This document shows positions 1-64,000 of a stretch of 64,000 bases of DNA, piece by piece. Source of the DNA: Onthophagus taurus. Lineage: Eukaryota > Arthropoda > Insecta > Coleoptera > Scarabaeidae. Under the pieces are notes generated by a model. That model had not been told where the DNA came from. It saw only the letters and a list, made by a program, of their open reading frames with translations, and did no database searches. Both the position numbers and the translations under genes were made by a program. The number at the start of each line of letters is the position of its first letter. Positions within the stretch are counted from its first letter, which is position 1. The stretch is taken from NCBI RefSeq assembly GCF_036711975.1, contig NC_091966.1, positions 5,339,501-5,403,500 on the forward strand, written 5' to 3'.

Positions 1-560
1 TTATGAACTTCTGTATAGATGGAAAATTTAAGATGTCGTTACACAGAAGATGAAGAGTATGAGCCGTGCAACCCAGTAGTACGATATGAGGATAGTCGTC
101 TTGTAGAAGCCTAAATGCCTTTTACATATTAGCAGCATTGTCTCCGATTACCACAAAGAACTTTTCGGCGTCAAATTTATCAACGATCTTCTTTATTTCA
201 CTCTTAAGATATTCTGATGTGTTTCCTAGAACCTGTAGAAATAAAATCCACAAACACCGGTTCTGGTTTTGATATCACAAAATTTACTATGCCCTCATGT
301 CGTAAATTACTCCATCCACCACATTGCAAATGAAGAATTTCAGCCTGTTTCAGTTGCCGATCAATTATACTTTTCATATCCGCAAATTCTGTATCCAAAA
401 AAATTGTGGACAAGTTTTGTTTTGGTTGGCAAGGTATATGACGGTCTAAGCATTTAAAAAAAATTCTCCCACGGTGGGCATCCAACAGTAGATAAAGGAG
501 AACCAGTTGCATATATGGCAAGAGCCAGCGTTTTATGCATTATGTTTGTCTTTAACTGTG
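1..560 (-). mobile_element. hAT-type transposase relic
   Basis: Decayed middle part of a hAT-superfamily transposase (BED zinc-finger type), read on the minus strand. Conceptual translation across several frames gives the typical succession: a segment resembling GSPLSTVGCPPWENFF near 440-500, then LQCGGWSNLRHEGIVNFVI at about 270-340, then FFVVIGDNAANM near 130-160 and a piece like LLGCTAHTLHLL near 30-75. The DNAANM and CTAHTLHLL pieces match the catalytic-core surroundings of hAT transposases. Frame changes and stops (for example just after the DNAANM segment) show it is dead. The element continues beyond the left edge. The superfamily call is from remembered family motifs, not from a search. 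Confidence 0.7.
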
Positions 561-869
561 AATAAGTCCCATATTGCACTCTTATGTCGTCCCATTTTGT
601 TGCGCGCACAGCAGATCCGGTCGCTCGCTGCTGAGTTTAAGTACTAACACTATTGCATTACTGATTGATGATCAGGAGCGGATGCGAGAGCCAATGTGCC
701 GCGCCAATCAAAATGCGAAGGTTCCAGTTCTACTTTGTTTGCTCAGTACACCTATACCTACCGCGCCACCCAAATAAATACCCGAGTGCGAGTGGATAAA
801 TAAAATTTGGGTAAATACCGTATGAATACCCACCCAGTAGGTAAATGTTTCAGCCTATCACAAATCCTA

Positions 870-1310
870 TGTATATATTTTCTAAAGCAACATAGTATAA
901 TGTCGAACTAAGCCCTTGCAACATTCCATGATATCCATGACTAACACAAACCTTCTCTTTACTTCGTACGATTTGTTTCAAACATAGGAGAAGAAAGTAT
1001 ATATTGAACACCACAGTGACATTCCATCGATATTTTAAATCCTAATCCACGAACACTGGATTCACCAAAACTGCTTTGTTTTTTACATATTTTACAGATT
1101 ACTAATTTCGCAGCGTATATTTTTTTTGTCTATCCACGTATTTAGAACTTCCTTTTGAATGTTTTCTATCCATTCTTGTTTTCGTAAACACGTTGAAGTA
1201 CTACAGACAAGTTCAATCTTGTTCTTAGAACAGCCTTTAGTAATCAAACCGAACCTTGAATTGTTACAGTTGCGACAGTGTACCACAATTTTAAACAACA
1301 TCGGTTTTTA
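870..1310 (-). pseudogene. Cysteine-bearing ORF, possible transposon relic
   Basis: A 69-codon minus-strand frame (1092-1301) and a short piece downstream of it (about 990-1070) contain paired cysteines (HCRNC, and further on ECHCG). That resembles the zinc-binding N-terminus of some insect DNA transposases. No start context, splice sites or long frame support a host gene. I do not recognise it with certainty; a MULE- or Kolobok-type remnant is possible. Confidence 0.25.
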
Positions 1311-1486
1311 TAGTCATAAATAAAACAGATCAGGCAAGGATAAGGTCGATTTGTTTAAACTTAAATTATTTTAAACCTATTATTTCTCTACAACTAGCAA
1401 GCACGGTGTGTTCCTTAATGCGGCCTTGACTGAAGAATCCAGTTTTTGTCCGTTTTACTACTACAGTAGAAAAGGGATGGAGTTAT

Positions 1487-1760
1487 GAAAACTCAAGGTC
1501 TATAGAACATCATTTTACCCAATGCCGATTCTCCTCCTATGAGAGGCAAGGTGGGTCAGTGACGTAGCTGGTTCTATGAACAACACAACACGATGCGAGG
1601 TTTAAGTATTTTATATACCACAGTGTAGGCTGGCTATCTTTTACTCAACTCTTTACTCTGACTGTATCGAACCAGTGACGTCAATCTGAGGGGTAATAAT
1701 CGATACTACAGAGGCATAGGGAATTAGGTAACCTTATGTTCTATAGACCTTGGTTTTTTT
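1487..1760. repeat. Small inverted-repeat element (MITE-like)
   Basis: The 16-base arm AAGGTCTATAGAACAT at 1495-1510 is repeated in perfect inverted orientation at 1736-1751, with looser pairing outside. The element is about 270 bp and has no coding capacity. It lies just downstream of the PARP1 3' end. Confidence 0.5.
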
Positions 1761-1998
1761 ATAACAACCTACACCCTAAACTACAAGATTTTGCTATAAA
1801 AAAAAATACATTTCCCCTTAATATTTAAAAATATAACTATAATTTCGCTTTATTTTTTTGTTTTATTTTATTAACCTGTAATGTATGAAAATATTAAAGT
1901 ATATCATTAATATTAAGCTAATTAACAATACATTTTCCACTAAAAAAAGAACAAACGCATGGAAAACGAAACAAAGCAAACAACACAAACTACAAATA

Positions 1999-4900
1999 TT
2001 AATATTTATAATTAAATTTAACCTGTAATAAGTATTTCATATGAACCTGAGCAACATCATAAACAATATACTCATTATACAACAAACTGCTGTTCTTAAC
2101 TTTTTGTTGTGTTGGTTTTCCAACCGGAACTTCAGCTTCACCAAGCTTTTTAATTTCGTTTGGATCAGGATGAGTTCTACCAACACCTTTACAACTATGT
2201 TTTCCTTTAGGTAACTTTTCCACATAATATGATTGCTCCTTTTCCAACATCTAAACAAAAATATTAACATAAACCTTAAAATCAAAAGTTAAAATTATAC
2301 TTACATCTCCAAGAGCAACTTCGCAAAGTAATAATAACCCAGTACTATTTACATTATCAGTGCAACAATAATTAGCTGATTTCGACACCATATCAGCGAA
2401 ATAAATACCCTTTCCGAACATATAACCGGTAACGGGAGCTTCCGGGGGTGCAATTCTCAACCCTTGAGATAAAATTCCCGCATAATTAGTGCGGCGAGAA
2501 CCGTGCCAAAGTAATTTACGATTATGTAACTTTTTGAATGGTTTATAACGTTTTTCTTCGCCACTTCGTTTAATTTCGAATATTCTTTCAATTTCTAAAT
2601 CATAATTATCATGGGTTGTTGCATGAGTATTTTTAAGATACTCTTTGATAACGCAAAATTCTTCAGATTCATCGTTCAAAACGGCGATTTCCGTTTTTAA
2701 TTGATCGTAATAAGCGTCAATTCCATGATCGGAACCGCTTCCTTTCATTAAATTATACGCAATTTCGAGTTCTAAGAGGTTATTTAACATTTCAACTTTT
2801 TGTTGAATCATTTCGGTTTTATCGATAATTGGAGGATTTTCAGTTCCAAATGAGTGTGGAATGTAGGTGTAAAAACGATTTGAGGCGTCTAAAAAGTCGG
2901 AGATGTTTTTTGATTTTTTATCGACGAAATTTTGGAGTTCTGTTAGAACGGAAAAGGCTTTTTGGATTTGTTTTTTGCTTAGTTTACCCAAAGGCATTTT
3001 TTCGGTGTCTAATTCAAATTCTAACATAACATTTTTCATTGAATTTATATCAAAAATAAATTTAATAAGATCCTGTATGGGAGTATCTAATTTACTGGGT
3101 ACTTCAGTATCTATTTCCATTTTGTTATCTTCAACGTATTCAACATCAATTGGATACATCATTCCAGGTACTTTAACAAAATGATTGCGATTTTCCCATT
3201 GATTCCCGCTTTTTTCTTCATATAATTGGCAAAAATGAGTTTTTGCCGCGTGCAATGAATCCATGGGTTCTAATTTATTATCTCCAATCGTTGTTCCGAT
3301 TCTACCCCAAGCCCTAAATACCCAATATCGATTTTTTTTGTCGCTTTCTAATAATTGGAGTTTATAAAACGAATTTTTTTGTTTTTGAATATCCGTTAAT
3401 CCTAATATAGCGGTGAATTTATCAGATCCGTTGACGTAAACGTGAGCGGAACCTTCTAAACCCGAATCTGGATCAACAGCTGTTCCTCCTTTTACAGTTA
3501 ATTTAATTTTACTTGGTCCCGATTTTGCAAACATTGATTTTGATTTCGATTTGAGACTCTCCGATTTTGCGTTATTTGTTTGTAGACGAATGTTTGGCTA
3601 AATAAAAAAGAAAGCATAGTTAGTTACACAAGTTTACAAATTTTAATCAATTTTTTCCTCGAAAACTGCGATATTTTTTTTATAACGTAGAAATGTTGTG
3701 CTGATTCTGAAACTGTCTTCAGTTTTTCTCCGTCACGTCCAGTTTTTGAGATATAGCCAAAAATGTGTCAGTATTTTCGTGTAAAGTCATCAATTATCTA
3801 TTAATTGGTCTCTTACAAAACTTTGATCAAAGCAATGGTTTTTAAGAAAAACACGTTTGTAGAAAATTTTTTGATCCAATAAAAATCTGTTGCTTTAATC
3901 AAAGTTTTGTAAGAGACCAATTGGTAGATAATTGATCACTTTACACGAAAATATTGCCCGTTTGACAAAATTAGCAGTGGAGTTGAAAATATTTTTAAAA
4001 AAGGGCTTTTTATTGCAGATAATGTTTAATTTTAAAGAAACTTTAACCCGCTATCTCACGTTAAGGAGGTATTTGCGACCCCATGTATATTAAGACTTTT
4101 CATCTTAATTTTTTATGTATTACCTGCCCTAGAAGTCTGTCAGCGGTTTTTTGAATCACCCTATATATATTCTATCCTGTAGAACAGTTAATTCTCTAAA
4201 TATCGAAGCATTGGACACCATGGTCGAATGTATTTTACAGGAGATATCGTTAATTTACGACAATCGTGCAAAATTTCATTTTTTGCCATTTTCACTGTAT
4301 TATTGAAACATTATTACGAACAATTATTTTTAATAAAGAGGTGGTTTAACTCTTCCAGGCACTAAGTATAAACAAAAATATTATTATTTTTTAAATACAA
4401 CAAACAATAACATTCTTAGAAAAAGTTTTTAAAAACGCCTGTTAGACCTTTTTTTGGCAAAAGAAATTCTCATTGTTAGAAAACAATCACTTTCTGTGAA
4501 AAAGTATTTTTTAATAACTCCACTTCTTTATATATTAGAAACTTGTTCTCTTTTTTTGAAATATTTTTTGGTATAAAAGAATATATTGTCATATTTAGTT
4601 CTTTTTGAGACACCTTAGTGATCTTTCGTTTAAGAAAATAGCAAAGTGATATAAAAGTTTTGTTGATAATGGCTAGCAGCAGCAAAAGTTTGAATGCAAG
4701 AACAATCCTGATTCGTTCTGTTTTATTCGCGAAAATAGATTATTGGGATGACGAGACGACCAATTACAACTGTTATAAAACAGGCGTATTCTCATTGTTT
4801 TGGGTTTGCTTTGACGAATTTAGATAATCCCTGAACACCCAGCTTTGCATGTCCGAATTGCGGTATAACTTTGAAAAGATGGATGGCGGGGAATCTATAT

Positions 4901-7900
4901 CTCATTTACAGTTTGGTATTCCAATGTTATGGTCACAGATATCAGATCATTGCGATTGCTATTTCTGTAACATAAACCTAGACAGCATAAACAAAAAAAA
5001 ACAAAGAAAAGTTTGGTTTATCCTAATATAAAATCAGCCAAAAAGCCGATTCCGCACAGCGAAACTTTACCAAGACCAAATCCTCCTGACCGATTAATGC
5101 AATCCAGTGAAAGTGATCAGAGTAAAGAAGAGAGTGAAGATATGGTATCTAGCAGCGACTATGATGCCAAAATAAACCATAGACTGTCACAGAAAGAACT
5201 AAGTGACTTAGGTCCACTTTTACCATCTTCCTGATAAACTATCTAGAGGATAGTTGCCATGGTTACGGCGGTTTTAAGAGCTCTCATTGGCTAAGAACTG
5301 GATTTATCTATCGGATAAATTTATTAGGAGGTGGTAAAAGTGGGCCTTAGCTAGAGATCTGAAGTTGTCGAAGATTGATAGTGAGGTATTAGCATCCCGC
5401 TTACAGCAATGGAATTATTTACACCTTATAACCCGTGTAACTGTTTATCGAAACAGAGGCGAAGCATTTGTACAATTTTTTTTACGAAAGATCAAGGTAT
5501 TTGTTATTGTAATATCGTGCAGAGACTGTTTGATGAATTGAAAATAGATCATAACCCAAGTGAATGGCGTCTTTTTATCGATAGCTCTAAAAACAGTCTT
5601 AAAGCAGCTTTACTTCATAATGGAAACACACTACCAACTATTCCACTTGCTCATACCATCAATGTTAAAGAAACATATATGCGCATATCAGAGGTTTTGA
5701 CTCTAATTCAGTATAACGCATTTGAATGGAAAGTTTGTGCAGATTTAAACGTAATTGCCGCAGTAAAGAAATTTACTAACTTTAAGTATTGACTTACATT
5801 TCTATGATTTTCAGGTAATTGCTGTGGTTACTGGCTTACAAGGCGGTTTTACAAAATATTGCTGTTTTCTTTATTTGCGGGATAGCCGAGTGAGAGAGCA
5901 TCATTATGTGCGCAAAGACTGGCCTTCTAGAGAACATTACGATGCTGGTGCTTTCAATGTCTTAAATAAGCCTCTGATGAGACCAGCATTTGTAATATTG
6001 CCTTCATTACACATCAAACTGGGTTTGATGAAAATCTTTGTGAAAACGTTGAATCCAGAAGGCCCAGCATTTAAATATCTCACCCAGCTCTTTCCACTAC
6101 TATCATATGCTAAACTAAAAGAAGGCATATTTGTTGGCCCTCAAATAAGAAAATTAATAAATAACAACGATTCATATCAATATTAACAACAAAAAAGCAA
6201 CGACGTGGATTAGCTTCGAACAAATCGTCCATGGATTTTTAGGAAACCATAAAGATGAGAATTATCGCGAAAGAATTTCCAACTTATTGCACAATTACGA
6301 AGCCATAAATGCGAATATGGCGCTCATAATCCATTTTCTCCATTCGCACTTAGATTTTTTTCCAAGCAATCTTGGAGCAGAAAGGCGAGCGGTTCCATCA
6401 AGACTTAATGACATTGGAAAGACTTTATCAAGGTTACTGGGACACAAGTATGATGGGAGATTATCTCTGGAGTGTTATCAGAGAAATCGACCCAAAGACA
6501 TACACAAAATTGTCGAAAAGTAATCATACCCCGCACTATACTAACAATAAGTAAAGTAGTATATATTAAACATAAAATTTAATTCCATAAAAGTTCTGTA
6601 ATATAAACCTAGACAATATAAATAAAAAGACAAAGAAAAGTTTGGTATCGTTTGTAAACTCTGCCAAAACCAAATCCTCCTGACCAATTAATACAATCCA
6701 GTAAAAGAGTAAAAAAAAGTTATAAGAGTAAAAGTGACAGTGAAGAAATGTCATCTAGCAACGACAGCCAATAAATTTTAATTATTTGATATGGTTAATG
6801 TTCAACATTTAGAACAGGTAAAGTAATATTGATTTCAGTGAATTAAAAAAAAATGGTTCGTAATAATGTTTCAACAATACAGTGAAAATGGCAAAAAATG
6901 AAATTTTGCACGATTATTGTAAATTAACGATATCTCCGGTAAAATACGTTGGAACACGGTGTCTTCGAAATTTAGAGAATTAAATGTTCTACGGGATAGA
7001 ATAGCTAACTTTTTTGTTCACATATAATTCTTGTTCGTTACGGTGCGATTAATTGATAAAAAAATGGGAAAAATGCCAAAAAATTTGATTTTTTATGCCA
7101 TCAATACCTCAAAATGTTCGTCTGGATCTCTACTTTCATGTCCATATAGCTACAGAAGCACACTATGCAAAATAAACTGAACATGAACCGTTATGTTTTT
7201 TAATTTACGATTTTCCACATATTTGGGTATATCTCAAAAACTGGACATGATGGAGAAAAATTGAAGACAGTTTTAGAATCAGCACAACATTCTGCATTAT
7301 AAAAAAATATCACAGTCTTCGAGATTTTTCTTGTAGTGTTATAAAATAAAAATTAATTAAGTTACATCAGAACCCCAACTGCAAATGCATGTGGTTTTAA
7401 TAAGTTCTGGAATACGATCAAGATAATTAGGGACTTCATCAAGAAATTTCTCAGAAACAACTTGAATATCTTCAGTTTGAGATTCTGCAATACGCGAACC
7501 CATTCGTTCCACTTCTTCTTCAGTTGAGATAACCGCCATAATCGATTTATCAATTTTAGTAACAATTTTACCGCCTAATTTTGTAATTTCGTTCTTAATT
7601 TTTTGCTTATCACCGTTTACTTTTAAAATAACAAATTTCATTTCGTACAAAGCGGGTTTTGCCCTTTCAACTTTTGGACTAAAAATTAAAAGAAATAAAT
7701 TTTATTTTTATTTATTATCAAATTTCTTTTTACCCAGAATCTACTTCATCTTCTTTTTTCACTGCAGTGGAAGGTGCAACATCTTTAATAATTCTCGTCC
7801 TTTTAACGTATTTGTATTTTTTTAAGAAAGGATATTCTTCCTTCATTTCTTTTGGCACAACGAATTTTTTTCTTGCTGGCTCTTTTGTAGTAAAATTACA

Positions 7901-10900
7901 TTTGGTCCACTCTGTTTTATCACCATTACATACATAACCAATTTTACTGTACACAAATTGACCATCTCCGCATTCTTTACAAGGTTCCAAAGCCCCAAAT
8001 GTCATTATATCTGCTAATCTATTTAAAATCTAAAAAAAATCATAAAAAAATATTTAAAAATAATTAACAAATTTTAGTTTATTACGTTATCTTCTCCAGG
8101 TGGAATTTCTTGCTCATTACGTTCTAATAGAAGCTGCAAACTTTTCTTATTCAAATTATTTTTAAGTTCATCCCTGTATTTATACATAATTTTATTTTGC
8201 TCTTTCATTTCAACATCTACAGGGTCCAGTTCTTCTTCTTTTTTGACTTTTTTTATTTCAGGTACATCTTCTTGTTTAATAGCACTAAAAATTAAAGAAA
8301 AATTTTATGTAAAAAGAGAGTTTTATTTATTAAAAACTTAAGATAGTCTTAAACACTAAAAAATTCATTTCAAAGAAGTGTAAGCTTGATATATTCATTT
8401 TTTCTAATAATTTGAAGAAGTATCCTCTCATCAGATACTAAATCCATTTCATTACACCAAGAGGACGTCGTTTTATGCTAAATGCTTGTTTTGTTTTCAA
8501 TTCTATAGGAATATATCATCGTACTTGTTGGTCCAGTTTTGTTGCTTGATTGGAGCCTCCACGTCTTTATGTCTGCATTGACGTCTTTGAATATGTTAAT
8601 GTAATAGTGAAATTAACACATTGGACATCAGCAAATTAAAAGCAAAGAAATAACAATGTCAATATAACAGAGTGTATGTAAGGAAGAAGAGGAGTCAAGT
8701 GTAATGCTAAAATCTCAAATGGTTGATAATTCTTGGACAGTACAAAACACTGAAAAACGTCTACTCAAGACGCACCAACGAATCCTAACAGCAAATGTTA
8801 GTAATGCAGCCAATTGGTCAGTGACCAGTTATCGTGGTATCCCATATATCGTAGTGTTGTACCATATGTTGTAGTCATGTTCACGGGAAATGCACACTCA
8901 AGGTCAAGCGCTGTTGTGAGATCCGACATGCCGCTGGCTAAACGGGCTGAGCCGAGCGCACACGAAGCTCGTGTGACCTTGAGTGTGCATTTCCCGTGAA
9001 CATGACTGTACATACCTCCTGATAATCCGCAACCTGATTTGCTGTTTCTTGGATGCCTTAGAACATAAAGTTTTGAATTATCCTGTCCTTATCCTTAGTG
9101 ATTCGATGAGGTTACCTGAACATATTAAGACACCTGGTATATCAATCAAACATGGAAAAACGGAGATATTTCGTAATTTTTGTGACTTTCTGGACCTTCG
9201 TCACCTCAATTATGTATTAAACAGTGACAGTCGTCTATTGGATTTGGCTTTGACAAATACTGATCATCGGTATGATCTTGTTCTTGATGATTGTCCCCTC
9301 GTCTACGAGCATCAGTACCATCCCGCCTTAAATATTACAATGAATTTACTGACGACAAATAATGATTTGCCGAACTTTCCGTCTTTGGGTGCTCGATATA
9401 ATTTTGAAGAGCCAACTTTCCTGGCTTGTATGATGAGCTACTTTTTACGGATTGGTCTTTTCTAAATGTGCAGGTTACTACACTCCAGAAATTAAGCGGC
9501 TATTAAAGTTGAAAAAGTATTATAGGAAGAAGTGGAGGAGAAGCAATAGTGTTTTCTATTCAGCGGAATATAAAAGATTGAAGTGTTTCACTAAACAGAA
9601 AATCTCTAATGCGTATACTTTCTTTACTATTAGTGCTGAACAATCGCTTAGTTCTGATCCCCGTAACTTTTGCAGTTATATAAGATAGAAAACAACGACC
9701 TCTCGACACTGATCCTGATAAAATAGGTAATGCTTTTGCTGATCAATTCTCTAAAATATATACTGGTGTCTCTGCTTACAACATGGTTGATGTACACTCT
9801 ACATATACTCCAGTATTTGTTGTCGATGTCACTAAAGAACAGGTTCTTCATTTTCTAAAAAGGTTACCTAATAAATTTACGATGATGATCTCCCTGCATT
9901 TTTCATCCGTGATTGCTGTACAGTTTTTGCAGTTTTGCTTCATTTAATACTTAACCTATCCTTAAGCACTTGCTCGTTTCCCAAACTTTGGAAGCACTCA
10001 CGCATTGTCCCTGTGTTCAAACATGACGAATGTAGCAACATTACTGATTTTCGACCAAGTATTTGAACAGATTATTTACATGATGATTCAGTCAGGTTCA
10101 GTCATTTGTGTCACCATATCAATATGAATTTATCAAGTCTTGATTTGTGAATCTTTGGATAGGGACGGTCAGGTGGATGTGGTATACAGATTTTTTCTAA
10201 GGCATTCGATATGATTCATCATGACGTCCTCTTGTTTAAACTTTGTGCTTTTGGCTTATTTCCTAAGTTTATGAAACTATTTACCTCTTACCTGTTAGGT
10301 CGTATGAATTATGTGTAGCAACGGTTATGCGTCTATGGCTAGGTATGGTATTCCTAAGGGCTCAAATCTAGGCCCCTACTATTTGTTATCTTCTTGAATG
10401 ACCTTCTAGACAAATTCTGATTCTCATCTAGCGTAGTAGCTGATACGGATGATCTGAAACTATTCCGACTAATTTTTTCGGACTGTGATGTTGTCAGTCT
10501 TCAGTCGGACATGGACGTCTTGATGGAATGGTGTAACCGTTATCAGTTAAATATTAATGGTAATAAATGCGGTACCGTTAGCTTTACACGCAAGCTATCT
10601 CCTCCATCTTCTTATGATATAGAAGGTGTTCTTCTTGAGAAACTATCTACAATCAACGATTTGAGAGTTACTTTTGACCGCAAATTGTCTTTTGCATCGC
10701 ACATTGAAGATATTGCATCTTCTGCAGCGAGGATACTTGGTTTCGTTTTACGCACCTCGTGTGCCTTTTCTGACATCAGTGTGTACAAGTCCCTGTTTTT
10801 GACCTTTGTATTGTCCAAAATGGAATATGGCTCTGTAATTTGGTCACCACAATATGTGTGTCATAGACTTATATTGGAAAGAATTACGTACAACACGTAG

Positions 10901-13470
10901 TACCAATAAGTTTTATGTGAGGAATTGCAAATCCAATATTTTAGCTAACTCTCCGATGCAGAGGATGTGTAAATGAACTAACAGTAATAGTGTAGGTATA
11001 TGTGAGTTATTGTTGTTTTATAGCATGTGCTATTTCTTTTGTTTTCTTGTAATATTGTCGTGTAATTGATGTTTGCTGGGCAATAAAATGAATTATTATT
11101 ATTATTACTGGAACAAATTAGCTAAGGAATAGTAACAACCCCTGTAGAAAGGTCCCTGGACTTCCATGTAGGGGATTGGGCAATAGGCTATAGGCGTGAA
11201 ATTACATAGTTGCGAAGCCTGAAGTATGGACAAATCTTAAAAAATCGACTCCAACAAAGAAACATGGATATTTCCTCTTCTCGAGATTTGGTTGAGACAA
11301 AATCTTCTCTTTTCATTTCATACAAAATGAAACTATTTTTTTCCAGCAAATCTTTATTGCATTATAATAGCCTTGAGCAGTATATAACTGATCCTTTTTC
11401 TTGTTGTTGATCCTATGTTTCATGCAGCAAGATGCTATTTCTTCCGCAGCTCTAGATGCTACAAGTTTACTCCCATGCATACATATGAATTCCATTATCT
11501 TGAAAATTATGGAAACCTTCATTAAGAACATACATATTTCGCTTATAGTATGCAACAGAAAATGATAATTTAGGATATGGAAGTGCCTTTTGTAGATCAA
11601 AATAATTTTATGAGAAAAACATACTCAATTGAATGTATGATTATAAATATGGAGAGAAGATTTCTATATTTTACTAAAAATACCGTTAAGTCATTCTTTT
11701 TTAAAAGTGGACTTATACCACTTTCAAAAATAATAGCACAATTTATAGAGACAATAGGCAGGCACTTATTTCAGGAGAACACCAACAAAAAAGAGAAATT
11801 CTTAATTAATTTCGCCATCAGGAAAAATATGATGAATATGTGAAAAGCAGAGGGTTAGGTTCAGATCACCTATTAGTTCAAATAAGATTTAGCCACTGAA
11901 TTAAAAAAACAACAATAAACGCAGTCAGATAGCGTAATGGCTGGATATTGAGAAGAGTTCATTATTCGCGTTTATTCGCAAAATTTCGATAAGGCTTTAA
12001 CATTTTCTAGAAAAACGAGATCATCACATGTTAGCTACTTTTTAATAATTATGATTTTTTATAACATCGAATTTAGGACACCTGTATATTAAAAATGTGA
12101 TACATTTTCTCATCAGCAGTTTTCACTTAGACCGTCCCACCCCTAATACTTTTTGAATATTTACCAAGACATATGCTGTATAACAATTCAATAATAAAAT
12201 ATTCAGATAAATCTAGCTGACTCTTGTTTTGTCCAATTAATTGAATTACTTGTGATTTATCATCATAGCAGTCCATCATAGACTAAGAGGGCTACCCTTC
12301 CATTACATATCATTTTAATATGTCAAAAACTTCTTGAATAGCTTCTTGCGTTTGATTCTCCACCTCTAGGTTACCTTTAAGAATCAAACAATCTTTTTTA
12401 AAGTAGTTCCCCAAGGTATCAATTCTCTGTATTCTATAATGACTTATCAAAAAATCTATAATAAGGAATTTGACTTTAAAACTGTAAATGTTTTAATGTA
12501 ACAGCTACTTCTTGTACTATGGGAGATATTAATCATTTATATAACATATATTTATGTTTTGGAATGTTTCATTAAGTTACAACCTTAAAAAATGTTGTTG
12601 CAACCTGAATTTTTATGTCAATTTCAAGAATCACTAAACAATTATTTCAATTTACACTATAACTTTCAAGAAAAATTTCATTCACATTAACAAATAGAAA
12701 GAAAAAATATATTCATTTTTATTAACCAATTTCAATTACTAATAAAAACTTTTATTTACTTACGGAAGTTGACTTTTAACTTCTTTTTTATCATCGGCTT
12801 TTAATGCATTAAAACCAGGTAATTTATCACCATTTTCATAATATCCTAATTCTGAGCGCAAATTAGCAAAGCAAGTAAGATGATGCCACTTGTCTTGACC
12901 TCCGTAACGTTTTCCAACATCCGTTTCAAAATCTTTTTTAGAAATCCTAATCTAATGATTTAAAATAATAATAAAAATAAACTCTAAATGTAAATATGTA
13001 TAATTACTTCATCTTTAAGAATTTTTTGTTCACATCCACGACAAGCGGCTCTCGACGATTTAGAATATTCAATTTTAAAGTCTTTTAAAGCATTATTGCT
13101 TTCGGCATCGCGTTTCTTTCCTTTTTTAGCTGGTACAACTGTAGAACTACCGGAAGCAGTAGCTATAAAACAATTAATCATGCAATTATCCTATAAACCA
13201 GTCAATAAGAAACTTACAATCAACTTTTTGTTTAATGAATTCCTGATCTTCATTCCGTAAGGTCTCGTAATTTTCAATATCGTCAACGCTTTTTGGTCTT
13301 TGCTTTGTAAAAAAGCACATGTGATGGTACCAATTTGGTTGTTTACCATCAAACTTTGGCGATTGTATCATAACGGCTAATCTTAACGTACCTTGTCCTA
13401 TTGCCGATTTACAACCCTTACAAGAAGCCCGGCCGCTTTTTGCGTATTCTGCTCTGTAGGGTAAATCCAT
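1999..13470 (-). CDS. PARP1: Poly(ADP-ribose) polymerase 1, complete, 8 exons
   Basis: Nuclear DNA-break sensor that polymerises ADP-ribose from NAD+ onto itself, histones and repair factors. Minus-strand coding exons: 13470-13218, 13162-13008, 12951-12764, 8284-8086, 8029-7734, 7678-7366, 3597-2305, 2250-1999. All have GT-AG junctions in phase, giving 2949 nt and 982 aa (human 1014). Domains in order: zinc finger 1 (C17, C20, H49, C52); zinc finger 2 (C125, C128, H160, C163); PADR1/zinc finger 3 (C282, C285, C299, C309); BRCT (about 365-465); WGR (W565-R567); helical regulatory domain; ADP-ribosyltransferase fold. The catalytic triad is intact: H833 in LLWHGSR, Y867 in GIYFAD and E959 in [10 protein letters not shown], with the same H-to-E spacing as human. 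Introns 4 and 6 are inflated to about 4.5 and 3.8 kb by transposons; the other five are only about 50-60 bp. AATAAA-type signals on the minus strand lie near 1850-1865. Confidence 0.96.
3772..3953. repeat. Long hairpin (MITE-like) inside the transposon's left end
   Basis: Two arms of about 65 bp (3772-3840 and 3888-3953) are near-perfect reverse complements around a short A/T-rich centre. Both contain GTCTCTTACAAAACTTTGAT or its complement. The right end of the host transposon lacks this block, so it appears to be a later insertion into the left inverted repeat. Confidence 0.55.
5211..5346. mobile_element. 136 bp MITE copy 1 with TTA target duplication (PIF/Harbinger-like)
   Basis: The termini GGTCCACTTTTACCA and TGGTAAAAGTGGGCC are inverted repeats, flanked on both sides by TTA (5208-5210 and 5347-5349). 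The insertion splits the reading frame of the surrounding transposon: the frame before it ends ELSDL and the frame after the second TTA resumes with ARDLKLSK in the same frame. A second 136 bp copy is at 58127-58262. The 3 bp TWA duplication suggests PIF/Harbinger mobilisation; the assignment is an inference. Confidence 0.8.
8874..9006. repeat. 133 bp perfect-arm palindromic element
   Basis: A 33-base arm at 8874-8906 is repeated exactly in inverted orientation at 8974-9006, around a 67-base GC-rich centre. It abuts the 5' end of the LINE relic in PARP1 intron 4. No coding potential. Perfect arms imply recent origin or active sequence correction. Confidence 0.7.
9007..11110 (+). mobile_element. 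Non-LTR retrotransposon (Jockey/CR1-like) relic in PARP1 intron 4
   Basis: The plus strand carries the end of an endonuclease domain (about 9040-9380, with [19 protein letters not shown] and a downstream HHPALN-like segment). Reverse-transcriptase remnants follow (about 9450-10480, broken), then a readable 3' part at 10511-10900 with [17 protein letters not shown], the LGFVLRTS region and [10 protein letters not shown]. The 3' end is followed by an ATT microsatellite tail at 11090-11106, typical of some LINE clades. Many stops are present, and it is antisense to PARP1. The same family's 3' end recurs inverted at 56531-57060. Confidence 0.75.
11110..12760. other. Rest of PARP1 intron 4, no gene recognised
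   Basis: AT-rich sequence with scattered short frames, including an 88-codon plus-strand frame at 11577-11843 and an overlapping 95-codon minus-strand frame at 11313-11600. Neither has recognisable domains or splice context. Probably decayed repeat sequence. Confidence 0.4.
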
Positions 13471-14426
13471 ACTTAAACCGATATGAATGCTGATAAAAAC
13501 AAATACGATTTAACAATAATTATTATAACACAAATGATTTGTTAAAAAAACAGATTAATTTCTGAGATAGTTAACGAACAAGTCGGTGCCTGTTTAGAAC
13601 ATTCCCGCCATATTAAAGCAAAAAAGACGTTACTCATGATTACCAACCTTTTAAAATTTAAAATTTATTAATACTTATAAATTATTAAATGGATTTAATA
13701 GTATTTTACAAATAATTATTGTCGCTTAATAATCTAATAATCCAAAAATATTCGACGCTAATAATTTAAAAATGATGATTCATTTTTATTTAATTAATTT
13801 GTTATGACATCTATTGGCCTTGTCCTGTAACTTAACATAATTAAAAACTTCATTTTTCGTAATAAAAGATTGTTTTAAACAATTCGATGTTTTCATTTGA
13901 TAATAACATAAAAATTTCAAGTACATCCTGTGTCTCATCAAGATGATAAAACGAATTGTATTGATTTTTTATTGATAACATTTTTTGTTGCGACATCTAT
14001 CGGTGCAATACAATAAATTTTTATTTATTTAAAATATTTTCTAAATTAATTAATAGAATTTCTTATGTAATTAGTAATAACACATCGTTACGATAATATT
14101 GGATAGAAAATACAACTTAACATTTAATTTTAAACCAGATTATGTTTTTATGTAATTAAATGAGACATCTGTTGGAATTTTTTGGTAACAAATTTAAATC
14201 AAATTTGGTTTTTGAAATTAATTCTTGTTTGTTAAATAAATCCATAATTTGTTTTATGAATATAATTTAATTATTCCAATATGTTTTTATTTAATAGTTA
14301 ATAATTAATATCTTATCAAATCTAATATGAAACATGCACCTTTTCTAGAAATATCAATAAGATAAGATTTTTAGATAAGATCCTTGTATTTCCTTTCAAT
14401 AAATCAGTATTATACTTATAGTTAAA
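13471..14426. promoter_or_regulatory. Divergent intergenic region PARP1 / first Ly6-like gene
   Basis: About 950 bp between the start codons of two divergent genes. Three GATA-factor motifs (WGATAR) sit close to the Ly6-like gene: 14311-14317 in reverse, 14360-14366 and 14373-14379. Three copies of a GACATCTRYYGG-type motif occur at 13806-13817, 13990-14003 and 14162-14175. No clear TATA box was identified. Confidence 0.45.
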
Positions 14427-15015
14427 ATGAATTTCTTTGCTTTAACCCTCGTTTTAGCTTTTTGTGTAATTACACCAACCAAAGGTAAATTTAAATAAAT
14501 ATATTTATTAATTTTTGATATTAATTAACTTATTTGTTAGCTTTAAAATGTTACACCTGTACAAGTACGGATGAAGCTGTCGATGAAGCTTGTATAAACG
14601 ACCCAGAAAGTGTAACTGCTTCAAGCGCGATCACGGAATGTAATAAAAAATACTGTTATTCGATTCGAGTTGAATTTGTGGTATGTTTTCTATTCAATTT
14701 CCTTTTCTATTAAATAAAATATAACAAACATTTAAGGATCCCAAAGGAAAAGTTTCATCAATGTCCAGAACTTGTGTAGACGAACCTTTATACAAAAGTA
14801 TGGTTATAGAGGATAGCACTTTTAGAACTTATTATCGAGCGTGTAATGAAGATCTTTGTAATGGTGGTTCTGGAACAGATTTGTCACAAACGACTTCTTC
14901 CATCGATAATGGAAAAGCAATTACAATTTTTGTTAGAGGAACTGGATCTGGTTCAACTATATTCGCATCGTTAGGCTTAATATTAGCTTTACAAATGTAT
15001 TTACGATTAAATTAA
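14427..15015 (+). CDS. Ly6/three-finger GPI-anchored surface protein, copy 1
   Basis: Exons 14427-14484, 14541-14680 and 14737-15015 join in phase to 158 aa. A signal peptide covers about residues 1-19 (MNFFALTLVLAFCVITPTKG). A cysteine-rich three-finger domain follows, starting ALKCYTC and ending with the family's C-to-CN finish in ACNEDLCNGG; eight cysteines are visible. A serine/glycine linker and a C-terminal hydrophobic stretch (about 137-155) ending in YLRLN look like a GPI-attachment signal. The protein should be secreted and membrane-anchored; insect relatives tune ion channels and receptors or build septate junctions, but its own role cannot be read from sequence. It shares both intron positions with the gene at 18477, so the two are tandem duplicates. 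A polyadenylation signal is near 15117. Confidence 0.88.
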
Positions 15016-15399
15016 ATCTTTATTTTTATTTAGAATAGATTTAAAATAGATATTTTTTTATGTGGAATCACTGTCAAAATTTGAAATTACTAATAAATTA
15101 CTCCCTTTGTATACTCAAATAAATATAAATTGATAAAAGTTAATCGATAATCTAATAATTGATTTTTTTTTCTATTTTCATCCTTTCTTTATAACAATTC
15201 ACTCGATCATTTCTCGTGTTTTCTAGTAACACATTTTGGTTCAACTTAATAAATATTTTGTTAGCCTCACATTCCAAAATTTCATAATTGGAGCTTTTAG
15301 AGGTGCAGCCAGACGAATCTGTATGCTGAGTAAACTTTGTGCAATAAAAAGAAAACCAAAGACCATGTGAAAGATTGTGTGAAACCATGTGAAAGAATT

Positions 15400-16350
15400 T
15401 TAAAAATGTGATACCAAGAAATCGATTTGAACAGCTATTGCAGATGTGGCATTTCAATAATAATAAAGATGCAAGTTTTTCTAATGATAGATTCCAAAAG
15501 TTAACACCTTTAATGAAAAGAAAATAGCAGAAAGAACAAAAAAACATAAATTTGGCATAAACATATACAAATTATGCACCACAGGTGGATACACATATGA
15601 TTTGCAGATGTACCGTGGAAAATATGACCAAGGTTGGTCTCCTTGCTGCTTCTTCAAATGTTGTTTTATCCTTACTAAAGAACCTTCTAGATTCCGCATG
15701 AACAGTCTATAACTATTACACCAGCGTTTATTTAGCCAGAAGACTGCTTGAAAGGCATACACATCTCGTAGGAACCATAAAAGCAAACAGAAAATTAAAT
15801 TCAAAAGAAGCTTTGAATCGAAAACTGAAAAAACATGAAATGATAGCCCAGCAAGAAAGCACTTGTGGTATTGTAATCTAAAATGGAATGATACTCGTGA
15901 TGTGTTGTTACTCATAGCTAAACATGCTGACGAGATCATTCGAGGTCAACAACGTGGAAAGGAAATAGAGAATCCTTTAGCTATTTTTGACAACAGTAAG
16001 TCGAAAGCTTATATTGACTTATCTGACCAGCTACAAGCATATTCGCATTTCCTTCACTAAATGGTATCGAAAATTACCTATTGAACTAATTTTAGGTTCT
16101 GCATTTTTATTATTCAAAAAAATTACACAGAATAATATTGCCTATATACCTGCCTATGGAGCCTGAAGAAACGAATAACTTACATAAATTGAACACCAGA
16201 GATATCGATGTGTGGTTTGTTATGCCAATAATGCAGAACAGTTCGATAGAAATGTAACTCATAATAAAACAACCAGAAGCATGTGGTACTGTCCAGCTTG
16301 TAATAAGAATTACAGTGTTCCATGTATTTTTTTCTATTCATAATGCAAAA
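15400..16350 (+). mobile_element. piggyBac-family transposase relic
   Basis: Broken plus-strand frames carry the recognisable piggyBac order: a segment like NRFEQLLQMWHFNNNKDAS near 15420-15475; VYNYYTSVYLARRLLERHTH near 15705-15765; GTIKANRK; the central WNDTRDVLLLIAKHADEI at 15881-15940; and KAYIDLSDQLQAYSHF near 16005-16050. A C-terminal cysteine-rich end (CVVCYANNAEQF, then WYCPACNKNY) lies near 16215-16310. Stops and frameshifts throughout make it non-functional. It separates the two Ly6-like paralogues, so it inserted after or during their duplication. Confidence 0.8.
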
Positions 16351-16515
16351 AAAATTTAAAAATAACTACATTTTTCTGTCAAATTAATAAATAATTATTT
16401 TCTAATATTTATTATTTTGAAGTTTTGTCATAAATCCTCATAAAATACACTGTAATTATGAAACATGTATAAATATTCGTGACCAGGTAATATAAATTGT
16501 TCGTACAGACTGTGG

Positions 16516-16640
16516 ATTTTGAATGTCTATTTATTTAACATTGTAGTGAGGTAAATAGTGAAGTCTGAGACACTCATTGATGCCACGCCGGACAAAGTAG
16601 AGCAGCCAGTGAGGCACTAATGCTATACCACACCTCTCAG
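16516..16640. repeat. Left direct repeat flanking the palindromic array
   Basis: Begins GATTTTGAATGTCTATTTAT and ends with AGTGAGGCACTAATGCTATA and a few more bases. The same segment recurs in direct orientation at about 17682-17818, immediately after the array, with a small extra insertion. The pair brackets the palindromic array. Confidence 0.7.
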
Positions 16641-16643
16641 TAT

Positions 16644-17676
16644 GGCTAAACCCGAATGATTCTAGTTCTAGGTCTTGTGTTAGTTCTAGTGATAGTGCAA
16701 AACTAGAACTAACACTAGACCAAGAACTAGAAACATTCGGGTTTAGCCGCACGTCTCTCAAGACGGCTAAACCCGAATGATTCTAGTTCTACGTCTTGTG
16801 TTAGTTCTAGTGATAGTGCAAAACTAGAACTAACACTAGACCAAGAACTAGAAACATTCGGATTTAGCCGCACGCCTCTCAAGACGGCTAAACCCGAATG
16901 ATTCTAGTTCTACGTCTTGTGTTAGTTCTAGTGATAGTGCAAAAGTAGAACTAACACTAGACCAAGATCTAGAAACATTTGGGTTTAGCCGCACGTCTCT
17001 CAAGACGGCTAAACCCGAATGATTCTAGTTCTAGGTCTTGTGCTGGTTTTAGTGATAGTGCAAAATTAGAACTAACACTAAACCAAGAACTAGAAACATT
17101 CGGGTTTAGCCGCACGTCTCTCAAGACGGCTAAACCCGAATGATTCTAGTTCTAGGTCTTGTGCTGGTTTTAGTGATAGTGCAAAATTAGAATTAACACT
17201 AGACCAAGAACTAGAAACATTCGGGTTTAGCCGCACGTCTCTCAAGACGGCTAAACCCGAATGATTCTAGTTCTAGGTCTTGTGTTAGTTCTAGTGTAAA
17301 ACTAGAATTGACACTAGACCGAGAACCAGAAACATTCAGATTTAGCCGCACGTCTTTCAAGACGGCTAAACCCGAATGTTTCTAGTTCTAAGTTTTGTGT
17401 TAGTTCTAGTGATAGTGCTAGTGTAAAATTAGAACTAATAGTAGACTGAGAACCAGAAACATTCGGATTTAGCCGCACGTCTCTCAAGACGGCTAAACCC
17501 GAATGATTCTAGTTCTAGGTTTTGTGTTAGTTCTAGTATAAAACTAGAACTAACACTGGACCGAGAACCAGAAACATTCAGATTTAGCCGCACGTCTTTT
17601 AAGACGGCTAAACCGAATGATTCTAGTTCTAAGTCTTGTATTAGTGCTGGTGTAAAACTAGAACTAACACTAGACC
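16644..17676. repeat. Nine-unit array of ~121 bp palindromic repeats
   Basis: Units start at 16644, 16765, 16886, 17007, 17128, 17249, 17364, 17491 and 17606, spaced 121 bp five times and then 115, 127 and 115. Each unit is itself an inverted repeat. A ~46 bp arm opening GGCTAAACCCGAATGATTCT pairs with an arm closing CATTCGGGTTTAGCC around a short GATAGTGCAAAA-like loop. The joint between units (TTTAGCCGCACGTCTCTCAA then GACGGCTAAA) is also partly palindromic. There is no coding function: frames through the array only reflect the period. Related single or double units occur at 19695-19985, 42083-42137 and 45025-45370. Confidence 0.9.
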
Positions 17677-17681
17677 TTTTT

Positions 17682-17830
17682 GATTTTGAATGTCTATTTA
17701 TTTAACATTGTAGTGAGGCAAATAGAAAAGTCATGCCGTCTTTTTGAATTTATGAACTGACTGATAGATGCCACGGCGGAGAAAGTAGCCAGTGAGGCAC
17801 TAATGCTATACCACGCCATGCCGGACTTGT
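17682..17830. repeat. Right direct repeat flanking the palindromic array
   Basis: Near-copy of 16516-16640 in the same orientation, with an internal expansion of about 20 bp after TGAGGCAAATAG. The array therefore sits between direct repeats, as in a tandem duplication or an LTR-like arrangement. No coding content. Confidence 0.7.
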
Positions 17831-18476
17831 TAAATGAAGGGTACAATGAATGGTGGGTCTCGTATTCGAACAAAACGTTACAAAATATATCCTTTTCGTA
17901 AACCTTTGTTCAGCTGGTACATTATCCCAATAATAGAATTTGATTTACATTGCAATATACCAATTAGTCACAAATTTAGCCCTTAAACAAGATGTTTTAT
18001 TTCCTAATCATCATTATCTCGACTTCTGTATTAGCATTGTCTCGATTTAAATAATCTAGAATATTTCATCGTAATCTCTTGCATTGTTGTTGATCTGAAT
18101 TGAATTATCTTTCAGTGAATTAATCATAGTCTTTGAGATACTCTAAATAATCATATATTACCCATATAAACTTACAATTTACCACTAAAGACAACTTCAA
18201 ATTGATAAATACAACACTTTCATTTTATCACACTTACTTTAACTGAAGTAACTTTGACACTGCATCTCATCACATTCAATTCCAACGGAAACACTTATCT
18301 TAAAATTAAAAAAAGTGGAATTAACTTATTTTTGTAGTAACATAAAATTAATCTTCGGATTAATTTGTAATCCTAGTTGATGGAAGATACCTTATCAAAA
18401 CTAGAATAAAACACAGAACTCACGCACTAGTCTTATTCCTCTTTCAAGGAGAATCGGCTTGGTTTTAATCAATAAA
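17830..18476. promoter_or_regulatory. Upstream region of second Ly6-like gene
   Basis: AT-rich. GATA-type motifs in reverse orientation occur near 18225-18230, at 18294-18300 and at 18391-18397, which parallels the GATA motifs upstream of the first copy. Nothing else recognised. Confidence 0.4.
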
Positions 18477-19059
18477 ATGAATTTCTTTTTGACTTTTACC
18501 TTTGTATTAGCAATTTTCGTTATTTTATTGTCACCAACACAAGGTAAGCAATTCAAGTTTTTAAATCCTTTATTAATGCTTTTTCTTAGCTATAAAATGT
18601 TATACCTGCACAAGTACCGATGATGACGTCAATGATGCTTGTATAAACGACCCAGAAAGTGTAACTGCTTCCAACGCAATTACAGAATGTAATAAAAAAT
18701 ATTGTTATATACAGAGAATTGAGTTTGTGGTAAGTACCAAGTTAAAATACTTGTTACAAAAATTTTAAAAATAAATAATTTGTAAGGATCCAAAAGGAAA
18801 AGTCTCTTCAATATCCAGAACTTGTATTGATGAACTTAAAAATGATATTACAGAAGATACTACTTTTAGAACTTATTTTTATACGTGTGATCAAGATCTT
18901 TGTAATGGCGGTTCAGGAACGGGGATATCACAATTGACTACTTCAATCCATAATGGAGTCGCAAAGACGATTTTTGTTAGAGGAACCGGATCTAGTTCAT
19001 CTATTATCGGGTCATTAGGATTAATATTAATTTTACAAATATATTTACGACTCAATTAA
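18477..19059 (+). CDS. Ly6/three-finger GPI-anchored surface protein, copy 2
   Basis: Exons 18477-18543, 18590-18729 and 18787-19059 join in phase to 159 aa. The architecture equals the first copy: a signal peptide of about 22 residues, mature start AIKCYTCTSTDD, the same cysteine pattern ending TCDQDLCNGGSG, then a serine/glycine linker and a hydrophobic GPI-type tail ending YLRLN. Exon 2 is 140 nt in both genes and intron phases are identical, so they arose by tandem duplication. Divergence is concentrated in the third exon loop (LKNDITEDTTFRT against LYKSMVIEDSTFRT in copy 1). The stop codon is only 32 bp from the RRP42 stop on the other strand. The AATAAA signal at 19083-19088 would place cleavage inside the RRP42 terminal exon. 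Confidence 0.88.
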
Positions 19060-19091
19060 AGAAATATTTATAACCATACTAAAATAAACAA

Positions 19092-22000
19092 TTATTTTAT
19101 AAAACCCATCTCTTCCTGTGTATCTGGAATCCTGGCTAAAACAACTTGAAGTGCCTCTTCTAATCTATTACCGATTTTAGCCCCTAATTTAAGCCGTTCT
19201 ATTAATGAAATCGGATGTAAAGAGCCGCCTCCTTTTTGTAAAACGGCGCTAAAGTTCCCTTTGGAAACCGCCACAACAATAGACCCTTGAGAACATTCTT
19301 CTTCAGCACTTGTTGGATCAACAACACATTGATCACCAATTTTACACAAAGTAACCTGTAAAAATAATTAATATCTTTATTTTTCGTAAACATTTTAATT
19401 TTAGTTAAGTACCATCAAAGGTGCCCCAGAAATATCAAGTTTATCACAATCGAATAAATCCTCGGAAATATCTAATTCAACATTATTACCATCGATAGCT
19501 GTGCTTTTAATATGAGGTATGCTTGTATTCCATAAAGCAGCTTTAACAGCTATCGATATCGCATCGTAAAGGTTTCCACCACATTCAAGGAGCTATAATT
19601 TTAATTTTGATTTGAAGTTAATAATCTTTGTTTTTATTTATACTCTATTTTTTAATTCGGAGGAGTTTTTTCAAATTGAAGCGCCAAAAAGAAGGATTAT
19701 GATTCTAGTTCTAGGTCTTCTGTTAGTTCTAGTGATAGTGCTAGTGTAAAGCTAGAACTAACACTAGACCCAGAACTAGAAACATTCGGATTTAGCCGCA
19801 CGTCTTTCAAGACGGCTAAACCCGAATGATTCTAGTTCTAGGTCTAGTGTTAGTTCTAGTTTTACTTATTATTCAGTGGTAGGTAGATGTACATTTTTAT
19901 TGAACTAAAAGTAGAACTAATAGACCTAGATCTAGAAATATTCGGGATACTTTCTAGTTCTAGGTCTGGTGTTAGTTTTAGTTTTAGGTCACTAAAAATA
20001 TGCAACATAGTGATATTTTATGCTAACTAGCGCTACCTACCACCTACCAGCTAGGACTGCCAACTCTCCTCTATTTCAGAGGAGTTTGCTCTATTTAACA
20101 GGCTATCTCCTACCTTCTCTAATTTCTTTAATCCTCCTCTATTATCCTCTACGAAGAAAAAGAAAAAATACAAATATAGACGAGAACCAGAAGATTAAAG
20201 CACCACCCACTAAGAAGCTGAAGTATAAATCTACTTATTGAAAAGAGTAGTCTAACACATACAAATGGCTACAACCTTCTAAAATTAATGATGAATATGC
20301 TCAGTGTACTTTATGTACTAAAGATTTCTCTATTAAAGGTCAAGGATTAACTTCCGTAACTAACTAAGTGTAATAAGAAGTAATAACAATTAAATATTCA
20401 TATTTTTAGGTAAAACAGCATGAATTGACAAAAATTCATATCACACAATCAAGTGTAGCAGTAAATAACAATTTATTAACAACTTTCTGCACACCAAATC
20501 ATTCACCAGAAGAAGATAATGTGGCTGCAATTGAATTAGGATTACTGCATCATAACATAAAACAAAATTTGTCATATAATAGTTTCGCTGTGACATAAAA
20601 GTGCTCAAGCATACTACATTATGTCACCACCAGGTGGTTAAGTTTGTAAAACCGCCTTTTGCTTTCCTACTTCAGAAGCATGAGAGATTGTCCCAATCAA
20701 ATCAAAAAATTATTTTTTATAAAGGATGATACATATGAAGATACGCCAGAAAATAAAATCCAAGAGATTTACTTGCTATTGTGTGAAAATTTTCTTAAAA
20801 TACACTTAACCACAAAATTAATGCACCACTCTGACTTTTGGTTTTATTTCGAGAAATATTATATATTTCCGATTCATTAATATCAATTATAATAATTTGT
20901 TCATTATTACGCCTTTTATATAGGATTTTTCCATCTTCTTTATTAAATTTTGAAATCATAGCAGCTTTTCATGACGGGTTTGTTTTTACGTAAATAAGCC
21001 TCACTTCTAAAATAAATGTAGGCATTGTTTATTAGTTGTTTTACCAATTGATAAGATAACTGTCATTCGTGCAATACATAATGGAGCGTGCTAGACGAAA
21101 TTTAAATCGTAATGAATGTGTTCAAATTGTAACTTTGTCCAATGAAGAACTAACAAATCGCGACCTTGGTAGAAGGTTTGGCGTGGATGATCGGTTTTTG
21201 ATGCTTCGAGCACTTAGGGAACGGTTCACTACTGCACGAAGCCTCCAAATACAACTAAACGAGGTTCATAGCACTGCTGTTAGTCAAGATACCATGAAAA
21301 GAAGACTTCACACTCAAAATTTATGACCTCGGGCAGCAGCTACTGGTCCCAGATTATCTGCAAACCACCGAAGAAACAGATTGGCTTTTGCAAGAAGGCA
21401 CGTGGATTGGGAAATCCATCATTGGAAGCAGGTGTTATTTACGGATGTGTCACTGTTCTGCCTTGTAAGTTCATATCGTCGTCCAAGCGTGTATAGAAGG
21501 CCTTAATAAAAGATATTCCACATGTAACATTCGAGAAACCACATTATTCGGAGGCGGTTCAGTGATGGTATGGGATGGAATATCTTTAACAACTCGCACG
21601 GAACTTTTTATCGTTGATGGTGGACGTCTGAATTCTGAACGATACATAACAGACATTTTAGAACGTTTTGTGATACCTTTTGCACCTTACATTGGCGATG
21701 GGTTCATTCTTATGCAGGATAATGCGAGGCCACATGCGGCACATTATGTTACTGAATATTTAAATTATGTTAATATTCAAGTCCTCGAGTGCCCAGCCTG
21801 TAGTTCAGACCTGAACCCAATCGAGCATCTTTGGGACATAATGGGACGGAAGATTAGAAGTCAGCATCCACCATCTAACAGCTTAGACGAGCTGCACAAA
21901 GTCTTATTCGCGTATGGGAAGATATCCCTCAAGAAACCATCAGATCTCTAATTGAAAGTATGCCACGATGATGTCAGCCTACAATAACAGCCAGAGGTGG

Positions 22001-23821
22001 TAACACTAGTTACTGATAAATAAGTGGTGCGTTAATTTTGCGGTTAAGTGTATTTTATGATGCTATTCTGACATTAGAAAGTAATAAAATGTCAGTTATC
22101 GATGCATACGATATTTTTAAGACATTAGACGATAAATTTTCTAATCGATTAGATCAAAATTACGTTAGATATCTTGTTACGCAAAAATGAAAATATTTAG
22201 ACAGATATCAGGCAGAAAAATTTGAAAATAACTTTAAATTAGTCGTTAAGTTTGCTATACAGTACATCAAAAAATGGTTCGACTTTATACTGATAATTTA
22301 CTATATTTAATGTCTCATTTAAAGCTAAATAGTCCAGTTAAATTTCAAAAGCTACAAAACCCAAAGCTCATTTTAAACATTGATCAAATCTTTGATGAAG
22401 TAGACATTTTAAACAAAAGTTTAAATATAGTTTTCCAAGACGATAATTTTAAAAATAGTAGTACCTCTTGTAAATGGACTACTGTTTTAAATAAAACACA
22501 AGACCTGTCGAATAATTCACAAATTCTGTCAAATTTTCACTGTCAATTAGCATTAATACTCTAGTATTAATGTCAATTGATCGTGTTAGTCTAGTGTTTG
22601 ACCAAATAAAATCATTTTCAACGCCAACTAATGTTTACTGAGCTTAGTTAAATTTTGCGACGTGCCCTTAAACAGTGATTATCTTGGAAATAAATGAAGA
22701 ACTTTACAGAAGATTGGTAGGTATACCAAATTTATGTAAAAACGTCTGAGAAACTGTTTCAAGTTGTGTGAATTATAAAACTCTTTAAGTTTACTTTAAG
22801 GGAGTTTTTTAATGCAGGCAGTGCCACCTGAAAGATAAATCAAAACTAATACCACATTATTATTTATCGCCTTAAAAAATGATAATGTACCAATTTTCAT
22901 GTTCATAATGTAAGAAAAAACGAAATTATCAAAGAAAAACGAAAATAAAGTATTAACTTTAACTATCTGTATGTTCGTTATTATTAACAATTGGACTAAC
23001 ATAAATTGGGTTAAATCATAATTTAATGTAAAGAATTCATTGTTGCTCTGTGTCCCATTAGTAACGAACCACCCTGTATAGATATATTACATTTTATGTG
23101 GGACAAAGTAAGTATGTAAGTACCCCTTGGTTTTTATTATGTTTAAACAAATAAGTAACTACAGTTTACTTAAAATCCTCTCTGGTTTTAAACCTCATGC
23201 CAAAAAATATCTTTGAAAAATTACACTGACTTTTCATTTTACTCCTCCAAATTAAAAAATAGAATATAGACTGCAAATTAAGTCATACCAAAATATCAAC
23301 ATAAATTTTCCAACATTTTCTTCCTTTCAAAATACATAATTTTGTACTATCAAACGCACTGGGAGATTTATAAGCTGCAGCTAAACAATTACTTATTTCT
23401 GTAGCAAGATCTTCCCCACCACGCCCTTCAAAGTTAGGTGTTGCATTAGCTGAACTAAAAAATTAATTAATATGACATAAATATCTATATTAATACACAT
23501 AAATATTATTTAAATAATTTACCAATCGATAAAAAACTCAATATTTCCTTCGTTTGGTTTATCGGGATGTGTTGAATCCACCTCTAATTTAACAGAAACT
23601 AATACATCCGTCGTGGCTAATCTTAATCTTGCAGATCCAAAGGCATGAGATATTATTCCTGTTTCTAATTCCATCGGTCTATAATCCTCTCGGGTTCGAC
23701 CATCATTTCTAAAGTTTTCCTAAAAATTTCGAATTATACACTCGTTTTTCGTTAAATTATTAATTAAACTTACTTCAACTCCATGTAAAATAAATGTTTT
23801 TTCGGCGTCACATAAAGCCAT
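19092..23821 (-). CDS. Rrp42: Exosome complex component RRP42 (EXOSC7), complete
   Basis: Inactive RNase PH-like subunit of the six-member ring of the RNA exosome, which degrades and trims RNA 3' ends in nucleus and cytoplasm. Minus-strand exons: 23821-23774, 23719-23523, 23454-23289, 19592-19413 and 19355-19092. Junctions are in phase, giving 284 aa (human EXOSC7 291). Family landmarks seen: HGVEENFRNDGRTREDYRP at the N-terminus, GSARLRLATTDVLVSVKLEV, FEGRGGEDLATEI, then YVDILLLECGGNLYDAIS across the exon 3/4 junction, and VTLCKIGDQCVVDPT in the last exon. Intron 3 (19593-23288) is swollen by nested transposons and palindromic repeats; the other introns are 54-68 bp. It is transcribed divergently from CFAP52 and convergently with the second Ly6-like gene. 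Confidence 0.93.
19695..19985. repeat. Dispersed palindromic repeat copies in RRP42 intron 3
   Basis: Starts with one unit of the 16644-17676 family (ATTCTAGTTCTAGGTCTTCT onward), then the joint GCCGCACGTCTTTCAAGACGGC. A variant unit follows whose centre contains ATTATTCAGTGGTAGG and TTTTTATTGAACTAA. The same variant centre, diverged, appears at 45025-45370. Confidence 0.8.
20020..22640 (+). mobile_element. hAT-like element with BED zinc finger, interrupted
   Basis: Plus-strand fragments suggest a hAT-type protein. A BED-like finger lies near 20265-20350 (KWLQPSKINDEYAQCTLCTK, then DFSIKGQG), followed by a VKQHELTKIH segment near 20410-20440. More frames lie at 20659-20800 and 22051-22564. 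The frame ending ENFLKI at 20800 continues in phase after the Tc1/mariner insertion (20803-22050) with a segment starting FYDAILTLESNK. Several stops and gaps are present. The superfamily is inferred from the BED-like finger only. Confidence 0.55.
20803..22050 (+). mobile_element. Tc1/mariner element (1248 bp) nested in the hAT-like element
   Basis: Termini CACTTAACC and GGTTAAGTG are part of ~28 bp inverted repeats, flanked by TA dinucleotides (20801-20802 and 22051-22052). The transposase relic starts near 21081 (MERARRNLNRNE) with a helix-turn-helix region. The catalytic regions are a first aspartate in LFTDVSLF (about 21436), a second in MQDNARPHAAHYV (about 21715) and the glutamate in LNPIEHLWD (about 21817). 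A stop near 21324, a stop near 21504 and a frame change make it inactive. The intact ends and target duplication show the insertion precisely. Confidence 0.85.
22640..23288. other. Rest of RRP42 intron 3, unclassified
   Basis: AT-rich sequence. Stretches near 22800-22830 (AGTGCCACCTGAAAGATAAA) and 23040-23085 (AACGAACCACCCTGTATAG) look like the ends of decayed mariner-type repeats. No frame is convincing. Confidence 0.3.
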
Positions 23822-24259
23822 ATCTTAATTTAAACGTATTTTGAGCGTTATAAATAACGAAATTTAAATTGACGTAAACATAACCTCATTTATATTTAAA
23901 CTGTCACGTGTTGTATCTTGGTTTATATCGATTGTTTCGATTGACAATAATTTTGACGTTTAAGATGTGTTCTATTGATCAAAAAAATAATTTTTATTAC
24001 TATTTAAATGCAAATATGATTAATTTATTGTTATTAATAAAAAAATTATGATACTAAATTGATAATCTAGTAATATATGATAAATAAATGTAAATATTTA
24101 AGTTTTAATTGCGCAAGTTTTTAGTTTCTATGGTAACGAAACGTTGATTTTGAAAACAAACTACCGCAACGAAAAAACAACAATAAATGTTCTGGTGCGT
24201 AGCAATATTTGTGTGTTTGCTTTTATTCTTTTTAAGTTATCGTAATTATAATTACGACG
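23822..24259. promoter_or_regulatory. Bidirectional promoter region RRP42 / CFAP52 with X-box
   Basis: 438 bp between divergent start codons. GTTTCTATGGTAAC at 24124-24137 fits every position of the RFX X-box consensus RYYNYYATRRNRAC and lies 123 bp upstream of the CFAP52 start. A CACGTG E-box at 23905-23910 and a DRE-like TATCGATT at 23926-23933 lie nearer RRP42. The X-box is the expected control site for a ciliary gene; the other two are plausible housekeeping signals. Confidence 0.65.
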
Positions 24260-27200
24260 ATGGGCGAACAGGAGTCCGAAGAAATAACAGTTGAGGATTT
24301 AGAATTGCACTCAATAATAGGATTTGATGGTAAAGTATCAAAATGAATCGATCATTTTGAAATTTTTGGCAATTTAAAACGAATTGATTTTTTTTTTGAC
24401 TTCTAGGAGGTATCATTAGAGGATTTGTAGTCCATCCCAATGGAGAACACGTTGTTTATCCATTAGGAAATAAGATATCGATCCAACATTGGGCGACCAA
24501 GAAACAAGATTTTCTATCTGGACACACCAACACTATATCGGCTGTTGCTGTTTCACCTTCTGGTAAATATATAGCGTCAGGGCAGATTAATCATATAGGA
24601 TTCAAGGTAAAATTATCAAAATTGAATAATTTTTTTTATTCAAAATTTTTGTATTAGGCAAAAGTAATTCTTTGGGATTTTGATGAGCGTTGTCTCGTTG
24701 CCGAGCATGAAATTCACAAAGTCCGCGTGGAATCAATATGTTTCTCAATAAACGATCGTTATTTAATTTCATTGGGCGGTCGAGATTGTGGATCAATTGT
24801 CGTTTGGGATGTGGAATCAAGACAACCACTTTGCGGAAACCAAGCTAGTAGCGGAACCCAAGGGGATGCAGTCGTGGTGTATCCGACGAATAAACGCGAA
24901 GCTTGCTTTATATCAGGAGGCGAATGCACTCTACAAATATGGAAAATTGACCGCGAGGCACGTAATGTACGCGGAATCAACATAACCCTAGCCAAACTTA
25001 AACGCCTTATCATGTGTATCGATTTAAACGAGCGCGATGAAATTTGTTATTGCGGAACAAGTACCGGTGATGTTCTTAAGATTCGATTAAATTTCCATCA
25101 TGATGTGGAAGTTTTGGATCCTGTTAAGCGACCTATTTTAATGGGATCGTTTTCAAAGCATCCCCAAAAACCGTTACCAGAAGGTTGTATAGAATTGTAC
25201 AGCCAAGGAATTAGAGCGATTAAGTTAATTGGTAAGGAGGAACTTCTTATCGGTGGTGGTGATGGCACTATTGATATTGTACAAGAAAGAAGGGTACATA
25301 TTAAACCAGCGAAAACTGTCGCTTATAAATTGTGTAGTACTCCAGAATTATTTGTCGTAAGCTTTTTTATTGTTACTTTTTATTTAAATTGATAAAGTTT
25401 CTTTTTAGTTAAAATCGACTAAAATAAATGGAATTCCAACTTCTTTTAATATATTTCAAAATGATCAATTATTTGTTGGCACGAATTGTTGCGAACTATA
25501 TTCGATCAATTTAACAACGTTTCAAACAGTTCTTTTGATTACTTGTCATAAATCTACTATTTTTGATGTTGCATTTCCATAGTAAGTAAAATTAAGTATG
25601 TATAAATATGTAGCCGTATCTCAACAATGGTAAGGCCTAGAGGTTGTAATCCGACCGCTAGGAGGTGTAACTGCCATAACTAAAATTCGCGCTATCTCGG
25701 AAAGTTGCTGAAGAATGGCTTGGATAATACTGCATCGCTTTTGCTCTGCGAAATTTCTCATATCTGCCGTAATAAGGGAGGGAGCGGCCAATATGTTTTC
25801 AAATATTGATCATACATTGAGCACCAGAAAAATTTCCCACAACCTGGGAATCCCGAAAACAATTGTCCACAAGATTCTTCAAGAGAATAATATACATCCA
25901 TACCACATTGTTTTACATCAGGCTAAATATGATTCGGGCAAATCCAAATTTTTTTATCACAAATACTATGGATGCACGAAACATCTTTCAATAGTGTAGG
26001 TAGTGTAAATTTGCACAATATGCATTATGGATTCGAAGATAAAACCTACATGATGCGGCAGGTAGTGCATCAAAATTGCTGGAGTTTGAACGTATGGTGC
26101 GGAATTAATAGTTAATGGAGAACGGTTTTTGGAATTTTTAAACGTTTTCTTTCAACCCATTTTAGAAAACGTCTCCTTGGAAATAAGAAGTAACATGCAT
26201 TTAGAAGAGCAATATTTATAGCGCGTTATTAGAAGAGGAAGTTGAACTACCTGGGCAGTGCATTCGCCCGATCTAACTTGTTTAGATTTTTATCTATGGG
26301 GTAGACTAAAAGACCTGGCTTTTCAAGAAAAAGCAACAACCAGAATAAATATGACAGAGAATACGAAATGCCATTAGAAACGAGTCCAGAGTTATATTAA
26401 ATAAATACATCAACATTGATGGACATTTGTGGCTAAAACTAATTATGACTTATTATGACAGATATTAGAAATGTTGCAAAGCAAAAAAAGCGGTATTATC
26501 CAAGCTGTCAAATGATGTTGTCAAAGTTATAGCTTATCATGTAGTTTTTGTTTATGACAATAACTTCCATAATAATTTCCAACTATTTCTCTTGCCCACT
26601 TTGCTGATAAGGATCTTTTTACCAAACCTCTAAGTCTTACCATTGTTGAGATGAAGCCCCTCCGTATCATTATCTGGACACCCGGTATTAATAAATAAAG
26701 CTGTTTAATGGTGTGCTATAACTCATAAGGCGGCCCCACAGTTATCAATCAACAATGAGTATGAATAAGTTCTCCCAGAGTTTTGATCAAACACAAAATT
26801 GTCCTCTTATCATAAAAATATGAAGATTCAAGATGAAAATGTATAATTGCAGTATTCTCCTATGTTTTTAATTATTAATATAGATAGGATGTTTCTAAAT
26901 TGATGCGAATGATAAACTTGATACCGCCAAATCGAAGAAATGAGGATGACCATGGCGGTCTTGGAGAGTGGAAGTTGAGGAGAATACGGAATCGAAAAGA
27001 CTAAGTGACTGGCAAAATAGAAAAATATGAAAGCCAGGATGCGAGCAAGGGCTATAAGCTGTACAAAACTCTACTATATATAGACTGTTTCCAAATTGAT
27101 ACGAAATTTTTCTGCAAAAATTAGAGCTCTCCAAATTACAGCTCTCTATAGTTGAAAACTCTAAAGTTGCAGACTCTTCTGCTGACTTGAGAGTGGAAGA

Positions 27201-30087
27201 ATGTAGAAGAATTAAATTTGGCAGATAACTGATTTTTGTAACCCTAATATATTATTACAAGGGGTCAATCAACCACTATAATAGTTTGGATCAGAACTTT
27301 TTAATGGGTCTACATTTTTCTATTTCTAAATAGAGGCATTCAATCTGTAACTTTTTTGCCTCTTGACATTTTCTCCTAAAATTGTTAGTTAAACAAAAAA
27401 AAAATAACTTAACTTTTGCTGATCATCTTTAAAATCTTTCGCATCAATTTAGAAACACTTGTATATTTTAGGCGGCTTTTTTACAGCTTATTTTTATGGT
27501 TTCCAGTGTGCTAATCTGTATTCTCATTTTCTTTACGAATATCGGTATTCTTCACTCGATTCATCCTTGTTTTCTGGCAACATCTACTTCAGTGGTCCAT
27601 TCCAGTGTGGTTCTTGATTTGCTTCTTTTCTTCATGGTCAATAGTTAGGATCCATACGTGCCTATACTTTTCACGACCGTCTTATACAGGGTTCAAAGAA
27701 TCATAAAAACTACATTTTTAGATAGTTTAGAACTTCCATGCATAATTGGTCCATTTTTTATTAATGGAAATTTGGACGAAGACAGATATCTACATCTGTT
27801 AGAAAATCAAGTGGTTCCAAGTGTACGTGCCGTATGCCCTAATGGTATTGACAATAAGTGGTTCCAACAAGATGGTAGTCCTCCACATTTACTCGCGCAG
27901 TCCGAGACTTTTTAAGCCGTAGGTTTCCAAACCGTTGGATTGGTAGTAGAGGTGACATTGAGTGGCCAACACGATTTCCTGATCTAACACCACTTGATTT
28001 TTTCTTTTGGGGATTCCTGAAAAGTAGAGTGTATGCAACAAAACCAGAATCAATCAATGATTTGCAAAATCGCATACTTGAAGAACCACGAATATCACTT
28101 GGGATATGCTCCTGATGGTTCAAAATTCCATCTATGAGCGTTTGGGTTATTGCGAGACCGAAGAAGGTTGACAATTTGAACATTTGTTATAAAAATCGTA
28201 ATAAAAGTGTAAAAAAGCATGAAAATATTTTATTTTCGATTTTTAGAGTTTTGGGAAACCCTGTATATTCGAATTTTAGTTCGCGAAACGCCATTTAATT
28301 GTCTGGTAGCAGCTTTCGTTTGCCCAATCCTAGTTACAATTTCAGCATTATCGTTGCCGGTATTCCATGTTTTAATTCCAAGATGCTTAGGTTTCCATTT
28401 ACTCCTATGACCAATTATTTCTCTTTATTAGGATTTATTGAAACCCCCCCAACTGTTATCATCTTCACACAATTTATGAAGTATATATTCTGCGCCCATT
28501 GCGTCTTCTACCAATATAACTTGGTCATCCGCAAAGTGCAAAATAAATAGTTTGTCGAATGTCTACTTAGCTTCTCATATTTTGACACTTCCCACAATTT
28601 TGTTAGGGCTTGTTTTCAATATAATATATCCTTGTTGCATCCTTATTTGAGGCCTTTGGTAATATACATATATGCTTTCAGATATTCTGTTGCCTTTTTT
28701 TATAACATCTGTCATATTTTGGTACAACCTTTCAACTGCATCTTTTGATAGCCACTTTTGGTGTAATAGTTTCTTCTCCATGTAGTTTCTCTTTGTTTAT
28801 AAATGTGTATGCCAGATGAATAAAGTATTTCGCTATTACATACAATTAATTTGCGAAACTTTGATAACTTATTAATTCTTTGTTGATAACCTTTTATTAT
28901 ACCTTATTCTTTATTAAATATATATTATTTTTAGCCACTTCTCAGAGGTTTTTGCAACAGCAAGTCAAGACGATGTGCGCATCTGGAGTGTGGCAACCCA
29001 AATGGAACTTCTTCGAATATGCGTACCAAATTTTATCTGTTGTAAAGTGGTTTTTGCACACGATGGAAAATCGATTTACACTGGGTGGAATGATGGTGTA
29101 ATTCGCGCCTTTACACCGTTAACAGGCCGATTAATTTTCGCCATCCCAAATTCTCACAATAAAGGCGTTTCTGCTTTAGCGGTTACCCATCACGGTAGAA
29201 CTTTGATAAGCGGTGGTTGCGAAGGACAAGTTAGGCTCTGGAAGATCACCCCGTTACATAACGAATTAATGTGTGTTTTAAAAGAACACAAAGGGCCAGT
29301 TTCGGCCGTTCACATTAACGCATCGGATGATGAAGCTGCGAGTGCAAGTACTGATGGTACTTGTATAATTTGGGACGTAATCAGACAAGTTCGAAAACAA
29401 ATTTTGTTTGGAAATACTCTCTTTATGTGCGTTCGATACTTTCCCACTGGCGTTCAAATCGTGACCGCGGGTTCTGACCGAAAAGTTGCTTACTGGGAAG
29501 TGTTAGATGGAACTTTAGTACGTGAATTAGAAGGATCCACATCCGGCGCAATTAATTGTATAGATATAATCGACGATGGTACTCGTTTCGTAACTGGTGG
29601 TAACGATCAAATAATAAAATTATGGGATTACGAAGCGGGGATTACAACGCATGTCGGTTTAGGACATTCTGCTGTTATAACAGCAGCCGCCTTTAGCCCC
29701 GATGGGAAGTACATTGTTTCAACTTCAGCGAGTGGCTCGATTTTTATTTGGAGTGTACCGAAATTTGTACCACGTGTTTTTCTGGAATCTGACGAAAACG
29801 TTCCCGATGGTGAAGGTAAACCAGATGAAACTGCGAAAACGGAGGTTGGAGATGGTGGTGGAGCTGGAGATGGAACCGGTGGTGAAGCCGTAGAAAATAT
29901 TAATGATATTGAAAAGGTTGAGAAAAATTCTCGCGATGGTTCTGTCAAGTCGAGAAAAATTTGTGGGTGTCCTAAAAACGGCGACGACAAAAGTATTAAA
30001 TCACATAAAAGTAATGCTAGTAATCACAGCAAGGTTAGCAACAAAAGTAAAGGAAGTGAAAAATCAAAAGGAAGCAAAAAGAATTAG
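24260..30087 (+). CDS. CFAP52: Cilia- and flagella-associated protein 52 (WDR16), complete
   Basis: WD40-repeat protein of motile axonemes, a doublet microtubule inner protein in the vertebrate family. In insects it is expected in sperm tails and possibly chordotonal cilia. Exons 24260-24329, 24407-24606, 24658-25356, 25409-25581 and 28935-30087 join in phase to 764 aa (human 620). Landmarks: ELHSIIGFDG at the start, VVHPNGEHVVYPLG, SGQINHIGFKAKVILWDF over the exon 2/3 junction, TCHKSTIFDVAFPYHFSEVF over exon 4/5, GKSIYTGWNDGVIRAF, and TASDGT-type repeats ending FIWSVPKF near residue 655. The last ~110 residues are an acidic/glycine then Ser/Lys-rich tail absent from the human protein. Intron 4 (25582-28934) carries mariner relics. 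An X-box lies upstream at 24124-24137. Confidence 0.94.
25605..26665 (+). mobile_element. mariner-type element relic in CFAP52 intron 4
   Basis: Inverted ends: CTCAACAATGGTAAGGCCTA near 25620-25640 pairs with the reverse complement of the sequence at about 26625-26655. Inside are a helix-turn-helix segment (about 25715-25920, TRKISHNLGIPKTIVHKILQ) and a late transposase segment near 26090-26330 (NGERFLEFLNVFFQPILENV, then VHSPDLTCLDFYLWGRLKD). The catalytic QD and N-P-D regions are broken by stops and deletions. Confidence 0.7.
26886..27470. mobile_element. Non-autonomous inverted-repeat element (~0.6 kb)
   Basis: The end GTTTCTAAATTGATGCGAA near 26890-26908 is inverted at 27438-27457 (TTCGCATCAATTTAGAAAC). 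A third, diverged direct copy, TTTCCAAATTGATACGAAAT, is inside at about 27088-27107. No transposase frame. CFAP52 intron 4. Confidence 0.6.
27687..28263 (+). mobile_element. Internally deleted mariner element (577 bp)
   Basis: The ends CAGGGTT and AAACCCTG are short inverted repeats, flanked by TA on both sides (27685-27686 and 28264-28265). The remaining plus-strand frame encodes the C-terminal half of a mariner transposase: GPFFINGNLDEDRYLHLLEN, WFQQDGSPPH with the second catalytic aspartate, then WPTRFPDLTPLDFFFWGFLK in another frame. The N-terminal half is missing, and frameshifts are present. Confidence 0.8.
28270..28930. other. Rest of CFAP52 intron 4, no gene recognised
   Basis: Moderately AT-rich. 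A minus-strand frame at 28575-28781 (WLSKDAVERLYQNMTDVIKK) resembles the HTH-to-linker part of an insect transposase or LINE, but is too short to classify. Confidence 0.3.
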
Positions 30088-30530
30088 TAGAAAATAATGA
30101 TATATGTGATTGTGTGAAGTTTTATTATTTTTTTGCATTTTGAAATATTTTAGATATGTGTGTATACCTTTATTTTTTTTTCTTTATTTATAAAAAGTGT
30201 GAAAATTATTTGATCTATTATTACATATTGTTTTTTTTTTGCTTTTGTACAGTATCCATCAAAAAGTTTTTTTTGGTTCCATTATGCCTATGGTTCTGAA
30301 ATTTTGTTTATATCATTACACAACACATTTTCTAGATAGTCGATACAGCGAAAGTAGATTTCAAAATCGTTATTTTAAATAGAATGCTATAATTAAGATT
30401 ATATCAATCTGAAATCGGTCATCATATTGTGGCGGTTAATTAGTCAATACATCTACAACCTCATGTGAGAAAGCCAAGATCGCTTGCGGCCGAGGCTCAG
30501 CGATTAATATCATCATCAATAACACGAAAT
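30088..30530. other. CFAP52 3' flank
   Basis: Contains the presumed 3' UTR, very T-rich, without a clear AATAAA in the first 100 bp. Unclassified repeat-like sequence follows. No gene seen. Confidence 0.35.
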
Positions 30531-33500
30531 CCTGTGTAGGCCATGGCCTATTCCAGCATTTTCCGTCATTCGGATCTGTTACAAAACATCCTTCTCCAAT
30601 TGACGATGCCAAGCGTTTTGGTGTCGATGTCGTCCTCCACCTGATCCAAGTATTTTGTTTTGCATCGCCCCTATCACTTGTCCCAACGGGAGTTTGTTTT
30701 GATATTCTCTTTGGGATGTCGTAGGTCTTTCATTCTGATTTTGCAGGCGACTGATTTTTATAAATGTAACAAAATTAGGATCTCTGTATGCTGAGTACAG
30801 CTCGAAATTATATCTTCTGCGCCAATCTCCATTTTCCAACACCTTCCTGTATACAGGTGTCCCGAAACTCAACGTCAAGCGGGCACCGGGTGAGAGGCCA
30901 ACTCATACCTGTTCTGGTAAAAATAAGACAAAAATTCATAAAAGTTAAGTGGAAATAGACATATTTTTGAAAATGTTAAAAATCGTTTCCGTATATCATA
31001 TCTTTAGGTATTTCAGTCAGAAATGTTCGCAATTTAATAGTGATTTTTTTAATAATGTATTCCATATGAACCATGCTACTATAGCAGTCACAAATCAAAC
31101 AACAAAAGTCGTTAGTTTTGCAAAAGAATGTATTAGTTTGATTGAGTTAAGGTTGAAAAAATTTATGTCTATTTAGTTTGACACATGATTTGACCAACCC
31201 AACCCTTGGCAAGGTATTTTAAAAGATAGCCTGTTTAGTCAAGATTCCAAAATGGTATAACACTTGCCATTTTTCTTTTCCTAAAAAATATTGCTTGTTT
31301 TTCTGCAAAAAAGGCGTTATTTAAAAATTCATACCTTCGTATGTTATTTTTATTTCGAAGATGTGCCACTCAATATCTACACAGAAATGTTGTTTCAACA
31401 AGATGGTTGCCCAGCTAATTATGCTTGTCCTGTACGGTATTGCATACAGAATAGCCAGAAAGATGGATCGGGCGTCTTGGTTCGATTAAGTGGCCTCCTC
31501 ATTCTCTGGGCATAAATCGTCTTGATTTTTTTATTAGGATTGCATAAAAGAAACAGTGTATTAAAAACCGATTGAAAATCTTGCCGAACTGTGCCACAAT
31601 ATTTATACAGCATCAGAAGAAATAAATGCAAAGAGATTTGCACAACTAGTAAGAAGATCTTTTCTGCGACAATGCAGAGCTTGTATTAGTGCCGACGGCA
31701 AACAATTTGAGCATTTGCTTTAGTTTTAAGAAAATAATGCTATAATAATACTTTTGTTTGTTTAATTTTGCCTTTAGGTTAACCTTATTTGAAACAGTCC
31801 TCTCACCCTGTGCCCGCTTGACGTTGAGTTTCGGGACACCGGTATATGATGCAGCATTTTGCTCCCAATAGCCTTTCGTTCATCTGTTATATCGCGTTAG
31901 AGTCCTGTACTGTTGATACTTATAGCTCTTGATAGGCCATCCAATCTTAAGTGCCTAATCAGACCGGTGCACTGGTATCATTCTCGGAGGTCACCAATGA
32001 GCAAAAATAGACGAACTGTTACACACGTTCAAAACTGTATTCGTCTACCGTTAGGTTTTGCAGCTGTCGTGTTCCTAATGTCGGCGTATTACGTGCGTGC
32101 TTGGTTTACCTTTAGTTCACTTTTCATAGCTTGTCTTTCTATGAGGTTGAAAGCTTCTGTTATAGCTCCTCTTGTCCTAGCAGGTATGTCGACATCGTCC
32201 ATGATCTGGCCAAGATCTGGACGATTTTGTTGACTTTTTGGAATCCGATATTGAAAAGGATACAAGTTAGAGGGTCACCTTGTTAGAGATCCTCATTTAT
32301 TTCTCAAGGTTGCGTTGTTTCATTCTGTACCCTAACTACACTTTTCACCTTGGCCATTTCTCTGATTCATAAAATAAGATTAGTGAGCATCTTGCGATCT
32401 TCCATTGCACTGATTAGATATACCGTAGAGAGATTTTCGGCTTTTCCAGTACCTGCCTAAAGACAAATATTTGTTCAGTGGTTGATTTTTGGCTGCAAAT
32501 ACCGCACTGATAGTTACCCATCATCCGTTCCGCATATAGCTTCACTCTTTCACATATAATGTTCCATAGTAATTTATACGCAGAGTTCAGGAACGCGATG
32601 GTTCTGTAATTAGAGATGGTCGCTCTCTTTATATAACGGTACTACAATTCCTAGATTTTTGCTTGAGGTAGCTGCTTTCTTTCCCAGATATATTCTCTAC
32701 CAGTTCCCGTTTTCTTTATTGCCATCAATACGTCGTTCGCTGTGGGTGGTTGTGTTTCCCTTAAGTCAAGAAAAAATCAAGGTTTACATTCCTTAATAAA
32801 CATTTCAATCAATATACCGTATAAATCGAACATCAAATTTTGAAAATCCTGCCCAATAAAAAAGAAAATCTACATTTCTTCATGTACGCCACTGTGATAT
32901 CTGATTTTGCCGAAACTATACACGCCGCTGTCAGTGGGTCCAATACCAAAACAAACACTCGAACGTGGCTTCAATCTCGTATACGAGCGGAGATAGATAC
33001 AATTTCTTTGAGTGGAACGCTATCACTCCCGTCCTCCTTATCATCTAACTTATCAATCTACTTCTATAATGTTCCAGCTACCGTTGCATTATCTTGTCTT
33101 GTTCTGGCAAAATATTATGTTCATCTCTACACATTGTTATTCTTGGGTTAAATTTTTTTCAACTACTACTTATTTTTTGGTAGAATTTTCTGCTTTATGA
33201 TTAGCTCCTGAAAGTCTACATTTCTTGGTATTCCCTATTCAAACTCTCCCTTCTCCCTTTTATGCGTTCACTTTTCTATTTTCCGAAATAACTTATACTC
33301 CTCTTCCGTTCTCCTTGTTCTCCTGCATTATTACATTTTCCTATAGGAATTTCGTCAAACCATTCTGTTCTGGTTTTCTTTGGTTTCTCTTCCTCTTCGA
33401 GTACATATTTTCTAAATGATTCCCATTCCTCATCGATACTGCTTCCTTCGTATTCAGTATGAAGGTTTTTTGTTTGGATTTTAGTTTCTTTAGAAAGTAT

Positions 33501-33990
33501 ATTTCTAATTAGTTCTTTATGTTGCTGTATGTTCAGTTTGTCAAGTTTTCCACTTGCTTTCTTTTTCTTGTCTTCGATTATACTTTCCATAACATAGTGG
33601 TTGAAGTCGGCATTTGGTCCACGTCTACTTTTAACAATCATAATGTCTGATTTTCTCGCATCAATGATTACACAGTCGACGATAATAACGGTGTTGCCAT
33701 CCGGAGATATTCAGATTTCCTTGCATATATGTTGTCATTCAAAGTGCGTACTCGCGGTATCCATATTAAGGGATGCTGCCAGATTTATCGTTCCTTTAAT
33801 TGTTCCTTACAATTGAGGTTCTTTTCCAATTTTGGCATTAAGATCGCCTGATCGATCTAATATATATAATCTTGACGTCGTTTCAGGATGCCGTTTGTAG
33901 AATAAATCTTTAATCTCGCCTTCTTTTTCTCAGTTGGGGAGTTAGAGATGCTGGAGTGAAAGAATTTTCCTCTTATCCTTAATATGCAAA
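30530..33990 (-). mobile_element. Non-LTR retrotransposon relic (RTE/CR1-like), interrupted by a mariner element
   Basis: Minus-strand order: an endonuclease region near 33990-33650; its linker at 33641-33276 (RRGPNADFNHYVMESIIEDK, then EWFDEIPIG); reverse-transcriptase fragments about 32750-31860 (NYRTIAFLNSAYKLLWNII and GNYQCGICSQKSTTEQIFVF near 32650-32450); and a 3' end continuing at 30850-30530 (TKYLDQVEDDIDTK). The element is cut at 30853/31843 by a mariner insertion and carries many frame breaks. Confidence 0.75.
30854..31842 (+). mobile_element. mariner-like element (989 bp) nested in the LINE
   Basis: Inverted repeats of about 45 bp start CAGGTGTCCCGAAACTCAAC at 30854 and end in the reverse complement at 31842, flanked by TA on both sides (30852-30853 and 31843-31844). 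Inside, a plus-strand segment near 31360-31430 includes EMLFQQDGCPANYACPVRYC, the QDG(A/C)P region of mariner transposases; the rest is degenerate. LINE sequence resumes outside both ends. Confidence 0.82.
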
Positions 33991-34111
33991 GTCGTGGATT
34001 ATATGCTTGGAAATCTATGCTGAGCATAATCCATGTTCCATGCTCTGATTAATATCATATCTATTTCAATTTTGTATATATCTACTTCATTCTCTATAAG
34101 ATAGACCAATA

Positions 34112-34278
34112 CAGTGTGTTCATTAATTATCGTACCCGACATCATCATTGCAAGTATGCAACCAATATCACAGTATTGGTATTGCAATACGCGATTTGCG
34201 TATTTAGATATATTCAGTGTGATATTGGTTGCATACTTGCAATAATGACGTTGGGAACAATAATTAATTAACACACTG
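34112..34278. mobile_element. 167 bp palindromic MITE, copy 1 (Tc1/mariner-like)
   Basis: The ends CAGTGTGTT and AACACACTG are flanked by TA duplications (34110-34111 and 34279-34280). Nearly the whole element is an inverted repeat, with a centre TATTGCAATACGCGATTTGC. A second copy, in opposite orientation, is at 52671-52842. Confidence 0.85.
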
Positions 34279-34279
34279 T

Positions 34280-34994
34280 ACAAGTATTACATTCCATTTG
34301 TGAACATTTGAAGGGTAATTACACAAATATTCAACTTTGTTGCTTCTACAGTGGCTGAGAAATGGAAAATGGAATAGCTTTCGGTATCAACGATACTTAT
34401 CAATTAACCTATTTTTGTATAAAAAATTTGAATATGTAATGAAAATTATTGCATACGATTTAAAATAACGATTTTGTAGTATACTTTGATTTTGTGGAAA
34501 TAAAATTGGCGACTTTTTGGCAAACACTGCATTTCTTATTAATACTTGAAATAACTGATAAATTGTAATTTATTACATTTTAAAGTGGTTTGTTTACGTG
34601 ATATTTATTTCTTCATCGAATTAAAATTTTTAAATCGTACAATAAACCCTATTTTATTTTCAATATCTCATAAATTCCCATTTCTCTCATTACCATAAAA
34701 TAATATGAGTTGATAGAATAATGGTGTTATTGTATTCCTTTAAAACGTGGCACAAATTAATTAACAAAGTGTCACATTTGAATGAATTTTTTAATTATGA
34801 CTCACAGTTTTAAAAAACTTTGTAAGCGACATCTACCAGTTGCGTACTTTCAATTTAAAGTTCATCGCCGCGACAACACTAAAAGCAGGAACGAGTAAAC
34901 GGAATAAACAGACCTTCTACGACGTTTGTACGGTGAACACCATTGAAGCCAGATTTCGTTCGTTTTTCCACGAATTAAATTATTCGAAATAAAA
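34280..34994 (+). promoter_or_regulatory. CRIP1 upstream region and 5' UTR
   Basis: AT-rich sequence that becomes less so near 34860-34990, consistent with a 5' UTR. A GCGACATCTACCAG motif at 34826-34839 resembles those upstream of PARP1 and the Ly6-like gene. The transcription start is not determined. Confidence 0.4.
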
Positions 34995-37900
34995 ATGCCT
35001 AATTGTCCGAAATGCGAAAAGCCAGTTTATTTCGGTAAGTTTTTTTTTAATTATTAATTTAATTACTACTAAATTTGTATTATTAATTTATTACTACATT
35101 TTTTTTGTTAACATTGAAATAAAGTGCTACAAAAATGTTGTAAATAATCTTGAAATTCAACACTTTTAAAGAGATCTTATTCCCATCTGTGTGCATTTTT
35201 TTTGTGGTTTTGCTTCGTCGATTGAACTTACCTTCGTCCTGATATGGATATCGATCGTAAATTTTAACGTTTCCCAACGTAACACAGATTGTGTACCTCT
35301 CACATATATCAATCAACATGTTTTTTACGTAATCGCTTTCGTAACGTGTTTATTTGGTTTGTTTAATTTGTTTAATGTATTTTTATTGGAAAAAATCAAA
35401 ATTTTATTTCGTCGCCGTTGGAACAATACCATGGAAATGTTTCTAATGATGCGAATAGAATTTTAATGTTTTATACTTATCAATGCAAAGAACATTGAGT
35501 TTTCATTTCCTATTAACGGTACGGTTGGTATTTTTATTTATTTTTTTTATATTCATAAGATATATAATTTTATGATCGTTATCTTACAAAAAAATTATCT
35601 TATCAAGTATCGTTTTATATCACTTATGAAAATAACTAAGCGATTATTACATCAATATTATTAAATTATTGAATTAGTGATTTTTTAGAAAATAAATAAA
35701 TCATAATTCTAAGTTTAATTAATGAGCGATAAGTTTTTATTTGTCCTATTTCAATAAGATTTGTTAGAAAAACTCTATCGTCATTTCTATTATTAAATAT
35801 GACGCTGTAGATTATTATATTTGATAGACACTTCTTCCTCATTCATAATGTTTCGTTAAACTAAATAATATACTGGGTGTTTTGGTGGAAATTGTTGGAT
35901 TTCTAAAGATTTTTGTGAAATTGTTTTAACCCTAACACACAACAAATAAGTTTTCGATTATATAATTCCCTTTTTCGTCTATATCAAGTTTAGAAACAAC
36001 ATATTTCATAAGTTTTATCACGGTTTCTGCAATATATATGCAACCACAATAACTCAAAAATGGAATTCGTTAACTACATTATGTGTCTATTAAATCACAA
36101 TCGCACACTTGTGTCAATATTTGGACATCAACCGGAAGTGACACACAACTTTTTTATACAGATTTGAACTTTACATAGACATAAACAAATAATATTTTGT
36201 ATTAATCTTTATAATTACGAAAAATAATCAGTTTTTCTTCTCAATCTCCGGGTTTGGCGAAAATGTAACCTGAATTGATCAATTAAAGGCTATGCCTAGG
36301 TACCGAGGAAGTAGGTCTTAATAAAACACAGGGATAGGGAACGAAAGAGACATTTACGACTGAAGTCCCTCTGTCTCAAGCATAAATATTTTACGACTAA
36401 CAACTATATACGAGGCGCTGGAACAATAACCCTTCATGATATAAAAGAATTGAGATGCCACTGAGTAGCCTCGGCATACATAGTTGTTAGTTGTAAAAGA
36501 TTTAAGCCGAGATCGCTTAGGACAGAAGTTGCTGGAATAATAACCCTTCATGATAGAGATAGTTGCCACTGAACAACCACGCCTTGAATCTTTGCGATTG
36601 ATCATAAGCTGAGGTCTCTTGCGGCCGAGGCGCTATAATAACTTGCTTAACTAATAACCTTTAATGATACACAAGCATAGAAATAGTTAACACTGAAACG
36701 CCTCAACCACAAGCAACCTCGACATACATAGTTGTTAGTCACGAATGATTTAAGCCAAGGTCGCTTGTAACAGAGGGGCTACAATGACGAGGAAAGATGG
36801 AGAGGTATAGAGACACTCCGTAGCATTTGTGATAGAATACGCTAAAACTATTCCAGATGGCAGATGTAAGTATTTTCTATAGCCTTTGGAGATTCCTGGA
36901 GGTATTGTAATAACCAGATGTATGAATAACGATTTGACGTACGCATTTTTTTTCCACTTTTTTTTTATACAATCATATGATTTGATATGTAAAAGCGTAC
37001 ATCGCGTACACTAAGAAAAATGATATGGAAAATTGAACTAAATCAATTTAATTGTTAGACAAGTAGTCATTTTTGCTAGAAAATTTATTCATTTACCTAA
37101 CGTAATTTAGCTGACATATACAATTCTAATTAGTCAAATTTATGATAGTTAATTTATCTATTTACTAAGGAGATATAACAAATTTTTAGAAAAAGAAACT
37201 ACATCATGGAAACTAGTTGAGTAGTTTAGTTACCTAAAATATTTGGTATTTTGTCTATTTTGTTCTAGTCTGATTATCTATATACATTTAACAATAAAAT
37301 ATTTTACCTAAATGTACAAATGTACTATTATTAAATACTTTATTTAAATGTATTTTAGTCGTTTTGTCTACCTGTTTTTATCGTTACATCGATCGTTTAT
37401 GGAAAATATTTCTTAATACAAAAATTTAGGTACGACGTCTATATTTAAGTAATAAAGCTATCTACTACCATTAATAATAAAAATAATATTAATAGTAAAA
37501 ACATCTATTAATATTATATAATGAAACTAATTTGATTAGGTATTTATAAGATACATTTTTCGATATATTTATCTATCTTAAATTATCGAAATAGAATTAG
37601 TTTTTATAACTAGTAGTAGTAGTTAGCTAATTTTTGACTAAAAATTCTAGATAATAAGACATACGCATACCATTTAAAATAACAATGTTCGTTGCCATAG
37701 CAACGAAACAAGAAATAATGTAAACAAGCAAATATCGCCAAAAAATGCGCCACAATTAATAAAGAATTTTTATTTGAAACATTTTTCTTTAAAACCACAA
37801 ATGGCGAAGTTATTTGCTATATTCTAGACATTTGATACACCCTGTATAACAAAAATCATTAATTTTGACATTTTGGAGATTTCCGCTTTTTAACTAGAAT

Positions 37901-40307
37901 ATGATTATAATTGAGCGACATCCGGTTATGGATTATGTATTCTTGGTTCATTATAAATAATTTATATACAAAATATTTCTCTACATCCCTTTTAGTTTTT
38001 GAGTTATTAATGACTTTAATTTCACCAATTTTTATATTTTGGAGATTTCCGCTTTCTAACTAGAATATGATTATAATTGAGCGACATCCGGTTATGGATT
38101 ATGTATTCTTGGTTCATTATAAACAATTTATGTACAAAATATTTCTCTCCATCCCTTTTAGTTTTTGAGATATTATTGACTTTAATTACAAAAACCACCA
38201 ATTTTGATATTCTGGCGATATCCACTTCCTAACTAGAACATGGTTATAATTGAGCAACATCTGGTTATGGATTATGTATTCTTGGTTCATTATAAACAAT
38301 TTATGTACAAAATATTTCTCTCCATCCCTTTTAGTTTTTGAGATATTATTGACTTTAATTACAAAAATCACCAATTTTGATATTCTGGCGATATCCACTT
38401 TCTAACGAGAACATGGTTTTATAATTGCGCGACATCCGGTTATGGATTATGTATTCTTGGTTCATTATAAATAATTTATATACAAAATATTTCTCTACAT
38501 CCCTTTTAGTTTTTGAGTTATTACTGACTTTAATTACAAAAATCACCAATTTTTATATTTTGAAGATTTCCGCTTTCTAACTAGAATATGATTATAATTG
38601 AGCGACATCCGGTTATGGATTATGTATACTTGGTTCATTATAAACAATTTATGTACAAAATATTTCTCTCCATCCCTTTTAGTTTTTGAGATATTATTGA
38701 CTTTAATTACAAAAATCACCAATTTTGATATTCTGGCGATATCCACATCCTAACTAAAACATAGTTGTAATTGAGCGACATCCGGTTATGGATTATGTAT
38801 ACTTGGTTCATTATAAACAATTTATGTACAAAATATTTCTCTCCATCCCTTTTAATTTTTGAGATATTACTGACTTTAATTACATAAAATCACCAATTTT
38901 CATATTCTGGCAATATCCACTTTTTAACTAGAACATGGTTATAATTGAGCTACATACAGTTATGGATTATGTATTCTTGGTTCATTATAAACAATTTATG
39001 TACAAAATATTTCTCTCCATCCCTTTTAACTTTTGAGATATTATTGACTTTAATTACAAAAACCACCAATTTTGATATTCTGGCGATATCCACTTCCTAA
39101 CGAGAACATGGTTATAATTGAGCGACATCTGGTTATTTATGATGTATTCTTGGTTCATTATAAACAATTTATGTACAAAATATTTCTCTTTATCCCTTTC
39201 AGTGTTGGAATTATAATCGATTTTGATAACAACAATTGTGTACTTGCTTAATTGCGGTACTTTATCCAAAGTAACAAATAATCATCATCCATGACGTTTA
39301 ATAATAACGTTAGTGCCATATAATAATGTGAGAAAGTTGAATGTAGACTACTCCAATTATTGTAAAAATTTACTAACAATAAAATAAAATTCATTACAAC
39401 CTAGAAATTAATAATAAAATTATTTAAAAGAATGAATCCTTTGATTGTATCTTTAGTACACTGCTTTTCTTTGTTGTTGTTCTTCTTGCTGGCTGAATTA
39501 TACTTCTTATTGTCATCAATACAAGGTTGTGGTCACTTTCCGCATTTAAAAACTTCAAAAAGTTGTGTTGTAGCTTGTAGGGGTAATACCTATCGTTAAT
39601 TTTTTAATTCATTTTCGGCGCAAAGCTGTATTAGTCTCTCACCATTTTAGTTTATAGTCTCTTCATTGAATTGATCCCACATATAACCTCGTTGCCAATT
39701 CTCGTATTTAAGTCTCCCAAGATTATCATTTCATCCCTTGCTGGTGGTAGTCCATCTAGTTTGATTTGGCTCCATACATTCCGTATTAAATTTACATCAA
39801 TTCTTTGAAGTCTACATCATATCTCCATTATGTCTCAAGGCTTAATAGAAGCAGTAAACTTAAATCAAATCGACTTCAAATCTTTATCATACCTACATCA
39901 AGTTTTCAATAAGATATCCATCAAGTATACTTTCAGACAACTCCGCATAAAGTCTACATCATTCTGCATAGTCTTTTCAGCATGGTTTAATCAAGTCAAT
40001 ACTGCGTCTAGAATCGTATCAAGACTTATTCATATAAAAAAATTTTTTTTTTGTTTTAGCCGAAAGAAAAACTTCTTTGGGTAAAGATTGGCACGCGGCT
40101 TGTCTGAGATGTGAAAAATGTAATAAAACTCTTACTCCTGGCTCTCACGCCGAACACGAAGGAAAACCTTATTGTAATCATCCCTGTTATAACGCACTGT
40201 TCGGACCAACAGGTAATCAAAAATATTCATTTAAATAGTTAATTTAATTAATTTATTTTACAGGTTTTGGTCGAGGTGGAGCAGAAAGTTATGTTTACAA
40301 GAAGTAA
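34995..40307 (+). CDS. CRIP1: Cysteine-rich protein 1 (single LIM domain), complete
   Basis: Small intracellular zinc-binding LIM-only protein, thought to act as a protein-protein adaptor. Exons 34995-35034, 40060-40212 and 40264-40307 join in phase to 78 aa (human CRIP1 77). The LIM ligands are all present: C4, C7, H25, C28, C31, C34, C52 and C56, starting [17 protein letters not shown]. The family C-terminus [17 protein letters not shown] is intact. Intron 1 (35035-40059, 5 kb) contains a satellite array, a cluster of imperfect repeats and a reversed LINE fragment ending just before exon 2. A polyadenylation signal AATAAA is at 40317-40322, with another near 40440. Confidence 0.95.
35035..36285. 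other. 5' part of CRIP1 intron 1, nothing recognised
   Basis: Very AT-rich, with short chance frames only (for example 35191-35466). No splice context for a further exon. Confidence 0.4.
36290..36800. repeat. Imperfect repeat cluster in CRIP1 intron 1
   Basis: Recurring blocks include AATAACCCTTCATGATA (about 36426, 36538 and a variant at 36656), CATACATAGTTGTTAGT (about 36474 and 36726), GATTTAAGCC followed by GATCGCTT or GGTCGCTT (about 36500 and 36748), and GCGGCCGAGGC (36612). Unit boundaries are irregular. The GCGGCCGAGG block also occurs at about 30486, so the family is dispersed. Confidence 0.55.
37691..37704. promoter_or_regulatory. Perfect X-box-like palindrome
   Basis: GTTGCCATAGCAAC fits the RFX X-box consensus at every position and is nearly self-complementary. 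It lies inside CRIP1 intron 1, with no ciliary gene start nearby, so its function is doubtful. Confidence 0.4.
37830..39235. repeat. Satellite-like array, 8 monomers of ~173 bp, in CRIP1 intron 1
   Basis: The landmark TCCGGTTATGG or a variant occurs at 37921, 38087, 38260, 38435, 38608, 38781, 38955 and 39129, giving spacings of 166, 173, 175, 173, 173, 174 and 174. Each monomer also contains TTCTTGGTTCATTATAAA and CATCCCTTTTAGTTTTTGAG. Minus-strand frames beginning [10 protein letters not shown] recur with the period and are by-products of the repeat. Confidence 0.92.
39500..40045 (-). mobile_element. Inverted LINE 5'/endonuclease fragment before CRIP1 exon 2
   Basis: The reverse complement matches about 42200-42720 over most of its length, including the segment encoding [10 protein letters not shown] and the upstream GATGTAGACTTTATGCGGA repeats. 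It is a copy of the same LINE in opposite orientation, ending only about 15 bp before CRIP1 exon 2. Confidence 0.7.
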
Positions 40308-41800
40308 TCATCTTGAAATAAAAAAAAATAATGCATTAATGACATAAAATTATACATTCCGATTTATTTTGCTTTATTTAGAGTTATAATTTTATTTTTA
40401 ATTTTTGCCTAAAGTATTAGATGATGACATTAAAGTATTTTGAATAAAAAGATTGTTTGATTATATAGGCAACCAAATAAACATAAATGTTGTTTACGTT
40501 GTATAATCCTTAATAAAATTATTTTAATAATTAAAATTAATGATTTATTAAATAAAATAAACTAAAACAAAAAAAAATTGTTATTTATTTAAGTTGGTTA
40601 GAATTTGAAAAGAATGTGGGGGAGGTTTTTTATTTCCCTTTTTTTGTGTAACTTGTAGGGATAGTTTTGTTAACCTTTAGGGGATGAATACCAACAGGTC
40701 CAATACGTAAGTATACGTGTGTGTAGACCGGTGGTTCGGGAATTTCTTAGAAGGGCCCACCCCCCTTTTAACTCGACCTATTATATGTTTGTGCCCGGAA
40801 CGCGGGGTGCCTTCCTTTTCTCCAAACAACGACTCACTTCGGACAAAGGGTCGTGCGAAACAACTCGGTTTAGCAGGTTAAAAGACAGAAAATCGGCACC
40901 AGACGCGTCTGGAAAGAAAGAGGAGCACCACCGGAGATAATGTTTTTATAGAAATGGACCGAACTGTGGTTTTATGTTTATTTAGGTTAATTTATTATTA
41001 TTTAAATATCATACTTGAAAAAGTTGATAAGTTCAAACTCTCGTTTTCTCTCAACCGTGACATAAACCAACACAAAAATATCTCAAGGCGAAAACCCATT
41101 TCAGAATTTCGAAGATCTACAACAAACAAAACCCCTCAAAAAGAGGTCTGTATCGGTGTTGAGGCGTCGAAGCGCGTTCGCTATCACCAAGAGTCTATCG
41201 TAACAATTACGGACGTACAAATAGAAGGTAGCAGTTGTGCTCGTCGGTATGTAAATATTTGTGGCGGTGCGTGTCCGGGGAACGTCGTCTTGGCCCGCCG
41301 GTTCGGCAGTCGCCCGTTTTCCAACAGCTGAATGGGCAGACGAGGTGCGATAATGAGCTTGAGACGAACCGATCGACTCCGATCCAAGTATAAGCGAGAA
41401 AGAACCAACTGAGGAGCTGTGTAGGAATTCCACCCGCTGTATCTTGTTAAGTCATCTCGGCTCACGATCGCCGACCGACCCGTTTCACGCCGTACAAATC
41501 CTACAGCTACAAAATATTTTTTCTTTACAACGAGACGCAATATCCAATTTTACTGTAAATAAGAAAAACTATATTACTTTTTAATAAAATTATTTCAAAT
41601 ACTTTTTTTATTAATCATTCTTAATTAATAACTAATGTGCCAGCAAAACACTCCACGTATCTTTTATTGAAATCCAAAATAATATCAAAACCATGTTGCA
41701 AAATTTACTTTCAAGGTGTTATTAGCACAAGATAACTCGATAAGATTATCTTCTTCTGCAGAAGTAAATTCAGAACGTATAAATGAATCTTAAATCCAGG
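40308..41800. other. CRIP1 3' flank with a CpG-rich island
   Basis: Up to about 40680 the sequence is AT-rich 3' flank. At 40720-40940 and 41100-41540 it becomes markedly richer in CG dinucleotides, without a convincing reading frame. This may be a promoter or non-coding 5' exon, possibly for pangolin downstream on the same strand; that is an inference. Confidence 0.35.
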
Positions 41801-44420
41801 TAAATTTCTTTGAAGTAATTTCTATGGATGCTTACTACATTTAGGCATGAGACATAATGATACAGATTAAATAAGGAGTGTATGGAAAGTTATGGGACAT
41901 TATGAACAAGTCTTGAATTGTTTCTGCACAAACTTGATTTGATTAAACCTTGTTGCAGAAATGATGTAGACTTTATGCGGAGGTGTCTCGAAGCAGATTT
42001 GATGAATATCTTGTTGAAAACTTGATGTAGAGATATGATGCAGACTTCAAAAAATTGATGCAGGTTTAATAAGAAGTGCTAAATCTAAAATTAGAACTAA
42101 CACTAGAACTAAACTTTCGGGTTTTGCCGTACGTTTTTTCAGAAAAGATTTGACGTTTCGGATGCCATTATTGATGCAGATTTGATGGCGAATTGTTTCT
42201 GCACAAACTTGATTTGATTAAACCATGGTGAAAAATCTGTGCAGAAATGATGTAGACTTTATGCGGAAGTTATCTTGAAGCAGACTTGCTGAAAAACTTG
42301 TTAAAAATTTGATGTGGCTATGATAGAGATTTGGAGTAGATTTGATGGAAGTTTACTGCTTCTATTAAGTCTTGAGACATAATCGAGATATCATGGAGAC
42401 TTCCAAGAATCGATGTAAATTTAATATGGAGTGTATGGAGCCGTGTGAGTGTATAGGCAAACTGCAACTATACAATAGAAACCGAACTGGATGGAGTACC
42501 AGAAAGGAATGAAATCATAACCTTGAGAGACTTAACTACGAGAATTGGCAACGAGGTTATATGTGGCATCAAAAACAGATTCAATGAAGAGACTATAAAC
42601 TAAAATAGTGAGAGGCTAACACAGCTTTGTGCCCAAAATGAATTAAAAATTAAAAATACATATTATCCCTACATGCTACAACACAACTTTTTGAAATTTT
42701 TAAATGTGGAATGTGACCACAACCTTGTATTGGTGGCAATAAGAAGTATAATTCAGCCAGCAAGAAGAACAGCTACAAATAAAAGCAGGGAACTAAAGAA
42801 TCAATGGAGGATGATTTGGTTATGTATCTACACCAACGAATACTTGAGGAAAAAATATTAACGAACAGAATACATTAGGAAATACAACCTAACACAAAGC
42901 CACCTGATTCACTTATTAAATATACGAAGACTACAAAGTAGTGAGAAACTTTGGTGAGAAACAAAATAAACACAAATATCCAATCAATCAAGAAAACCAG
43001 TAGCATTTCTGCTGCTAGGAAAAGTTTAGGAAAGAACTCAGAAAAAAAATCTGGAATTTATTGAGAAACAGAAAGAAACCACTAAACGAGCTCATACAGA
43101 CCACAAAGATAGAGGCAGAAGAGTGGGACAAATATTTCAAAAGACATGTACGAAGAGACATGGCAGAAAACGAGGAAAACCGAATCTGCTTAATTAGAGT
43201 TGGAGACTAATGCTCAACCGAGATTCAGCTTCTCCAAAGGAAATATACCACAAATAATCCAGAAGATGAAAAATATAAAATTAGTAGGTATCGAACTGAT
43301 TAAATATGGCGAAGACTCACAGGTAGATGAAATGTACACCCTGTTTAACATAATTATCATAAATAAAAGGATACCAACTCCATGGAAATGCAGCATACTA
43401 CTACCAATCCTCAAGATTGGATTAAGAGAATTAGTCTCTTAAGTTGTATTCAAAAAATGATAATCAGAGTGCTATCAGAAGAAATAGATGCAGCTAGAAT
43501 CTACGAACAACAACAGGGATTCAGATAAAACTGGGCAACTGTAAATGCAATTTCTGTTGTCCGACAAATAACTTAATGCAAAACTTAGAGTTCGGTAAGA
43601 CAGCTTTTCTGTGTTTCATCGAACTTAAACAATCTATTGATAGGGCAAGAATAAGTGATATGGTGACCTTGCTAGAAAAACTGGAGGTCAGGATTTTGTA
43701 AGAACAGTGGAGAGACTCGCGAAAGGTATACCAATTTTATTGCAAATGAAGTGATACCTCAGCCCAGTGTTATTCAATTCAGTTAAGGACGAAATAATTA
43801 AAGAAAGGATGTGTGAACACGTAAATGATGCTGTCTCATCTCTACTAACGAAAATAGCCCTAAAGCAATGCTGTATAAATTAGAAAAAACGGCAGAGAAG
43901 TACAATATGGAAATCTCTGCATTTTCTGTACTGTCACTAAGAACCAAGAAGATAATTAACAGCTTACAGTCGTGCTATAAATCAGGTTATGCGATTGAAA
44001 TATCGATATTGTCGTCGATACCTGAAAGAAGAAGTCAGTATACAAAATCACAAGCACAGTAGTGGTATTGAGGTGCCTCCGGGATGTAATATGGAGGATC
44101 AGATTTTCCGAAACAAAAATTGACATGCTTTTTAAAATCACAGAAATGAAAACTCTTCAAGCATACGAAGCAAAGATCTTAGGGAAAATAAGGAGTATAG
44201 GATTTGATGCGCACGCGGCTGACGGAGAGAATTAAAAGACCAGGTCAGGAGAATGTCAGAATACAGGTTGTTGAAAATCGCCAGATAAGGAAAATCACAT
44301 AGACCTCGTGGACGATCCTCAAAGAAGTGGTACAAAGCTGGAATTCTGCATCCCAGCCGAGACTCTGAACTGTTGAGGAAAGACATTAATATTAATGAAA
44401 AGTAATTAATAAATAAATAC
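41800..44420 (+). mobile_element. Degenerate non-LTR retrotransposon
   Basis: A 5' part with repeated GATGTAGACTT-type sequence (41800-42420) precedes an endonuclease relic at about 42470-42860 ([37 protein letters not shown]). Reverse-transcriptase debris at about 43000-44060 includes NIPQIIQKMKNIKLVGIELI, and a 3' tail ends near 44420. Nearly every segment has stops. A short palindromic-repeat fragment (42083-42137) is embedded. Confidence 0.65.
42083..42137. repeat. Short fragment of the palindromic repeat family
   Basis: Contains ATTAGAACTAACACTAGAAC then TTTCGGGTTTTGCCGTACG, a diverged right arm of the 16644-17676 unit. It sits between blocks of the LINE 5' repeats. Confidence 0.6.
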
Positions 44421-44479
44421 ATTAATATTTTTTCATCGAATAATAATAAGGAAGCATCTTCTCTGGTATCATCTTAATA

Positions 44480-45024
44480 CTTTTAGTGTCTACACTAAGC
44501 AGTCAAATGCTAACAAAGGGTTGTTTGGTATATCCAGAAACTCACAAACCAACATTTCTTTATCCTGCAGCGTTCTGGATACTCTACCAATTAAGTTGTG
44601 TAGAGCCAATTCTGCTGATTTTCCCGCTTGATAAGCATACTGGTGGCGATTCAGTGGACCAGATACCAATGGCACCGTACGGATATATCCAACTTTTTCA
44701 AGGGTTTTCAGCAGAAATGACGTTAGGCTGATGGGTCGAAAGGCATTAGGAGTAGGAACCGAACGGCCCGCTTTGGGTATATAAGATACCCTTACCCTAG
44801 TCCATTCTGCGGGTACATATTTCCAAGCGACACTCGCTTTGAAAATTTTTACCAAGATTGGCAACAACAATGAACTTCCTTGCTGTAACAAAGCAGGAAA
44901 GATATTGTCTTCTCCAGGCGATTTGAACGGCTTAAACGTTTAAATCGCCTGGTCCACGGATGTGCAAGTGACGACTTTTCTAGCCACACTCCAATCCGTA
45001 TTTGAGGGGCGCTTTGCCTTGCAG
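44480..45024 (-). mobile_element. LINE reverse-transcriptase fragment (Jockey/LOA-type)
   Basis: The minus-strand frame 44891-44490 contains KIFKASVAWKYVPAEWTRVR, VSYIPKAGR, FRPISLTSFLLKTLEK and HQYAYQAGKSAELALHNLIG, which are RT motifs 1-3 of insect LINEs. The catalytic YADD part is missing. Sequence continues upstream toward 45020, where it meets the palindromic repeats. Confidence 0.8.
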
Positions 45025-45370
45025 CACAAGACCTAGAACTAGAATCATTCGGGTTTAGCCGCACGTCTCCTAAGACGACTAAACCTGAATGTTTCTAGTT
45101 CTAAGTCTAGTGTTAGCTCTAGTTTTAATTGTTATTCAACGTTAGATTGTGGTATATTTTTATTGAACTAATACTAGAACTAACACTAGACCTAGAACTA
45201 GAAACATTCGGGTTTAGCCGTCTTAGGAGACGTGCGGCTAAACCCGAATGATTCTAGTTCTCGGTTTAGTGTTAGTTCTGGTATTGCACTAGAATTATCA
45301 CTAGAACTAACACAAGACCTAGAACTAGAGTCTAGAATGCTTCTAGTTCTAAGTCTAGTCTCAATCAAGC
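45025..45370. repeat. Palindromic repeat copies with the spacer in opposite orientation
   Basis: About three units of the family at 16644-17676. The joint near 45222-45245 reads GTTTAGCCGTCTTAGGAGAC then GTGCGGCTAAAC. Its asymmetric spacer is therefore reversed relative to the big array. One unit has a long centre with TTGTTATTCAACGTTAGATT and TTTTTATTGAACTAA, as in 19860-19920. Confidence 0.85.
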
Positions 45371-46706
45371 AAAACTTTTGCAAAACTACCCAATTCCTGT
45401 ACTATTAAGCTATTTTATGTGGGAGAGTGCAAGTGCATACTAGTTTCGTAATTATGGTTTACTTCACTATATGCTTAAATTATAAGTCAACTGATTGAAT
45501 TGAGAACGTTCCAAATTTGTTACGAAAGGTGTACGTACCTCGTCGTGTCTAGTGGGATCATATGGCTCGATCGAGAAGACGCAGCGTTGCCGGCTTGCTT
45601 TCGTAATAATATTCTGCGCCGGCACCTTTAAAGTAAAGCTAAATATCTTGGAATTACGAGGCTTCTGCATTTCGAGACACCCCTGTTAAGACTTCGAGAC
45701 TGTTAGGGGTGCACAATTTGCGAAACACTGGATTAAAGGATAACATTTAGTTTCGTTCCGAGAAATGATTTTAGTTGAAAGGTTAAAAGTTGTCCGTGAC
45801 ATAAGTAGTCCCGTAGATCATTATGAACAACAGTCCATAAATTAGCGGAATAAACGTCTGGCCGGAGAAATTAATCAGGAAACAAATGATGCGGTGGCCG
45901 ACGGAACGAGGGCACTACTAGGGGCGGTAAGGGTACGAGAGGGGCAGTCGGCGGCGGCGTTAACGGTGGGAGATGCGGGCGGTTCTCTGTCGGCGCGGTC
46001 CGTCGATCGTCGTGCGCAGTCGTCCCGGCTGCCATTACTGCGAGGCCGCCTCGGCAGTAGAAACGGGAGGACGCGATTGGTCCGTTCGGGTAGTCGTGAG
46101 TCGACGATCAACTACGCAGAGAACCCTCTCAGTCACTCGAGTAACTTGCGCGAGGAAGTGACAGTCGCGGATACCTTCGCAAACGGGCCCCACGAGGAGA
46201 CCGACCCTCTCTCTAAATCTGTCAAAAAATATCGAAAAAGCGCGCGCGGGTTCCGACTTATTTATTAACGGATAATAACGCGAGTGGACTATTTTGTTTT
46301 TGGATTAACATACCTCTTTTTTTTTTGATTTAATTTTTTGTTTTCATCGCCGCCTACCCAACTGGTTATAACAACAACAACAACGCTCCAACACTCCGTA
46401 TAATAAAGAATAATAATATTTGAGATATTTCTATATAATTATGATTTTGTTTTAAATTTGATTTTGTTGTGCGCGGCAACAAGTAGTGAATTGCGCCGTC
46501 GAGAATCGATAATGCCTGGTTTCGCGACGGTGTTGTTCTTCTTCTTGTGCGGATCGGGGGAGGCTCCGTCTTCTTCTTCTTCTTCGTCTTCTTCTTTCGT
46601 GGCATGTCGTTAGGCGGTGGCGCGAGTGTGCCGAACCGAGGAGCACCGACGTGCCGAGGTGGTGCCATGTAGCGGAGCTGTAATGCCGCGTCGTTGTGTG
46701 TGAACC
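45370..46706 (+). promoter_or_regulatory. Pangolin upstream region and 5' UTR
   Basis: From about 45880 to 46230 and again from 46480 to 46706 the sequence is rich in CG dinucleotides, in contrast to AT-rich DNA on either side. It directly precedes the pangolin start codon. Long chance frames here (for example 45894-46268) reflect the base composition. TTCTTCTTCTTC repeats lie at about 46570-46600. Confidence 0.5.
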
Positions 46707-49700
46707 ATGCCACACGTCCCGTCCAGTGGCGGCGATGATCTCGGCAGCACCGATGAGGTTAAGGTGTTCAAGGACGAGGGCGACGGCGAGGACGAAAAGA
46801 GATCCTCGGAGAACCTCACTGAGGAGAAGAGCAGTCTCATCGACCTCACCGAATCTGAGGTACGTTTAAACACACGCAGAGATAAAAACCTTAACCGCTT
46901 ACGGCTCGGATTCCCGTCAACGTTCTCGTTATCGCAACGCTATCGCTTTGGCCTACAGCGACCAGATTTCATAACTTCCTCTATATTTGTTTCATCTATG
47001 TACCACTTAAATAAAATTAACTTCTCTTATATATTTAACTAAATAAATACTTCTACTAAAAATAAATAAAATCGTTCTTATCAAATTTCATTACTAAAAA
47101 GATGATGCTGATAAAACAGTTTTTTTACTTATCTTATAATAACTTCAATTTATTTATGATTAATGATCAAGAAAATATTGTTTGATAGGCATCTTTCAAA
47201 ACAATCTCAAAAAACGAGGAACCCATACGCTACATTGAATTGGGTGTGAAATTCCTAATGTTTGCTTTACTACACCTGCGAGTTGCACCTGCTACATTCC
47301 GAACTCTCCTTTCCTCTTGGCAATTTTTAGACCGTTACAGATAAATATATCTAGATCAAAAATTAATCGTTATTGCACAACTTCACTTTTACGATGAGTG
47401 TTAAGTTTTATAATGAATCTCTTTAAAATGTCATTGATTGGTTTATTGTGGAGTAAATTAGATGTTTTCGGGGGTAGAATTTACGGTCTGACTATTAAAT
47501 TGCAAAGAAACTCACCCCCGCTGCGTTGAACTGATCAATAGGTGACTGCATACGGAGAGGGACACAAAACGTTTTTGGTTTACCTGGGAGTTCTTCCGTC
47601 CACAAAGAAAATGAAAACAAGCTAATTTGAAATTGTCCCAGCGGGTTATCCATTATTTATTAGTTTCTTGGAAGCTCGCACATTTGTCAAATTCTAAAAA
47701 AGTCTCCTTATTTTTTTTTGTTTTGGTTTTTATACAATTTCTGCTTAGAAATTTTAATTTTTTTTATTTGTTTTCTAGGAAAAATCAGGAGGAAGTTATT
47801 CAACAAGTAAAAATGTCACCAGACCAGATCATAGTCCAGTCTTCGGTAAGTTTATTTATTTACTTATTTACTATTAACTTTTCACCGAATGAAATTCATT
47901 GTTCGGTGAAAAGTCGTTCAGATCCTTTGGGGAGATAAACTGCGACCCAAAAATCGAGAATCTTATAGGATTAACACCAAGGCAGTGACATAAAACATGC
48001 TCAACCTCGTTCTCCGCACATAGACCCAACAAGTTGAGGTGTGTCTTTAATCGGCAGTGCCCAGTAAACACACCCATTAGAACTTAGCAAGACCTTAACT
48101 TGTCTCATTCCCGGAGATCTGGTCCTCAGTAGGCGCAGTCTCTCTTCAACTCACAGTCCAATCCTATATTTGGCCAACGCAAATGATACACCAACTGCAG
48201 ACTTTGGCCCCACAAACGCTTTTTCATGCTAGCTCATTTGCCGTTTCATTGCCAGCAACCCCACAGTGACCTGGAACCCAGATCAGAGAAACTCTGTTAT
48301 CACAACTCAGTGTGTTTAAAGTTTATCTGCGAAAAATTGTCATCTTCTTCAGGACATGACAATCTAGTATCGAGCATTAATTACTGATAGTGATCCCGCA
48401 AAATCTAACGGTATTAATAGCACAAAATCAGTGCAAATACTATCTTCCGCACAAATTGGTCGGAATAATATTGAGTATATTGCTTAAACCTGCAAATGGC
48501 CACTTTCTCTATATGCAAATGAGATAGGCCAAGTAGAACATCAATTGCTAGAGTTGGCGTTGTGCTTATCGCACCAGAGACTGCCAATCCTGCTACTCGT
48601 TGAATTCGTAAACAGCTTCACTTACTCAATATGTTGATGGTACCGAACCGAATTCTTATTTTATAAAAATTCTTCCACCCAGAATTTTTTAACAACTGAA
48701 ATTTTAATAATTTGATCTGGTATCATCCAGCTTTAATCTTTTCTGTAGGTCAATTTTATTCCATTGCTCGAGTTGTACTCTGCTGCCCCATAAAGGACAC
48801 ATTAAGTTATGTTTTATGTACTTTATTTTCTTCAAAAATATTAATATCGTACAGTATCATCTTTAATTTTGTTTAATGTCCAACACACAAAGAACCCACT
48901 TCATGCAAGGGTACAATCATCACTATCTTTATTTTTTTCTCCATATTCTGGAGATTTGAGACTGAAAATTATATATTAACTCTGCACAATTTCTACACAT
49001 AGAACCATTTTTTGTGATTTAACCCAGTACTACACACAAAATAAGATTTGTAAATCAAGGTATAGGTTTTGAAGCGTTAGATGATACATACGAGCTACTG
49101 AGAGTGAGAATGCGCCGAAGAAAAGCAGATAGAGAGAAATAGAGGTAGCTATTAAAAAAGATTAGGGTTCAATTTAGTCTGTAGTGCCATAGGAAAGAAT
49201 CCTTATTTAAAGTTTGTAGGTAATGGCACAACATGGCAATTTATAAAATCTAGAATTAAATGATGGCATGGAAGAAAATGTTCTTGCACCATTTATTGCT
49301 ATGTCTTATTTGCCCATCAATTTACTTGCATGACTAATTTTATGGAACACTTTATCTTTTTCGTAGTTTCTAGTTAAAAAATGGTACTACTCAAAAAATA
49401 AGACTTGAAAAGTAGATCTTTTTTGTTTGTCCATAAACGCAAAAACCCAAGACAGCTTTTACATACCAAATTTGGGATTTATTCTATTTCTAAAGGATCC
49501 CCAAAGTAGTCCATATAGGCTTGTTTCACAAAGTCAGACACGTACAAGCGACATTCTTGAAACATGCACTCACCACAAATTAAACAAAACGTTTTAATTG
49601 TTTGTACAAGATCTACTTGAAGACGACGTCGCGATGGATTTCTAAAATCCGGTTGATTACTTCGTAACAATTTGCCGAGTAATTCAACATTTAATAGAAC

Positions 49701-52700
49701 TAAATAGAAAAAATGTTTCAAAAATTAGATACTTGATATATGTCATAAATAATTTAGTTAACGAGATATTGGAGCATTTTTTGCGATTCTTATCATAGTT
49801 GCTGCAGCTTCCACGATTCGATTCCTTATTTTTTTTTGCGTGTCAATCCGCGAAGAATGTGACTGTTGGTTTGCGTCAATCAATCCATCAATTACCATAT
49901 GTTGCATATATCTTTCAGTATCATTAAGAATATTGGTCTATTATTATTGGCCCATAACCCAACGTATTGATCTTTTTGGAGTGTTCTGAAACGTTTTGAT
50001 GATCTTGGTGCTTAGAAATCAAGATAACAAAATATTTATGGAACACTGGTAAGGAAGATTTAGTTGTCAAAACTGACGTTTCTAGAAACACTCTTGTCTG
50101 TTTTATTTTTACCTGGCTACTTGCTTAAAGAAATCTTAAGCATCAGTTACACAACTACAATGGCTATGTGTTTACATAACAAAAAGAATTTTATGCATCC
50201 TTGTTTAGCAGATATTGAATAAAACCTCAGCGTACCTCTAGTTGTCGATAATTACTCTTTATTGATTACATATTCTTTAGGAGCCATCAAAAGCTCAAGA
50301 GTCGGAGTTCAGCTCCGTCAAAGCTCAAGTTTGTTATTTCATAATTACAAATAATTTGGGCAAGAATTCAAGGTTGACTGAAAAGTCAAGATTGTGCTGA
50401 CAATCTTGACTTTTCAGATCTTAAAATCTCTTAAAATTTCATGTTTATTTCTCTAGAGTTTATGGCATAAGCTGATGATCAATTTTCTGCATCACTTCTA
50501 TTATGACATATACATGATTTATCAACAATTACTGTTGGGAGTTCTGAAATCATTAAATCTGTTTAGGATTCTTGAAGGTATTTGAATTTGTTGAACAATT
50601 TCAAGTAATGAAAAATTTGCAATCTTCTGATCACAAAGTTGAATTCGCTCAACAACCAATTTGTAATTCCAATTAAGTTTAAGTCCACAAGGATTCGGCC
50701 AAAACCTACAGTACTCCTGTTTTTTTTGTTGTAACATCGCAATCGCTTACATTGTACATAAATGTTGGTTTGAGGATATTCTGCACTCACAATAGCAGCT
50801 TATCTTCAATTGCATTGCTTACAGAAACAAGCTTTTTTAAATTAAAATTTTCTAAACTTCCTTTTTAAGTTTTAAGTGGATGGTCTCACCTTTGAGGATC
50901 ACATACGTTTTTTCCAGTTTTTGAAAAAAAAAGCTAAATCCATAATTAAGTATTGTAATGTTGTTTTGAGTGAAGATTAAATAAAGTTACTCGAAAATTA
51001 CTAAAGATCAATACAAAACATAGAATGATATAGACATAATATGGTTCGCTTATGGTTGACATATTTAGAACTTCATATAGTTTCTCGACTCTTACTAACC
51101 ATAACGCTGATATCTCTCGGAATATAAAAACGTTCTGTAATGGCAAAATCTTGTATCCTTGATTAAGTTTCTTGCTAAAATGAAGTTTCCAAGTAAAGCG
51201 ATGATTTAAAACAACACTATAGAAATTGCTTTTTCTTTCAAATCCCATGGTATGTATAGGTCATTGATAATGATGCAAGAATATTGCGATAAAGACTAAC
51301 GCTCATGTCCATGTGTCGAAGACTTAAATGTTTTGCTTCAGTTTGAAGAGGACACTTTTCATAAGCTAACAAATGTTCTTACAAGAGAATCTGACGAATG
51401 TTGAGGTTGTCATTTAATTCGGGATATCACGAAGACATCGATGATGTGTTAGAGGTGGAATAAACCACTACTTTTCTAGTTGTGATCAATGTTACTAACA
51501 ATATAATTGCATCAGCGGCCTGTATGCACTACCATACACTACTATAAACTATTTGAAGCAAAATTTCCAAGACAAAATAAATGCTGCTTTACAACGCCGA
51601 ATAGTGTAAATAATTGTACTGAATATGTGGGCAGTTTGTGATGTAAAAGAGATCTTCATAACTATTGATGTAAGTTGGTTTGGAATTTCGAGGAAACCAG
51701 ATTTTTTGGCTTAACATAAATAAAAAATATAGTGTTGTCATCTAGTGGAGAGTAGATGCTTCAGTGTAACATCTTGGTTGGAAAATCTTGTATCACTAGC
51801 AGTAATCTTTTAAGTTTTGTTAGTATGTGGTGGTTATATTTAATACCATGTAATCAAACATTTGTTTTCAAGTTAATTAGAGTTCTAATCTAAACAACAT
51901 GAAATGCATCCATGTCCAATGATGGCGGAAATTTATCACTACAACCTTGAACAATTTAATAGTGAAAAATCTGATCTGTCATGAGCGCACCATAAAATTA
52001 ATAAAGCAATTTATGAGAAGTCGTAGAAGAGTTTATTGAAAGAGTTTATCCCCAGTTTGACCCCAAGTGTAATGTAAAATCATATGTCACAAATAAACTA
52101 ACTACTTTTCTAAGGACTAAAGGAGGTTGTAGTGGAGGACTGTGATGGGCTGTGTTGGCAAAGTTGGACAATAGGAAAAATGGATTTGAAAAGATTTATT
52201 TGGACACGCTATTTCAATGTTGAAGACATCTGGATAGTTGTTGCTAATAGAATTAGAGTAAGTTGTGGAACGAAAGAAAAATGAGTGATCCACGAGGAAA
52301 TTTGAGCAAATTGAGACTAATTATTTTTCTGTTTTATTGCTCATAAGCAGCCCGCACGAAATTCTTTAAGCAGATTAAGAAGATAGGATAGGATTTTTAA
52401 CTTTTGTAGCATATACGATGATCCTACATGAAATTGAACGCCTTCTGAACATCAAAGAATACTGCACCGCATTGTCATCTTTTATAACGATAGCTTAGAC
52501 ATTTCATATAAGAAGTACAATGTGTTTACAAAGTTTTCTAGACTTGTAGGACTTGATGAGTTGCAATATCTATAAAATTTTTCTTGTAATATTTTCGTGT
52601 ATTCCAAAGCTATCTTTACTTCTGCGTCGAATCTTTCAACGTTGCAAATTACAGCCTAGTGTTGTAACTACAGTGTGTTAATTAATTATCGTACCCGACG

Positions 52701-55700
52701 TCATCATTGCAAGTATGCAACCAATATCACACTGAATATATCTGAATGCGCAAATCGCGTATTGCAATACCAGTACTGTGATATTGGTTGTATACTTGCA
52801 ATGATGACGTCGGGTACGATAAATTAATTAATTAACACACTGTACATTATCAACATTGAGCACTCGAATGTTGTTTGTGCTGAGGATTAAAATAGGTGTG
52901 AAGTTGGAGTTGTTTTTCAAGGTTGGACAAAATTTGTTTTTGTCAAAAATTAATAATTTAATTTCAAATTGTATTTAGTTTACTTATCTATTTTATGTTC
53001 TATTTAATAATGAAATTTTCATCATCCATGATATAGAAAACTTTTCTTATTTTAATTTACATAAAATTTATTAATAGGCGAAAATATAAAACAGAAAATT
53101 TGCATTAATTACATGTCATAGGTTATCATTGAAACCGTATTTTGAGATAATTAAATATTAGTACTTACTACCCAATTTTCGAGGAGAATAATTTAATTGA
53201 AAACCGTTAGATTTCAATCTCAATGGGAATCAATAAATTCACTCTCGTTCGTCTATCATTAAGTCGTCGGTTACTTTTAACGTGCGCGTCGTAGAACGCG
53301 GTACTAAGTAAGCCTATAATTTCGTTAGACTCGGGAGGACCCGTTCCTATACATATTTAGCGAGGTTTTGCTTCTCTCCTCTCCGGTTTCCCTCTTTTGC
53401 ACCATCTCTAGTAGTAGTAGTCTCGATCTTGCCGAGCCCAGGCATCAAGCGGCAGCAGACTTCACCAATTACGTAGGCTGTCTTATGTGATTAATGTAAA
53501 AGGCCTGGTCTTGGCGTCCGTTGAACCAAACCTTATCAACACTCAGTCATTTTATATGGACAAGAAGGCTGCACACGTAATAATGTAACACATTAAGATG
53601 AGATTTTTACGTTTCGTTTTAAAACTTATTAAGAATTTATTTTTAAGATTTTTATTTTTATTTTAACTTCCCTTGTTTCCAAATTTGAAACCACCTAATC
53701 GATGAACAAACGTAAATGTGTAATAAACGTTTACGAAAAGTAAATCTGGCCGATAAGATAATATTTTTGTAGATATATGAACGATGTGGTGTACGAGAGA
53801 GTTAGAAACTGCTTATCTTGAACATGTGGGAGCAAACCACCTGCTCCACGCGACTCGCATTGGCATTATCCGCTTTTGTTAGCTTTTCATTATTATTTTT
53901 TTTTTTTCGTTACGTTATTTAGTTGCGCAAATAAGTGCTTTTGGTAGGAGGAGAAGCGTTTGATTTCAGGGCTTTGTTTGTCTTGCGCTTCGTTTTGGGC
54001 GCTGCTGCTGTTGCTGCTTCGTCGACGTTTACTTTTTTATGACTTTCGTATACGTTTCGGTAAACAAATTTTACGACGCTCCTGAAATAAAACGAAAACG
54101 AACTTAACTATAAGCGTCACCAGACCGGCGCGACGAGAGGGACAAACGCCGCCTATTAAGAAGGCTCACGCGTTTAGCTTACAGACATACTTAAACATAA
54201 TCACAAGGTTATGATGTTTATAATATAAGAAATAAAGTTAACTTAATCATATAAATCCTTCTTTGAAAATCTTTTTTTTATGGGGAATGCAAATTTTAAA
54301 ATCAGAGCTTTAAATCATTTACATTTACAATCCGATTATATTATGTGCAATTCAAGTTAAGTATTTTAAGGCTTATTCGAAAGTTTTTTAAAATTGAAAT
54401 TTTGATTCTGAGGCTTAGTTTTTCCAAAAAAAAATGATAAAGTTTGAAATTACAGGGCGCGAACTCCAAAGTACGTCACTCAGATTTGAGCGTACGATTT
54501 GAGAAAAGAAAAGAGTAACTAACTACAAAACATAGAACGTCTGTGATTTCTTTCTTCTTACTTAAAACGTCATCTGGCGTCGGGAATTTTAAATTTTTAC
54601 ATTAATTATTACAAAAATTAAACAATTTTCGAACGTGAAAACATTACTAATCCGTTGAATTTAATTTAGATTATCGATTTTTTGAAAGACGGTCTTTCTA
54701 ATCGATTAACCTTAACTGACCTTAATTTTGAATGTAATGTCTAAACGAAGTCTTAGAAATTGGAATCGATGGAGTGTAATTTCAGTCTTTTTCTTAGAAT
54801 CTTGGATGTGTGATTTTGAGCAGAGTTATTATGCCCAGTCTTTTTTGGATTCTGAATTCTATACAATATCATTTCAAACATTACTTATAATCTGGCCAAT
54901 TTAGTCTGGAACCACAATGTAGCGTAATTCTAATTGATTCTTGAACTTAATGAAGTGTAATCACAAACTTTTTAAATGCAAAGATAGTCTTGGAACCTCA
55001 AAACTTATCATGATTCCAAATCTCAACGTATCATCACCAAAGATATCTCTAAAAATGGATAACCTTAATGTTTGGAGCGCCACGCAGTCGCATAGAAAGT
55101 GTTTCGCCAATTCCTCCTCCTCACCGCATTCTCTGCACATGTCGGTGTCACTTATTCCCATGTTCAGTAAATGCTGGATAGCCTCATAAATAAATTTATT
55201 CGTTTAGGGTCGGGGTACATCAGAGCCTCCTTGGCTTGGCGACATCCTGTGGTGTCCTGTCCCAGTAAGTTCGAAATTTCTTAGCTGTTTCCTTTTTTTG
55301 AAGCCCTATTAAAGACCTTATTGTTGGGGCGATGAATGGTTCTGGCGATCCCGGAGGTTCGCCTGCAGGTTTTCTTTCCAGTTTGTCCACCATGTTATGA
55401 AGCTTATTTCCTGAATGACCCTTTGTCCAGCAGATCGTAATCTCATTGCTAGTGGCTGCCTAACAAAGCTTGTTATGGCAGTCTATTATGGCTTATGGCA
55501 TATATTATAATTTTTTTGTTGCTCATTTTCTTGGAAATTTCCTCAGCCGCCATAGAAATAGCCACCAGCACCAGATTTGGCATGCACAATCTTTCTTGAA
55601 ACATATGTATCTGCTGCTCGTTCCACATGGCCCGCTCATTGCAATGGCATGACTTCAATTTCAGTTAATTATTGCAATGTTTCGTTCTTACGTTCCTTTG

Positions 55701-58486
55701 AAAATCGTAAAAAATTTTCTCTCGTTTAGTAATTGTATGCTTTTCTTGCCTTTCCCTTCTTCGTTCTGCCAATCCTCTTGTCTTACTTTCTTGCCTTTCT
55801 GCATTCTTCGACATTTCCTCTCTTGTCCTCGAAACCATTTAGTTATTGTCGCTGTTTTTCAGCATTGTTGCTCTATCACAGTCGATATCAAACCAACCTT
55901 CTTTTCCATTTGTTTACGTGGCCCTATAACTTCCGAACCAGTTCTTAAGAGAGCTGTCCTACATTTCTCTCGTTTTTCTCACCTGTTATGCTTGGGCTAG
56001 GTTGGTGCTAGGTTTGTCGCTAGCTGGTACTAAAATTGGTTTACCTTGTTCCCATCCTACAGCAGTTAGCGTTGACTTTGCATATTCTTTTCTCCTTTTA
56101 ATTTTTTCGCATTCAATGTTCTCCTCGATCTTGACAGGAAATGGCCCAAATCAATGTTTGCAATAGGTTCTATTTCAAGTGGTCTATTTGCTTGGAAGTG
56201 TTTATCGGGGTATACCCAGGTTCTTTTATGTATGTCTTTTCTTTCGAACCCTAAGTTGTTATTGCTGTATCTCTTCCTGTTGTTCTCTTTCTAGTTTTGC
56301 GTTGAAGTCGCCAATTGTGACATTTATGTCATGGTTTGAGGCTGCATCATATGGCGCTTCTACTTCTTTGTAAAAAACACCTTTTTCGTCCATGTTTTTT
56401 CCTTGATGAGGGCATACACATTAAACTTCTTAGATGCCGGTTATCCTAGCATTGTACTTTGCAAGAATATCTCTTAACGTTTAGACAGCTCTGCTCCGAT
56501 ACAGAGCTCTCACGTTCCAGGAACACAACGTTATAATAATAATTCACTTTATTGCCCAACAACGATCAATTACAGGACAATATCACAAGAAAACAAAAGA
56601 AATAGCACATGCTATAAAACAAATATAACTCACATAAACACTCCTACACCGTTATTGTTAGTTATTGGGAGTTGGCTAAAATATTGGATCTGCAATTCCT
56701 CAGATAAAACTAATTGTAAAACTCATACTATGTGTTGTACGCGTAGGCACTGCAAAGATGATCCGCGACAACAACCAACCACACCTTGCACCAACTTCTG
56801 TAAAAACTTGATACACTGGTCATCCCTTCTCACGTCCAGTGCAGAAAAGTTATGACGTTGCAGCAGGGATAGGTAGACAAATATTTGGGAAATCTCCTCT
56901 GAATTCTTTCCAATATAAGTCTATGACACACATATTGTGGTGACCAAATTACAGAGCCATATTCCAATTTGGACAATACAAAGGTCAAAAACAGGGACTT
57001 GTACACACCGATGTCAGAAAAGGCACGCGAGATGCGCAAAATGAAAGCAAGCCACGTTATGCCATTATTCCGTTGTTGCCCCCTATTGCCAATTACCTTT
57101 TCGAACAGTAATTTCTCTTGATTTCGTTAGCCTTGACCCTGGTTCCCACTGGGATTGGTTACCACAGTCTTCCGTAGGGTTGCTCAGGTTTTTATCACCA
57201 ACTTGGAGGTGAGAATCAGAATTAGGGACAAGAGGCTAAGGATAGGCCAACAGGATTCGCTTCTTATAATCGCATCCCTACTCCATTTGAACCTCTCTTT
57301 TTACATGTACAAATAATTATTTATGCATTATTTAAGTCTTTTTGCAAGTGCAGAATACTTTCTGGTTATTCATGTCGATACTAATGATATTTAGATGACA
57401 GAAATAGCAAACTAAATTTTAGACATTTTTCTATACACACTAAACCCAAATTAGATACTTAGCTAAACACCAGACTAACTGGGAGGTTATCACTTGATGC
57501 TGTCTCATATTCTCCAAACCCAGTTATAAAAAAGATAGGTGTGATATTGTCTTTGCAGAACTTCTGGGGTGGCGAGCAAAATGGTGAAAAAAGCAGAAGT
57601 ACTGATTCCTAAAATCTACTTAATATGTTGTGAGTAGTTTATCTGTGCCGCTTTCCTTCCCGCTCTGCTTACCGTTGTTAGTTAGTCTAAGGAGTTACTA
57701 AACGCTAGGATACCAATCAGAGGTGTATCCCAATGTATGACAATCATACAATCTCACACTTTTTGCTCCGTTTGGCAGATATTTATTTTCATTATTCTAA
57801 GATGAGATATCAAATTCTCTTCAACCCCCATTATAAAATGATACATATCGGTACATATGGTACATGTCGTCCTTGTGGTTGAAATAATGAGAAGAACCTT
57901 TCATCTGCAGTGCATATCTAGCCATCTCGTTAGATACCCATGATGATTTCCAAACCAGATAAATGTGCTTCTACTCGGCTTCTATAAAAAAGGAATATGA
58001 TCAGAACTCTTTTCTGGCAAAAGTATGAGATTTGCTAGATATATCCATCGCTAATATTAAATAGATTAGGTTCAACGTTAATTTTAAGGTTCGAGACTCT
58101 GGTCAATTAAAATTTCACATCTTTTAGGCCCACTTTTACCATCCTCCTGATAAACTATGTAGGGGATAGTTGCCATGGTTATAGCTTTTTTAAGCGGTCT
58201 CATTGGCTAAGAATTGGATTTATCTATCAGATAAATTTATCAAGAGATGGTAAAAGTGAGTCTTATTGTTAGTTAAATAAGATTTGCCAATAGAATTTGT
58301 TATTGAGAAGTAAATTTCTCTGAAAGTATTTTCTGTGGCTTAAAAAAAAAAATAAATGACCTTGATGATTTTATTGTTTTAGGTAAAGTGGAACCGGGTC
58401 CCCATACATCCTCGTTCAATATGGGATACCTCGTATCACCTTACACCTACGCCAATGGAGCGGCTGGACCCATACCAGTGTCAATG
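46707..58486 (+). CDS. pan: Pangolin/TCF, first three coding exons (3' incomplete)
   Basis: HMG-box transcription factor that binds beta-catenin/Armadillo and executes canonical Wnt signalling. Exons 46707-46859, 47779-47845 and 58383-58486 join in phase to 108 residues, ending with a donor (GTAAGT) at 58487. The rest of the gene, with the HMG box, lies beyond the window. Exon 1 holds the beta-catenin-binding region: [20 protein letters not shown], then [17 protein letters not shown] and [12 protein letters not shown]. Exon 2 gives [10 protein letters not shown] across the junction. Exon 3 includes [20 protein letters not shown], matching the stretch after the binding domain in insect and vertebrate TCFs. 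Introns are 919 bp and 10.5 kb; intron 2 holds LINE pieces, two MITEs and an unrelated minus-strand gene end. Confidence 0.93.
46860..47778. other. Pangolin intron 1
   Basis: AT-rich, with no frame or repeat recognised. Confidence 0.4.
47870..48620 (-). mobile_element. LINE RNase H domain relic
   Basis: The minus strand encodes the end of an R1/LOA-type LINE. RNase H motifs at about 48300-48220 read [20 protein letters not shown]. Then comes the distal [16 protein letters not shown] and a cysteine/histidine end [11 protein letters not shown] at 48077-47970. Upstream, 48610-48480 resembles the RT-to-RNase H linker ([18 protein letters not shown]). Internal stops are present. Confidence 0.8.
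48620..49478. other. Part of pangolin intron 2, nothing recognised
   Basis: AT-rich sequence with short chance frames only. Confidence 0.4.
49479..49937 (-). CDS. Unrecognised two-exon gene end inside pangolin intron 2
   Basis: Two minus-strand coding exons, 49937-49763 and 49699-49479, join in phase across a GT-AG intron of 63 bp. They give 130 residues without an internal stop. The first exon contains [17 protein letters not shown] and [19 protein letters not shown]. The second contains [38 protein letters not shown] and ends YFGDPLEIE. The stop codon overlaps an AATAAA at 49477-49482. The candidate acceptor before the first exon (AATAATAG) implies more exons upstream, but none could be linked; frames at 50790-50522 on the same strand are candidates. 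It looks mostly helical, with three cysteines. I do not recognise the family. A host gene nested in the intron, a recent pseudogene fragment or a transposon protein are all possible. The donor (GTTAAC) is weak. Confidence 0.4.
49940..52670. other. Part of pangolin intron 2, mostly unclassified
   Basis: AT-rich. Minus-strand frames at 50790-50522 ([18 protein letters not shown]) and 51248-50946 ([20 protein letters not shown]) could be remnants of a transposon or of the nested gene; the second resembles the RT C-terminal FTWKxH region of LINEs. A perfect 18 bp hairpin is at 50378-50417. Confidence 0.35.
50378..50417. repeat. Perfect 18 bp hairpin with 4-base loop
   Basis: CTGAAAAGTCAAGATTGT, loop GCTG, then the exact reverse complement ending at 50417. 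Too short for a microRNA precursor. Just upstream (50300-50335) a shorter CGGAG/CTCCG hairpin lies between two AAAGCTCAAG repeats. Confidence 0.6.
52671..52842. mobile_element. 172 bp palindromic MITE, copy 2
   Basis: Same family as 34112-34278 but in reverse orientation: ends CAGTGTGTT/AACACACTG, TA duplications at 52669-52670 and 52843-52844, and arms containing TCGTACCCGACGTCATCATT. Arms are close to perfect. Confidence 0.87.
52843..54940. other. Part of pangolin intron 2 with a mixed-composition block
   Basis: A block at about 53260-53560 and another at 53920-54180 are less AT-rich and contain CG dinucleotides and GCTGCTGCTGTTGCTGCTTC-like sequence. They may be regulatory or an alternative 5' exon of pangolin. 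No coding frame was accepted. Confidence 0.3.
54940..55665 (-). mobile_element. LINE RNase H relic
   Basis: The minus strand from about 55660 has an RNase H-like start ([20 protein letters not shown]). Farther along come [20 protein letters not shown] near 55250-55200 and the cysteine end [20 protein letters not shown] then HFLCDC at 55161-55080. Same general class as 47870-48620 but a different family. Confidence 0.75.
55990..56525 (-). mobile_element. LINE endonuclease relic
   Basis: The minus strand near 56420-56270 reads [20 protein letters not shown] then [13 protein letters not shown], the GDFNA motif region of LINE apurinic endonucleases. Broken elsewhere. It is adjacent to, but of a different family from, the LINE end at 56531. 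Confidence 0.65.
56531..57060 (-). mobile_element. 3' end of the same LINE family as 9007-11110
   Basis: Begins with the reverse complement of the ATT tail (ATAATAATTCACTTTATTGC). It carries the C-terminal RT part in minus-strand frame 57039-56830 ([40 protein letters not shown]), nearly identical to 10740-10885. 5'-truncated, as is usual for LINEs. Confidence 0.85.
57060..58126. other. Part of pangolin intron 2, nothing recognised
   Basis: Mixed AT-rich sequence without a supported frame. 57060-57260 may be further LINE debris. Confidence 0.35.
58127..58262. mobile_element. 136 bp MITE copy 2 with TTA target duplication
   Basis: Same length and ends as 5211-5346 (GGCCCACTTTTACCA at the left; TTA at 58124-58126 and 58263-58265). 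I count about 17 differences from copy 1 by eye. It sits 120 bp upstream of pangolin exon 3. Confidence 0.82.
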
Positions 58487-60820
58487 GTAAGTTAAATACT
58501 TAATTTGAAGGAACGAGAATTTATTAAATACCACGCGAGTCGGTTTGTAAATAGCTGCCTTCTTCGTTGTAGTGTTTAGGTGCGTCGCGTGCATCGCGAG
58601 GCGGCGCTCCCTACGTTATCGACTAAACCGCGCGCCGGTGCTTATTAGCCTCACTCACTTCACTTACGGTCGGTAGCAGCGCGAGCAAGCCGTCAAGGGG
58701 AGGCGGGTCGGGTCACTTATCCGGCCACTTCCGGCCACTCCGGCGGTCTTAGTTACGTCGGAACTAGACCACTTCTCTTGCTACCGACCGACGGCGGCGC
58801 TAAGGATTCAAGCCGATCCTGGCACGCCTTCTTCTCCAACGACGACGCGTAATACTTAACCATCTCCATTTATGGATAGTGCAAAACTTTACCGCTACCA
58901 CCGCCGCCGCCGTTTTTGTCTGCAAGTTGCAAATCACACTACGATAACGTTTGTTTTAACAGCGCATAAATAATTTATCGCTAGTTAAAATCTGGCTACG
59001 TTGCTAAAACATTTTCCATCTACCATTAAGATAAAGATACTATGATTTATACATTAAAGGAGTTCTTAAAGTTAAAGTACATTGACTAAATCCTACTCTA
59101 TCTCTCTATATTGTTGTCTGATTAACGAGTTTAAAATTTTATTTTTGATGAAATATTTTGTTTGAAGGATATCTTGAGTTGGAGAAATTGTGGTTTTGTT
59201 AGGTGAGGAAGTGGAGTAGGAGGAGCGGTACCGTAGGCGCTTCGGGGCCACACGGGGTCCGAAATTAATTTGCACAACCAGTTCCCCGTCGACGGCGCGC
59301 AATTCAATCGTCGCCGCACGGTGACATGATGACGGAGGCGACGGCGGCGTTCTGCAGTTGCATAGGTCGAAGGTACAAGTTGAATAACCGCCGACGTCGC
59401 GCCCGCTATATTTCAATAAGCCGATGATAAAGTGATTGTTAATTGGTCCTCGTTCGTATACGGTCCTAAGACGACGATGACAACCGACTGTGGAGAAAAA
59501 GAGAGGGAAAGTGAGTCAGTCCTGGTGAATTGGATGTCATCGTCTATTGTACCACTTGGAATTCACCTATTTAAGATTCACATGTTTACCAATGCCAATG
59601 TAATCTTACCACACATCCGTTTTCATTTCAGTAGAACTTTCCTCCTGGGTATTAAGGTATTTAAAAAAATAAAAGTGATGAGACTGTTTTTGGATTTAGT
59701 GTTAATTTCCGGTCTATTTTAAGTTTAGCGCGTGAAAGCTTGACATCTTTGGTCGTTGCTGTCTTCTTTCTCTGTTGGTGGGTATTTGGGGAAGCAGAGC
59801 GCGGCGGCGTCGGCGGTCCGCCCGCGCGTCCGTCCTGCTGCTGTTGCGCTGCCGGTCCGTTTCTCGTATTAATCGACGTGAAAACGTTCGCCGACCCAGA
59901 CATAACTCTTGCGGCGAATTGGCCGCCGCCGCCGCCGAGAAGAGACCAAACAAGCCGTCGACCGGCCGCCTCTCCTCCTCTTCCTTCCTCCGCGGCAGTT
60001 CCTTCCACGGGACGCGCGCGGCCCACGACGCGCTTCATCTTTCTCTCTCTCTTTTTCTTCTCGCCCCTTCCCTCTTCTTCCGTCCGGCTCGTTTGTGCTG
60101 CCCGGCCGAAGAACGAACGGTAGCCAGCGAACTCTCGGCACAGTTGTCGTCGTCGTTGTTGTCGTCACGGTCGTCCTCTACTTTTGTTCTTCTACGTCTC
60201 TAAGCCCTTCATCTTCTCTCTCCTCTTTCTCTCTTTATTCCGTCCGTTGATCATTGTCGTCGCTGTCTGATGTTGTCATCGACGGATAGATCCTGGACGC
60301 TGGTTGCGACCTTAGCGCCGGAAGCTATCTTCTATCTTTAGGTGACTCACGTTGACACCCAAGCATCCGGTCTCTCTACAGTATTGAAAGAATTCAACAC
60401 AACCCGGTTACATGTTTTTCCTGCTACCGAATCGCTACTGGTGGGATGATAATAAATATCGATTTATCTTGTCGAATATGCAAATTACTTCTATCTTGAA
60501 AAATTTATAAAAAACCATTTTGACCTACACTAAATATATTTTTGATTTTGATTTGAACCATGTAAACAAACTTTCTGCGGATGACGTGAAGGTTGAACAG
60601 TTGCTACTATACCTACGCTAACCTCAATCAAAACACTCTATCAAGTATTCGTGAGAAGCAAAGTGGAATACTGCGCTATTATCTGATTGCCATCCACTTC
60701 ACGTAACATCCTTGCAGTGGAGAAAGTGAAACGTTTTCGTGAAACTTTTTTTATGTTACTATTAATATCAAGTATTATAATTCAGAATTGAGAATAACTC
60801 ACGAAAAATTTGGTTTCTTC
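58487..60820. promoter_or_regulatory. CpG-rich stretch after pangolin exon 3
   Basis: The stretches 58560-58920, 59210-59410 and 59750-60330 are strongly enriched in CG dinucleotides compared with neighbouring intron DNA. Simple-sequence runs such as GTCGTCGTCGTTGTTGTCG (60145-60165) are present. Long frames on both strands at 59660-60250 are compositional. Candidate alternative pangolin promoter(s) or enhancers; this is an inference. Confidence 0.35.
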
Positions 60821-63180
60821 TCTTTCTATATAGCCAAGTATCGATACATAAAGAGTTTGGACAGAATGTGATATAGAGTTGCTGGGTTTAGTTGTTGCTC
60901 TAAAATTGGTTAAAGCCGGCCAAAAGACGATTTTAATAGGTTTTTAACAAATAAAGCTTGTTCAAACATGTGCTCGACTTCTATTATATATTGTTGTAAA
61001 GAGCAGAAAATTTCATACAAAATGTATGTATTCTTGGAATTTTATCTTGTTACATAAAGAAGTTGTTGATTTTGGCCATATGAAGCTTGTGCAAACTTGT
61101 GATTTGCTTCTATTATACATCGTTGGAAAGAACTGAAAATTTCCTATAAGATTTATATGATCTCTTAGTTAGTTCGTATCATATAAAGATGTTATTGTTC
61201 AAAAAATGGTTAAAGCAACGCGAGAATATGAGATTTTCATTCATTTTGGCAATTTATGCTTGTGAAAACGTGCGATTGACTTCTATTATATGTTATTGTA
61301 AAAAGCAGAAAATTTTATACACAATGTATGTATTGCTGGAGTTTTATCTTATCATATAAAGAAATTGTTGTCCAAGAATTGGTTAAAGCCGGCCAAAAGA
61401 CGATTTTAGTAGATTTTGGACAAATAAAGCTTGTCCAAACATTTGATCGACTTCTATGATACATCGTTGGAGAGATCAGAAAATTTTCTATAAGATTGAT
61501 ATGTTCTCTCAGTTAGGTTGTGTCATATAAAGAAGTTATTGTTCTAAACATTGTTAAAGCAACGCGAAAATATGCGATTTTGATATATTTTGGCAATTAA
61601 TGGTTGTGCAAACATGCGATTGACTTCTATTGTAAAAAGTAGAGAATTTTATACAAAATGTAATGTGTTGCTGGAGTTTTATCTTATCATATAAAAGAAT
61701 TGTCGCCCTAGAATTGATTAAAGCCTGTCAAAAGACGATTTTAGCAGTTTTTGGCCAAATGAAGCTAGTGCAAACACTTGATCGACTTCTATGATACATC
61801 GTTGGAAAAAACAGAACATTTTCTATAAGATTTATATGTTCCCTCAGTTAGGTTGTGTCATATAAAGAAGTTATTGTCTTAAAAATGGTTAAAGCAACGC
61901 GAAAATGGGCGAGTTTGATATATTTTGGCAATTAATGCTTGTGCAAACATGTGATTGACTTTTATTATATGTTATTGTAAAAAGCAGAAAATTTTGTACA
62001 CAATGTATGTATTGCTGGAGTTTTATCTTTGTCATATAAAGAAGTTGTTGCCCTAGAATTGATTAAAGCCTGTCAAAAAACGATTTTAGCAGTTTTTGGC
62101 CAAATGAAGCTTGTGCATACATGTGATTTGCTTGTATTATACATCGTTGGAAAGAACAGATTTCCTATAAGATTTATATGATTTCTTAGATAGTTCGTAT
62201 CATATAAAGAAGTTATTGCCCAAAAATTGTTGAAAGCAACGCGAAAATATGCGATTCTTACATTTTTTGGCAATTAATGCTTGTACAAACCTGCGATTGA
62301 CTTCTATTATATGTTATTTTAAAGAGCAGAACATATTATAGAAAACGTATGTATTGCTGGCGTTTTATTTTATCATATAGAGAGTTTGTTGCCCAATAAT
62401 TGGTTAAAGCCGGCCAAAAGAAGATTTTAATAGATTTTGGACAAATTAAGCATGTGCAAACATGTGATCGACTTCTATTATACTTTTTTGGAAAGAACAG
62501 AAAATTTTCTATATGTCCTCTCAGTTTGGTTGTGTCATATAAAGAAGTTATAGCTCGAAGAAAGGTTAAATCAGGTAAAAACACCATTTTAGAAGTTTTT
62601 AAAGCAACATTTAAAGCTTGTACAAACTTGTGATGGACTTCTCTTATCATCATGAGAGAGTGAAGAAATTCTTATATGATTGACATATTTCTTCAATTTG
62701 TGCACATCATATAAACGATTTTAGGAGTTTTTGGACAAATAAAGCTTGTGCAAACGATTTCTCTTTATACTTCATTTCAAAGAATAAACAAATTCTTATA
62801 ACATCTATATGCTATTTTAATTTGTTCGCATCATATAAAGCTGTTATAATTCTGAATAGGCTTAATACACCACGAAAACGTGGCATTTTAATATCTTTTT
62901 TGCAAGTAATACTTGAACAAACATACGATGTACTTTTCTGTTGCTCCTCATTAGAAAGAGAAGCAAATTTTGTATAAGATAAATATGTTGCTTCAGTTTG
63001 TTCATATGATATAAAGAAGTTATTGCCCGAAAAAAAAAAGGATAAAGCAGATAAAAATGCGATTTTAGATACTTTTTGAACAAATATGACTTGTATATTT
63101 GGAAAAAACAACAAATTCCTTGTAAGATCTTGATTTATATCATATAAATAACTTATTCTTTCGGAAAGGGTTAGAACACT
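60820..63180. repeat. Satellite-like array with dimeric higher-order repeats, about 14 monomers of ~172 bp
   Basis: The landmark CTTCTATKAT-like sequence occurs at about 60978, 61107, 61280, 61451, 61624, 61786, 61959, 62131, 62301, 62472, 62638, 62760, 62933 and 63092. Two monomer types alternate over 60978-62472. Type A has ATTGTAAAAAGCAGAAAATT and GTTAAAGCCGGCCAAAAGAC. Type B has CATCGTTGGAAAGAACAGAA and TTAAAGCAACGCGAAAATAT. That makes a ~340 bp dimer. The right-hand monomers are more diverged and two are shortened. Frames inside are repeat by-products. Confidence 0.9.
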
Positions 63181-64000
63181 GCTATAATATAGGGTTTTAG
63201 TAAGTTTCCTATAAATCAGGATAATTGAAATTTCTTAATGTCCTTAAATTATTTTAAAAGCAAACTAAATCAACAGCATTAATAATGTGAAGTAGTTTTT
63301 CGATTTTCCAACCATTTTCGATTCTGATGATGACTAATCAAATTTCAATAAATCACCGCTGCATAAAATAAAAATTGTAATTTCGAAATTATTACCAAAT
63401 TGATGTAAACCATGGATCAAAATATTATTTCACATATTCATTGGTTATTAAATAGTCGAGATTCTTTAACATTGATATTAATGTAAATAACGGTTTCTCA
63501 ATGTAAATAACACGGTGACAATATCTGTATTAAAAAATCGACTTGAAAAATGTACGAAGGTTACATAGCATACGTTTTCCATTTCATGAGCACACTAATT
63601 CATGCAAATGATTGTGCGAACTCTAGTTTCCACCTGCAATATAATTACTTTTAGCTACTTTGCATTTTTGATTTTCAATTGCCAATTAATCCCGCCTGTT
63701 CATTCATACATTTTTTTTTCATTAACGAGAAGTGATAAAAGAAAATTTGCTCATTTATACTCGTTATGGCCGTGAACCTTTTTTTTTACTTTATTAGGAC
63801 GTCCTCGTGGGCGGGGGCGTTTTTCCGATAAGGTTGCCGATATTCGGTAGCCGTTGTTCCAGAAATAGCGTTACATCGTTGGAGCAGAAAAAAAAGTGAG
63901 ATCAAAGAAATGGTGCCGCGCGACGCTTTATTTAGCCGTCGACGAAGGCGTCGGTTATGAAATGCCTAAAAGGCCGGGACTGGCGCACGATCGCTCAGAT
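63180..64000. other. Right end of the window
   Basis: AT-rich to about 63770, then more CG-rich (GACGTCCTCGTGGGCGGGGG from 63800). The change may mark another pangolin regulatory block or exon, but no coding frame is supported. Confidence 0.3.

Follow-up and report, generated by a model that had tools for sequence, protein, structure and literature searches.

In the text available from the papers cited here, coral CMITEs are described as elements of ∼100 bp that have piggyBac-type ends and duplicate TTAA, and whose fully matching terminal inverted repeats are 13–14 bp (PMC2872659). In Xenopus, Xstir and miDNA4 are MITEs that bear tandem repeats; miDNA4 is a Tc1/mariner MITE whose internal satellite varies in copy number, and arrays without ends have been proposed as a later stage (PMC12628747). 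The foldback element Tetris of Drosophila virilis is non-autonomous and modular. It has end portions in common with another MITE and ∼220 bp repeats inside its terminal inverted repeats, and its internal tandem repeats seed satellite-like arrays (PMC4079207). Among beetles, the non-autonomous Tc1-Mariner elements of Callosobruchus maculatus are essentially large palindromes with consensus lengths of 654–2199 bp (PMC10849321), and dispersed satellite-type repeats occur in the euchromatin of Tribolium castaneum (PMC5844308). Helentron-derived elements bearing satellite-like repeats are known as well (PMC7492417). An earlier note on the DNA studied here held that no standard transposon class has the layout of its hairpin array; with tandem-repeat MITEs (PMC12628747) and palindromic beetle elements (PMC10849321) described in print, that statement was too strong.

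We analyzed a stretch of 64,000 nucleotides from the scarab beetle Onthophagus taurus (contig NC_091966.1, positions 5,339,501 to 5,403,500), called the window below. Table 1 lists its main features. Tandem Repeats Finder gave a period of 121, 8.6 copies and 90% matches for the array. Arm mapping resolved nine hairpins, the ninth with a partial arm, and loop sizes of 5, 11, 13 or 19 nt. All eight joints have the same orientation (8 of 8); a joint is a small palindrome of the form CGTCT-loop-AGACG, in which an asymmetric CA marks the orientation. The nine-unit palindromic tandem array that had been proposed from the letters was thus confirmed, together with its ∼121 bp hairpin unit, its palindromic joints and the direct repeats of 120–136 bp around it. 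The earlier note had also placed single units at three other positions of the window. Relatives were indeed found at all three, but not as single units, since two of them are short chains and the third is one degraded arm.

Table 1. Positions of the hairpin array, its relatives and the adjoining repeats in the window.
Feature	Position	Strand	Remarks
Degraded remains of a piggyBac-like transposase	15700..16343 (approximate)	+	DDE_Tnp_1_7 match in one piece
Left bracketing copy	16515..16634	+	piggyBac-like 3' terminal region; lacks the ∼12 bp tip and TTAA
Nine-hairpin array	16644..17677	+	Arm (48)-loop (5-19)-arm (48), 14-nt palindromic joints
Right bracketing copy	17682..17833	+	Repeat at 17682-17817, continuing to the tip and TTAA (17830-17833)
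Short hairpin chain with the same units	19699..19982	+	One unit with a 51-nt 'loop B' (subterminal-like motif)
One degraded arm	42092..42129	-	Arm mapping
Short chain of hairpin units	45025..45359	+	One forward and one reversed joint, a 'loop B'
'X' transposon-end module	45366..45442	+	Follows the 45025-45359 chain; 84% to the inner X motif from other loci

Several other features lie in the window. Transposase remains at 21469-21951 (DDE_3, E 5.2e-11), presumably of Tc1 type, are found near the short hairpin chain at 19699-19982. Two very similar small ORFs without a Pfam match (14725-15015 and 18775-19059) flank the array and are probable tandem paralogues. The matches to zf-PARP (13186-13509, minus strand, E 3.5e-22) and RNase_PH_C (19092-19367, minus strand, E 1.1e-13) are probably host gene exons. 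Another tandem array at 37849-39203 has a period of 173, ∼7.9 copies, 90% matches and a consensus unlike the hairpin unit; the tandem array at 61069-62508 can be read with a period of 173 (66% matches) or 335 (82%, ∼4.2 copies).

To estimate the spread of the unit, we searched the 290.8 Mb assembly (33 contigs) with a 30-nt joint pattern at ≤2 mismatches. It was found at 6981 + 6946 sites (control, 0 + 0), so the unit is not confined to the window and its claimed dispersal holds. If each joint represents one ∼121 bp unit, hairpin units would amount to ∼1.7 Mb, or 0.6% of the genome. We then examined 34 main loci, which are the surroundings of the best matches to one unit (40 of 1463 candidates scored, a non-random sample), and a further 6 loci chosen for the bracketing repeat. 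Hairpin chains were present in all 34 best-scoring loci. With joints counted at ≤5 substitutions, the number per locus ranged from 2 (L033, L053, L054, L055, and L061) up to 18 (L045 and L058), and L044 has 21 joints split over two clusters. The unit interior is 115 nt long in 125 of 208 units and 121 in 49, a step of 6 nt. Adjacent joints point in the same direction in 189 of 208 pairs and are opposed in 19. At L039 two single joints are reversed, and the units on either side have an unchanged orientation. The interior is opposed to both of its own joints in 6 of 208 units, with the orientation of short interiors being less certain. With regard to satellite DNA, the units stand head-to-tail, in arrays that are short and dispersed and whose units are only slightly more alike within loci than between them; with regard to foldback elements, inverted repeats run throughout the chains, and no distinct middle segment was recognized. 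A search for relatives in IMG/VR returned 0 stretches matching one 17-nt pattern. We also looked at the strand polarity of joints over long range. C1 appeared one-sided among the matches listed, yet exact joints known from C1:5356242 (in the window) and from the minus strand of L057 were absent from those matches, and the idea was dropped. Two further repeats were noted at these loci: in L045 (2556-5099) the hairpin chain is arranged in larger repeating blocks that share one reversed-joint pattern, and L042 contains a different tandem array at 4280-5201 (period 181, 96% matches).

Three recurrent kinds of non-array sequence were found at the array borders, termed pogo-like, X and Y. The first kind has a CAGT tip and a TA target, which we take to be pogo-like. 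Its layout is CAGTAAAACCTCGATATAAC, then 23 or 27 bp, then TTATAGCTCAATAAAAATATACAACAATCTA, followed by the hairpin arms. The tip CAGTAAAACCTCGATATAAC occurs at 955 + 992 sites genome-wide at ≤2 mismatches, and the subterminal motif TTATAGCTCAATAAAAATATACAACAATCTA at 495 + 493 sites at ≤3 mismatches (control, 0 + 0 for each). Among the subterminal sites listed for C1 and C2:0-20.8 Mb (48 of 988), 7 lie ≤150 bp from one of the 100 exact tips listed (of 1947), all on the same strand and with a gap of 23 or 27 bp (expected, 0.02). A more degenerate subterminal-like string (≤8 of 30 mismatches, a laxity used without a control) was seen in 24 of 34 loci. In the loci examined, TA stands just outside 8 of 8 tips at ≤3 mismatches, 9 of 10 at ≤4 and 9 of 12 at ≤5, some of these tips being >1 kb away from the array of their locus; TA makes up 9.3% of dinucleotides. 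At ≤6 mismatches only 12 of 54 tip-like strings have TA beside them, and many of these strings are arm sequence.

One complete copy was recovered, in L042. It consists of TA, a tip (766, plus strand, 2 mismatches), a subterminal-like motif, 15 joints, an inverted tip (2841, minus strand, 0 mismatches) and TA. Among the loci examined, inverted pogo-like ends on one copy, and TA on both of its sides, were seen in L042 only. With respect to insertion-site duplication, TA is thus supported at the 8 of 8 good tips, and on both sides of a copy in L042 only. Among the loci examined there was no compact single-joint copy with both tips. L059 was considered as a clean founder palindrome and rejected, the candidate not being a clean palindrome.

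For X, the second kind of border, 40 of 885 candidate matches were scored. Of 31 partial matches, 27 end at query position 145–151 and 4 earlier (128–138); of the nine full-length matches, one is the query and the other eight lie on C4. Those eight repeat the L052 array border over 250 bp with 95% identity; they are spaced ∼54–148 kb apart in C4:1948872-2510300 and perhaps reflect a large duplicated block or a higher-order repeat. Exact copies of the X sequence ATGAAATTCCCAGTA number 27 + 22 (control, 0 + 2). The junction AAGACGG+X, a pattern that includes only 7 joint bases, was found at 66 + 78 sites (control, 0 + 0), and the fuller order from arm and joint to X at 5 places in 4 loci (L033, L035, L036 twice, and L068). 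Y is located opposite X at L034, L036, and L049, which makes it probable that a single family has X at one end and Y at the other. Y also matches the X side at L033, L035, and L049, because the two motifs have an inner stretch in common. In the window, a Y end motif match (81%) is present at 23080-23137, with no hairpin arm mapped close by.

An end motif of any kind was detected within 300 bp of 12 of the 34 main arrays, at 3 of them on both sides, and at 22 of 34 none was detected. In this count the left tip of L042 was scored as array-internal, so that L042 would be a fourth two-sided array, and a nearby L055 tip with 4 mismatches was missed. End-motif sites numbered 18 in 26.6 kb of flank vs. 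5 in 102 kb elsewhere, an enrichment that is partly circular because the motifs were partly drawn from these loci. None of the tested end motifs was found within 300 bp of the window array.

We consider it probable that the arrays are the amplified palindromic cores of non-autonomous DNA transposons (MITEs) that insert at TA and form a large family. An amplified MITE had been among the suggestions of the earlier note; the complete copy in L042, with inverted ends and TA on both sides, and the 495 + 493 subterminal sites speak for it, and the lack of ends at the window array speaks against it. At best, therefore, the array of the window derives from a pogo-like MITE. Alternatively, the arrays could be a dispersed satellite-like repeat that spread through either extrachromosomal circles or microhomology-mediated repair, with no transposase involved and with the MITE ends as hosts or neighbors. 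The 22 of 34 arrays without any tested end within 300 bp fit this explanation, as do array ends that fall at varied points of the unit (judged by eye, uncounted); the window array itself begins within a joint and stops within an arm. At L053, moreover, the paralogous tandem copy has 79 bp of other sequence replacing the array, and no TA-type duplication was recognized. However, a repeat spreading on its own would not readily account for the fixed spacing between tip and subterminal motif, the TA at 8 of 8 good tips, the complete and TA-bounded copy in L042 or the recurrent X junction, and we regard it as rather unlikely.

The X/Y end family carries the same arm-joint core as the pogo-like end family, and one palindromic core is therefore present under at least two kinds of ends. 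Tentatively, the core might move as a module from one MITE family to another, unrelated one, so that the palindromic core would persist rather than the ends, with its joints and loops being inverted in place, although we would not expect this to be so. If it were, the arrays would keep altering their orientation patterns in place.

We next compared the units with each other. For 207 of the 208 units, the identity was 0.918 within loci (928 pairs) and 0.900 between loci (20,393 pairs), and the within-locus value was reached by 0 of 500 label shuffles. Every unit has its best match in its own locus at L058 (17 of 17), L057 (10 of 10), L050 (9 of 9), L056 (5 of 5), and L034 (3 of 3). Such matches are rare at L041 (0 of 3), L065 (0 of 4), L031 (1 of 4), and L040 (1 of 3); in the window array they were found for 5 of 7 units. 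Local amplification is thus evident at certain loci only, because best matches lie in the same locus there and few or none do so elsewhere. Of the proposed history, in which the unit was dispersed and then locally amplified, the first part stands and the second applies to some loci and not to others.

The likeness between the two arms of a unit does not exceed that between arms shuffled within their locus. For the 176 of 207 units that remained once aligned, it was 0.8723 vs. 0.8721 (sd 0.0007) after shuffling, and 868 of 2000 shuffles reached 0.8723. Changes were found in a single arm in 741 cases and in both arms in 30, with the pair preserved in 20 of those 30; the consensuses of the two arms differ at 3 of 46 positions. 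The arms do not covary, and therefore there is no sign here of selection on the hairpin. For the same reason the palindrome is better explained by inheritance from a founder than by pair-by-pair maintenance. These data bear on the idea that the hairpin chain is under selection, either because it yields hairpin RNA and small RNAs or because it serves as a structural element of the DNA. Folding is the main point in its favor: two units folded as single-stranded DNA gave −88 kcal/mol vs. −22.7 (sd 3.25) for shuffled sequences (z −20.1, 0 of 200 as low), and the whole window array also folds strongly as RNA (without shuffles at that length). Against it stand the arm pairing at the shuffled level, the excess of one-arm changes, the 3 of 46 positions at which the arm consensuses differ and the lack of an Rfam match in window 13000-21000, which make selection very improbable. 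Most likely, the window array has no host function and is a neutral relic.

A Helitron- or Helentron-derived (HINE) element with an internal minisatellite, another suggestion of the earlier note, would superficially have a similar layout, as far as the accessible text on Helentron-derived elements with satellite-like repeats goes (PMC7492417). L042, the sole complete copy, speaks against it, with its CAGT/ACTG tips in inverted orientation and a TA at either side, and no Helitron-type end was noticed by eye in the array flanks inspected; we give this origin scarcely any credence. Misassembly, possible for tandem arrays, or chance can practically be dismissed given 13,927 joint sites vs. 0 in the control, on at least eight contigs and with differing unit counts and flanks.

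We examined the direct repeats that bracket the window array. Their BLAST identity is 75% overall because of indels but reaches 94% in two blocks without gaps, of 51 and 34 nt. In a first look, the left copy was found at 9 and the right copy at 10 places in the genome, their own included. A single copy with its tip followed by TTAA is present in L063, L065, and L067, as in the right window copy; in L064 the tip is present and the target has changed from TTAA. The left window copy lacks a 25-column inner block found in most relatives. In the alignment, the sequence inward of the left copy and the sequence outward of the right copy both match the relatives. The array is therefore enclosed in a piggyBac-like 3' end that is present to its left as well as to its right. 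When four pieces of the window were compared with DDE_Tnp_1_7, one piece of 58 aa matched at E 2.9e-6, above the cut-off, and the other three gave no match. The DDE_Tnp_1_7 search of the genome gave 116 matches, every listed one over the cut-off, and the window remains were absent from these 116 scored matches. By eye, the regions upstream of the copies in L064 and L067 look like the broken transposase of the window. Judged by sequence, the bracketing repeats do not belong to the array family; both are copies of one 3' end, that of a degraded piggyBac-like element.

Two other explanations of the direct repeats were rejected. They are not the array element's own ends, since they exist elsewhere as single piggyBac-like ends and nearly all other arrays tested lack them. 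In the 500 bp flanks of 55 array clusters (clusters too near the locus ends were skipped), non-array direct repeats of >100 bp were found only at the window array and at L053, with shorter matches of 13–30 bp at L048, L058, L059, and L062. Nor is a long target duplication the rule, since the second case, L053, is tandemly duplicated host sequence. In L063 and L068, piggyBac-like ends begin at a TTAA within or beside hairpin family sequence, and the two repeats have therefore met more than once.

A transposase of pogo/Tc1-mariner type, acting in trans, may have moved the MITE copies. DDE_1, presumably the domain of pogo-type elements, gave 150 genome matches, every listed one over the cut-off and several with long open frames. 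In C1 and C2:0-20.8 Mb, 26 DDE_1 matches were compared with the exact pogo-like tips listed (100 of 1947), and the smallest distance between a match and a tip was 6.6 kb. Because of this distance no autonomous partner is tied to the pogo-like ends, and the autonomous element with the same ends that the earlier note envisaged did not emerge from these 26 matches and 100 tips. Unequal exchange or slippage during replication would have lengthened and shortened the chains by whole units. Each joint or loop sits between inverted arms, so exchange between the flanking arms would flip it, which may have reversed single joints. Many arrays would have lost their ends later, and the window array may be such a chain without ends. 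It would then have been joined into the piggyBac-like 3' end, whose 120–136 bp terminal region is now on both sides, either through duplication at insertion or because two piggyBac ends were brought together.

With nearly 14,000 joint sites, and with loops, chain lengths and joint orientations that vary, the hairpin repeats document in many dispersed arrays how long palindromes are kept, extended and inverted in a genome. Annotators should be aware that a single core may be filed under several transposon families. No match to five arm strings was found in literature text, and the exact hairpin-chain arrangement was not found in the literature searched, a scope outside which Repbase and most subscription journals fall.

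The known systems can be compared with the hairpin chains as far as the available text of each paper describes them. The Tribolium castaneum repeats are, like the chains, dispersed in a beetle genome; they are of satellite type and located in euchromatin, and transposon ends or a palindromic chain are not among the features described for them (PMC5844308). The Callosobruchus maculatus elements, again compared by description, are likewise palindromic, non-autonomous and from a beetle, but a chain of small hairpins is not among their described features (PMC10849321). Tetris is similar as a modular non-autonomous element whose tandem repeats feed satellite-like arrays; its ∼220 bp repeats are situated in terminal inverted repeats, whereas the unit here is 121–127 bp and palindromic (PMC4079207). 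Coral CMITEs also have an internal module common to MITE families with unlike ends, and elements in tandem arrays. In contrast to them, the core here is palindromic, its ends are pogo-like (with TA) or X/Y, and chains reach at least 15 joints (PMC2872659). Of the Xenopus MITEs with tandem repeats, miDNA4 shares the internal repeat of variable copy number, and arrays without ends are proposed there as a later stage; in the beetle the unit is itself a hairpin and the orientations of joints vary separately (PMC12628747). The hairpin chains are thus probably short arrays that arose inside MITEs, which is a known kind of structure, in an unusual form made of hairpin units and separately oriented joints, with one core under at least two kinds of ends.
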